Source of the DNA: Oscillospiraceae bacterium
Lineage (GTDB): Bacteria; Bacillota; Clostridia; Oscillospirales; CAG-272
Assembly: GCA_015064285.1 (NCBI GenBank)
Contig: SVSN01000021.1
Coordinates: 1-41,383, forward strand
DNA length: 41,383 nucleotides
Direction of reading: 5' to 3'
The position numbers and the translations under genes were made by a program. Of the stretch, positions 1 through 41,383 are shown piece after piece (position 1 is the first letter of the stretch; every line of letters begins with the position of its first letter). The notes beneath the pieces were generated by a model, which searched no databases, was not told the DNA's origin, and worked only from the letters and a program-made list of their open reading frames with translations.

Positions 1-20
1 GTCAGTTTTTCGGTCAGCAT
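1..20 (-). CDS. 5' end of an unknown gene, cut by the window edge
   Basis: Reading the complementary strand from position 20 out of the window gives ATG followed by codons for M-L-T-E-K-L. A good ribosome binding site (CAGGAG) lies about 8 bases upstream of the ATG. Only about six codons are visible, so no family can be named. Its leader has the same layout as the leader of the recombinase gene at 402: TCTCCTGTATAAT, then ATACAGGAGA just before the start. The two genes are therefore divergent and may belong to the same or related mobile elements. Confidence 0.4.
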
Positions 21-25
21 ATTTT

Positions 26-79
26 TCTCCTGTATGTATTGGTAGTCAGATAAATCTGCCAGATTCATTATACAGGAGA
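26..79 (-). promoter_or_regulatory. RBS-sequestering hairpin with embedded -10 (divergent gene)
   Basis: A 10-bp perfect inverted repeat (26-35 and 70-79) pairs the ribosome binding site of the minus-strand gene with the sequence TCTCCTGTAT. TATAAT follows on the minus strand (67-72). The same arrangement precedes the recombinase gene on the plus strand. The pairing would mask the Shine-Dalgarno sequence; masking is inferred, the repeat is seen. Confidence 0.5.
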
Positions 80-92
80 ATGTTCGGTTATT

Positions 93-171
93 GTAATCAA
101 CAATGGCCTGATTGGGGAGAAAGATATATTTCAGATTTTGGTTGGATCAGCGTTATCGTAATCAACAATGG
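93..171 (+). repeat. Direct repeat GTAATCAACAATGG, two copies
   Basis: The 14-mer occurs at 93-106 and again at 158-171, 65 bases apart. The second copy is the outer arm of the left hairpin of the insertion element. The first may be a vestigial or alternative end, or the end of a neighbouring copy. Confidence 0.6.
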
Positions 172-260
172 TATGTACGGAAAAACACACTGAATCGCTG
201 TTTTTCGCAGCTTTTCAGTGTGTTTTCTATGGTATTGTTGATTATATTTCAAGAGCGATT
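159..260. repeat. Left terminal hairpin and 46-bp inverted repeat arm
   Basis: The segment folds as nested inverted repeats: ATCAACAAT pairs with ATTGTTGAT, and inside it AAACACACTGA pairs with TCAGTGTGTTT around a short loop. Bases 215-260 are the exact reverse complement of 2611-2656 at the other end. A structured end is what a recombinase or a single-strand HUH transposase would need to recognise. Confidence 0.75.
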
Positions 261-344
261 ACCAAAATAGAACCCAACCGCTGGCGCGGTAGAAATCGTT
301 CGTACAGTATCCTCCCGCCATACAGTTCATACAAACTTTAACTC

Positions 345-395
345 TCTCCTGTATAATATCTCCACCACACCAATGTGTGAGATCTATACAGGAGA
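345..395 (+). promoter_or_regulatory. RBS-sequestering hairpin with embedded TATAAT before the recombinase
   Basis: TCTCCTGTATA (345-355) is the perfect reverse complement of TATACAGGAGA (385-395), which holds the Shine-Dalgarno sequence for the ATG at 402. TATAAT sits at 352-357 and may be a -10 box; no convincing -35 is seen. If transcription starts just after this -10 box the left arm would be absent and the site free. Longer transcripts reading in from outside would fold and hide the site, a known type of protection against transposase over-expression. Confidence 0.55.
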
Positions 396-401
396 TTTTT
401 T

Positions 402-1256
402 ATGCACATAATTCTTCAAAAACTCCGTGAAGATATGCAGCTTCGCGGATTCAGCAAACATACAATCCGATCTTATACCGAATGTGTCACGGAATATCTT
501 TCACTTTTGAACAAACCGCTTTCTGCGACAACCGAATATGATGTACGGACATTTCAGCTTTATCTGCAGAATGTCCGGTACCTTACACCGGGTTCTGTCA
601 ATGTACATATGGCGGCTGTCCGTTACCTCTATGAAGTCACACTCTGCAGACATATGAACTGGAAGATCGCTCCGATGATGAAGAAGCCTCACAAACTGCC
701 GGAGCTGCTGACCCATGAGGAAATCCAGATGATCCTGGACAACACTCTGAACCTCAAGCATAAGACTATGTTCATGCTTGCATACAGTGCCGGGCTTCGT
801 ATCAGTGAGATCGCTCATCTCAGGATTACGGATATTGACAGTTCCAATATGCGAATCTTCGTGAAAGGCGGCAAAGGAAACAAAGATCGGTATACGGTTC
901 TTTCGGAAGTATGTCTTGATACACTGCGTCAATACTGGCGGATGTACCACCCGAAACATCCTGAAAATTATCTGTTCCTTGGAATGCGTAATATGACCTG
1001 TATTACTGTGGGTACAATTGCCACAGCGTTTGATAAGGCCGTAAAATCTGTCGGCATTACTAAAAATGTTTCCATGCACACTCTGCGGCATTGCTTTGCC
1101 ACAGACCTTCTGGACAATGGGGCCAGCCTGATGGAAATCAAAGAACTGCTCGGTCATGCCAATATGCAGTCCACTTCCATCTATCTCCACCTTGCCAATG
1201 TTGCTGCCAATATTACAAGTCCGCTGGATGTACTTTACGGTAAAGAAGATGGCTGA
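402..1256 (+). CDS. Tyrosine recombinase/integrase of the insertion element
   Basis: This 284-residue protein is a phage-integrase-type DNA recombinase that breaks and rejoins DNA through a phosphotyrosine link. The N-terminal SAM-like core-binding domain covers about residues 1-85 and the catalytic domain about 100-270. The catalytic set is complete: Arg133 (AGLRISEIAHL), a lysine in the GGKGNKD beta-hairpin (155-161), HTLRH (His226, Arg229), GH (His252) and Tyr261. ATG is preceded by AGGAG about 7 bases upstream, inside a hairpin. The end overlaps the transposase start by 8 bases, so the two are probably translationally coupled. Recombinases of this kind paired with IS91-like transposases occur in many Bacillota and Bacteroidota genomes; which protein moves the element cannot be told from sequence. 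Confidence 0.93.
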   Translation: MHIILQKLREDMQLRGFSKHTIRSYTECVTEYLSLLNKPLSATTEYDVRTFQLYLQNVRYLTPGSVNVHMAAVRYLYEVTLCRHMNWKIAPMMKKPHKLPELLTHEEIQMILDNTLNLKHKTMFMLAYSAGLRISEIAHLRITDIDSSNMRIFVKGGKGNKDRYTVLSEVCLDTLRQYWRMYHPKHPENYLFLGMRNMTCITVGTIATAFDKAVKSVGITKNVSMHTLRHCFATDLLDNGASLMEIKELLGHANMQSTSIYLHLANVAANITSPLDVLYGKEDG

Positions 1257-2373
1257 AATTCAGGATATTCTGCATGAATACGGTGATGCCTTTCTTGCCT
1301 CCCATAAAGTTTCCAATGAACAGAAGAAAGTCATGACAGCATTATCGGAATGCCGGACTGCATCTATGGGAGCACATAAAATCATCTGCGATGCATGTGG
1401 GCACACAGAAATATCGTACAATTCCTGCCGTAACCGTCACTGTCCGAAATGCCAGACTTTCAGTAAGGAAAAGTGGATTGACAAGCAAAAATTATGCCTT
1501 CTACCGGTAGGATATTTCCATATCGTTTTCACAATTCCGGATACGTTAAATCCGGTGGCATATCAGAATCAACGTACTGTATATAACCTCTTGTTCAAGG
1601 CAGCATGGGAAACTTTGCGTGATCTGTCCTCAGATCGGAAATACCTTGGCGCAGAGATCGGCGTGACCGCAGTTCTGCATACATGGGGACAACAGCTTGT
1701 CTACCATCCGCATATTCATTGTATTGTCAGCGGCGGCGGTATTACGAAGGATGGAAAATGGAAACACAGCCGGAAGAAGTTTTTCCTGCCTATGCGGGTA
1801 ATGGCAAAGCTGTTCCGTGGAAAACTTCTGGCATACCTTCGGGAGGCGAAACTGGAATTCTTCAACGATTCTGCCTATCTGAATGATCCGGTCAGTTTCG
1901 ACAGACTGATCCGAAGCTGTTATGAAAAAGAGTGGATTGTTTACAGCAAACCGCCTTTCCGTTCCACAGAAACCGTAGTGGAATATCTCGGCAGATATAC
2001 GCACCGTGTTGCAATCTCTAACAACAGAATTATCGCTGTACAGGATGGTAAAGTTACATTCAGCTGGAAGGATTACAAAGACGGGAATCGCCGGAAAGTA
2101 ATGACGCTGAACGCGGATGAATTCATACGACGTTTTCTGCTTCATGTACTGCCGAAAGGATTCAACAAAATCCGGCACTTCGGATATCTCGGCAGCCGTT
2201 ACCGCGCAGTCAAGCTGGGGTTATGCCGCAAATCCTTGAAAGTGAAAACGGTATATCACCTGAAAACTACAGATGAAATTCTGCAGGGTATGGGAATCAA
2301 TCTATACTGCAACTGTCCTGTCTGCGGTTCTGAAAAGCTGCATCATAGTTATACAATGAGAATGAATAACTGA
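1249..2373 (+). CDS. IS91-family HUH transposase
   Basis: The 374-residue protein is the transposase of an IS91-like rolling-circle element. It has an N-terminal zinc finger (Cys47, Cys50, Cys60, Cys65, Cys68), the metal-binding HUH-type motif HPHIHC (His155, His157), and a tyrosine region YLGRYTHR (Tyr246, Tyr250) of the kind that makes the covalent DNA link. A second Cys pair (NCPVCGSEK) lies near the C terminus. I start at the ATG at 1249, which overlaps the recombinase stop, not at an upstream in-frame alternative that would overlap it by about 100 bases. Length and motifs match intact family members, so the protein looks functional. Transposition by single-strand rolling circle is known for IS91 and IS801; here it is inferred. 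Confidence 0.92.
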   Translation: MAEIQDILHEYGDAFLASHKVSNEQKKVMTALSECRTASMGAHKIICDACGHTEISYNSCRNRHCPKCQTFSKEKWIDKQKLCLLPVGYFHIVFTIPDTLNPVAYQNQRTVYNLLFKAAWETLRDLSSDRKYLGAEIGVTAVLHTWGQQLVYHPHIHCIVSGGGITKDGKWKHSRKKFFLPMRVMAKLFRGKLLAYLREAKLEFFNDSAYLNDPVSFDRLIRSCYEKEWIVYSKPPFRSTETVVEYLGRYTHRVAISNNRIIAVQDGKVTFSWKDYKDGNRRKVMTLNADEFIRRFLLHVLPKGFNKIRHFGYLGSRYRAVKLGLCRKSLKVKTVYHLKTTDEILQGMGINLYCNCPVCGSEKLHHSYTMRMNN

Positions 2374-2390
2374 GATTTTTGTTGCCCCTG

Positions 2391-2517
2391 CGTTATGGGG
2401 AGGGGGAAGCTATGCGCTTTTTTCAAAAGAATTCTGTGTGCCAGGCTTATATTGTGTACCACGGATTTCCGGAATACCAAATTTTTCGCAGGAGATGCTG
2501 TTAATATCCCCATAACG
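2391..2517 (+). repeat. 11-bp inverted repeat in the non-coding tail of the element
   Basis: CGTTATGGGGA (2391-2401) and TCCCCATAACG (2507-2517) are exact reverse complements enclosing 105 bases with no gene. The transcript of the transposase tail could fold into a closed domain. Function unknown. Confidence 0.5.
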
Positions 2518-2538
2518 GTTCGCGGCTGGATTCTATGA

Positions 2539-2600
2539 AATTATCAAAACTCACGTTGGCGTTTTCTGATGCCTTTTTTTGTTGGTGAGTTTCGATAATT
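2539..2600. repeat. 16-bp imperfect hairpin inside the right end
   Basis: AATTATCAAAACTCAC (2539-2554) pairs with GTGAGTTTCGATAATT (2585-2600) with one mismatch and a 30-base loop rich in T. It may terminate transcription of the transposase or form part of the structured right end. Confidence 0.5.
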
Positions 2601-2610
2601 CTCTATTCAT

Positions 2611-2726
2611 AATCGCTCTTGAAATATAATCAACAATACCATAGAAAACACACTGAATCGCTGTTTTTTCTCAGCTTTTTGGCGTGTTTTGAGGTATATA
2701 GTTGATTATATTGCGTGGTCGATTAC
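2611..2726. repeat. Right terminal hairpin and 46-bp inverted repeat arm
   Basis: Bases 2611-2656 are the perfect reverse complement of 215-260. The following stretch to 2726 is also a diverged direct copy of the left hairpin, ending GTTGATTATATTGCGTGGTCGATTAC. The right end therefore carries both inverted and direct similarity to the left, as expected if each end is itself a near-palindrome. Confidence 0.75.
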
Positions 2727-2973
2727 CATACAGGAGTACGCATTTAGTATCTGATCTGGTCCCCTGTCACATGGGATTATTCTTTGACTATATAGCATAA
2801 CCTGGAATGTGAAGTTCAAATTGTACCCCGAAAGCTTAAAGCCTGATGATTCGTGTGAATTTCTCGTTGTGATCTTGTGTGTTGGAACTACAGTACAGAC
2901 GAAGAATCACTTAATAGATCGGTTCATATGTGTTATGTTTGGTGGTATTTCACTGGGTAAAAAAACGGTTGGC

Positions 2974-3030
2974 AAAAAAGAGAAGATACTTATTGACCGG
3001 TGTTGTAACTGTCAATAGATCTCCTCTTTT
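2974..3030 (-). terminator. Long-stem terminator after the esterase operon
   Basis: AAAAGAGAAGAT plus ATTGAC (2976-2997) pairs with GTCAAT plus ATCTCCTCTTTT (3011-3030), nearly 20 pairs around a 13-base loop. On the minus strand the stem ends in a run of T (2974-2979), 26 bases after the stop of the SGNH esterase. It is the likely end of the 9791-3056 operon. The rest of 2727-3055 holds no gene I can support. Confidence 0.65.
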
Positions 3031-3055
3031 CTAGGATAATTTTTAGTATACCACT

Positions 3056-4030
3056 TTACAGGTTAAATTTTCTGCGTAGTATGTCCGACAGATACCTGCT
3101 GACAATTCTATGCCCTTCGCGTTTTGGATGGATAGGGGAGGGCGGAATCCATCCTGTAGAATTTATATAGAATACAGAATCATCCCATTCGTTATTAAAA
3201 TTCTCCACAGCAGATCGGATTTCTTCTGCTAATGTTCCATTGAATGGCGTCAGTGCTATGATGTGGGCGTTGGGATTTCTTTGTCTTACCAGTAATAGCA
3301 AACTCTGATAAGCTTGTTTAAAAGTATACGCCGACGCATTTATATCGTTTGTCCCATGATTGATGACAACAAAGTCCGCAGATATGGGTTCTGCAGGGTA
3401 CCCATCCTTGTAATATGGATACGACTGACTAGCTGGCGGTACGTTTCCAGAACCACTTCGGGTAACCCCCAATGAACCATAACCGATGATTACAGGTCGC
3501 AGATTCAGTGCTTTGGCAGTCAACCATGCATATCCTGCAACTGCATCATTCAAATATACCATATCCATGTAGGATCCATACCGTGAATATACACCGATAT
3601 TATCAATCGAAACGCCTTCAGTAATTGAATCCCCCAGAAATTCAATAAGCGGTCGGGTATCCGGAGGGAGTGGCAGAAATTCATCTGCTTCTATTGTCCT
3701 AATGGATATTTTTGATTGCAAAGGAGCGAACCACCGTTGTTGTGATTCCATAGAACTCTTTAGTATGATCTGTACACTATGATTTCCTTCTTCAGCTGTA
3801 ATTCGGATATATTTATCTAAAGGTACTTCCACCTTTGCACCTTCATCAATGGAAATATAAACATGAGGATAGGGAGTCACACAATCATTTATGTCAAATT
3901 CAATTACAGCAGTATCCCCTGAAAAAGCGAATTCTGCATAACTCCCGGTGGCAGTCGAAACAGCTTCGGTATCTGACACACACCAGCGCCCCGTATAACG
4001 TATAAGCGGATAATTCGAGCTAACAATCAT
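3056..4030 (-). CDS. SGNH/GDSL esterase, CE2-like two-domain carbohydrate esterase
   Basis: This 324-residue protein probably removes acetyl groups from sugars. Residues 1-115 form an N-terminal beta-sandwich like that of CE2 acetyl esterases, and 125-320 an SGNH hydrolase domain. Visible blocks are GDSITEG (Ser135, nucleophile), GYGSLG (183-188), HGTND (225-229) and IHPKREGH (His301). The acidic residue normally three positions before the catalytic His is Ser298, so the enzyme would use a Ser-His dyad, as described for several CE2 enzymes. There is no signal peptide, so it should act in the cytoplasm. It is the last gene of a five-gene operon, 23 bases after the previous stop, with a ribosome binding site (TTGGAG) overlapping that gene's end. 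Confidence 0.85.
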   Translation of the reverse strand: MIVSSNYPLIRYTGRWCVSDTEAVSTATGSYAEFAFSGDTAVIEFDINDCVTPYPHVYISIDEGAKVEVPLDKYIRITAEEGNHSVQIILKSSMESQQRWFAPLQSKISIRTIEADEFLPLPPDTRPLIEFLGDSITEGVSIDNIGVYSRYGSYMDMVYLNDAVAGYAWLTAKALNLRPVIIGYGSLGVTRSGSGNVPPASQSYPYYKDGYPAEPISADFVVINHGTNDINASAYTFKQAYQSLLLLVRQRNPNAHIIALTPFNGTLAEEIRSAVENFNNEWDDSVFYINSTGWIPPSPIHPKREGHRIVSRYLSDILRRKFNL

Positions 4031-4053
4031 GTCTTTCTTTTCTCCAATAGTTA

Positions 4054-4839
4054 CTATTCTCCAACAATATGTACGAATGCATCATAATACCGTTCTCCCA
4101 GTTCATACATTGCTTTACGACAGAAATGGATTGTGTCATTACCGTGAAAAGGATTATTTTCGTCATCCTGTGCATTGGAGAGTAGTCCAATACTTTCCAC
4201 AAACGAAGCGTTTCCGATATCTTTGCATACATTTCTGATAGCGGTTACAACAGGATCAGCTATTTCTTTATTCTGGTCATACCATTGTTCCGTAAAATTA
4301 CCTGCCACAAAAGGTAACTCTGGGATTTGAAAAGCTTTACGGACAGACTGAATAAATTCCGTGAGATGTTTGTAATGTACATCATAGGAAGCATGATACA
4401 CTGCGTCTGTTTCCCCTTGATGCCATAATAAAGCAATCAGACGGTTTTCAGGATTCAATTCCATGGAAGTCTGCAACATCAGCATCATTCTGTTATATAA
4501 CCAGTCTGTTGTTTTCCAGTGTCCGTCCAGAAATCCTGTACCACCGGCCGCTGTACGCAGAATCAACAGTTTTCTGTCTGCTGCAAGTCTGCCGTCATTT
4601 ATATATCTTTTTGCAAAAGATAATGAAAAATTCCCACGGACAGTATTGTTCTGAGCATATTCTCTGGCAATTTCAAAATAGAAATCTTCCGAAAAACGCC
4701 AGTCACCGGTAAGGTACCACACTCGATCGTTTGGCTGATATTCATTTTCAACATTTCCAAACGCGGTTCCATCGCTATTTGACTGTCCTGCTTGAATAAT
4801 AATGTCATACTTCTCTTTACTGAAATCCTTAAGCAACAT
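4054..4839 (-). CDS. Sialate O-acetylesterase-like SGNH hydrolase (SASA/DUF303)
   Basis: The 261-residue protein carries the SASA-type SGNH esterase fold, known from sialate 9-O-acetylesterases and from plant- and xylan-directed acetyl esterases. The key blocks are QAGQSN (Ser20), AAGGTGF (98-104), WHQGETD (139-145) and NDTIHF (Asp235, His238), a complete triad. The ATG at 4839 is chosen because AGGAGG sits 7 bases upstream; an earlier in-frame start would overlap the preceding gene. There is no signal peptide. With the CE2-like neighbour it gives the operon two separate deacetylases, which points to an acetylated glycan. The exact ester substrate cannot be read from sequence. Confidence 0.85.
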   Translation of the reverse strand: MLLKDFSKEKYDIIIQAGQSNSDGTAFGNVENEYQPNDRVWYLTGDWRFSEDFYFEIAREYAQNNTVRGNFSLSFAKRYINDGRLAADRKLLILRTAAGGTGFLDGHWKTTDWLYNRMMLMLQTSMELNPENRLIALLWHQGETDAVYHASYDVHYKHLTEFIQSVRKAFQIPELPFVAGNFTEQWYDQNKEIADPVVTAIRNVCKDIGNASFVESIGLLSNAQDDENNPFHGNDTIHFCRKAMYELGERYYDAFVHIVGE

Positions 4840-4874
4840 ATTACATCCTCCTGATGTATGTAATACTAACGCTG

Positions 4875-6071
4875 TTAACCCATTGAAATTCTGGTTAACC
4901 AATAGGCTTCCAACAGTGCTATCGGTGCACAGGTTCTGTGTTTCTCATAATCCACAAAATCTGCCATTCTGCACAGTTGTTCCAGAGAAGCATTGCTGAT
5001 CTTCCATCCTGGACAAGTGGCGGCAATGGTAATGCCCTCTCCCACAGCACGAAGCGGATAATAGGATTGATGCTCTCTGAAATCCGACGGTTCAGGAACA
5101 AAATATCCTATATCCCCCCAGACCCCGGCATAGCGGAATTTGGACTCACGCCATACAGTATAGGGAATTTCCAGCCACGCTTTTCCTTTCGGCGTCATCA
5201 GCTCTGCGGTTTTCTGTACAGCCAGTGCCTCATACGGTTCTGCCAGTTTTTCCATCATGTGCAGAAGCGTATTCCGCACCGTGGTATCTTCTTCCAGATC
5301 ATGGATCATCCGCATGGAATACTGCATCTGCAGTGCTGCATATGTAGGTCCAGACAACGGAATATATTCCATGGATTTCTGTACTGCTTCGTCACGATAC
5401 TGCAGATACATTTCCCGCCAGTGACTTTCTCCTGTGGTTTTCCATGTCAGAAGATAGAGCATAGGTAACCGCAGGGCTTCATGGGGATGGATATCTCCCC
5501 ACATTTTTCCGGCAACACCGATTCTTCCATCTTCTCTGAGGAAGTTCCAGTTGTTTTCCGGAATCACTTCTGCTTCAAACTTTTCTGCTATGGTAGTCAG
5601 GCACCAACGGATGTTTTCTTTCTGCGTATCATCGGCAAGCGGAGAAAAATACAAACGATATGCAGCATAAAACCAGTCCGTATACTGATCTCTGGAAGTA
5701 TCGATATAATGGCTCTGACAGTCTATGGGAGACACACCGCGGGGCAGAAAGCCCTTCTGATGAGAAACTGAAGCATCCAGTATCAGTCCCTTACAGATCT
5801 TCGCAGCATACTCCCGCATGGATTCATCTCCTGTCACTTCGTACCGTGCAACCACCGCATCCATCATGAGTCCCGCATTGAGCATGCAATCCTCCATACC
5901 GGTGCCATATCCTGCCGGATTGGGAATCAGCAAATTGATCATTTCCGGTTCCGGCAGGTATTCTGATGCTTTGACAGCGTCTCCGGCAAGATGGTTGTAA
6001 AACATTCCGGTGCGTTCGTCATAGAGATGATTCCATATATAATTCCACACATTTTGCAAACACTTTTCCAT
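4875..6071 (-). CDS. Alpha/alpha-toroid glycosidase-like protein, family unassigned
   Basis: The 398-residue protein is rich in paired helices with conserved aromatic and acidic residues (WGDIHPHEALRLP near 220, YTDWFYAAYRL near 145, VWGDIGYF near 325). This pattern fits the six-hairpin (alpha/alpha)6 glycosidase superfamily that includes GH88 and GH105. I cannot place it in a numbered family. It has no signal peptide. Its ATG lies 3 bases after the stop of the GH2 gene and has only a weak ribosome binding site, so translation is probably coupled. The context (esterases, GH2) suggests it trims an imported oligosaccharide, for example at an uronic acid end; that role is inference. Confidence 0.7.
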   Translation of the reverse strand: MEKCLQNVWNYIWNHLYDERTGMFYNHLAGDAVKASEYLPEPEMINLLIPNPAGYGTGMEDCMLNAGLMMDAVVARYEVTGDESMREYAAKICKGLILDASVSHQKGFLPRGVSPIDCQSHYIDTSRDQYTDWFYAAYRLYFSPLADDTQKENIRWCLTTIAEKFEAEVIPENNWNFLREDGRIGVAGKMWGDIHPHEALRLPMLYLLTWKTTGESHWREMYLQYRDEAVQKSMEYIPLSGPTYAALQMQYSMRMIHDLEEDTTVRNTLLHMMEKLAEPYEALAVQKTAELMTPKGKAWLEIPYTVWRESKFRYAGVWGDIGYFVPEPSDFREHQSYYPLRAVGEGITIAATCPGWKISNASLEQLCRMADFVDYEKHRTCAPIALLEAYWLTRISMG

Positions 6072-6074
6072 AAT

Positions 6075-7823
6075 TCACAGTTCCGCCCAATACTCGGCGA
6101 TAGCCTGCACACATTTCTTGGGCTGGCGATCCCTGGTAAACACACCATACGGACTGATATTGGAACCGAAGAACACGCTGCCATCTTCTGACACTTCCCA
6201 CTCATGATCCGTGAAGTGCCAGATTGCGTATCCGGCAATCTTATCTTCCATAGCCCGCATATCACAGAGCAGTACATCACTTTGTTTGTCTTCGTCCCAA
6301 AAACCGTCTGCTATCTTTTCGGAGGGATATCCAAACTCAGTAACAACTACAGGTTTACCTGGATACTTTTCGTGGAATACCGCCAACTTGGCAGCCCAAA
6401 AGTCGGAAGCATACTGATCATCCTCAGCTGTAAGGTTCAAGGTACCTGTCTGATTTGTGTGTTCCATGGTAACATATGCATTGACACAGATCACATCATC
6501 ATGAGAGAACAGAATCCCCGCCCGTTCTGGATCAGCCCACCAACATCCCTGGGAAACATGTACAGCAAAACGAGAATCATCAAGTTCCTTGACATATTGG
6601 ATCAGCGCATTGTTCATCTGTTGCATTTGCTGAACATCCTCATTACTTTCATTGCTGACTGACCAGAACATGACACAAGGATGGTTATAGTCCCGTTCAA
6701 TCATTGCATGAATTGCTTTTTTAGCATTCGTATACATCTGCGGCAATGCACGTTTGGTTTCTTTTTCATCATATTCCTTGATTCCTACCATCGGTGCACA
6801 CAGAGGAATTTCATCCAGAACCAGAAGCCCCAACCGGTCACAGATGTCCAGTTCCTCCTCACTATGCGGATAATGACAGAGCCGCACAAAATTGGCTTTC
6901 ATCTTCTTCATGATTTCAAAATCCCGTCGGGCATTTTCCAAATCGGTGGCCAGCATGGTACGGGGAGAGTCTTCGTGCCGGTTGAAACCGCGAAGATGAA
7001 TCTCTTTTCCATTCAAATAGATCTTTCCGTCTCTGGAATCAATGTCCCGAATACCGAAGGAGATCATATAGTTATCTTCTGTACCACTGGTTGTCATAAC
7101 AGTCTGACAGGTGTACAGAACAGGATTATCCAGTTCCCAAAGTGCAAAAGCATCCAGTGGGAACAGAACTTCCGAGACTGTTTCAGACATAGGCTGCAGT
7201 ACAATGGTGTTTTCACCGGTCAGGCCATTTTCCGTGCAGGTATGTTTCACAGAAATTGTTTGTACTGCATCCGTACCGTTCACAATTTCCGTCACCATCC
7301 GCAGACCAGTATCGCTCTTGACTGCCTTTACATTGCAGATATAGCAGGCAGGCGTAGAATACAGAGATACACTTCGGATGATCCCACCGTGTCCTCTCCA
7401 GAAATGGCTGGGCGGCAGCATACCCGGAATCATACGATTGTTTACACGGACACAGAGCAGGTTCTCACCGGGTCTGACATATTTAGAAATCTCGAACCGG
7501 AAAGGCAGGTAATCGCCGATATGGAAACCTACCGACTGTTCATTGATCCAGACATCGGCTCTGTAATTGACAGCTGCAAACTCCAGCCACAGGAGAGCTT
7601 CCGGCATTTCTTCCAGCATAAAGCTTTTCCGGAACCATACGGTACCGCGATACCCTGTGCATTCCTGTGCTGCACCTTCATAGGTGCAGGGAATTTCGGC
7701 ACTGCGCCAGCAGGCAGTATCACATGAAGACAGCATATACCCCTTTTCCCCGCCGCTGTTATCTCTATCCAGAATAAATTTCCATGTTCCGTTCACATCC
7801 AGCAGATGATTTCTTCTGTTCAT
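6075..7823 (-). CDS. GH2 glycoside hydrolase (beta-glucuronidase/beta-galactosidase type)
   Basis: A 582-residue family 2 glycosidase that hydrolyses beta-linked terminal sugars by a retaining mechanism. The N-terminal jelly-roll sugar-binding domain spans about 1-160 (YRGTVWFRKSF), an immunoglobulin-like domain about 160-265, and the TIM barrel about 265-582. The signature GFNRHED is at 279-285, the acid/base Glu392 lies in SVSNESNED and the nucleophile Glu496 in VVVTEFG. Length and domain order resemble beta-glucuronidases of about 600 residues more than the long LacZ type, but specificity is not certain. There is no signal peptide. AAAGGA precedes the ATG, and the gene is 35 bases downstream of the alpha/alpha-toroid gene at 7859. 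Confidence 0.92.
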   Translation of the reverse strand: MNRRNHLLDVNGTWKFILDRDNSGGEKGYMLSSCDTACWRSAEIPCTYEGAAQECTGYRGTVWFRKSFMLEEMPEALLWLEFAAVNYRADVWINEQSVGFHIGDYLPFRFEISKYVRPGENLLCVRVNNRMIPGMLPPSHFWRGHGGIIRSVSLYSTPACYICNVKAVKSDTGLRMVTEIVNGTDAVQTISVKHTCTENGLTGENTIVLQPMSETVSEVLFPLDAFALWELDNPVLYTCQTVMTTSGTEDNYMISFGIRDIDSRDGKIYLNGKEIHLRGFNRHEDSPRTMLATDLENARRDFEIMKKMKANFVRLCHYPHSEEELDICDRLGLLVLDEIPLCAPMVGIKEYDEKETKRALPQMYTNAKKAIHAMIERDYNHPCVMFWSVSNESNEDVQQMQQMNNALIQYVKELDDSRFAVHVSQGCWWADPERAGILFSHDDVICVNAYVTMEHTNQTGTLNLTAEDDQYASDFWAAKLAVFHEKYPGKPVVVTEFGYPSEKIADGFWDEDKQSDVLLCDMRAMEDKIAGYAIWHFTDHEWEVSEDGSVFFGSNISPYGVFTRDRQPKKCVQAIAEYWAEL

Positions 7824-7858
7824 TGTATTTCCTTTCAGCCTTAGGCATTTACTCTATT

Positions 7859-9748
7859 TCAGTTACAGGATGGCGGAAGAATATCCATGAGCATCATTCC
7901 CATCAGGATTTCCGCTACAGTCCATCCGGTTTCACAGCAGTTTGCCGCCCAGCCCACATCATGGGGACAACCATACGCTTCCTGCAGATCCATATCAAAC
8001 GCACGGCACCAGGCACCGTTTAAAAGCGGATTTTCGGATATCATCTGTGTACGCATGAAAAATGTAACTACATTTTTCCATAACTTCAAAAACATATCGT
8101 CTTTTGTGGCATGATATGCATAAGCAAAACCAACCGGAAGCCAGTTCATGGAATACAGCGAGTCTGTAACGGGATCACCGTTTTCTGTCAGAAGAGAACA
8201 TTCCCCTCTGGATTCACGGCTGCAAACAGCTTTATACCCTGTATCCCACTCTCTGTACCCTCCAAAGGGATGGCGATGTTTTTCCAGATCTGCTGTTACT
8301 CTGTACAGATATTCTCTGTGCTTTTCCTCGCCGGTAACATCATACAGAACTGCCAAAGCAAGAATCAAGCGGCACATTTCTTCGGTTTCACTCTGTTCTC
8401 TGCGCAGTTCCGGATAGAGGGACATCAATGTTTCCAATCCTTTTCTGGCAGTATGCAAATACTCTGTTTTTCCACACTTTTTGTAGGCAAGAAGCAGCGC
8501 AGCCAAATAGTATGCATTATAATGTGCACTGGGTAAGCCATGTTCCTGTTCTTTTCTGGCTTGCAGTTTTTCCGGATTCATTCTCCATGTATCTACCCGC
8601 GCTTCAGCCAATCCATCGCGGCATGTTATACCAACAAGAAAATCCAGACAAGTACAAATATCCCTAAAATACTGTTCTTCCCCCATAAAAAGAGCACCAA
8701 GAAGTGCAGGAATCACAGAACGTGCGGCATCATCCGGGTAACATACATTCCAGGCAGCATCGGTCCAACGCATCATACCCTTGAACGGTTCCTTACGGTT
8801 TATCATATTTTCATGTATGAATACACGGATATTCTCTGCAGTTTCTTTATGGCAGTTGCTGTTCGTCAAAAAACCATACATCGCAAATGCACCTGCCGCT
8901 TCACCACTGCAGTCAGTCCTTACGGCATTTGACCACAACTGTTCGCCATCTGGTAAAATATTATGGCGAAGGCCTTCCCGGATACCGCCTTTTCCGGAAT
9001 CCACCAAAAAGTTTTCCAACCAACCTATTCCTTGTGCAACCGCTTTCTTCCTGTCATTTTCCCATACCGCCGGATCGCTCCAAGGTTCTGCGGAAGGATG
9101 CTGTATCACTTTTTCAGGTAAAAACTGTGGCAGTGTACCAGTCAGGAATCTAGCGATATATTTTACAAGTTTTTCCCAGTTCCCAGTCGGTGCAAACCTT
9201 GCTCTGTTATAGTTATGCAGACAAAACATTGCCATCAGAATATTTTCGCCAAGTCTGAACATCCCAGGTCTGCAGTTCTGCAAGATTTCATTTTCAGGCA
9301 TATCTGTGTGTACATGGGCAATAATCTGTTCCTTATATACAAGCAGCGGTACACTATCTGGAATCTCAAACCATGGCGTTACAGTTCGTCCGCATTCATC
9401 ATCCAGGATATCACCGGTCTCCAGACCTATAATCTCTTCTCCTGTTTTCGGTTTGACATAAACCAGGCGGCTGCGGGTAGTTTCCACAGGATCGGCTGAA
9501 TAAATATCACGGAAAGAATTGATTGCCTGCAGAAACATTCTTTTACCTTTATCCGCTTCCATTTCCAGTTTGCTGCGCAGACGGGCATCGATTGTTTCTC
9601 CATGGGTGCCAAGAATACAGAAAGCATCGTATGCTTCTATCTCCTTTTCCAGCGCACCGGCGAAAGAAACAGTATCGGTTTGCACAGGACAACTCACAAG
9701 AACATTTGTCAGATCATACATATCCTCTGCAATAATCAGCAGTTTCAT
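7859..9748 (-). CDS. Two-domain protein: GATase-like N-terminus plus alpha/alpha toroid
   Basis: This 629-residue protein is first in the operon. Residues 1-165 look like an alpha/beta domain of the ThuA/class-I glutamine-amidotransferase-like type (hydrophobic strand MKLLIIAE, then YDAFCILGTHGE). Residues about 190-629 look like an alpha-helical toroid with conserved Trp, Cys and acidic residues (RTDCSGEAAG, WTDAAWNVCYPDD, HDVGWAANCCETGW). I do not recognise a numbered glycosidase family. The ATG at 9748 is chosen over an in-frame start 30 bases upstream because AAGGAG sits at the right distance. No signal peptide is seen. A glycosidase or epimerase role is inferred from fold and neighbours only. 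Confidence 0.7.
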   Translation of the reverse strand: MKLLIIAEDMYDLTNVLVSCPVQTDTVSFAGALEKEIEAYDAFCILGTHGETIDARLRSKLEMEADKGKRMFLQAINSFRDIYSADPVETTRSRLVYVKPKTGEEIIGLETGDILDDECGRTVTPWFEIPDSVPLLVYKEQIIAHVHTDMPENEILQNCRPGMFRLGENILMAMFCLHNYNRARFAPTGNWEKLVKYIARFLTGTLPQFLPEKVIQHPSAEPWSDPAVWENDRKKAVAQGIGWLENFLVDSGKGGIREGLRHNILPDGEQLWSNAVRTDCSGEAAGAFAMYGFLTNSNCHKETAENIRVFIHENMINRKEPFKGMMRWTDAAWNVCYPDDAARSVIPALLGALFMGEEQYFRDICTCLDFLVGITCRDGLAEARVDTWRMNPEKLQARKEQEHGLPSAHYNAYYLAALLLAYKKCGKTEYLHTARKGLETLMSLYPELRREQSETEEMCRLILALAVLYDVTGEEKHREYLYRVTADLEKHRHPFGGYREWDTGYKAVCSRESRGECSLLTENGDPVTDSLYSMNWLPVGFAYAYHATKDDMFLKLWKNVVTFFMRTQMISENPLLNGAWCRAFDMDLQEAYGCPHDVGWAANCCETGWTVAEILMGMMLMDILPPSCN

Positions 9749-9797
9749 ATTGTTTCTCTCCTTGTTTGGGAAATTCATATCTTATGTTTATATATTT

Positions 9798-9826
9798 ATC
9801 ATAACAATAACTGGGTGTAAAGTCAA
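9798..9826 (-). promoter_or_regulatory. Promoter of the esterase/GH2 operon
   Basis: On the minus strand TTGACT (9821-9826) and TATGAT (9798-9803) are separated by 17 bases, a near-consensus sigma-A promoter. The leader to the ATG at 9748 would be about 43 bases. It faces the AraC gene, so the regulator can act on both directions from one region. Confidence 0.8.
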
Positions 9827-9870
9827 TACTTCGTAAAAAAGCTATATTTTTTGACAATATTTTTTATAAA

Positions 9871-9885
9871 TGGACAACCTAAAAC
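9871..9885 (+). promoter_or_regulatory. Possible regulator site TGGACAAC-N2-AAAAC
   Basis: TGGACAACCTAAAAC lies between the two divergent promoters here. A close relative, TGGACAAACAAAAAAC, sits at 14054-14069 in the other divergent region of this locus. Two copies in matching positions make them candidates for AraC-type regulator binding. Confidence 0.35.
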
Positions 9886-9896
9886 ACCGTAAGATG

Positions 9897-9905
9897 TGAT
9901 ATAAT
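9897..9905 (+). promoter_or_regulatory. Extended -10 promoter of the AraC gene
   Basis: TGATATAAT is a perfect extended -10 (TGnTATAAT) without a well placed -35. Transcription would start near 9912, which leaves no room for a leader before the first ATG and supports the downstream TTG start at 9954. Confidence 0.6.
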
Positions 9906-9911
9906 ACAAGT

Positions 9912-10943
9912 ATGGATCACCAGATTGTTGTTTGCAGAAAGAAGGTACCTTTTTTGAACAATACATCCATCCAGGCACCGGGACTTTCCTGTCACACTTC
10001 TCTTGACAGATGTTTCACACTCATCAATGGGATTGACAGTACGCAGAGTCAACCCTTGCACAGACAAAAATATTATGAAATACAATATGTTGTCTCCGGT
10101 CAGGGATATGTCACTGTGAATCATCAGAAACTGTATTTATCAGCAGGAGATTATGTTCTTCTGTTACCAGGTGACCAGCATAGTCTTAAGGTAAAAGATT
10201 CTATACATATTTATTCCATAGAGTTCTCAGTAGATGGTTCCTTTCCCGGTCCCCCTGTTTATGAAGAAATACAAAAAATCTTTACAAGGCAGGAAACAGC
10301 CGTCATCAATTGTAAGAATAGTTCTCTGAAGTCCATTTTTGATAATCTTTTCAAAGAATGGCAGGATCGCAAGCCAATGTATATTTATAATATAACCCTT
10401 CTGTTCCAACAGATTCTTATACTGTGTTATCGAAATCTGCAATCAGATTCATTATCATATAATATGGAAGGAAAAAATGAAAATTCGATACTGGATACGT
10501 TCTTTGCCTTTCTTGAAGCATACATGGATGATCCGGATGTGCTGACATTATTCGAGAAGAATTATGGATTTAAAAGAGCAGTCCTTACACAACTTGCAAA
10601 GGAAAGATATAATAAAACAATCTTTCAGCTTTATACAGAAAAGAGATTTGAATATGCTCTTAATCTTCTTGCAGACGGCAGAAGTTTAATTTCGGATGTC
10701 GCACGAAAATGTGCATTTGCATCTGTCGCTTCCTTCAGCAAAGCGTTTACAAAACATTTTGGAATGAGTCCTTCAAAGTATGTGCAGACCCGGACAGCTT
10801 CCTATCAGGAAATCATCAGTGATATTTACGCAGACTTTTCCACTTGTTCTGATATATCTTTTATGACTGTTAACACAGATACAAACAAAGAAAAAACAGA
10901 CACCAATGCTGTATACACCAATCCTAAATTACAGTTGCTTTAA
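9912..10943 (+). CDS. AraC-family transcriptional regulator
   Basis: A 343-residue regulator with an N-terminal cupin-like sugar-sensing domain (about 45-125; YYEIQYVVSGQGYV, LLPGDQHSL) and a C-terminal double helix-turn-helix of the AraC/XylS type (about 235-335; ISDVARKCAFASVASFSKAFTKHFGMSPSKY). It lies between the hydrolase operon and the sugar kinase/binding-protein genes and probably controls them in response to a sugar. Start: the ATG at 9912 has no ribosome binding site and sits at the predicted transcription start. An in-frame TTG at 9954 has AAAGAAGG 8 bases upstream and is a serious alternative, giving 329 residues. The family assignment is secure; the inducer is unknown. Confidence 0.92.
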   Translation: MDHQIVVCRKKVPFLNNTSIQAPGLSCHTSLDRCFTLINGIDSTQSQPLHRQKYYEIQYVVSGQGYVTVNHQKLYLSAGDYVLLLPGDQHSLKVKDSIHIYSIEFSVDGSFPGPPVYEEIQKIFTRQETAVINCKNSSLKSIFDNLFKEWQDRKPMYIYNITLLFQQILILCYRNLQSDSLSYNMEGKNENSILDTFFAFLEAYMDDPDVLTLFEKNYGFKRAVLTQLAKERYNKTIFQLYTEKRFEYALNLLADGRSLISDVARKCAFASVASFSKAFTKHFGMSPSKYVQTRTASYQEIISDIYADFSTCSDISFMTVNTDTNKEKTDTNAVYTNPKLQLL

Positions 10944-10965
10944 GATACTGCAAATATTGTATATA

Positions 10966-11012
10966 CAGACCGGATTTTATTTACTTGGTAAAAAAGATCC
11001 GGTCTGTTTTTT
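10966..11012 (+). terminator. Rho-independent terminator after the AraC gene
   Basis: CAGACCGGAT (10966-10975) pairs with ATCCGGTCTG (10997-11006), followed by six T. It lies 23 bases after the regulator stop and separates it from the convergent kinase gene. Confidence 0.9.
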
Positions 11013-11035
11013 GCCAGGTTAGCTTATATACAGGA

Positions 11036-12358
11036 TCATTTCAGGGCGTTGTTTTTCAAACTCCAGATAGCTGCTCCACAGGCAGCTTCTTCGATGCATG
11101 CAGAAATCTGTACGGGCATTCCAAATACATCCGCCACAACTTCCTGCAGCACTGAATTTTTGCGGATCCCGTTACCGGAAGCTGTTATATTCAGGATGTG
11201 TCCGACTGGCATCATCTGAAACATTCCATGCAATTCTCTTGCAATCCCGTACAGTACACCAGCAGCCAGGGATTCCGGTGTCAGATTATTCTCGCCAATC
11301 CCGGTAACTTCTCCTCGAACACATGGATCTGCTCTGGTTCCGCAGAAAGTTGTCGTTACAGAAAGTGCACTGCCGTTTTTGACACCTTCCGCTGCAAGAG
11401 AATTCATGAATTCATATTGCGGCGTATCCGGTAAACCACAAGTAACAGCATACCTGCGGAAAAAGTTCTCCAGAATAGCATAAGCCCTGCCTCCGCACAA
11501 TGCGGAACCACTGAGTAAATACCTTCTGCCATCAAACGGTCGGGATTCCACCAAACCGGATGTATCCTGTACAGGAATTTCTGACAGCATGGAAATCTGA
11601 CTGCCCGTGCCAATATTCACAAGTATCATGTGTTCAGGCTCTTTGACAGATCCGATAAAAGCAGCCTGATTATCTCCTATGGCTACCGTAACAGGAATAT
11701 CGCGGTACGTTCCCAATACACGATTTTCGGCGATCACTTCCGGAAGAATATCTGTATTGATTTCCAGTTTTTCCAAAGCATCGATATCAAAATTCATGTT
11801 CTTATGTTGATACAGTCCCCATGCCGCAGCATTGGTAATGTGCATAACCGGTCGAGCCAGATCGCAAAGCCGCATTGTTATGTAATCCATAATAGTACAG
11901 CAGTAGTAGGGTTCAACAGGAATCTGTCCATGGAGAGTCAGGTGATACAGGGTAGCCAATCCGTAACCTTCCGGCACAACATAACCGGTTTTCTGCAGAA
12001 TCTGTGCACACGTGCTGTCCTTACCCTGTCCGGCTCTGCCATCCTGCCATGTATACAAAGGCGACAGCACAGTACCATCATGAGCTGTACACAGAATCCC
12101 GTGCATCTGGCCGGTTACACCAATAGAAGACACTGTATATTTCTGCAGGAGAGTATCCAGAAGGGACTTAACCTTTTTCCATATCCAGTCCGGAGACTGC
12201 ATATGTTCCCACGGATGTTCAGAAGGAAGTGCTGACTGGTTGGGGACAGTACAGGTTGCCAGAACCGTTTCAGTATGGATATCCAGTACTGCTGCACTGA
12301 TCGTCGTGGTACCGATATCCAGTCCAATGGATATATTGTTTTTTGTGTTTGCATCCAT
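11036..12358 (-). CDS. FGGY-family carbohydrate kinase, sedoheptulokinase/xylulokinase-like
   Basis: The 440-residue protein phosphorylates a sugar with ATP. The FGGY fold is shown by the phosphate loop GLDIGTTT (12-19), the substrate-loop VTGQMHG, SPLYTWQDGR, a second phosphate motif NIGTGSQ and the C-terminal adenosine motif region (TASGNGIRKN). The TGQMHGIL and YTWQDGR segments resemble sedoheptulokinase-like members more than classical xylulokinase, but the substrate cannot be fixed. The ATG at 12358 is chosen because AGGAAAGG lies 8 bases upstream; a TTG further upstream is unlikely. A terminator separates it from the upstream binding protein, and a short palindrome (12375-12392) lies in its leader. 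It would feed the sugar released by the neighbouring hydrolases into central metabolism. Confidence 0.88.
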   Translation of the reverse strand: MDANTKNNISIGLDIGTTTISAAVLDIHTETVLATCTVPNQSALPSEHPWEHMQSPDWIWKKVKSLLDTLLQKYTVSSIGVTGQMHGILCTAHDGTVLSPLYTWQDGRAGQGKDSTCAQILQKTGYVVPEGYGLATLYHLTLHGQIPVEPYYCCTIMDYITMRLCDLARPVMHITNAAAWGLYQHKNMNFDIDALEKLEINTDILPEVIAENRVLGTYRDIPVTVAIGDNQAAFIGSVKEPEHMILVNIGTGSQISMLSEIPVQDTSGLVESRPFDGRRYLLSGSALCGGRAYAILENFFRRYAVTCGLPDTPQYEFMNSLAAEGVKNGSALSVTTTFCGTRADPCVRGEVTGIGENNLTPESLAAGVLYGIARELHGMFQMMPVGHILNITASGNGIRKNSVLQEVVADVFGMPVQISACIEEAACGAAIWSLKNNALK

Positions 12359-12374
12359 AAGTAAAACCTTTCCT

Positions 12375-12392
12375 ATGTATTTCAAGATACAT
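12375..12392. promoter_or_regulatory. Palindrome before the sugar kinase
   Basis: ATGTAT-N6-ATACAT lies just upstream of the kinase ribosome binding site. It could be an operator or a small leader hairpin; no strong promoter is visible around it. Confidence 0.3.
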
Positions 12393-12418
12393 TTCCATAC
12401 ACAATTCAGAATATATAG

Positions 12419-12456
12419 AAAAAATGACCGGGCATTCCGTTTTGGAAAACCCGGTC
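12419..12456 (-). terminator. Terminator after the sugar-binding lipoprotein
   Basis: GACCGGG (12426-12432) pairs with CCCGGTC (12450-12456), with further ATTCC/GGAA pairing inside. On the minus strand the stem is followed by a T run (12419-12424). It lies 18 bases after the stop of the gene ending at 12475. Confidence 0.85.
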
Positions 12457-12474
12457 TTGTTTTATGGTACCTGA

Positions 12475-13947
12475 TTACTGTTTTCCCCCGAAAACTTCGA
12501 TCAGAGTTGCAACATCGGCCTCAAACTTTGGCTGAATGGATTCCATTGTGGAAACAAATATTTTACTGTTTCTGTCAATTGTTTTATACATTTCCTGCGT
12601 GTAGCTTGCCAGCTTCAGCGAAGTACCAATATCATATGTTTTGTTTGCAATTGCAAATCGAAGCATTTCTTCACTGATCTCATCACGTGTATTCCGAATC
12701 ATAACTACGTCCTGAATAACGGTTTCCGTGATTGTATCCACAGAATAATAACCCATTACATCCAGAATAGCAGCGGTATGTTCCGGGTTTTCTGCTGTTA
12801 CGGGAATTGCATAAGTGGAAGCACACATAGAGCCATTAGAAATATAGTTTTCCTGTTCTTCATTGAGTTTCGGGAAAGGGATGATACCAAAGCCATCATC
12901 CATCTTGTCACGCATTCCCTGCAAACTACCGATCGCTCCGGATCGATACATAAGCTGATTACTGCAGAACATAGCATCAGATCCAGCATAGTCAGAATTC
13001 ATATCCAATTCAATAAATCTAACCGCCGGGTTCACAATAAGAGCATCATAAATAACATCGAAGGTATTCACCATCTTTTCGGGATGATAAGAATACGCAA
13101 ACTGCGGACAACCTTCTTCATCGATAACTGTTGAAGGAGCACCTAAATATACCATCATCGCAGGGATGATACCGATAGATGCACTCATCCCAAAGATATC
13201 TTCATTGTCCATTTGTCCGTCCCCGTTCAGATCGGTAACGGCAATTTCCATATTCTGTACGAGTTTGTCTATCGTCCATACGCCATTTCGTACATCATCA
13301 TATGGATATGCCACATTATTTTCATCATGCAGTTTCTTGCTGAAATACATAACTTCCACGGTACAGTCATCATCTATACAGATGTCACCTGTAGCAAAGA
13401 ACTGCTTACTGCCAAAGAAAGTAAAGTTCTCATTGATACCCTTATCCCACCAGGGATTGTCCAGATGGATACTGTCCAGTTCTCTGAGATTCAGCAGAGC
13501 ATTCTGTGTAACCAGCTCATAATTGTTCATCAGATAACTGCATATTGTGTCATAGGTACTGTCACCGGACTGCACAAGGTTCATAACATGAGGGTTGAAC
13601 GCACCACCGGCAGGATCAACAAATGTCCCATTGATAGTGATATCCAGATGTTCTTCTGTAAACATATTACGGTCATATACGGCGAAACTTACGGAAGTTG
13701 TCCCTGTTTCCTCGAATGAATAGTCTACTTCATTTCCCATACCATAGGAACCGCCGGTCATGTAGATGACATTGAAGTCTTCACCGGAGAATTTCTGATC
13801 TGTAATGTTTGCTTTCTTTTCGGTTTCGACCGTGTCAGTTGTCGGGGGTGTTTCTGTTGTTTCACCACTCGTACAGGATACACCTGTCAAAAGAATAAGT
13901 GCACAGAGCAGCATACAAAAATTCTGTTTTTTCTTTTTGTCTTTCAT
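12475..13947 (-). CDS. Extracellular sugar-binding lipoprotein (ABC type), orphan
   Basis: The 490-residue protein has a lipoprotein signal peptide ending GVSC (Cys25), an acidic Thr-rich linker (26-50) and a periplasmic-binding-protein body of the type 1 family. It should bind an oligosaccharide outside the cell and hand it to a permease. An EF-hand-like loop DLNGDGQMDNED (239-250) is embedded in the body, and the segment DNPWWDKGI (163-171) is shared with the two other binding proteins in this window. AAAGGA precedes the ATG and a strong promoter lies upstream. No permease or ATPase gene is adjacent, so its transporter must be elsewhere. The body is only distantly related to the proteins at 21594 and 23214. 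Confidence 0.88.
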   Translation of the reverse strand: MKDKKKKQNFCMLLCALILLTGVSCTSGETTETPPTTDTVETEKKANITDQKFSGEDFNVIYMTGGSYGMGNEVDYSFEETGTTSVSFAVYDRNMFTEEHLDITINGTFVDPAGGAFNPHVMNLVQSGDSTYDTICSYLMNNYELVTQNALLNLRELDSIHLDNPWWDKGINENFTFFGSKQFFATGDICIDDDCTVEVMYFSKKLHDENNVAYPYDDVRNGVWTIDKLVQNMEIAVTDLNGDGQMDNEDIFGMSASIGIIPAMMVYLGAPSTVIDEEGCPQFAYSYHPEKMVNTFDVIYDALIVNPAVRFIELDMNSDYAGSDAMFCSNQLMYRSGAIGSLQGMRDKMDDGFGIIPFPKLNEEQENYISNGSMCASTYAIPVTAENPEHTAAILDVMGYYSVDTITETVIQDVVMIRNTRDEISEEMLRFAIANKTYDIGTSLKLASYTQEMYKTIDRNSKIFVSTMESIQPKFEADVATLIEVFGGKQ

Positions 13948-13999
13948 TTTGCAAGTCCTTTCTCGTTATGGTAATGAAATCATGAATTCTGCTGTCAAT

Positions 14000-14028
14000 A
14001 CTATAGCAAAGAATAAAACAATAGTCAA
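14000..14028 (-). promoter_or_regulatory. Promoter of the sugar-binding lipoprotein
   Basis: Minus strand TTGACT (14023-14028), 17-base spacer, TATAGT (14000-14005). It has the same TTGACT-N17 form as the promoter at 9798-9826. Confidence 0.8.
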
Positions 14029-14053
14029 TCCTCCTAAAAATGATCGACCATTT

Positions 14054-14069
14054 TGGACAAACAAAAAAC
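14054..14069 (+). promoter_or_regulatory. Possible regulator site TGGACAAACAAAAAAC
   Basis: It resembles the site at 9871-9885 and again lies between divergent promoters. Candidate operator for the AraC regulator. Confidence 0.35.
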
Positions 14070-14099
14070 GTAATTGACAAAATATACTTTCTAGTTATA

Positions 14100-14108
14100 T
14101 GTTATAAT
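14100..14108 (+). promoter_or_regulatory. Extended -10 promoter for the propeller genes
   Basis: TGTTATAAT is a perfect extended -10. A TTGACA at 14074-14079 lies 23 bases upstream, too far for a standard spacer. The transcript would have a leader of about 155 bases before the ATG at 14271, with no gene in it that I can support. Confidence 0.6.
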
Positions 14109-14270
14109 ATCAGTAGCATCCTGCAGAGAACAAGAAAATTCTAAATGAATCCGAATAGAATAATGGATATTACAGCAATGGCTCAGCGTTTTTTGGTATT
14201 GGCCAAGCCATGCCGTGTACCAGAGATGTTCTCATACAGGCAGCCCGTAGATATAAAAGGAGAAAAATGT

Positions 14271-15140
14271 ATGGCAAATGATATTTTGATTCCGGGAAAA
14301 AAAGAATTTGACGGTGGACGGGAAATCACAGTAGTTTATTTTAAAGAACGTTGGATCAGTGTGGAATTTATCCGTAACGATCTGATCAACAGTACCCATC
14401 CTTCCGAACATCATGTACAGTTAAGGGATATTGATACCAATGAGATCCTTTCTATAGGCATGTTCGGACTTATCGGACACCATGCTTTTGTCTGGAAAGA
14501 CTGGTTATATATCTTTGCAACCGATCATTCCAACATCTGGATGTCCCGTGTGAAACATTTTGATGCCTGGAGCCGCCCCAAGCTGGTATTGCAATCCGAT
14601 AATATAAACGGTCTCTGGATCAACAACAACACGGTCGTATACAATGGTGAATATTTTGTTATGGGTATGGATCTGGTAGGCGGTCCGTATACCAATACCG
14701 TTTGTTTTGCCAGATCCTATGATTTGAATGAATGGCATTTTATTCCCGGTGCCATATACCGTCCCCATCTCTATACTGCCTGCCCGATCCTGAAATATGA
14801 TAACGGATGGTATTATCTGTTCCATTGCCGTGGAATAGAAAAATGGTTATTCGAGACATTTGTAGGTCGTTCTCGGGATTTGCTGGTATGGGAAGACAGT
14901 CCTCACAACCCGATCTTATCTCCCGATACGAATGAAATACTCCCTCCGCTGGTAGAAGGCGATACCAATGTTTATCATTCCTGTAATTATTCTGATCTGG
15001 AAGTGTATGAACGGGATGGAAAGACCATTGGATATTTTTCTGTAGCAACACAGAAACATGATGTGCAGGCATATGTCCAGCGTGCAGATTATAACGGTAC
15101 CCTTAAAGAGTTCTATGCGGAATTATTTGATGAAAAGTAA
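14271..15140 (+). CDS. Five-bladed beta-propeller glycosidase-like protein
   Basis: The 289-residue protein shows repeating beta-strand and aromatic patterns (FVWKDWLYIFATDHSN, NGEYFVMGMDL, DNGWYYLFHC, YHSCNYSDLEVYERDGK) typical of the GH43/GH32/GH130 five-bladed propeller enzymes. No numbered family can be assigned, and I cannot name catalytic residues with confidence. There is no signal peptide. The start at 14271 is chosen because AAAAGGAG lies 8 bases upstream; an upstream open stretch from 14145 is probably leader. It is followed by a GH32-like gene and likely acts in the same sugar pathway. Confidence 0.72.
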   Translation: MANDILIPGKKEFDGGREITVVYFKERWISVEFIRNDLINSTHPSEHHVQLRDIDTNEILSIGMFGLIGHHAFVWKDWLYIFATDHSNIWMSRVKHFDAWSRPKLVLQSDNINGLWINNNTVVYNGEYFVMGMDLVGGPYTNTVCFARSYDLNEWHFIPGAIYRPHLYTACPILKYDNGWYYLFHCRGIEKWLFETFVGRSRDLLVWEDSPHNPILSPDTNEILPPLVEGDTNVYHSCNYSDLEVYERDGKTIGYFSVATQKHDVQAYVQRADYNGTLKEFYAELFDEK

Positions 15141-15244
15141 GTAAATATTCTGCACTACAGCTTTGTGTTCCGGGTAATAACGAATAGACACATATGGTTG
15201 GTGTGCTTTACACAGTAAAAATTATTGTAACAGGAGAGATCATT

Positions 15245-16480
15245 ATGCTTCCGATTCTTTTGCAGAATACCCCGTGGATGCTCAAATTCACAATGGAAAA
15301 CGATGAAACCCAATTTCGATATGAAAAAGATGGAATACCCGTACTTGAAGCAGTTTGGCAAGATGGAATTCTGACTGTGTCCACTCTGTTTACTGCGAAT
15401 GAAAAACCTTTATGTGTTCGGGGAGAAGCGGCTGTCGGGGATCGGATCCGGTTTATATACCGTCCCTACCGGCTGGAACTGTACTGCAATGATATACTGT
15501 TGGACGAAGAATGGCCATTCGGCGAACCGTATTTTTCAGCAGGAACACTTGTACATTCTACAACAGATCTTTCTCTGGAACCTATACCGGAGTCCGAACC
15601 GGAACCGGATGTAACAGGCAGTTTCACCGGTGCAGAAGGATGGATGCCCGGCGGTGGTGTGTATGTAGGTGACTGTATGCCATTTGCCCACGATAACCGA
15701 TATCATGTGCTGTACTTAAAAGACCGGCATCATCACTGCAGCAAATGGGGTAAAGGTGCCCATCAATGGGAGCACATTTCCACAGCCGACCTTATCCACT
15801 GGGACAGACACCCCATGGCTGTTCCTATTGATGATCCCCTGGAAGGTTCCATCTGTACCGGTTCCTGGATTCTGGAAAAGGGACAGCATCAGCTGTACTA
15901 TACTGTCCGTATGGTGGATGGTTCGCCTGCACCTATTAAGCGTTCCGTTTCAGAGGATGGTTTCCATTATCGGAAAGATACAGAATTCGGCTTTACTTTA
16001 AGTGATGCTTACACCGGTGCTACTGCCAGAGATCCCAAGATTGTCAGAGGGGAAGATGGTCTGATGCATATGTTTGTCACTACCCGGGAAGTGAAAAGCG
16101 GCTGTGGCTGTCTGGTTCATCTGACTTCACCGGATGGGAATAACTGGACAGAACTTGGTCCCATATACATCGCACCGGATGCGGCTGAACCGGAATGTTC
16201 TGACTATATTGCATTCAATGGGAAATACTACCTGATCTTCAGCCTGAATCTGAAAGGACAGTATCTGATTTCAGATGAACCTTTCACAAACTGGAAGGTT
16301 CCCAAAAATCCTGTAATACCCTGTGAATCTGTCCCGAAAGCAGCAGTTTGGAATGGGCGGATACTCTTCGCCGGTTTCAAAAAGATGGAAGGATATGCAG
16401 GTACAATGACCTTTCTGGAAGCTGTTCCCGGCGATAACAGAGAATTCACATATAAACAGGTTGAGGAATCCCAAGCCTGA
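15245..16480 (+). CDS. GH32-like glycoside hydrolase (clan GH-J type)
   Basis: A 411-residue protein with an N-terminal beta-sandwich (about 1-115) and a five-bladed propeller (about 130-400). GH32 landmarks are present: HQWEHISTADLIHWDRHP (173-190), ARDPKI with the RDP triplet (262-264), and EPECSD, where Glu317 matches the acid/base of the EC motif. The usual first block WMNDPNG is replaced by VYVGDCMPFAHDN, with Asp143 as the candidate nucleophile. The sandwich is at the N terminus, whereas typical invertases and levanases have it at the C terminus. AGGAGAG precedes the ATG. There is no signal peptide. Fructan specificity should not be assumed because of the altered first block. Confidence 0.8.
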   Translation: MLPILLQNTPWMLKFTMENDETQFRYEKDGIPVLEAVWQDGILTVSTLFTANEKPLCVRGEAAVGDRIRFIYRPYRLELYCNDILLDEEWPFGEPYFSAGTLVHSTTDLSLEPIPESEPEPDVTGSFTGAEGWMPGGGVYVGDCMPFAHDNRYHVLYLKDRHHHCSKWGKGAHQWEHISTADLIHWDRHPMAVPIDDPLEGSICTGSWILEKGQHQLYYTVRMVDGSPAPIKRSVSEDGFHYRKDTEFGFTLSDAYTGATARDPKIVRGEDGLMHMFVTTREVKSGCGCLVHLTSPDGNNWTELGPIYIAPDAAEPECSDYIAFNGKYYLIFSLNLKGQYLISDEPFTNWKVPKNPVIPCESVPKAAVWNGRILFAGFKKMEGYAGTMTFLEAVPGDNREFTYKQVEESQA

Positions 16481-16637
16481 ACGATATGGCTTTCTGCGAT
16501 ATGCTGCCATATAGCCCATTGTCCTGCTGAGGGAAAGTTTGGTAAAATCAATGATAATGTTAAATGTTACCAGAGGGCGCGCCTCTCCTATGAATATACT
16601 ACTTCCTAGCCCAAGTAAACACTATGTTACCTATTAC

Positions 16638-16652
16638 ATCACACAATGTGAT
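16638..16652. promoter_or_regulatory. Palindrome ATCACA-N3-TGTGAT upstream of the CBM9/DOMON-like gene
   Basis: A perfect six-base inverted repeat lies 25 bases before the ATG at 16678 and overlaps a possible extended -10 (TGTGATAAT). It is a candidate operator. The stretch 16481-16637 otherwise holds only a 7-bp hairpin (16484-16512) and no gene. Confidence 0.4.
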
Positions 16653-16677
16653 AATAAAGAACAGGAGAAAAGAAAAA

Positions 16678-17493
16678 ATGAAAAAGATTCTTGCACTGGC
16701 AATGACTGCAGGTATGCTGCTTTGCTCTATGGCTACAACGATTTCTGCTGCTCCCGATAAGGGTTCTTATGGTGAGGTTCCGCTGTATAAGGGTGGTATC
16801 ATCGTAGATGGACAGATGGACGAAGCATATTCCCTCGGTTTGAAAATTGATGCATCCCACGATTATGGTGAGCCCTGGGCTACTGATACCACTGCTGATA
16901 TTTATATGCTGCACGATGCTGAATATCTGTACATTCTGTATGATGTAAAGAGTGCGTACGATATTGACCCTACGAACTACAACTTCGATAATGCCAATGC
17001 TGACGATCACTGGACAGGTTCCGGTACCGAACTGTTTATCGACTGGGCCAACGATGCCACTCTTGCTAAACTGGGTGGCTGGATCAACGGTCAGTTTTGG
17101 GGATCTACTGGTACTGCCTGTGCAGGTCAGGAAACTAAGTATGTTGCTGAATACAAAACTACTTATGATGTAGCTGCCAAAACTTATATGCTGGAATGGA
17201 AACTGCCCATGCTGGAAGGTGCTGGTATCGGAAGCGAAGTAGGTTTTAACGCAATGATCACTTCCAACAAGGATATGTTCAATGGTAGACAGGAAACCAT
17301 CTGTTGTACCGCACCTGGCCTCGCCAACAATTCTGCTGATTACCTTAATATCACGCTAACAGGTGTAGAAGTTTCTTTACCTGAACCCATCGTTGAAGAA
17401 CCCGCTGCTCCTCAGACCTTTGACATGGGCGTAATCGCCGCTGTTGCAGCTGTTGTTTCCGCTGCCGGTTATGCAGTTTCCAAGAAGAGATAA
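16678..17493 (+). CDS. Secreted CBM9/DOMON-like protein with C-terminal membrane anchor
   Basis: The 271-residue protein begins with a signal peptide (MKKILALAMTAGMLLCS to about residue 24, ISAAP). Residues about 35-235 form a beta-sandwich like the CBM9/DOMON-like sugar- or heme-binding domain (IIVDGQMDEAY, ADIYMLHDAEYLYILYDV, GTELFIDWAND, TYMLEWKLPM). The tail has an acidic Pro linker, the motif APQTFD, a hydrophobic helix of about 20 residues and a final KKR. The tail looks like a cell-surface anchor, similar in layout to LPXTG signals but with PQTFD in place of the sortase motif. AGGAG lies upstream of the ATG. It could present captured glycan at the cell surface. Ligand and anchoring enzyme are unknown. 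Confidence 0.8.
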   Translation: MKKILALAMTAGMLLCSMATTISAAPDKGSYGEVPLYKGGIIVDGQMDEAYSLGLKIDASHDYGEPWATDTTADIYMLHDAEYLYILYDVKSAYDIDPTNYNFDNANADDHWTGSGTELFIDWANDATLAKLGGWINGQFWGSTGTACAGQETKYVAEYKTTYDVAAKTYMLEWKLPMLEGAGIGSEVGFNAMITSNKDMFNGRQETICCTAPGLANNSADYLNITLTGVEVSLPEPIVEEPAAPQTFDMGVIAAVAAVVSAAGYAVSKKR

Positions 17494-17546
17494 GCCCCAA
17501 AACATAAATCAGAGAGCGATACCTTCTTCTTCATAATATTTAATGT

Positions 17547-17574
17547 ACCCCCAGTGAAGGACGCTGGGGGTGTT
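17547..17574 (+). terminator. Terminator after the CBM9/DOMON-like gene
   Basis: ACCCCCAG (17547-17554) pairs with CTGGGGGT (17564-17571), followed by a short T run. Eight perfect pairs and a 9-base loop. Confidence 0.75.
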
Positions 17575-17638
17575 TCATATCACTATTTTGTAGCCTTAAG
17601 TCATTATACTATTCCTTTTCACAGGAAAGAGACTGATT

Positions 17639-17808
17639 ATAAACATTGACATCACAAAAATCTGGCCCGGCGGATTATCACCAAACGTCTCGGACACGGT
17701 GGATTCAGTCATGTATATAAAGTCATCTCCGCCGAAACAGATGCAGTTGCTGCTGTCAAGATCATATCGATCCCAGACAACAACGATATCACTTACTATG
17801 TGATGTGA
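17639..17808 (+). pseudogene. Remnant of a Hanks-type Ser/Thr protein kinase (N-lobe only)
   Basis: From 17671 the frame reads RIITKRLGHGGFSHVYKV, then VAAVKIIS and a stop at 17806. That is a glycine-rich loop (GHGGFSHV) and the VAVK lysine of a protein kinase. Just upstream, in another frame, 17642-17671 encodes NIDITKIWPG, which suits the start of such a kinase after AGGAAAGAG. The expected start codon reads ATA, a short deletion near 17669 shifts the frame, and the catalytic lobe is missing. It is a short decayed fragment, seen directly in translation. It is not expressed as a kinase. Confidence 0.8.
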
Positions 17809-17845
17809 AAATCATGAATAGTGATTTTATCATATCCAAACAAAT

Positions 17846-17877
17846 AAAAAAGACAGGTTTACCCGCCTGTCCTTTTT
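17846..17877. terminator. Bidirectional terminator
   Basis: GACAGG (17852-17857) pairs with CCTGTC (17866-17871), flanked by an A run on the left and a T run on the right, so it can work for both strands. The stretch from here to 18020 holds no gene I can support. Confidence 0.7.
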
Positions 17878-18020
17878 CATTGAATCATAATTTTCAACCC
17901 AGTCCCTCTTCCAACCACCCTCTCCTATATTTCATACCGTAACCCCGCCATTTCAGTTTTATCCACCCCCCATTCCGTCCCATTTTCTCCCCAAAATCCA
18001 CTTTTGCATCCGGCAATTCT

Positions 18021-18368
18021 TTGCGGTATACTGAACCCATCACAGGGAACGGACAACCTGCACCAAAGCCGGGAACGAAAGGACAGACATCATGGTCAAC
18101 AAGCGAACTCATCCGCACCATTGAAGAATTGCAGACTCTGGAACAGCTGATCCGGGAAGCAGAAGCCGAAGCGGAATCTCTGAAAGACAGCATCAAAGCC
18201 GTCATGGTGGAAAAAGGCACAGAAGAACTGGAAGCCGGAACGCACATCATCCGGTATACTACCGTTCTGACCCAGCGGTTCGACAGCACCTCTTTCAAGA
18301 AGAAGTACGAAGAACTCTACCGGGCATTTACCAAACAGACCACCAGCAAGCGGTTTACCATCAGCTGA
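18021..18368 (+). CDS. Small phage-type coiled-coil protein, start region frameshifted
   Basis: The open frame runs from a TTG at 18021. The conserved part starts near 18096 (STSELIRTIEELQ) and ends SKRFTIS, with an Ala/Glu-rich helix and a C-terminal basic motif (FTKQTTSKRF). Similar small proteins of about 90-100 residues of unknown function are found in prophage and conjugative modules, often near SprT-like genes. The TTG has no ribosome binding site. GAAAGGA precedes an ATG at 18092 instead, but that ATG is followed by one extra G (ATGGTCAACAAGC), which puts it out of frame and gives only 10 codons. Removing one G would give M-S-T-S-E-L. The gene looks broken by a +1 change at codon 2, or the base is an error. 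Confidence 0.6.
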   Translation: MRYTEPITGNGQPAPKPGTKGQTSWSTSELIRTIEELQTLEQLIREAEAEAESLKDSIKAVMVEKGTEELEAGTHIIRYTTVLTQRFDSTSFKKKYEELYRAFTKQTTSKRFTIS

Positions 18369-18382
18369 GAGGGGGGAGTATC

Positions 18383-18985
18383 ATGAAAGAGATCAGCAAG
18401 TACAGCCGTCTGGCTATGTATCTGGAAAAGCTCTATGACCGACTGAACGAAGACTTTTTCTCCGGGGAGCTGGAACGGCCTGTCATTACCATCCAGTCTA
18501 CCGCAAGGGCATATGGTCATTATACCCTGTACGATGCATGGAGTGTGAAGGGAGAGGGCTACCGGGAACTGAACATCGGCGCCGGTACATTGGACAGACC
18601 CATCGAAAATGTTCTTGCCACCCTGCTGCATGAGATGTGCCATCAGTACAACGATGTGGTTCTGAATGTGCAGGACTGTTCCAGAGGAGGGACATACCAC
18701 AACAAGCTGTTCCAGAAGACTGCGGAAGAACACGGCCTGACGGTGCGGAAAACAGAGAAGTACGGCTACAGCAGAACAGAACCATCGGATGTACTACTGG
18801 AATGGATTTTGAATCATAATATTCAAGAGATTCAGCTGTATCGGAATGACCTGCCCATGATTCCGGTGGCGATACCCGGTGGAGAGACTTTCGGAATAAC
18901 GGTACATACTGGGAACAAAAACGGATCCAGACGGTATTGCTGTCCGATGTGCGGTATGATCGTCCGGGCGACCAGAGTGGTGTAA
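18383..18985 (+). CDS. SprT-like zinc metalloprotease, zinc ribbon cut by a stop
   Basis: The 200-residue product has the SprT-like domain (about 10-125) with the HExxH site HEMCH (His83, Glu84, His87) and a third ligand, probably His106 (TYHNKLF). Related proteins include SprT and Spartan, which act on DNA-protein crosslinks; phage versions are of unknown role. A C-terminal zinc ribbon begins CPMCG (Cys187, Cys190), but the frame stops with TAA at 18983-18985. The same frame continues past the stop as VICGDCGMDLVEG to 19027, supplying the missing second CxxC pair. The stop therefore looks like a nonsense mutation in the ribbon. A strong ribosome binding site (GAGGGGGGAG) precedes the ATG, 14 bases after the previous gene. 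Confidence 0.82.
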   Translation: MKEISKYSRLAMYLEKLYDRLNEDFFSGELERPVITIQSTARAYGHYTLYDAWSVKGEGYRELNIGAGTLDRPIENVLATLLHEMCHQYNDVVLNVQDCSRGGTYHNKLFQKTAEEHGLTVRKTEKYGYSRTEPSDVLLEWILNHNIQEIQLYRNDLPMIPVAIPGGETFGITVHTGNKNGSRRYCCPMCGMIVRATRVV

Positions 18986-19051
18986 GTGATCTGCGGGGAC
19001 TGCGGAATGGATCTGGTGGAAGGGTAATTGGGGGAAAGATTTAGACTATAT

Positions 19052-19080
19052 AAGGGGGAGCAAAAAAGTCCCCCCTTTTT
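19052..19080 (+). terminator. Terminator after the SprT-like gene
   Basis: AAGGGGGA (19052-19059) pairs with TCCCCCCTT (19069-19077) and is followed by T residues to 19080. It lies 25 bases after the restored end of the SprT-like frame, which supports that longer frame as the ancestral gene. Confidence 0.85.
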
Positions 19081-19111
19081 AGTCAGAATGATATACCACA
19101 GTTCGGATAAT

Positions 19112-19140
19112 TTGACACAGTCCATCTTCTGTGCTATACT
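19112..19140 (+). promoter_or_regulatory. Near-consensus promoter with internal palindrome
   Basis: TTGACA (19112-19117), 17-base spacer, TATACT (19135-19140). The spacer contains CACAG-N8-CTGTG (19116-19133), a possible operator. Transcription would start near 19147 and run into the tRNA-Cys remnant; no gene follows in that direction before the tRNA terminator. Confidence 0.75.
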
Positions 19141-19243
19141 TTCTTACGAAAAAATACAAACCACATTTGGTTTCCAATTTGGTTTCCAACACATTTTCGG
19201 GAGACTGCATACACCTGAAATACCAAGGTATTTCCTTGCGATT

Positions 19244-19315
19244 TCGCCTATAGCCAAGCGGTAAGGCAGAAGTCTGCAAAACTTTTATTCCCCGGTTCGA
19301 TTCCGGGTGGCGCCT
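19244..19315 (+). tRNA. tRNA-Cys (GCA) 3' portion with unpaired 5' acceptor strand; probable att site
   Basis: Positions 8-73 of a tRNA-Cys are intact: TA, D stem GCC/GGC with loop AAGCGGTAA, anticodon stem GAAGT/ACTTT with loop CTGCAAA (anticodon GCA), T arm CCCGG-TTCGATT-CCGGG, acceptor strand TGGCGCC and U73, the cysteine discriminator. The 5' acceptor strand should read about GGCGCTA but is TCGCCTA, which mispairs at positions 1-4. The gene as it stands would not make a normal acceptor stem. The best reading is a displaced 3' fragment left when an element integrated into tRNA-Cys, with the intact copy to the left of this window. A simple tRNA pseudogene is the alternative. Confidence 0.7.
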
Positions 19316-19328
19316 TGGATAACGAAAG

Positions 19329-19355
19329 ACAGTCTCCAATCGGGGGCTGTTTTTT
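19329..19355 (+). terminator. Terminator of the tRNA-Cys locus
   Basis: ACAGTCTCC (19329-19337) pairs with GGGGGCTGT (19342-19350) with two G-U pairs, followed by six T. It is probably the original terminator of the chromosomal tRNA gene. Confidence 0.8.
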
Positions 19356-19381
19356 GTTGCTTTTGGGTGAAAACAGATTCA

Positions 19382-19420
19382 AAAACGGTTTCATCATTTT
19401 TTACTGAGTGAAACCGTTTT
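19382..19420. terminator. Bidirectional terminator between tRNA remnant and SRAP gene
   Basis: A 12-bp perfect inverted repeat, AAAACGGTTTCA (19382-19393) and TGAAACCGTTTT (19409-19420). It serves the minus-strand SRAP gene, whose stop is at 19437, and may back up the tRNA terminator. Confidence 0.8.
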
Positions 19421-19436
19421 CTTATATATAGTATTC

Positions 19437-20075
19437 TCACACGGCTACCGCTTCCGGCTGGCAGCTGTTGCCCCGTTTCAGTTTTTCACGGCTGAAATAG
19501 TCATCGTACAGCCAGTTTTCCAGTTCGTGCTGTCCGAGAATCAGGGGCATCCGGTTGTGGATCGATTCCACAGACAGGGTGGGACGGGTCGTCAGGATAA
19601 CGGCATGCTCCACCCCTTCGAAAACATGGGTCATGCCTGCCAGATAGACCAGCCCCTGACCGATATGGTATTTCTGCTTTTCCGCCGACCATTCGTAGTA
19701 ACCGGATGTAGGTACCGCAACACGGCGGTTGACGACATCTTCCCGGAAAAAACGTTTTTCCATGGCCGTTTCCGAACGGGCGTTGATGACAAGACCGGAG
19801 CGCTGCATTTTAGGAGGCGCACATTCCGTCGGATCCGCCAGTGCACCGGCCAGCGTCAGGCTGATGGGACGGTCGGTTTTGGCTTCCGCAAAAGGATACC
19901 CCCATTTTACGATTTTTGCCCGCAGAAAATAACCGCCTCCATACAGAACCGGGATATCATCTCCCGGAAATACTTCGCTGCGTGTCAGATAACGGGAGGC
20001 ATTCCCCTTTTTCTCCCGTTCGATAATGGCGATCAGTTCTTCATCCTCGATCCATGCCTGGTATCTTCCGCACAT
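19437..20075 (-). CDS. yedK: SOS response-associated peptidase (SRAP, YedK/HMCES)
   Basis: The 212-residue SRAP protein forms a covalent thiazolidine link with abasic sites in single-stranded DNA through Cys2, protecting them. The start MCGRY leaves Cys2 at the N terminus after Met removal. Other conserved blocks are INARSET (97-103), PTSGYYEW (Glu128) and IHNRMP (His173). Length is typical. GAGGGGG precedes the ATG at a good distance. It lies downstream of a Y-family polymerase in one SOS-controlled operon, a common pairing. Confidence 0.95.
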   Translation of the reverse strand: MCGRYQAWIEDEELIAIIEREKKGNASRYLTRSEVFPGDDIPVLYGGGYFLRAKIVKWGYPFAEAKTDRPISLTLAGALADPTECAPPKMQRSGLVINARSETAMEKRFFREDVVNRRVAVPTSGYYEWSAEKQKYHIGQGLVYLAGMTHVFEGVEHAVILTTRPTLSVESIHNRMPLILGQHELENWLYDDYFSREKLKRGNSCQPEAVAV

Positions 20076-20121
20076 GATTGTGTCCCCCTCATAGTTTTTT
20101 GTATCGCAGCCGCCGGATTGT

Positions 20122-20206
20122 GTACGCTGTACATCCTGCAGGGAATATCCGATCCGGCCGCTGGATTACGTACGCTGTACATCCTGCAGGGAATATCCGA
20201 TCCGGC
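20122..20206. repeat. Tandem duplication of the polymerase 3' end (48-bp unit)
   Basis: A 37-base identical block occurs at 20122-20158 and 20170-20206, with a similar preceding 11 bases, giving a 48-base unit. The right copy encodes the last residues RIGYSLQDVQRT of the polymerase, ending in TAA at 20166-20168. The left copy repeats that coding sequence in the same frame beyond the stop. Confidence 0.9.
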
Positions 20207-21404
20207 GGGTGGACAGTTTCCCTACGGCCAGATAACTGCCGTTTGTGACCGCATGGGTGCCGTAACGCTCCCGTATGGAATCCATGGTATTTTCCAGAGA
20301 CAGCAGCCGATCCCGCTTTCGGTGATCCGTGAACAGATCCAGCTGCTCCGGTGCGTTTTCCGTGTCGATGCCGATGGCCCGTACTGTGACGGAACGGAGC
20401 GGCACACGCCAGACATGTTTTCTGCCAAACAGAGCAGCGGCTTCTGCGGCGATCTCTCTGGCCAGCTGTGTGCGGTGGGGCAGCTGACATTGGTATTCCC
20501 GTACCGTCATATCGTTTTCCCGTACCTGTACGGATACGCCGCCGGCACTGAGACGATTGGCCCGCAGTTTTGCCCCGATCTCTTCCGCCAGTTCTTCCAG
20601 CACATACTGTACTTCTGTCTGGTTTACCAGATCCTGTACGGTGGTGGTGCCGTGACCGATGGATTTGATGGGATAGGCTTCCGCCTGCCACAGAACCCGG
20701 GACGTGTCCAGCCCGTTGGCATAGACCCAGAGTACTTTCCCCAGTTTTCCCAGCCAGGATTCCAGATATTCCACCTTCATGCCGGCGATATCCCCGATGG
20801 TACGGCAGCCACGGTAATAGATCTTCTTATATGTCTTCATCCCCACGCCCAGCATTTCAAAAGCCGGCAGAGGCCATACGATTTCCCGGAAGCTGTCATA
20901 AGGGATCTCGGTAACGGCATCCGGCTTTTTCATATCCGATCCCAGTTTGGCGAATACTTTGTTGAAGGATACCCCTACCGATATGGTCAGACCGGTTTCC
21001 GCTTTTACCAGACGGCGCAGCTTTTCTGCAATTTCTCTGCCGGAACCGAACAGATCCCGGCTTGCGGTTACGTCCAGCCAGCATTCATCAATCCCCATGG
21101 ATTCGATCTGATCCGTGAAGCGGCTGTAAATCCGGCGTACCGCTTTGGAATAATACAGATACTCATCATAATGCGGCTCTGCAATGACCAGATCGGGACA
21201 CTTTGTCCGTGCCTGATATATGCTCTCTCCCGTCTGAATCCCGAATTTCTTGGCAATGTTGTTTTTTGCCAGGACGATGCCGTGCCGCTGTTCCGTTTCA
21301 CCGCCCACAATCATGGGAACATCCCGGTATTCCGGGTGCCGGATGCTTTCCACCGAAGCAAAATAATTGTTCAGATCACAGTGCAGTATGGTGCGTGTAT
21401 CCAT
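20166..21404 (-). CDS. dinB: Y-family translesion DNA polymerase (DinB/UmuC type)
   Basis: The 412-residue polymerase copies past damaged DNA. The palm and fingers carry CDLNNYFASVE (Asp10, Glu19) and the catalytic MGIDECWLDV (Asp106, Glu107). Helix-hairpin-helix and little-finger regions follow (to about 345), then the beta-clamp motif QLDLF (354-358). The ATG at 21404 is chosen because a G-rich ribosome binding site is upstream and the conserved N terminus starts there. The upstream promoter contains a LexA box, so induction by DNA damage is expected. The 3' end is duplicated in tandem. Assignment to the DinB or the UmuC-like branch of Bacillota is not certain. Confidence 0.94.
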   Translation of the reverse strand: MDTRTILHCDLNNYFASVESIRHPEYRDVPMIVGGETEQRHGIVLAKNNIAKKFGIQTGESIYQARTKCPDLVIAEPHYDEYLYYSKAVRRIYSRFTDQIESMGIDECWLDVTASRDLFGSGREIAEKLRRLVKAETGLTISVGVSFNKVFAKLGSDMKKPDAVTEIPYDSFREIVWPLPAFEMLGVGMKTYKKIYYRGCRTIGDIAGMKVEYLESWLGKLGKVLWVYANGLDTSRVLWQAEAYPIKSIGHGTTTVQDLVNQTEVQYVLEELAEEIGAKLRANRLSAGGVSVQVRENDMTVREYQCQLPHRTQLAREIAAEAAALFGRKHVWRVPLRSVTVRAIGIDTENAPEQLDLFTDHRKRDRLLSLENTMDSIRERYGTHAVTNGSYLAVGKLSTRRIGYSLQDVQRT

Positions 21405-21447
21405 GCCTGCCACCCCCCTTTGTATACCATAGGCGAACATAAAATCA

Positions 21448-21459
21448 GAACGCCTGTTT
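21448..21459. promoter_or_regulatory. Second, imperfect LexA box
   Basis: GAACGCCTGTTT differs from GAAC-N4-GTTC at the last position. It lies just downstream of the -10 box and could strengthen repression. Confidence 0.55.
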
Positions 21460-21471
21460 GTTTCTGCTTAT

Positions 21472-21500
21472 AGTATACACGAACAACGGTTCTTTGTCAA
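21472..21500 (-). promoter_or_regulatory. SOS promoter of the polymerase/SRAP operon
   Basis: Minus strand TTGACA (21495-21500), 17-base spacer, TATACT (21472-21477). The spacer holds the perfect LexA/DinR box GAACAACGGTTC (21481-21492), so repressor and RNA polymerase would compete for the same bases. Confidence 0.9.
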
Positions 21501-21544
21501 GAGGGGTGCGGCAAAAAAAGAACAAAAGTTTTCGGATGGGGCAG

Positions 21545-21576
21545 AAAAAACGCCTGCTTCCCGGAGGAAACAGGCG
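21545..21576 (-). terminator. Terminator after the first binding lipoprotein of the pair
   Basis: CGCCTG (21551-21556) pairs with CAGGCG (21571-21576), with further CTTCC/GGAGG pairing. On the minus strand it is followed by six T. Confidence 0.9.
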
Positions 21577-21593
21577 TAAGAGATGGATGCGGT

Positions 21594-23033
21594 TTACTGA
21601 AGTGCCTTGATCTTGTCAGCGTAATCGTACAGTTCCTTGTCGGAAGCAGTGCTCATGGCAGCGTAGAAGGAGCCGAAGCCCTGGTTGCCCTTGCAGTATT
21701 CCAGAAGGGCGTAACCGTAACCCTGGAAGCCACCGAAAGCGGCACCGAAGTTGTACTTCACGTTATCCAGAATGGTTTCGATCATGAACTGCGCGTCTTC
21801 ATCCCGTGTACCCTTGGTCAGAATGGAGTTTTCCACATAGGCCGGGTATACATACTTTCTGCCGTAGTAGGACAGAGCGTCAGCAACGGCGGCGGAACGT
21901 TCGATGTTGGAGATGGAGGCAGGGAAGGTCACCAGCAGACCTGCGGCGGTGGCAATATAGTTTTCCTGCAGCTGGTCATACTTGGGGATCGGCACCACAC
22001 CGTAGCGTACATCAAAGTCACGCAGGGCGGCGCACTGGTTCAGAGTCAGAATGGTGAATACACAGCTCTGTTCTTCTGCCAGAGGACCTGCACCCGTCCA
22101 GCCCATGGGGCAGTAGCTGCCTTCGGATTCCACCATCCAGGTTCTCAGCTTGTTGAAGACGGTTTCGGTTTTTTCGGAATGGAAGGTAACATCGATGTAG
22201 TTGTCTGCATTCTTTGTGGTGATGTCCACATAGTAGTTGGACAGATTGTAGATAGACTGAAGCTTGCCGTGGAAGCCGTACAGGTCGCTGCCGTCTTCGT
22301 CACGGATACCGTTACCGTTCCGGTCTATGTAGAAATCCTGGGTCATGGAGATCAGCTTGTCAATGATCCATTCGTTTTCATAGGCCAGTGTATAGGGATC
22401 TTCCATACCATAGTCTTCGATCATATCCCGGTTGAAGAATACGGCTTCCAGGTTGTAGTTGGACAGACACATATCGCCCATGAGCATATAGGCGTTCTTG
22501 CCGATGGACAGTTCATCAAAGCAGGATTTGTTCCACCAGGGATTGTCTGTAGTGATGTAGGGAACATTGTTTACGTTGTAGAAATATCCTTCCGCAGCCA
22601 GGTAGGTGGAGTTGTACATGTTGCCGGTGAAGATGTCATAGTCGTCGGAACCGGCCATGACAGCAGCCATAACATTGGTACGGAAATCGTTGTTGTCCCA
22701 GGTGTTCACAACAGGAGACAGCTCCACGTTCAGCAGATCGGAAACATCCAGATTCCGGTTGAAAATGGCATCGTTCAGCACATCCCCGTTCAGTTCCTCG
22801 GCGATGTGTTCAATGCGGTAGGCACTGTGATCAAAGGTATAGATGTGGACAGTATATCCTTCATAGTCCAGACCTTCGGGCAGCTGAAGAGCAGGCATGG
22901 TTTCTTCTGTTTCGGCGACGGTCTCGGTGTTGCCGGCGTCATCGGCAGAGGTTTCCTGTGTGGCACCATCTCCGCAGCTCACAAGCGGAATCAGCAGCAG
23001 CAGAGACAGCAGCAGGCATAAAATCCGTTTCAT
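21594..23033 (-). CDS. Extracellular sugar-binding lipoprotein, paralogue A
   Basis: The 479-residue lipoprotein has a signal peptide ending LVSC (Cys20), an acidic linker and a type 1 solute-binding body. It is clearly paralogous to the next gene (23214): both share AEELNG/TGxVLNDAI, NPWWNKS, GDMC/GDIC and the loop DRNGNGIRD (237-245) followed by DLYG. It should capture a carbohydrate at the cell surface. The ATG at 23033 has AGGAGA upstream and is the start of the signal peptide. Its own promoter and terminator make it a single transcription unit. No permease is adjacent. Confidence 0.88.
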   Translation of the reverse strand: MKRILCLLLSLLLLIPLVSCGDGATQETSADDAGNTETVAETEETMPALQLPEGLDYEGYTVHIYTFDHSAYRIEHIAEELNGDVLNDAIFNRNLDVSDLLNVELSPVVNTWDNNDFRTNVMAAVMAGSDDYDIFTGNMYNSTYLAAEGYFYNVNNVPYITTDNPWWNKSCFDELSIGKNAYMLMGDMCLSNYNLEAVFFNRDMIEDYGMEDPYTLAYENEWIIDKLISMTQDFYIDRNGNGIRDEDGSDLYGFHGKLQSIYNLSNYYVDITTKNADNYIDVTFHSEKTETVFNKLRTWMVESEGSYCPMGWTGAGPLAEEQSCVFTILTLNQCAALRDFDVRYGVVPIPKYDQLQENYIATAAGLLVTFPASISNIERSAAVADALSYYGRKYVYPAYVENSILTKGTRDEDAQFMIETILDNVKYNFGAAFGGFQGYGYALLEYCKGNQGFGSFYAAMSTASDKELYDYADKIKALQ

Positions 23034-23087
23034 GTGTTTTTCTCCTGTTTTATAAAAAGTTTTAAGAGTGGTATGCACCCTGTATAT

Positions 23088-23117
23088 ATTATAATATATA
23101 CCCTGCAAATGTGTCAA
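23088..23117 (-). promoter_or_regulatory. Promoter of binding lipoprotein A
   Basis: Minus strand TTGACA (23112-23117), 18-base spacer, TATAAT (23088-23093): both boxes match consensus exactly. Confidence 0.85.
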
Positions 23118-23139
23118 TACCTGAGAAATACTTAGCAGT

Positions 23140-23183
23140 GAAAAAAATCCCCTGCCTCTTGCGAAAACAGGAGACAGGGGGAT
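23140..23183 (-). terminator. Terminator after binding lipoprotein B
   Basis: ATCCCCTG (23147-23154) pairs with CAGGGGGAT (23175-23183) with one bulge. On the minus strand the stem is followed by seven T. Confidence 0.85.
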
Positions 23184-23213
23184 TTCTGTTATGTTGTTTG
23201 GGCGAGTATGGAA

Positions 23214-24689
23214 TTACTGTTCCAGTGCCAGAATCTTGTCAGCAACGTCGTACAGTTCCTTGTCGGCGGACTGGTTTCTTGCTTCATAGAAGGAAGCGAA
23301 GCCCTGGTTGGTTCTCTGGAAGTCCAGCATAGCACAGCTCCAGCCGGTGAAGCTGCTGTATTCCTTACCGAAGTCGTAGAATACGCTGTCCAGAATGATT
23401 TCGATCATCTTGGCGGCGTCTTCGTCACGGGTACCCTTGTACATCAGGGTGTTGTCTACATATGCGGGCAGTACGTACAGTCTGCCGTAGTAGGACAGAG
23501 TGTCGGCAATGGCAGCAGAACGTTCGATATCGGTTGCGGATACAGGGAAGGAAACAACCAGACCGGTACCAACAGCGGTAAAGTCTTCCTGCAGTTCGTC
23601 ATACTTCGGAATCGGAACGATACCGTAGTCCAGGTCGTAGTCACGCAGGGCTACACATCTCTGGAGAGACTGCATAACGAATACACAGTTTTCGTATTCA
23701 GCAAACTGAACGTAGTCGGTCCAGCCGTCGGGTTCATAGAGGAAACCGTCGGAAGCGGTGAACCAGTCTTTCAGCTTGGTCAGGATTTCTTCGTTTCTTT
23801 CGGAACCGAAGTTAACCTTGATGTAGTTGTCTTCGGTCTTTTCAACGATCTTCAGGTAGTAGTAAGCCATATTGCAGACGGAGTGGCTGGCACCGTAGAT
23901 ACCGTATACGTCACCGCTTTCTACATCACGTACGCCGTTACCGTTCAGGTCCTGATAGAAGTCCTTGGTCATTTCGATCATGTTGTCCAGCAGCCATCTG
24001 TCTTCGTATACCATGGTATAGGGATTTTCCAGATCGTTGTTGGTAATCAGTTCCTTGTTGAAGAATACGGCTTCCAGAGAGTAGTTGGAGGCACAGATGT
24101 CACCCATCAGCAGGAATGCCTTGTCACCGATGGACAGTTCTTCGTAAGCGGACTTGTTCCACCAGGGAGAGTTCAGCGGATCGATGTAGGGCATCTTGGT
24201 TACATCGTAGTAGTAACCGTTGGCGGACAGATAAGTAGAGTTGTAGGTGTTGCCGGTGTAAATATCATACTCGTCGCTTCCGGACATGGCAGAGGTACGA
24301 ACCATATAACGGAAGTTATCGTTATCCCACTTGTTGATAACGGCGGTGATCTTTACGTTCAGCAGATCGCTGGTGGCCAGGTTACGGTTGTAGATGGCGT
24401 CGTTCAGAACTTCACCGGTCAGTTCTTCCGCAACGTGTTCCCAGTGATAACCGGAGTGCTGGAAGGAGTAGATGTGTGCTTCGTATCCGCCGTAGTCCAG
24501 ATCAGCAGGTACGGACAGAGGGGGCATGGTTTCTTCTTCGGTTTCGGTTTCGGTTTCGGTTTCGGCAGCGGTTTCATCCACCACAGTTTCGGGCGTGTCC
24601 GCTGTCTCTTTTTCTGCGGGTTCTGCGCCGCATGCCACCAGAGGCAGCGCGGTCAGGAGCGCCAGCAGAAGACAATGTAAACGTTTCAT
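23214..24689 (-). CDS. Extracellular sugar-binding lipoprotein, paralogue B
   Basis: The 491-residue lipoprotein has a signal peptide ending LVAC (Cys20), then an acidic repeat linker (alternating Thr-Glu, about 40-54) and a solute-binding body. It matches paralogue A along its length, including SPWWNKS (174-180) and the loop DLNGNGVRD (247-255) followed by DVYG. The ATG at 24689 follows AGGAGA. It lies downstream of the GH78 gene, with its own promoter between them, so it may deliver rhamnose-containing oligosaccharides to that enzyme; this is inference. No permease is nearby. Confidence 0.88.
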   Translation of the reverse strand: MKRLHCLLLALLTALPLVACGAEPAEKETADTPETVVDETAAETETETETEEETMPPLSVPADLDYGGYEAHIYSFQHSGYHWEHVAEELTGEVLNDAIYNRNLATSDLLNVKITAVINKWDNDNFRYMVRTSAMSGSDEYDIYTGNTYNSTYLSANGYYYDVTKMPYIDPLNSPWWNKSAYEELSIGDKAFLLMGDICASNYSLEAVFFNKELITNNDLENPYTMVYEDRWLLDNMIEMTKDFYQDLNGNGVRDVESGDVYGIYGASHSVCNMAYYYLKIVEKTEDNYIKVNFGSERNEEILTKLKDWFTASDGFLYEPDGWTDYVQFAEYENCVFVMQSLQRCVALRDYDLDYGIVPIPKYDELQEDFTAVGTGLVVSFPVSATDIERSAAIADTLSYYGRLYVLPAYVDNTLMYKGTRDEDAAKMIEIILDSVFYDFGKEYSSFTGWSCAMLDFQRTNQGFASFYEARNQSADKELYDVADKILALEQ

Positions 24690-24741
24690 ATCAGTCTCCT
24701 GTAAATTGAGTTGAAAATTACACAAATATGTGCCTGAGGCT

Positions 24742-24770
24742 ATTGTATCCGCAATATAAGGAAAAGTCAA
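24742..24770 (-). promoter_or_regulatory. Promoter of binding lipoprotein B
   Basis: Minus strand TTGACT (24765-24770), 17-base spacer, TACAAT (24742-24747). Confidence 0.8.
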
Positions 24771-24876
24771 TAGGTGTTTGTAAAATGCGCAGGATTGTCC
24801 ATATTTACCGCATAATTGTACAAACTGCCGGGGCGGGATCCCCACTTTTTTGCGGTGTGAATACTGCGGAAATGGT

Positions 24877-26973
24877 TTATTCTGCTTTGGCGCAGGCGGC
24901 GATGTATACGGCTGCCATGGAGGCAAAACCGTGGTTCAGGCTGCAGCCGAGATTGGAGTGTTCCCACAGGGTGCCGGTCATATCTGCCATGTTGGAGAAG
25001 AAGTCGCGGCATTCGGAAATAACCTGATCGTGATAGCCGAAATCGGTAAGCAGCTCCAGTCGGAGATAATTGCCTACGATGGCATTGGAAGGATATACAT
25101 CGGGATACACGGTTTTTGCGTCACGCTTGGGGCCGAAGGTGGTCAGCATCAGGTCGAACAGTTCCGGATAGGCTTCCCGGGAAGCTGTGCCGAAATAGAA
25201 GGCGTAATACTGGGTGGTTTCGGTGGTGTGACCGGTCTTGGACAGATTGCCTTCGCTGTCCCGGATGCCGTTGTCTTCGAAGAAAGTGCCGTTCCAGGCC
25301 AGGGTGCGGATCATTTCTTTCATCTGTGCGCTCTTATCGGCAAGAGCAGGGTCGTTGTACATTTCTGCCACGGCTTCCAGAGCGGCGGCCCAGATCATAT
25401 TGGAGGGATAGTTGACACCACGGATGTAGTCGGCATCGTTGCATTTGCTCCATTCAATGAAGACCCAGCTTTCCAGATTTTCCAACAGACCGAATTCGTT
25501 GTAGTATTTGGAGAAGAATTTTACCAGACCGTATACCTTTTCCCGGGAAGCTTCCAGCATGGCGGTGTCGCCGGTGCGCTTGACATAGTTGCGCAGTTCC
25601 AGGATGTACCACATGGTCCAGTTGGGGATGTATACATGGTCGTTATGGTCGGAGGGGTAGCACATGGGCAGCATATTTTCCGGCAGGAAGGGGGACTTGT
25701 GGGCCATGGCGTAGTTTTCCAGGAAGCTCTTTTCCACCAGATTGTTGCCGGTGAACAGGGCTTCGGCACGGGAAGAGAAGTAGCTGTCGCACAGCCAGCC
25801 GGCCCGTTCTCTGGAAGGACAGTCGGTCAGGATGTCCACAGCGTTCTGGGCAAAGGTGTTGACAGCGGCGGCCACGATCTTGTTCAGCTCGGCGTCCTTG
25901 TAATCATACCTGTAATCTGCCGCGTCGGGGTTTTCGTACAGTACCATACCGAAGTCGGATACTTCCGCTTCTCCCTCGGTGATTACCACATTGGCAAACC
26001 GGGTGGCGTTGGCTTCCATGGAGATACAGGTATATTCGCCGGGAGCAAAGGTGTACTTCAGGACATTGCAGCAGGTGTTGCGGAAGGGAGAAACTTCGCG
26101 GTAGGTTCCCTTGTCCACCATCACTTCATCAAAGAGGATGTACAGGCTGGTACGGGCGGCTGCTTTCACCCGGAAGGTGAAGAAACCGGTAACGGTACGG
26201 GCGAAGTCGTAGATCTGGTACATCATGGGGCCGATTACATCTGCTTTGCCGTCTGCAATGGCTTCATAGGTGAACTTGCTGGCTTCTTCGCCGGAGTCTT
26301 CTTCCAGTTCGGCAGGGAAGAAACCCTTGAACTGATCGTTGTCCACATTGTAGGCACGGTCTCGCCAGGGGGCGGCGTTTTCATCGATGGATACCTTGCC
26401 GTATTCCACCAGCGTGCGGGCTTCCCAGGTGTCCAGCTTGGGATAGTGTACATACCGGGGCAGCAGCTTGTTCATGGCCACTTCTTCCGTTTCAACGGGA
26501 ACACGGCCTGCTGCGTCGCCTGCATAGAAAGCAGCCGGGTCAGAGGTGAGATGGTAGATTTCGGTAAAGGTTCTCTGGAAGCTGAAACGGCGTACTTTCT
26601 GTACCCGTTCGGTCATGCGGTAGGCAGTGAAGTCGGAGGCTTGTGCAATCAGCCTGCCGTTTTCACAGATTTCCGCAGCGAAAAACGGTGCTTCTTCCAC
26701 TACATAAAAGCTGTTGACATTGGCGGAGTGTACGTCGATGGACAGGGTGATGTGCTGACCGGCCCAGGGGGAAAGGTCATATTCGTCCAGACGGGAGTAA
26801 CCGTGGGCGGCTCTGGCGGGGCCGTATCCGATCAGCTTGCCGCCTGCAAACAGCCGGTACAGGTTGGAAGCTGCCAGGGAGAGTTTGGTTCCGGCAGCGG
26901 GGGTCAGCGAATACTGAAATGTCAGGGTGATGTTGCGGGCGTCAAGAAGCCCCTTTGCCCAAATGGATTTCAT
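24877..26973 (-). CDS. GH78 alpha-L-rhamnosidase-like glycoside hydrolase
   Basis: The 698-residue protein has N-terminal beta-sandwich domains (about 1-350) and a C-terminal (alpha/alpha)6 barrel (about 360-660). The GH78 signature TDCPSRERAGW lies at 383-393, with Glu389 in the expected region of the catalytic acid, and the barrel ends with TLWEH...NHG (Trp670, Glu671, His681). GH78 enzymes remove terminal alpha-L-rhamnose by inversion. No signal peptide is visible, so it works on imported oligosaccharides. GAGG precedes the ATG. It is divergent from a GH95 gene and shares a regulatory region with it. Confidence 0.88.
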   Translation of the reverse strand: MKSIWAKGLLDARNITLTFQYSLTPAAGTKLSLAASNLYRLFAGGKLIGYGPARAAHGYSRLDEYDLSPWAGQHITLSIDVHSANVNSFYVVEEAPFFAAEICENGRLIAQASDFTAYRMTERVQKVRRFSFQRTFTEIYHLTSDPAAFYAGDAAGRVPVETEEVAMNKLLPRYVHYPKLDTWEARTLVEYGKVSIDENAAPWRDRAYNVDNDQFKGFFPAELEEDSGEEASKFTYEAIADGKADVIGPMMYQIYDFARTVTGFFTFRVKAAARTSLYILFDEVMVDKGTYREVSPFRNTCCNVLKYTFAPGEYTCISMEANATRFANVVITEGEAEVSDFGMVLYENPDAADYRYDYKDAELNKIVAAAVNTFAQNAVDILTDCPSRERAGWLCDSYFSSRAEALFTGNNLVEKSFLENYAMAHKSPFLPENMLPMCYPSDHNDHVYIPNWTMWYILELRNYVKRTGDTAMLEASREKVYGLVKFFSKYYNEFGLLENLESWVFIEWSKCNDADYIRGVNYPSNMIWAAALEAVAEMYNDPALADKSAQMKEMIRTLAWNGTFFEDNGIRDSEGNLSKTGHTTETTQYYAFYFGTASREAYPELFDLMLTTFGPKRDAKTVYPDVYPSNAIVGNYLRLELLTDFGYHDQVISECRDFFSNMADMTGTLWEHSNLGCSLNHGFASMAAVYIAACAKAE

Positions 26974-27015
26974 AAAAAGTACCTCGTGTTTTCAGTTGAA
27001 ATAACAGTTATAGAC

Positions 27016-27044
27016 ATCATACCAAAATCCGGCGGGAAAATCAA
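27016..27044 (-). promoter_or_regulatory. Promoter of the GH78 gene
   Basis: Minus strand TTGATT (27039-27044), 17-base spacer, TATGAT (27016-27021). The leader to the ATG is about 35 bases. Confidence 0.75.
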
Positions 27045-27050
27045 GAGGAT

Positions 27051-27074
27051 GTGTGAAAAAAACGTTGTTCACAC
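27051..27074. promoter_or_regulatory. Operator-like inverted repeat between GH78 and GH95
   Basis: GTGTGAA (27051-27057) and TTCACAC (27068-27074) are a perfect inverted repeat with a 10-base centre, located between the two divergent promoters. It is well placed for one dimeric regulator to control both genes. Confidence 0.55.
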
Positions 27075-27104
27075 AAATATCACGGTTTGCCTCCATTTCT
27101 TCTC

Positions 27105-27139
27105 TTGAAATTTACGGGGATATGTGGTACTATATAGTA
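27105..27139 (+). promoter_or_regulatory. Promoter and palindrome of the GH95 gene
   Basis: TTGAAA (27105-27110), 17-base spacer, TACTAT (27128-27133). The -10 is the left half of a perfect 12-base palindrome TACTATATAGTA (27128-27139). Confidence 0.6.
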
Positions 27140-27182
27140 TTATATAAATTGGGAAACAAAAACGGAAAAGGAGTCTACCATT

Positions 27183-29501
27183 ATGGAACTGTACTATACT
27201 TCTCCTGCTTCCAAGTGGGTGGAAGGGCTGCCCATCGGAAACGGCAGGCTGGGCGCTGTTGTATACGGTGATCCGCTGCATGAAACCATTCAGCTGAACG
27301 AAGAAAGCCTGTGGACCGGGTATTACGATCCCTATGCGGATAACCCGGAATGTGCGCCCATGCTGGAAGAGATCCGTAAAGCGATTTTTTCCGGAGATTA
27401 CGTGAAAGGTGAAGAACTGACCAATACCTATATGATCTGCCGCGGAAAGGGCTCCAATATCTGGGATGGCGGCTATGTGCCATACGGAACCTACCAGACC
27501 GCCGGAGAACTGCATATTGATTTTGCGTATGGTTCCGATGAAATTGGGGAATACAGCCGGAATCTGGATCTGGTAAGCGGTCTGGCGTCTGTACGGTTCA
27601 CAGCGGGCGGTGTTCCCGTGAAGGGATATGTGTTTTCTTCTTTTGCTGCCGGTGTGACGGTTTGCTATTATGCCAGTGACAAGCCTTTTACGGCTGCCTG
27701 CCGGCTGACCAGAGAACGGACGTCTGCTTCTGCTAACGTAACTATGGGAACCATCTCCCTGATGGGAATGTTCCCGGATCATGGCGGGGACGGGGACGGA
27801 ATTGCCTATGCTACCGTAGCCAGACTGTATCCGGAAGGCGGTACGCTGGAGGCTGACGGCAGTACACTGATTGCCCGGGATGTTACGGCCCTGGCCATTG
27901 TGCTGGACACCGAGACTACCTATGAGCCTCCGGAACCGGATACCGGGGTGGTGCTGTGCCGGGATCCTGCCGTGCCGTATGCTGCCTGCCTGGACAAACT
28001 GGTGAAAAATCCCATCCGGGGAACGGCAGACGTGGAAGATATGTTCTCCGAGAGCGCCCATATTCTGGCCGGGTTCATGAACCGTGTGCAGTTGGATCTG
28101 GACGGAAAAGATCCTGCGCGGAAGGTGCTGACCACGGACGAGCGGATCCGCCGGATGCAGCAGGGGGAAAGTGATACCGGGCTGCTGATTACATATTTTG
28201 CTTTCGGACGGTATCTGCTGGTTTCCTCTTCCTATAACTGCAGACTGCCTGCTAACCTGCAGGGGGTATGGGCGGATACCTATATCACACCCTGGAGCGG
28301 GGATTACCATATCAATATCAACCTGCAGATGAATTACTGGCTGTCGGAAACCTGCGGGCTGGGCGAAATGAACAAACCCTATTTTGAGTATATCCGTTTC
28401 CTGGCTGCCCACGGAGAACGTACAGCCCGGATCCAGTACGGGGCGGACGGCTGGTGTGCCCATACCAGTACCTCTCCCTGGGGCTTTACCGCACCCGGTC
28501 AGAACGCATCCTGGGGATCCTTTATGGCTGCCGGTGCCTGGTGCTGTACCCATATCTGGGAACGGTATGCTTTCTCCGGCGATAAGACCGTGCTGGAAGA
28601 GTATATTGATATCATGCTGGGGGCCGCCAGATTCTTCCTGGATTTCCTGGTGGAAGACCCCCGCACCGGCTATCTGGTGACCTGTCCCTCCAACTCTCCC
28701 GAAAACCATTTCTATGACCCCGTTACCGGAAAAGAATGTGCGATCTGTGCAGGCCCTTCCATGGACAACGAAATCATCAGAGATCTGTTTACCCAGACGG
28801 CGGAAGCAATGGAAATTCTGGGCAGAGGCGAAGAAGACATCTGCGGAGAAATGCGCCGGGCCTGTGCCAAGCTGCCCCCCATACAGATCGGCAGACACGG
28901 TCAGATCATGGAATGGAACGAAGATTTCGAAGAGACCGAACCGGGTCACAGACATACCTCCCATCTGTATGCGCTGCATCCCTCGGCACAGATTACCGAG
29001 AGCACACCGGAACTGCTGAAAGCCGCAGGCGTTACCCTGGAGAGAAGACTGGCAGCCGGCGGCGGTCATACGGGTTGGAGCCGAGCGTGGATTCTGAACT
29101 TTTACGCCAGACTGGGACAGGGAGACAAGTGCCTGGAAAACCTGAATGCGCTGCTTGCCAAGTGTACGCTGCCCAATATGTTTGATAACCATCCGCCTTT
29201 CCAGATCGACGGGAACTTCGGCGGTGCTGCCGGGATTGCCGAAATGCTGCTGGCAAGCCATGACGGAAAGATCGTACTGCTGCCTGCGCTGCCTTCCGAT
29301 CCCGCATGGGCTTCCGGGAAGGTGACCGGGCTTTGTGCCAGAGGCGGATTCCGGGTAGACATGATCTGGAAGGACGGCCGGGTAGTGCGTTTTACCCTCC
29401 ATTCCACATACGGCGGCCCCGTAACCGTACGGGTGCACGGGAAAGATCATGTGTACCGCACGGAAGCCGGCCGGGATCTGGTGTGCGAACTGCTGGTATG
29501 A
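27183..29501 (+). CDS. GH95 alpha-L-fucosidase/alpha-L-galactosidase-like enzyme
   Basis: The 772-residue protein is a full-length GH95 catalytic region: an N-terminal beta domain (about 1-260; [24 protein letters not shown]), a linker, the (alpha/alpha)6 barrel (about 290-690) and a C-terminal beta domain. Catalytic residues by comparison with bifidobacterial AfcA are Asn378 and Asn380 ([11 protein letters not shown]), Glu577 (IMEWNED) and Asp676 (QIDGNFGG). GH95 inverts and releases alpha-1,2-L-fucose or, in plant-directed members, L-galactose. No signal peptide. AAGGAG precedes the ATG by 9 bases. Its stop overlaps the next start as ATGA. Confidence 0.93.
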
Positions 29502-29743
29502 TGAGAATGGGCAAATACGGAGAAAAAATGCTCTTTGCAGCCGGAATCCCGGAGATGCTGACGGTTCCGGTATGGGCCGGGGGATATCATCCGCTGCCGG
29601 ATGCAGGGGCGTCTGCCTTTCCGGAAAGCGATGGGAACGCCGGTGTAGTGGCTCTGGTGATATTCGGGGTGGTATTTGCCGTGGGTATTGTCCGGATTGC
29701 TGCCGGAAAATGGCGTGACCGGGGAGACGGCGACAAAGGCTGA
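29498..29743 (+). CDS. Small single-span membrane protein, unknown
   Basis: An 81-residue frame starts at the ATG that overlaps the GH95 stop (ATGA), so translation would be coupled. Residues about 49-68 ([20 protein letters not shown]) form one transmembrane helix followed by a basic tail ([11 protein letters not shown]). The N-terminal part is Gly/Pro-rich without a clear signal. No family is recognised. It precedes a large membrane-anchored secreted protein and may be its partner. Confidence 0.5.
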
Positions 29744-29788
29744 TCTTCCCCTGAACAGAAATTTTACGCAGAAAGGACGGTGTGTTCC

Positions 29789-32700
29789 GTGAAACGAAAT
29801 TTCCTGCGGGGTTTTTGGCTCCCGGTGTTTTTGCTGACCATGCTGTCCTTGCTGGTTCTGCCTGCCGGAGCGGAACAGACGGAATGGCTTTTTGAAAGCG
29901 CGTACGTGCTGGACAGTCTGGAGTCCGGAGATCTGGAGAAGTATCTGACCGATCCTCTGGATGATTTTTCGGGACACTGGGAATTTGCGGGAGATGCGGA
30001 GAATCCGGGGAAAAGCAGCCTCGGCAACCTGGCGGTTCTGTATACGGACGATGTATCCCGTGAAAACGGCTATATGGAATTCCAGTATCTGGATGGTACC
30101 AACCTGAGCAGGGCCACGTCTCTGGCGTTCGGGATATCCATCCAGGACCGTACGGAGCATACCGGAGTGCCGGGGGAAACGATGCCTGCCGGAGTCTACC
30201 GTGTGGATGTGATCACTGTCTGCGGCGGACAGGAAGAAACCAGAACGGTGTATCTGGAAGGAAACCGCTGGTATATTGTGTACAGCGAACTGCCCCGCAC
30301 CGTACAGCACAGGGAAGTGGCTTCGGTGACGATCCGGGTGGAATACGAGGCGGATACGGTGCCGGTCCAGCTGCAGATGACATCCCTGTGTGCGTCCGAT
30401 AAAGACTGTACAGTGGTTTCCCGGTTTTATTCCGAAACGGTGGAAGCGGTTCTGGGCGAAGTAACGGCAGAACCGGATTGCCTGACGCTGCGGCCGGACC
30501 AGGGCGGTGCCGTGCATCTGCAGGCGGATATGGTGATGCCCGGGTATGTGAACGGTGCTTCCGGCTGGTATATGGCTGTACAGGCATCCGGAACGGTACA
30601 GGGCGGTGAGATTTCCGTAGGCGTGAACTATTCCAGAGATGCCACAGCCGCAGAGGCATGGTTCTATACCGCCGCGCTGGAAACAGTGGCCGGAACCCAT
30701 ACATATCTGTTTCCTCTGCCAGAGCCGGATAGCGTTTCTCTGCCCGGCGGCTATACGGATCAGACGGTACCGGTACCGGAGGCATATCAGCTTTCTTTTC
30801 AGAATGTGACCGGAGACGGCCAGGCATCGTTCCGGGTGGAGCAGGTGACCTGTATCCCCGTATTCTTTCCCCACTGGCAGAACAGCGGACTTGGCAGTAT
30901 GGCCGGCGGTGTGGTTCGTGACGGGGAAATTGTCTGGGAAGGCAAACTGACGCGGCAGGCGGTCATTGACTATATTGACGCGGAAATTGCGCTGATGGCA
31001 GTCCCCCTGTGGGATCGGTATAACTATGATGCGGCGGTGGAACTGGCCGGAATGCCGGTTTCCAACAGTTTCCGGTTTGTCATGCCGGTTTCTGCGATGG
31101 AAACCTATGGAGCCGGATGGCTGTTTTATGCGGCGATCCGGGAGGAGAAAGCCACACAGGATCCGGAAATCCAGTCTGTGGTCATGTATACGCCGGTGAC
31201 CTGCCCGGAAATGCTGTCCGGTACGGCGCCGGATGCCTGCAATCTGTCTTTGTTCGGATTCCATGCCGCCAATGCCATCGGTGTGTATGAATCCAATGTG
31301 TCCCATGTGACCGTGGATGTGATGCTGGATCAGCTGATTGCGGAAACGGGAAGCCTGGTGACATTCGGCGGGCAGACTTTTGCGCTGTCCCAGACCTATC
31401 TGGCGGCGCTGGACAGGGAAGTACTGTTTTACAGTGATGCCGGTCTGGAGGTAAGTCTTCGTCTGCTTTCGGCAAAACCGTATGCCTGGACGGAGATAAA
31501 AGCGGAAAACTATCTTCCCCTGGCGGAAACGGAGGAAGATCTGTACCGGTTTGCGGCAGCTCTGTCCGCACTGTGCAGACGATATCCCTCCGTGGCTTCC
31601 ATTACGCTGGGGAAAGGGATTAACTGTGAAAAATATACCGGTCTTTCTGTGGAGGAACCGGAAGAACTTATGGAACGCATTGCGGCACTGGCTGCGCTGA
31701 CCTATCAGACCGCCAGACTGCTCATACCGGACATCTACGTGGTGCTCCCCTTTTCGGACGGACACGTGTACAGGAGTGAAAAAACGCTGCCGGATCACGG
31801 ACAGATTCTGGATCCCGAACACGGGGTGATTCTGCTGGCTGCCGCGATGGAACGGCTGGGAGAAGTGCCCTGGGTGGCTTCCTGGCGGTTCGAAGATGAC
31901 AGGGAGGCACCGGAAGCGGCTTCTGTACCGGCACGGTGGCGGCATGTGCTGCAGCGGCTGGATCTGCCTGTGTTTGATGATTTTCTGTATCGTTGGGAAC
32001 CGGAAGGCTGTCTGACCGGCGAACCGATGCCGTATGACATTGCAGAGCGGTATGAGACCCTTTGCCGGATACTGGCGGAGTCCGATCCGCGGGCGGTGAT
32101 TCTGTCCTTTGCCCGGATTGCGGATCATGTGAGTCAGACCATGTATGCGGCGGTAACGGATCTGCCGGATCCTACCGGTAACCAGACCGCCGGACGGAAG
32201 GTGCAGAAATTCAGCGGTACGCTGCAGAACGGCGGCAGTACGGCGGAGAATTACCGTACGGTTGTTACCATGTGGGATTTTACCACTGCCTATGATACAG
32301 CCGGATTTGTGGCGGGCGGCGGCATTGACGGTCTGTACACGACCTGCAGCCGGCTGTTTGATCCGGTTACCGGAACGCCCTATTCCCGTGTACTGCGCAG
32401 TGATCTGCCCATAGCACCGTATGAAGGCAGTACGTCCGGTCTGTCCGGCGGGATCCTGCTGCGGAACTTCGAGGGTATGATGGATTTGTCCAAGGTGGAT
32501 TGTCTGCAGTTTACCTTTGTTTTGTCCGGGCAGGAAACCAGCGTGACCCCGCCGACAGTTGCGTTTCTGATCGGTGCGGAAGACTGGCGTGCGGAATATC
32601 ATGTGACCGGTGTGCTGGACGGGGCCGTGATGACGGCGGTCTGTGATCTGCGGGAATATGAGAACGCTGCCAGAACCGGATACATCGGCGTCATGCTGTA

Positions 32701-32935
32701 CGGCGAAACCGGTCTGACCTTTGACCTTTCTTCCGTGCAGGCCTGCAGCAACAGTGCCGGGGAAGAGGAGATCCTGACGCTTCTGACGCCGGAAACGGTA
32801 ACAGACAGCGGTTCTCCCTATGCCACGGAAATATTTTATATCTTTGTTCTGCTGGCGGTGACTACGATCTTTGTCAGCGTACTGCTGTTCCGACGGGAAC
32901 GGGAGGAGGACGAATATGACGGGAAACGGAAATAA
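29789..32935 (+). CDS. Large secreted protein with C-terminal membrane anchor, unknown
   Basis: The 1048-residue protein has a signal peptide (MKRNFLRGFWLPVFLLTMLS, cleavage probably after LPAGA) and a C-terminal transmembrane helix (about 1013-1034) with a charged cytoplasmic tail, so most of it lies outside the cell. Residues about 60-330 look like beta-sandwich, carbohydrate-binding-like domains. About 480-740 alternate hydrophobic strands and helices in a way that suggests a TIM barrel (VASITLGKG, DIYVVLPFSDG, WVASWRFEDD). Another beta-sandwich follows (about 800-980). I do not recognise a family, and no catalytic residues can be named. GTG at 29789 is chosen because AAAGGA is about 11 bases upstream; a GTG at 29780 is too close. 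Confidence 0.72.
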   Translation: MKRNFLRGFWLPVFLLTMLSLLVLPAGAEQTEWLFESAYVLDSLESGDLEKYLTDPLDDFSGHWEFAGDAENPGKSSLGNLAVLYTDDVSRENGYMEFQYLDGTNLSRATSLAFGISIQDRTEHTGVPGETMPAGVYRVDVITVCGGQEETRTVYLEGNRWYIVYSELPRTVQHREVASVTIRVEYEADTVPVQLQMTSLCASDKDCTVVSRFYSETVEAVLGEVTAEPDCLTLRPDQGGAVHLQADMVMPGYVNGASGWYMAVQASGTVQGGEISVGVNYSRDATAAEAWFYTAALETVAGTHTYLFPLPEPDSVSLPGGYTDQTVPVPEAYQLSFQNVTGDGQASFRVEQVTCIPVFFPHWQNSGLGSMAGGVVRDGEIVWEGKLTRQAVIDYIDAEIALMAVPLWDRYNYDAAVELAGMPVSNSFRFVMPVSAMETYGAGWLFYAAIREEKATQDPEIQSVVMYTPVTCPEMLSGTAPDACNLSLFGFHAANAIGVYESNVSHVTVDVMLDQLIAETGSLVTFGGQTFALSQTYLAALDREVLFYSDAGLEVSLRLLSAKPYAWTEIKAENYLPLAETEEDLYRFAAALSALCRRYPSVASITLGKGINCEKYTGLSVEEPEELMERIAALAALTYQTARLLIPDIYVVLPFSDGHVYRSEKTLPDHGQILDPEHGVILLAAAMERLGEVPWVASWRFEDDREAPEAASVPARWRHVLQRLDLPVFDDFLYRWEPEGCLTGEPMPYDIAERYETLCRILAESDPRAVILSFARIADHVSQTMYAAVTDLPDPTGNQTAGRKVQKFSGTLQNGGSTAENYRTVVTMWDFTTAYDTAGFVAGGGIDGLYTTCSRLFDPVTGTPYSRVLRSDLPIAPYEGSTSGLSGGILLRNFEGMMDLSKVDCLQFTFVLSGQETSVTPPTVAFLIGAEDWRAEYHVTGVLDGAVMTAVCDLREYENAARTGYIGVMLYGETGLTFDLSSVQACSNSAGEEEILTLLTPETVTDSGSPYATEIFYIFVLLAVTTIFVSVLLFRREREEDEYDGKRK

Positions 32936-33212
32936 CAGACAGCCGGCTCCTGTGTTTACACGGTACAGAGCGGCGGAATGTATCGTCTGCCTGGCGGTGG
33001 TGCTGTTTGGGGTGCTGTATCTCCGTACGGAACTGATCCCGCTGCAGGTGGTACTGCCGGTGTTTCTGGCGGCGTTTATTGCGATCCCCGTGCTGCGCTG
33101 GCTGGACGAAAAGAAACGGGGAACCCGTGGTCTTGCCCTGGGGCTGTCTGTGGGGATTGCCATGCTGCCGGCAGTGGTAGTATTGGCGGCTGTTGTCGTA
33201 TATTTTCTGTAA
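32916..33212 (+). CDS. Small three-helix membrane protein, unknown
   Basis: The 98-residue protein overlaps the end of the large secreted protein by 20 bases and has GGAGGA upstream of its ATG. Three hydrophobic helices lie at about 20-37, 42-60 and 74-98, with a charged loop between the second and third (DEKKRGTR). No family is recognised. The tight overlap suggests it works with the upstream protein in the membrane. Confidence 0.65.
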   Translation: MTGNGNNRQPAPVFTRYRAAECIVCLAVVLFGVLYLRTELIPLQVVLPVFLAAFIAIPVLRWLDEKKRGTRGLALGLSVGIAMLPAVVVLAAVVVYFL

Positions 33213-33279
33213 CGGAACTGCCGGAGGTACATTCCCGGCAGAACGGAGACAAGTTTGAAGCATTGAGGTAATATTGGCC

Positions 33280-34050
33280 ATGCGAATCGTTGTAAAAGTA
33301 GGTACATCCACTCTGGCCCATCCTACGGGACATCTGAACATCCGGCATATGGAAAGCCTGTGCAAGGTGCTGGCGGATATCAAGAACGCGGGACATGCCG
33401 TGATTCTGGTTTCGTCAGGCGCGATCGGGATGGGGATGGGAAAACTCTCCCTCCGGGAACGTCCGCAGACACTGGTGGGAAAACAGGCCGCCGCCGCAGT
33501 AGGGCAGTGCGAACTGATGTATACCTATGATAAACTTTTTTCTGAGTATAACCATGTGATTGCCCAGATCCTGCTGACCGGTGCGGATGTGCGGGATCCG
33601 GAGCGGAGGGAGAATTTCACCGGCACCATGGAACATCTTCTGGAAATGGGGGTTCTGCCGGTTATCAACGAAAACGATACCGTATCCACGGAAGAACTGG
33701 GTATCGGGGACAACGATACCCTGGGGGCGATTGTGGCTACGTCTATCCATGCGGATCTGCTGGTGCTTCTGTCGGATATCGACGGCCTGTTCACCGATGA
33801 CCCCCGTGTGGTGCCGGACGCAAAGCTGATTCCGGAGATTCATGAGATCACGGAAGAGCTTATGGCACACGCAGGCGGCAAAGGCTCGGCCATCGGTACC
33901 GGCGGTATGGCGACCAAGCTGACGGCAGCCAAAATGGTTATGGAAGCCGGTGGGGACATGATCATTGCCAACGGAAAGGATCCCGCAATACTGTATGACC
34001 TGCTGGACGGCAATGCCATCGGCACACGGTTTATCGGAAACAGAAAATAA
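33280..34050 (+). CDS. proB: Glutamate 5-kinase, short form without PUA domain
   Basis: This 256-residue amino-acid-kinase protein phosphorylates glutamate, the first step of proline synthesis. Blocks include RIVVKVGTSTL (N-terminal phosphate loop), LVSSGAIGMGM, INENDTVST, DNDTLGAIVA, LLSDIDGLFTDDP and GTGGMATKL. The protein ends after the kinase domain, about 110 residues short of enzymes with a C-terminal PUA domain such as E. coli ProB, as in some Bacillota. ATG at 33280 has GAGG about 11 bases upstream. It is followed 12 bases later by proA. A 7-bp hairpin (33218-33241) lies between it and the upstream membrane gene. Confidence 0.95.
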   Translation: MRIVVKVGTSTLAHPTGHLNIRHMESLCKVLADIKNAGHAVILVSSGAIGMGMGKLSLRERPQTLVGKQAAAAVGQCELMYTYDKLFSEYNHVIAQILLTGADVRDPERRENFTGTMEHLLEMGVLPVINENDTVSTEELGIGDNDTLGAIVATSIHADLLVLLSDIDGLFTDDPRVVPDAKLIPEIHEITEELMAHAGGKGSAIGTGGMATKLTAAKMVMEAGGDMIIANGKDPAILYDLLDGNAIGTRFIGNRK

Positions 34051-34062
34051 GAGGGCAGAGAT

Positions 34063-35322
34063 ATGAAAACGACAATGCAGATCATGCAGGACGCCAAACG
34101 GGCAGCACCCGGACTGTCCTGTGCGGATACAACAACCAAAAATAATGCGCTGTATGCCATGGCGGATGCCCTTGTGGAAGCGACGGAAGTGATTCTGGCG
34201 GCCAACGGGGAAGATATGGCGGCGGCCAGAGGGCGGATCAGCGATGTGATGCTGGACAGACTGGCACTGACGGAGAGCCGGATTGTCGCGATGGCAAACG
34301 GAATCCGGGATGTGGCCGCTCTGCCGGATCCCTGCGGACAGGTGCTGGCGGAAACCACCCGGAAAGACGGTCTGCAGATCCGGAAAACCGCGGTTCCCCT
34401 GGGTGTGATTGCCATCATTTACGAAAGCCGGCCCAATGTGACATCCGATGCGGCGGCGCTGTGTATCAAAAGCGGCAACGGCTGTGTTCTGCGCAGCGGC
34501 AGGGATGCCTGGAAGAGTGCCTATGCCATCACCTGTGCCCTGCAGAAAGGACTGGCAGCAGCCGGATTGGATCCTCTGCTGGTGCAGCTGGTGGAGGACG
34601 TGACCAGAGAAAGCTCCTATGACCTGATGCGGGGCGTGGGATATATTGATCTGCTGATCCCCAGAGGAGGGGCAGGGCTGATCCGTGCCTGTGTGGACAA
34701 CGCCAAAGTGCCCTGTATCGAAACCGGAACCGGCATCTGCCATATCTATATCGACGGTGCTGCGGATCCGGCAAAAGCGGTCTCCATTCTGACCAATGCC
34801 AAAACCAGCCGGCCTTCCGTGTGCAATGCGGCGGAGGTTTGCCTGGTGGACGAAAAGATCGCACCGGTGGTTCTGCCCATGCTGAAGGAAGCACTGGTGG
34901 AGCAGCGGATGGCCGAAGGGAAAAGTCCGGTAGAGCTGCGTCTGGATACAAAGGCAGCGGCTGTTATAGAGGGAACGCCTGCCGGGGAAAACGATTTTGA
35001 CACGGAATTTCTGGACTATATTCTGGGTGTGAAAGTGGTTTCCGGCGTGGAAGAAGCGGTGGAACACATCGCAGCCCATTCCACACACCACAGCGAAGCC
35101 ATCGTAACGGAAGATCCTGCGGCGGCAGCCGTGTTTACCGCCCGTGTGGACAGCGCGGCAGTGTATGTGAACGCTTCCACCCGGTTTACCGACGGCGGCG
35201 AGTTCGGACTGGGCTGTGAGATGGGCATCTCCACCCAGAAACTCCACGCCAGAGGACCCATGGGTCTGGCAGAGCTGTGTACCTACAAGTATGTGATCAC
35301 CGGTAACGGACACGTGAGATAA
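34063..35322 (+). CDS. proA: Gamma-glutamyl phosphate reductase
   Basis: A 419-residue NADPH-dependent reductase that converts glutamyl-5-phosphate to the semialdehyde. It shows the aldehyde-dehydrogenase-like fold with [12 protein letters not shown] (119-130), the nucleotide region [10 protein letters not shown] and the catalytic cysteine in [11 protein letters not shown] (Cys254). Length is normal. GAGGG precedes the ATG. It lies between proB and proC in one operon. Confidence 0.97.
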
Positions 35323-35353
35323 AATCAGAAATAAGATACAGTTGGGGAACGAT

Positions 35354-36169
35354 ATGAAAAAGATCGGATGCATAGGAATTGGAAATATGGGCGGGGCGGT
35401 ATGCTCTGCCATCTGCAGAAAATATCCGGAGGAAACCGTTCTGGTCTGTGATATGGACTCTGCCAAAACGGCGGATTTCCGGGAGAAATACGGATGTGAA
35501 TCTGTTGACAGCAGAACGCTGGCAGCGCAGGCAGACTATATTTTCCTGGGGATCAAGCCTCAGTATATGACGGATGTGCTGACAGAGATCCGGGATGTGC
35601 TGGCAGCACGGCTGGATGCCGGGGAACGTCCGGTAATTGTGACTATGGCGGCTGGACTTACCATGCAGTGGTTCCGGGACGTACTGGCGCTGGAGATGCC
35701 GGTGATCCGGATTATGCCCAACATTCCGGTATCTGTGGGGCAGGGAATGATCATGTATACCTGCACGGAGGACGTAACGGAAGCGGATAAGGCGGAATTT
35801 CTGGACAGAATGGCTCTGGCGGGGATCCTGGATGCGCTGCCGGAGAACCTGATCGATGCGGGAACGGCGGTGTCCGGCTGCGGGCCTGCTTTCCTGTGCC
35901 TGATTCTGGAAGCCATGGCGGACGGTGGTGTTGCCTGCGGTTTGCCCCGGCAGAAAGCCATGCAGTATGCGGCACAGACACTGCTGGGCACAGCCTCGGT
36001 ACTGCTGGAAACCGGCAAGCATCCGGGCGTGTTCAAGGATGAAGTGACCAGTCCCGGCGGCTCCACTATTGCCGGTGTAAAGGCTATGGAGGACGCAGGG
36101 GTTCGTGCCGGTATGATGGAAGCGGTTATGGCAGCATATCGGAAGAATCTGGAACTGGGGAAGAAGTGA
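35354..36169 (+). CDS. proC: Pyrroline-5-carboxylate reductase
   Basis: The 271-residue enzyme makes proline from pyrroline-5-carboxylate. A Rossmann motif GCIGIGNMGGAV opens the protein, and the C-terminal dimerisation domain carries VSGCGPAF and DEVTSPGGSTIAG. ATG at 35354 is chosen over an in-frame TTG 12 bases upstream, with GGGG as ribosome binding site. The gap to proA is 31 bases. It completes the proline pathway in proB-proA-proC order. Confidence 0.96.
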   Translation: MKKIGCIGIGNMGGAVCSAICRKYPEETVLVCDMDSAKTADFREKYGCESVDSRTLAAQADYIFLGIKPQYMTDVLTEIRDVLAARLDAGERPVIVTMAAGLTMQWFRDVLALEMPVIRIMPNIPVSVGQGMIMYTCTEDVTEADKAEFLDRMALAGILDALPENLIDAGTAVSGCGPAFLCLILEAMADGGVACGLPRQKAMQYAAQTLLGTASVLLETGKHPGVFKDEVTSPGGSTIAGVKAMEDAGVRAGMMEAVMAAYRKNLELGKK

Positions 36170-36209
36170 AGAATAAGATGGCAGGAGTACTGGGGATAGG
36201 GTTTCGCTG

Positions 36210-36240
36210 ACCGGGCGGAAAACTGTCCCCGGTTTGTTTT
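36210..36240 (+). terminator. Terminator of the proline operon
   Basis: ACCGGG (36210-36215) pairs with CCCGGT (36228-36233), followed by TTGTTTT, 40 bases after the proC stop. Confidence 0.65.
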
Positions 36241-36296
36241 CCAAGTATCCGTTGGAATTTTTGCAAACACGGCGTGCTGGTATATCGGCTGCAGAT

Positions 36297-36314
36297 GTGA
36301 TATACTGGTATCAC
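36297..36314 (+). promoter_or_regulatory. Promoter with overlapping palindrome before the XRE gene
   Basis: TGATATACT (36298-36306) is an extended -10. It overlaps the inverted repeat GTGATA-N6-TATCAC (36297-36314), a likely operator for autoregulation by the XRE protein that follows. Confidence 0.55.
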
Positions 36315-36336
36315 AACCGAATGGGAGGAAAAAAAG

Positions 36337-37506
36337 ATGAAATTACAGATCGGTGAAAATATCCGTGTGCTGCGGAAGGAAAAGGGGATCACACAGGAGA
36401 AGCTGGCGGAGCTTCTTGGAGTCACATCTCAGGCGGTCAGCCGGTGGGAATCGGGAGCGGGGTATCCGGATATGGATCAGCTGCCGGGTCTGGCGTCCCT
36501 GCTTGAGGTTTCCATGGACACCCTGCTGGGGTATGACGGAACTGTGGAGAAGCAGAACCGGCTGGTGCTGGAGATATCCGCCATGATCGGCCGTGGGGAG
36601 AGGGAGGAGGGAATCCGCAGTGCCAGGGAAGCACTGGAAATGTACCCGGCCAACAGTTCCCTCGCTCTGATGCTGGCCGTACTTCTGTTTTCCGGAGAAG
36701 CTGCAGATAAGGAACTGGAAGAAGTGGTACATCTTTGCCAGAGGGTGCTGATGAAAACCGGCGGCAGGAATTCCGACAAAATTATCACAGCGTTGGCGGC
36801 CAAAAATCTGCTGATTCCTGCGCTGGTGCGGCTTAACCGCCGGGAGGACGCCATAGAGGATGCCTCCCTGATGCCTGCTCTGACCATGACCCGGGATTTC
36901 ACGCTGCCTATGGTGCTGACAGGAGCGGAAAAACAGGAATATCTGTTGTCGCAGATGCCGCTGCCGGTGATCATGCTGAACAATATATATGTGAACGGGT
37001 ATCATTATCCGGAACCGATCCCGGCGGACAGGGACGGTCTGACAGCGCTTTCCAAAGGGATATCGAATTGCACATTGGAGGAGTGTCTGCGGCAGCTTAC
37101 GGTTTGGGATACGGTATACGCCGGTCTGCCGCCGGAAGCCGATGCGGAAAGGGAATTGGACAGTGTATATGTGTATCTGTTTCTGCATACAAGGGCGGCA
37201 AAACTGCTTGCGGAAGAGGAACGATATGAAGAGGCACTGGTACATCTGGAACGTTCTGTCCGGGGGACTCTGCGTCCTGCATCGGAGAAACGTTTTCATC
37301 CGTTCAATATGGGGATAATCAGTTCTGCAGCAAGAAAAGACTGCGGCGTTGATTTGCCGGAGGCTATTCTGAAAGACCCGGCACGTCTGTTTGGCAAATA
37401 TATCGAAACAGGATACTTTGACGCTTTTGAAAATGCCCCGGAAGCGGTACGGAACAGAGAACGCGAACTTTTATATTCCATTACAGAAAAAACAAAAACC
37501 GAATAA
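36337..37506 (+). CDS. XRE-family regulator with TPR-like sensor region
   Basis: The 389-residue protein has an N-terminal helix-turn-helix of the XRE/Cro type (about 5-60; LRKEKGITQEKLAELLGVTSQAVSRWE) and a long helical C-terminal part (about 75-370) that resembles tetratricopeptide-type repeats, as in peptide-sensing or metabolic regulators of Bacillota. GGGAGG lies 8 bases before the ATG. It stands alone between the proline and polyamine operons. Targets are unknown, though a palindrome at its own promoter suggests autoregulation. Confidence 0.87.
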   Translation: MKLQIGENIRVLRKEKGITQEKLAELLGVTSQAVSRWESGAGYPDMDQLPGLASLLEVSMDTLLGYDGTVEKQNRLVLEISAMIGRGEREEGIRSAREALEMYPANSSLALMLAVLLFSGEAADKELEEVVHLCQRVLMKTGGRNSDKIITALAAKNLLIPALVRLNRREDAIEDASLMPALTMTRDFTLPMVLTGAEKQEYLLSQMPLPVIMLNNIYVNGYHYPEPIPADRDGLTALSKGISNCTLEECLRQLTVWDTVYAGLPPEADAERELDSVYVYLFLHTRAAKLLAEEERYEEALVHLERSVRGTLRPASEKRFHPFNMGIISSAARKDCGVDLPEAILKDPARLFGKYIETGYFDAFENAPEAVRNRERELLYSITEKTKTE

Positions 37507-37511
37507 AGAAA

Positions 37512-37543
37512 ACAGCCTGCGTCCTTTTGGGGATACAGGCTGT
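37512..37543 (-). terminator. Terminator of the potABCD operon
   Basis: ACAGCCTG (37512-37519) and CAGGCTGT (37536-37543) form eight perfect pairs. On the minus strand TTTTC follows. It lies 28 bases past the potD stop and is shared with the convergent XRE gene. Confidence 0.8.
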
Positions 37544-37571
37544 CGCTGTTATATCGATTGTTTCTTGGGGA

Positions 37572-38681
37572 TTATTCGTCCGCCAGCAGGATTTCTTCCC
37601 ACAGCTTTTCGTAGTACGACCGGATTTCGGGGGAAATGTCGTGGAAATACTGGGTCTTGGGCATGTTTTCTGCAGTGGGATAGAGAATTTCGTTCTGGTA
37701 CAGGTAATAATCGGGGTTTTCCGTAACGGAAGTGTTGGGAGAAGCGTAGCAGATATATTCCGCATTGGCCAGCGCTACTTCGGGTTCCAGCAGGAAGTTG
37801 ATGTACAGCATGGCGGCGTCGTAGTTCTGTGCGTTTTTGGGTACGCAGACAGAGTCCACGAAGATGTTGGTGCCTTCCTTGGGGTACACAAAGGCCAGAT
37901 CGGGATTGGTTTCGGCCATGGTCAGGTAATCGCCTGCGTAATAGGGGGCGATGGCTGCGTTGCCGGCTTCCATCTTATTGAACACTTCGTCCATGACTCT
38001 GGCCTGCAGCACGGGATTCTGTTCCTTCAGCTTTTCGGCGGCCTTGTCCCAGTCGGCTTTGTTTTCGGAGTTGATGTCCTGACCCAGCAGGAACTGGGCG
38101 ATAGCAAAAGCGTCACGGGGATTATTGAAAGTCAGGATGTTGTCGGTGTACTTGGCGTCCCACATGATAGACCAGCTGTCGGGCGTGCCTTCCACCACGG
38201 AGGTGTCATAGATCAGCCCCACCATACCCACGTTGTAGGGAACGGAGTAGGTGTTGTCCGGGTCAAAGTACAGGTTCTTATACTGGTCGGCGATGTAATG
38301 GTAGTTATCGATTTTGGAGAAGTCCAGAGGCTGGAGCATATCTTCGCTGATCAGCCGGGCGATCATATAGTCAGAGGGGATCAGGATGTCATAGGAAACC
38401 GCTTCAGACTTGATCTTGGCATACATGGCTTCGTTGGATTCAAAGTTCATGTAGTTTACCTTGATACCGGTCAGCGCTTCAAAAGCTGCATTCACATCCA
38501 GAGAACCTTCCGAACCGATGGACATATATTCCCCCCAGTTGAACACATTCAGCGTGGTGCCGGCGTATTCGGTGGTGTAGGTTCCTACGGGACTTGTGAT
38601 CTCACTGTTTACGCTGCCGCAGGAAGCAAGCGGCATTACAGCCAGCATGGCAGCAAGGCATACGGTAAAAAACTTTTTCAT
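37572..38681 (-). CDS. potD: Spermidine/putrescine-binding lipoprotein
   Basis: The 369-residue lipoprotein (signal peptide ending LASC, Cys21) is the polyamine-binding subunit. It shows the PotD-type start LNVFNWGEYMS and YDILIPSDYMI, and ends VRSYYEKLWEEILLADE-like. It is last in the operon, 76 bases after potC. The ATG at 38681 opens the signal peptide, with AAAGGG upstream; a longer frame start lacks a ribosome binding site. It hands polyamine to the PotBC channel. Confidence 0.94.
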   Translation of the reverse strand: MKKFFTVCLAAMLAVMPLASCGSVNSEITSPVGTYTTEYAGTTLNVFNWGEYMSIGSEGSLDVNAAFEALTGIKVNYMNFESNEAMYAKIKSEAVSYDILIPSDYMIARLISEDMLQPLDFSKIDNYHYIADQYKNLYFDPDNTYSVPYNVGMVGLIYDTSVVEGTPDSWSIMWDAKYTDNILTFNNPRDAFAIAQFLLGQDINSENKADWDKAAEKLKEQNPVLQARVMDEVFNKMEAGNAAIAPYYAGDYLTMAETNPDLAFVYPKEGTNIFVDSVCVPKNAQNYDAAMLYINFLLEPEVALANAEYICYASPNTSVTENPDYYLYQNEILYPTAENMPKTQYFHDISPEIRSYYEKLWEEILLADE

Positions 38682-38757
38682 TCTTTTCTTTACCCTTTCT
38701 TGAATAGAGAAAATGTATGTGCAGGACAAACGCAGTCACGGAAAAGAAAGGAGATCC

Positions 38758-39564
38758 TTATTTTCCGCTGTTTTTTCTGTCCTGTTTGATCTGGCTGATG
38801 TTGACAACCAGCAGCAGTACCAGCACGGTCAGGAAAATCAGGCTGGACAGGGCGTACATATCCGGCTTGACGGTCTTCTTGGTCATGGCGAAAATCTTCA
38901 GGGGCAGGGTCTGGAAGTCGGAGCCGGTGGTGTAATAGCTGATTACGAAGTCGTCCAGAGACATGGTGAAGGACATGATGAAGCCGGAGATGATACCGGG
39001 CAGCACGGCGGGCAGCACCACCTTGAAAAAGGCGGAAAACGGCGTGGAACCCAGATCCTGAGCTGCTTCGGAAAGATGCGGGTCTGTCTGGTTCAGCTTC
39101 GGCAGCACGTTCAGGATCACATAGGGCAGGTTGAAGGTGACATGAGCAATCAGCAGGGTCCAGAAGGAAAGGGCGTTGGCAGCCCCCAGCAGACGTCCTA
39201 CGAAGACGAACAGCAGCATCATGGACACACCGGTTACGATTTCCGGTACCATCATGGGGATATTGGTAACGGTTTTCAGGGTGGTTTTCCAGGCCCGGTT
39301 CCGCACCTGATACATATACACGGCCGCAGCGGTTCCCAGAACGGTGGCGATCACCGCAGAGGTAATAGCCAGCACTAGGGTGTTCTGCAGCGCGGTCATG
39401 GTGTCACGGGAGGAGAAAAGCTCCTGATACCATTTCAGGGAGAAGCCGCTGAACACGGAGGTGGAGCGTCCTTCATTGAAGGAGAAGAACACCATCACCA
39501 GCAGCGGTGCGTATAAAATGATGTAGATAATGGCTATAAAGAGGTTCTGGAGAGATTTTTTCAT
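38758..39564 (-). CDS. potC: Spermidine/putrescine ABC permease, PotC type
   Basis: The 268-residue membrane protein has about six transmembrane helices and the binding-protein-dependent permease EAA loop (EAAQDLGSTPFSAFFKVVLP). AGGAGG precedes the ATG by 7 bases. It pairs with PotB to form the polyamine channel. Confidence 0.95.
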   Translation of the reverse strand: MKKSLQNLFIAIIYIILYAPLLVMVFFSFNEGRSTSVFSGFSLKWYQELFSSRDTMTALQNTLVLAITSAVIATVLGTAAAVYMYQVRNRAWKTTLKTVTNIPMMVPEIVTGVSMMLLFVFVGRLLGAANALSFWTLLIAHVTFNLPYVILNVLPKLNQTDPHLSEAAQDLGSTPFSAFFKVVLPAVLPGIISGFIMSFTMSLDDFVISYYTTGSDFQTLPLKIFAMTKKTVKPDMYALSSLIFLTVLVLLLVVNISQIKQDRKNSGK

Positions 39565-39576
39565 ACCGGCACCTCC

Positions 39577-40395
39577 TTATATGAGCAGGTCATCGTCCCC
39601 GGCGAACCGGTTCAGAATCACCATGCTGACAAGAATGACCACCATCAGTACCAGGGACAGGGATGCCCCCAGGTTGTAATTATAGGAAGTCTGCATCTGC
39701 CGTTCGATGGCGTCACCGATGAGCATGATCTTCCCGCCGCCCAGCTTCTGGGAAATATAGAAGGTGCTGACGGAGGGCACAAATACCATCGTGAAACCGG
39801 AGATCACACCGGGCATAGACAGAGGCAGGATCACCCGTCTCAGCTTGGAGAGGGCACCGGAACCCAGGTCTTCGGCAGCTTCCAGCAGACTGGGTTCGAT
39901 CTTGGACATGACATTGTAGATGGGAATGATCATGTACGGGATATAGTTATAAATCATACCGAATATAACCGCACCCGGTGTACCGATCATTTTCAGCGGT
40001 TCCATTCCGAAATCGGCAAGGATATTGTTGATGATCCCGTTTTTTTCCAGAATGTTCATCCAGGAGTAGGTCCGGATCAGCAGGTTCATCCACATGGGCA
40101 GCATCACCAGCATCATCATGATCCGCTGGGCGGCCTGTCCTCTCCGGCTCATAATATAAGCGAAAGGATAGGCGATGGCCAGGCAGATCAGGGACGCGAT
40201 GAAAGCGTATTCAAAGGAGATAAGGAAGGTTTCCTTGTAATCCGCCAGAGAAACGATGTTGTCCATGGTGAATGCGCCGGTTTTGTCGGTAAAGGCATAA
40301 TATACCACGATGACAAGAGGAATAATGATAAACAGTGCGGCCCAGACGATATAGGGAGCGCCTGCCGCCTGCTGGAGAAGGGACTTTTTCTTCAT
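39577..40395 (-). CDS. potB: Spermidine/putrescine ABC permease, PotB type
   Basis: The 272-residue membrane protein has about six transmembrane helices and the EAA loop EAAEDLGSGALSKLRRVILP. AAGGAGG precedes the ATG. It ends 12 bases before potC and starts 11 bases after potA. Confidence 0.95.
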   Translation of the reverse strand: MKKKSLLQQAAGAPYIVWAALFIIIPLVIVVYYAFTDKTGAFTMDNIVSLADYKETFLISFEYAFIASLICLAIAYPFAYIMSRRGQAAQRIMMMLVMLPMWMNLLIRTYSWMNILEKNGIINNILADFGMEPLKMIGTPGAVIFGMIYNYIPYMIIPIYNVMSKIEPSLLEAAEDLGSGALSKLRRVILPLSMPGVISGFTMVFVPSVSTFYISQKLGGGKIMLIGDAIERQMQTSYNYNLGASLSLVLMVVILVSMVILNRFAGDDDLLI

Positions 40396-40406
40396 GCTGC
40401 CCCTCC

Positions 40407-41383
40407 TTATTCGTCTTCGTCTTCGTCGTCCAGAACGTTCAGGGTGTCGATCTCATCGCTGTAGGAGCTGTAGTCCCCGAACTGACCGGAATACTTGGAT
40501 TTCTTCATGACATGGATGGCGTCCGGTTCGATGAACAGACCCACCTTTTCGTCCACTTTATGTTCGTCCGTAGTCTGGATCATCCATTTGAACCCGTGGA
40601 TGTCCACGATGATTTCAAAATGCACACCCAGGAAGGTCACGGAGGTGACAATGCCCTGCAGCATGCCCTTTTCCGGCGGTACGATGTCCACGTCTTCGGG
40701 ACGGATGACCACGTCCACTTCTTCGTTCGGTGCAAAGCCGGCGTCCAGACAGGAGAAGGTGTGGCCGGCGAAGGAGGCCTGATAATCCGCTTTCATAACA
40801 CCGTCGATGATGTTGGACTCTCCGATGAAGTCAGCGACAAAGGCGTTCTGCGGTTCGTTATAGATATCGATGGGAGAACCGATCTGCTGAATCTTGCCTT
40901 CGTTCATGACCACCACGGTATCGGACATGGAAAGAGCTTCTTCCTGGTCGTGGGTAACGAAGATGAAGGTGATCCCCAGCTGCTTCTGAATGTTTTTCAG
41001 TTCGTTCTGCATATCCTTCCGGAGCTTTAAGTCCAAAGCCGCCAGGGGTTCGTCCAGGAGCAGAACTTTGGGGCGGAGGACAAGGGCACGGGCGATGGCA
41101 ACGCGCTGCTGCTGGCCCCCTGAGAGCCTGGAAACGCCTCTCTTTTCGAAGCCCTGCAGGTTCACAAGACGGAGCATTTCGGTGACCCGTTCTTTGATCT
41201 CCGGCTCCGGTACCTTCCGGACTCTCAGCCCGTAGGCAATGTTTTCATACACATTGTAGTGCGGAAAAAGGGCATAACGCTGAAAAATGGTGTTCACCTC
41301 ACGTTTGTGGGGCGGGACACCATGCATATTCTTGCCGTTTAAGAACAGTTCACCGCTGTCGGGTTCCAGAAAACCGGCAATGA
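40407..41383 (-). CDS. potA: Polyamine ABC transporter ATPase, 5' end outside the window
   Basis: The frame stays open to the window end, so the N terminus with the Walker A motif is missing here. Visible are [12 protein letters not shown], the Q-loop ([12 protein letters not shown]), the signature [15 protein letters not shown], Walker [12 protein letters not shown] and the switch His (VTHDQEEAL). A C-terminal TOBE-type regulatory domain follows, then an unusually acidic tail (DDEDEDE). At least 325 residues are present. It is first in potABCD. Confidence 0.95.

Follow-up and report, generated by a model that had tools for sequence, protein, structure and literature searches.

The broken tRNA-Cys(GCA) gene at positions 19244-19315 of the DNA analysed here is the scar left by the insertion of a mobile DNA island into a cysteine tRNA gene, and it marks the right end (attR) of that island. 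The reading as a whole is held with high confidence: the attR belongs to a tyrosine-recombinase island in tRNA-Cys(GCA), with a proposed mode of integrase control and with a neighboring sugar-use locus most likely aboard. Mobile islands that target tRNA genes are a well known kind of element, and the attR described here is a further case. The stretch of DNA, referred to throughout as the window, is a full contig of 41,383 nt, contig 37 of the 134-contig bin G000 (73% complete, 4% contamination).

The tRNA-Cys fragment

The fragment lies on the plus strand, with its nucleotides 1-72 at window positions 19244-19315. An earlier note on this DNA had described an intact tRNA-Cys body with an unpaired 5' acceptor strand, and this description holds. 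The body is sound and the 5' acceptor strand has been replaced, such that nt 1-7 (TCGCCTA) form only three of seven pairs with nt 65-71 (TGGCGCC), nt 1-4 being unpaired, whereas the intact tRNA-Cys copies on contigs C48 and C121 form all seven. ARAGORN called no tRNA anywhere in the window and so missed the fragment; Rfam model RF00005 matches it at 46.3 bits over model positions 5-66, excluding the ends, and matches both intact copies at 64.9 bits.

A terminator-like hairpin, the tRNA terminator, follows directly on the same strand (19320-19359), and the first chromosomal genes to the right of attR, on the minus strand at 19437..21440, encode an SRAP peptidase and an IMS-type DNA polymerase (Pfam assignments), an order shared by C121 and G011; this succession of terminator and chromosomal genes had also been noted earlier. 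Farther into the right flank, our own reading of the frames finds solute-binding proteins, glycosidases and proB-proA-proC. The plus-strand block from tRNA nt 5 to 43 bases past the 3' end of the tRNA (19248-19358) is 100% identical to the presumed left side of the locus on C48. These 111 identical bases, together with matching copies in C121 and in the genomes G011 and G009, exclude chance as the origin of the fragment.

The sister locus and the presumed left side

The assignment of the fragment as attR, which the earlier note had offered as probable, is borne out both by the match to C48 and by a whole sister island on C121, a contig of the same bin. A search of the bin found three strong matches besides that of the window, two of them on C121. 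There, an intact tRNA-Cys at 22791 and a fragment at 54064 are 31,273 bp apart and delimit an island of 31.3 kb. The order on C121 is intact tRNA-Cys, broken integrase, cargo, a terminal module as in the window, a tRNA fragment with the same replaced 5' end, and SRAP/IMS. The sequence after the C121 fragment follows the order of the window's right flank, with the main pieces 77-88% identical.

Contig C48 breaks off 43 bases beyond an intact tRNA-Cys, and its terminal 111 bases are those of window 19248-19358. Its left flank, which includes genes for a Gfo/Idh oxidoreductase and YgjV (Pfam) and, by our own reading, a sigma factor, is syntenic with the left flank of C121 and 84% identical over 2.7 kb. 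The left-flank match between C48 and C121 and the right-flank match between the window and C121 indicate that the locus is present in the bin in two versions, from two related genomes, and judging from these alignments both have an island end at this tRNA-Cys. C48 is presumably the natural left side of the window's locus, the link between the two contigs being one of sequence and not a physical one. Because C48 stops at the end of the shared block, its end could be either attL or attB from an unoccupied strain. In either case, C48 with its left chromosomal flank, and C121 for the sister locus, supply the second, intact tRNA-Cys with the same 3' sequence that the earlier note had anticipated.

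The earlier note had also proposed a search for an empty site in which the tRNA is joined to SRAP. No such site was found in 25 genus genomes, the window's own included: tRNA-Cys sequence lies beside SRAP at only three loci (window, C121 and G011), and all three are occupied. In G011 the right end is beside SRAP and the left end is beside a left flank of the C121/C48 type, on two contigs. Sixteen genus loci with an intact tRNA-Cys are on contigs with no SRAP match. Genome G017 was considered as an empty site and rejected: its SRAP contig has no tRNA beside the gene, and the tRNA-Cys on another contig is oriented opposite to the left-flank genes.

Base composition and the terminal module

The earlier note placed a sharp composition step at the tRNA itself. 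The left side is indeed lower in GC than the right, but the measured contrast (43.2 vs 53.7%) is smaller than hand-picked lines had suggested, and the step is not at the tRNA. GC content is 43.2% at 1-17832, 48.2% at 17833-19247 and 53.7% at 19317-41383, with 52.7% in the C48 flank. Codon use, which had been suggested as a check, likewise differs across the window: 11 left genes have a GC3 of 33-49%, the two frames of the SprT module 60-62% and 14 right genes 58-75%, with zero overlap between the ranges of left and right genes. Together, the GC and GC3 profiles place the step near 17.8 kb, about 1.4 kb to the left of the tRNA, and the GC3 of the SprT module resembles that of the chromosome, unlike that of the sugar genes.

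The module consists of two plus-strand frames. The small phage-type frame at 18021..18368 matches phrog_6244 (and also phrog_434, RecE-like) and has no in-frame ATG at the usual start; the second, at 18383..18985, encodes a SprT-like metalloprotease-type protein of 200 aa (PF10263, phrog_6361). The latter is 97-98% identical in amino acids to two copies in C121 and one in G011, and its frame stops 14 codons earlier than theirs; by our own reading, the window protein ends before the second Cys pair of a zinc-ribbon-like stretch at the C-terminus of its relatives. Farther left, at 17637..17810 (+), is a remnant with two in-frame stops that we read as resembling the N-terminal lobe of a protein kinase, with copies of about 83% identity at three places in G011. 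The "decayed phage-type genes" of the earlier note are thus a phage-type pair (phrog_6244 and the SprT-like phrog_6361) that is only partly decayed. Window 17840-19373 shows 93% DNA identity to C121, and the terminal module is better conserved than its surroundings: 93.0% (C121) and 90.7% (G011), as against 82.8% and 78.1% for the adjacent chromosome.

The sugar locus and its route of entry

The left end of the window is occupied by an IS91-like insertion (1..2727, +) with a tyrosine recombinase at 402-1256 and a Y2_Tnp transposase at 1156-2373 (Pfam). Its inverted repeats are at 208-272 and 2599-2663, the contig ends just to its left, and a 92% identical copy occurs in G017. The sugar-use cargo follows at 3056..17493, with genes for GDSL and SASA esterases, GH2, an AraC regulator, an FGGY kinase (Pfam), a GH32N-domain protein, a CBM9 protein and proteins without a Pfam family, all at a GC3 of 33-49%.

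Two segments of this locus, 4393-6262 and 6600-12236, are 99.4% and 99.2% identical to G017 (7.5 kb). The nine G017 matches in 19 kb of right flank are far less similar: identity is 76-83% in the five that exceed 1 kb and 69-90% in the four that do not, and is nowhere as high as 99%. The difference argues that at least that part of the locus moved between species recently, a conclusion that would hold unless the G017 contigs carrying the locus, which are short (5.6 and 3.9 kb), have been misbinned. Contig C92, also in bin G000, carries a 74% identical version of the locus within a region whose GC content is 50.4%.

That the sugar locus is island cargo, as the earlier note had suggested, is well supported by its GC3 and by the 99% identity to G017, but the left end of the island is outside the contig and the claim is therefore not proven. 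The locus probably lies within the island's limits and arrived with or in the island. The earlier note had recognized that constant adjacency of the left and right regions in relatives would count against an island. This adjacency is not seen: in the sequence examined from C121 (57 kb), G011 (9.0 kb) and G017 (4.1 kb), SRAP does not have the window's sugar locus as a neighbor. Given the composition change at about 17.8 kb and the unlike 1.4-kb terminal module, the island may be composite, with the sugar locus a later arrival.

A somewhat unlikely alternative carries this last point further, taking the fragment as the true attR of an old, decayed element beside which the sugar locus inserted independently, for example by way of the IS91-like unit or homologous recombination. 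In its favor, the composition step is inside the island, next to a SprT module with chromosome-like GC3; the IS91-like unit at 1-2727 provides a candidate vehicle, and in G017 the left edge of the sugar genes adjoins a different neighbor. Against independent insertion, the C121 island also carries sugar genes within its limits at the same tRNA (a weak melibiase match, AraC and GH127), and an Rfam search, which addresses only tRNA-type boundaries, found no second boundary of that type in the window. This alternative is compatible with the attR part of the preferred explanation.

Repeats and a putative outward promoter at the right end

Two exact copies of TTGGTTTCCAA, 12 bp apart, are present on the plus strand at 19167..19189 (starts 19167 and 19179), beside the fragment. 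They are the sole exact copies in the window, for which a base-composition model predicts 0.02. Exact pairs recur at each end of C121 and likewise at the two ends in G011, and each end of the elements in G009, G116 and G294 has one exact copy and a second with at least one mismatch. G199 has none even when one mismatch is allowed, and exact copies are found at none of the 16 genus loci with intact tRNA-Cys, where roughly 3 kb was examined per locus. The repeats are probably arm-type sites of the integrase.

Between the SprT gene and these repeats is an outward-facing match to a sigma70-type promoter, TTGACA-17-TATACT (11/12), at 19112-19140 on the plus strand, 132 bp before the tRNA fragment. 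Five of the seven right ends, the window counted, have an outward match of 11-12/12 at -132 to -143: the position is the same in C121 and G011 as in the window, and matches of 12/12 are at -143 in G009 and -133 in G116. Because the window, C121 and G011 are close relatives, these five right ends count as three lineages. The remaining matches are weaker, 10/12 at -136 in G199 and, as the exception in position, only 10/12 at -294 in G294. In base-composition shuffles, matches of 10/12 or better occur 0.04-0.38 times per 400 bp. When the cut-off is relaxed to 9/12, four promoter-like sites appear in the window region versus 2.6 in shuffles, and the case for a promoter thus rests on the near-perfect match and its recurring position. 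None of six left ends of relatives has a match of at least 10/12 in the 258 bases after the tRNA.

A strong promoter match 132 bp upstream of a preserved tRNA body that is followed by a terminator could also be taken to mean that the right end is itself functional, producing a tRNA-like decoy or regulatory RNA. This appears improbable, since the acceptor stem is incomplete in six of the seven right ends examined, and the position of the promoter also fits a circle promoter for the integrase.

Related elements in other genomes

Relatives of the integrase were found at E<=1e-60 in eight of 395 sampled family genomes, with only the best few candidates scored per genome. The distance from the integrase start to a tRNA-Cys is no more than 1.5 kb in seven of the eight, and 3.2 kb in G094. 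In five (C121, G009, G116, G294 and G199) a second tRNA-Cys copy closes the element; in G002, G152 and G094 no second copy was seen before the contig end. Acceptor-pair counts leave out G152 and G094, whose tRNA length is different. Both copies are on one contig in G009 (10.1 kb), G116 (16.2 kb), G294 (7.7 kb) and G199 (9.0 kb), and the single contigs of C121, G009, G116 and G294 each have the tRNA 3' part repeated at both ends with an intact tRNA at one. The integrase next to the intact tRNA is an open frame of 408 aa in G002 and 384 aa in G009, is open in further elements as well, and is broken in C121 and G011. G199 is the least certain member, because its second tRNA copy pairs 7/7 and is no clear fragment, TTGGTTTCCAA is absent, and its integrase is only 37% identical. 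These recurrences dispose of the notion that the fragment is a degenerate tRNA-Cys duplicate born of local duplication, which would account for the well-preserved body but is very hard to sustain when 5' replacement, arm repeats and outward promoter recur at the ends of elements that start at an intact tRNA-Cys and integrase, and which C121 and G009 already contradict.

The cargo of these elements is diverse. The G009 element encodes a full-length integrase, the SprT pair, an HTH regulator, an Ig-like-domain protein and a helicase-like protein (ResIII above and DEAD below the Pfam cut-off). Defence genes are represented by type III restriction-modification in G116 (a methyltransferase and a restriction enzyme), by a type I methyltransferase in G294 and by type I-E cas genes in C121, which also has a nine-repeat array. 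A Fic protein is found in G199, and BspA-type LRR proteins in G011 and C121.

The SprT pair was considered as a family marker and rejected, as outside the genus the roughly 1.5 kb examined on each side of SprT-like genes contains no tRNA-Cys. SprT matches occur in 14 of 395 sampled family genomes. Among 13 further SprT loci, a tRNA of any kind is present in the surrounding sequence examined at only two (Pro and Lys); one of the 13 is within the G009 element, where the tRNA copies are 4-5 kb off. The SprT loci on G008 C36 and G009 C201 have neither tRNA-Cys nor an exact TTGGTTTCCAA repeat. Eight phage records have a SprT match, at 32-42% identity.

Broader searches added little. Viral contigs contained neither integrase relatives nor a copy of the 30-base junction at the right end. 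An integrase match occurs in 2718 phage records; none of these matches reaches 60% identity, and the best eight are at 27-29%. In a genome collection the integrase query recovered SVTO01000078.1 (Oscillospiraceae bacterium SIG697, a 3734-bp contig), which is the record of G002 itself, and two more distant matches of 30% and 26%; extending the search to 394 genomes drawn from the order (E<=1e-100) brought up just two genomes, both already known. No relaxase or conjugation genes were seen among the proteins scanned, which were a subset of the frames, the left end of the window's island being outside the contig. Among the papers listed in a limited search of the open-licence literature, none deals with tRNA-Cys islands in this bacterial group, which does not by itself establish that the family is novel.

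There is good evidence that these elements form a distinct family of tRNA-Cys islands in these bacteria. A more ambitious proposal is offered tentatively: this bacterial family would host a previously unnamed family of integrative elements that has tRNA-Cys as its common dock, moves entire glycan-use loci, CRISPR-Cas and restriction systems between species, and is held integrated because its one good integrase promoter, active in the circle alone, is at the opposite end.

A model for integration and integrase control

The related elements end in a near-complete, promoterless tRNA copy, accompanied in this group by its terminator, and this accounts for an intact tRNA-Cys on the left and a copy without the matching 5' acceptor strand on the right. 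The TTGGTTTCCAA repeats flank the core, and the start of the integrase gene is a short way in from the left end. In the proposed mechanism, the tyrosine recombinase would integrate the island into the tRNA-Cys(GCA) gene, leaving the window fragment as attR, with the repeats serving as presumed arm sites. Located 132 bp before attR, the outward promoter would drive the integrase only in the excised circle; with the island in the chromosome, integrase expression would depend on readthrough from the tRNA-Cys promoter past the terminator, thereby favoring the integrated state. The sugar locus (roughly 3.0-17.5 kb) most likely came with the island of the window or was acquired by it later, and the left end of this island, with the integrase, is missing from the assembly. 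One complication is that the tRNA terminator within the core would also stand between promoter and integrase in the circle.

Comparison with known systems

Phage satellites and defence-carrying integrative islands are small, have a tyrosine integrase at a tRNA end and carry defence cargo. The elements described here share these traits, with sizes of 7.7-16 kb (31 kb in C121), and of the best eight integrase matches in the phage set, four come from satellite phages of Streptococcus (27-28% identity). In contrast to satellites, no capsid-hijacking genes were identified here (by scans not dedicated to them), and the integrase is only distantly related.

The right boundary of the island is now fixed, which explains why a sugar locus of foreign composition adjoins chromosomal genes. 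The recognizable ends, consisting of core, arm repeats and outward promoter, offer a means of locating and bounding more islands in bacteria that are known chiefly through metagenome bins. Fragments of this kind have precedents: van der Gulik et al. 2023 (PMC9897764), in the portion available, describe attR tRNA fragments that are left by mobile-element integration and that tRNA gene lists can misread. The cases in that portion are from archaeal Thermococcaceae, along with database examples, whereas the tRNA-Cys here is bacterial.

The closest parallels for integrase control are ICEKp1, ICEclc and ICEEc1. As presented in the available part of PMC13023037, their integrase is transcribed from a far-end promoter while the element is a circle and from the tRNA promoter once it is in the chromosome, and stem-loops provide attenuation. 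The shared features are insertion into a tRNA gene, an integrase beside the intact tRNA at one end, a far-end promoter pointing across the attachment site, and a terminator-like stem-loop before the integrase. In that same part of the source, the three elements use tRNA-Asn/Gly and have the tRNA terminator displaced to the far end, whereas the island here uses tRNA-Cys and keeps the terminator inside the shared core (PMC13023037). The island also differs in that no conjugation genes were recognised in the proteins scanned and in that its promoter is a predicted one. By analogy, we infer a state-dependent integrase control of the ICEKp1 type for this island, and the comparison suggests that control of the ICEKp1/ICEclc type may also occur in Oscillospiraceae-type hosts.

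Two related genomes and a possibly composite island

Judged from its sequence, bin G000, from which the window (contig C37) comes, is a mixture of two related genomes, because the same chromosomal region is present in it as two orthologous copies, one on C37 and C48, the window's presumed left side, and the other on C121, the contig that holds a whole 31.3-kb island (L009, L010-L012). The main pieces of the two copies share about 77-88% DNA identity, and the duplicated region includes frames that read like proB, proA and proC.

The SprT module, which consists of a phage-type small frame and an SprT-like gene, is found twice in the C121 island (L011:334-1489 and L011:17703-18857). These modules are 92% identical to each other, and the tRNA fragment comes after the outer one only. 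With its doubled module, the island reads as if two elements had accreted. Its cargo includes a type I-E cas set (cas3, cas8e, cas11e, cas7e, cas5e and cas6e; L011:1669-9180) accompanied by nine repeats; cas1 was not recognised among the listed frames of at least 100 aa at this locus, which were read by eye.

Repeated sequences and related loci

Near the right end of the window's island, a kinase-like remnant (17637-17780) is matched at three sites of genome G011 of the same genus (C195, C403), with an identity of about 83%. Several loci in G000, G011 and a further congener, G017, carry sequence 82-87% identical to the 3' terminal part of the gene for the CBM9 protein (17383-17507); our guess is that this part perhaps encodes a common surface-anchoring tail.

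The tRNA-Cys of G017 (L050:4672-4744) is oriented opposite to the left-flank genes, and the left-flank match stops short of the YgjV gene, reflecting either a rearrangement or a misassembly. G017 also has a 92% copy (L107:5835-8292) of the window's IS91-like unit (1-2727), in which a tyrosine recombinase precedes a Y2 transposase between terminal inverted repeats. The context of this copy differs from that in the window, and it adjoins a frame that reads like a relaxase.
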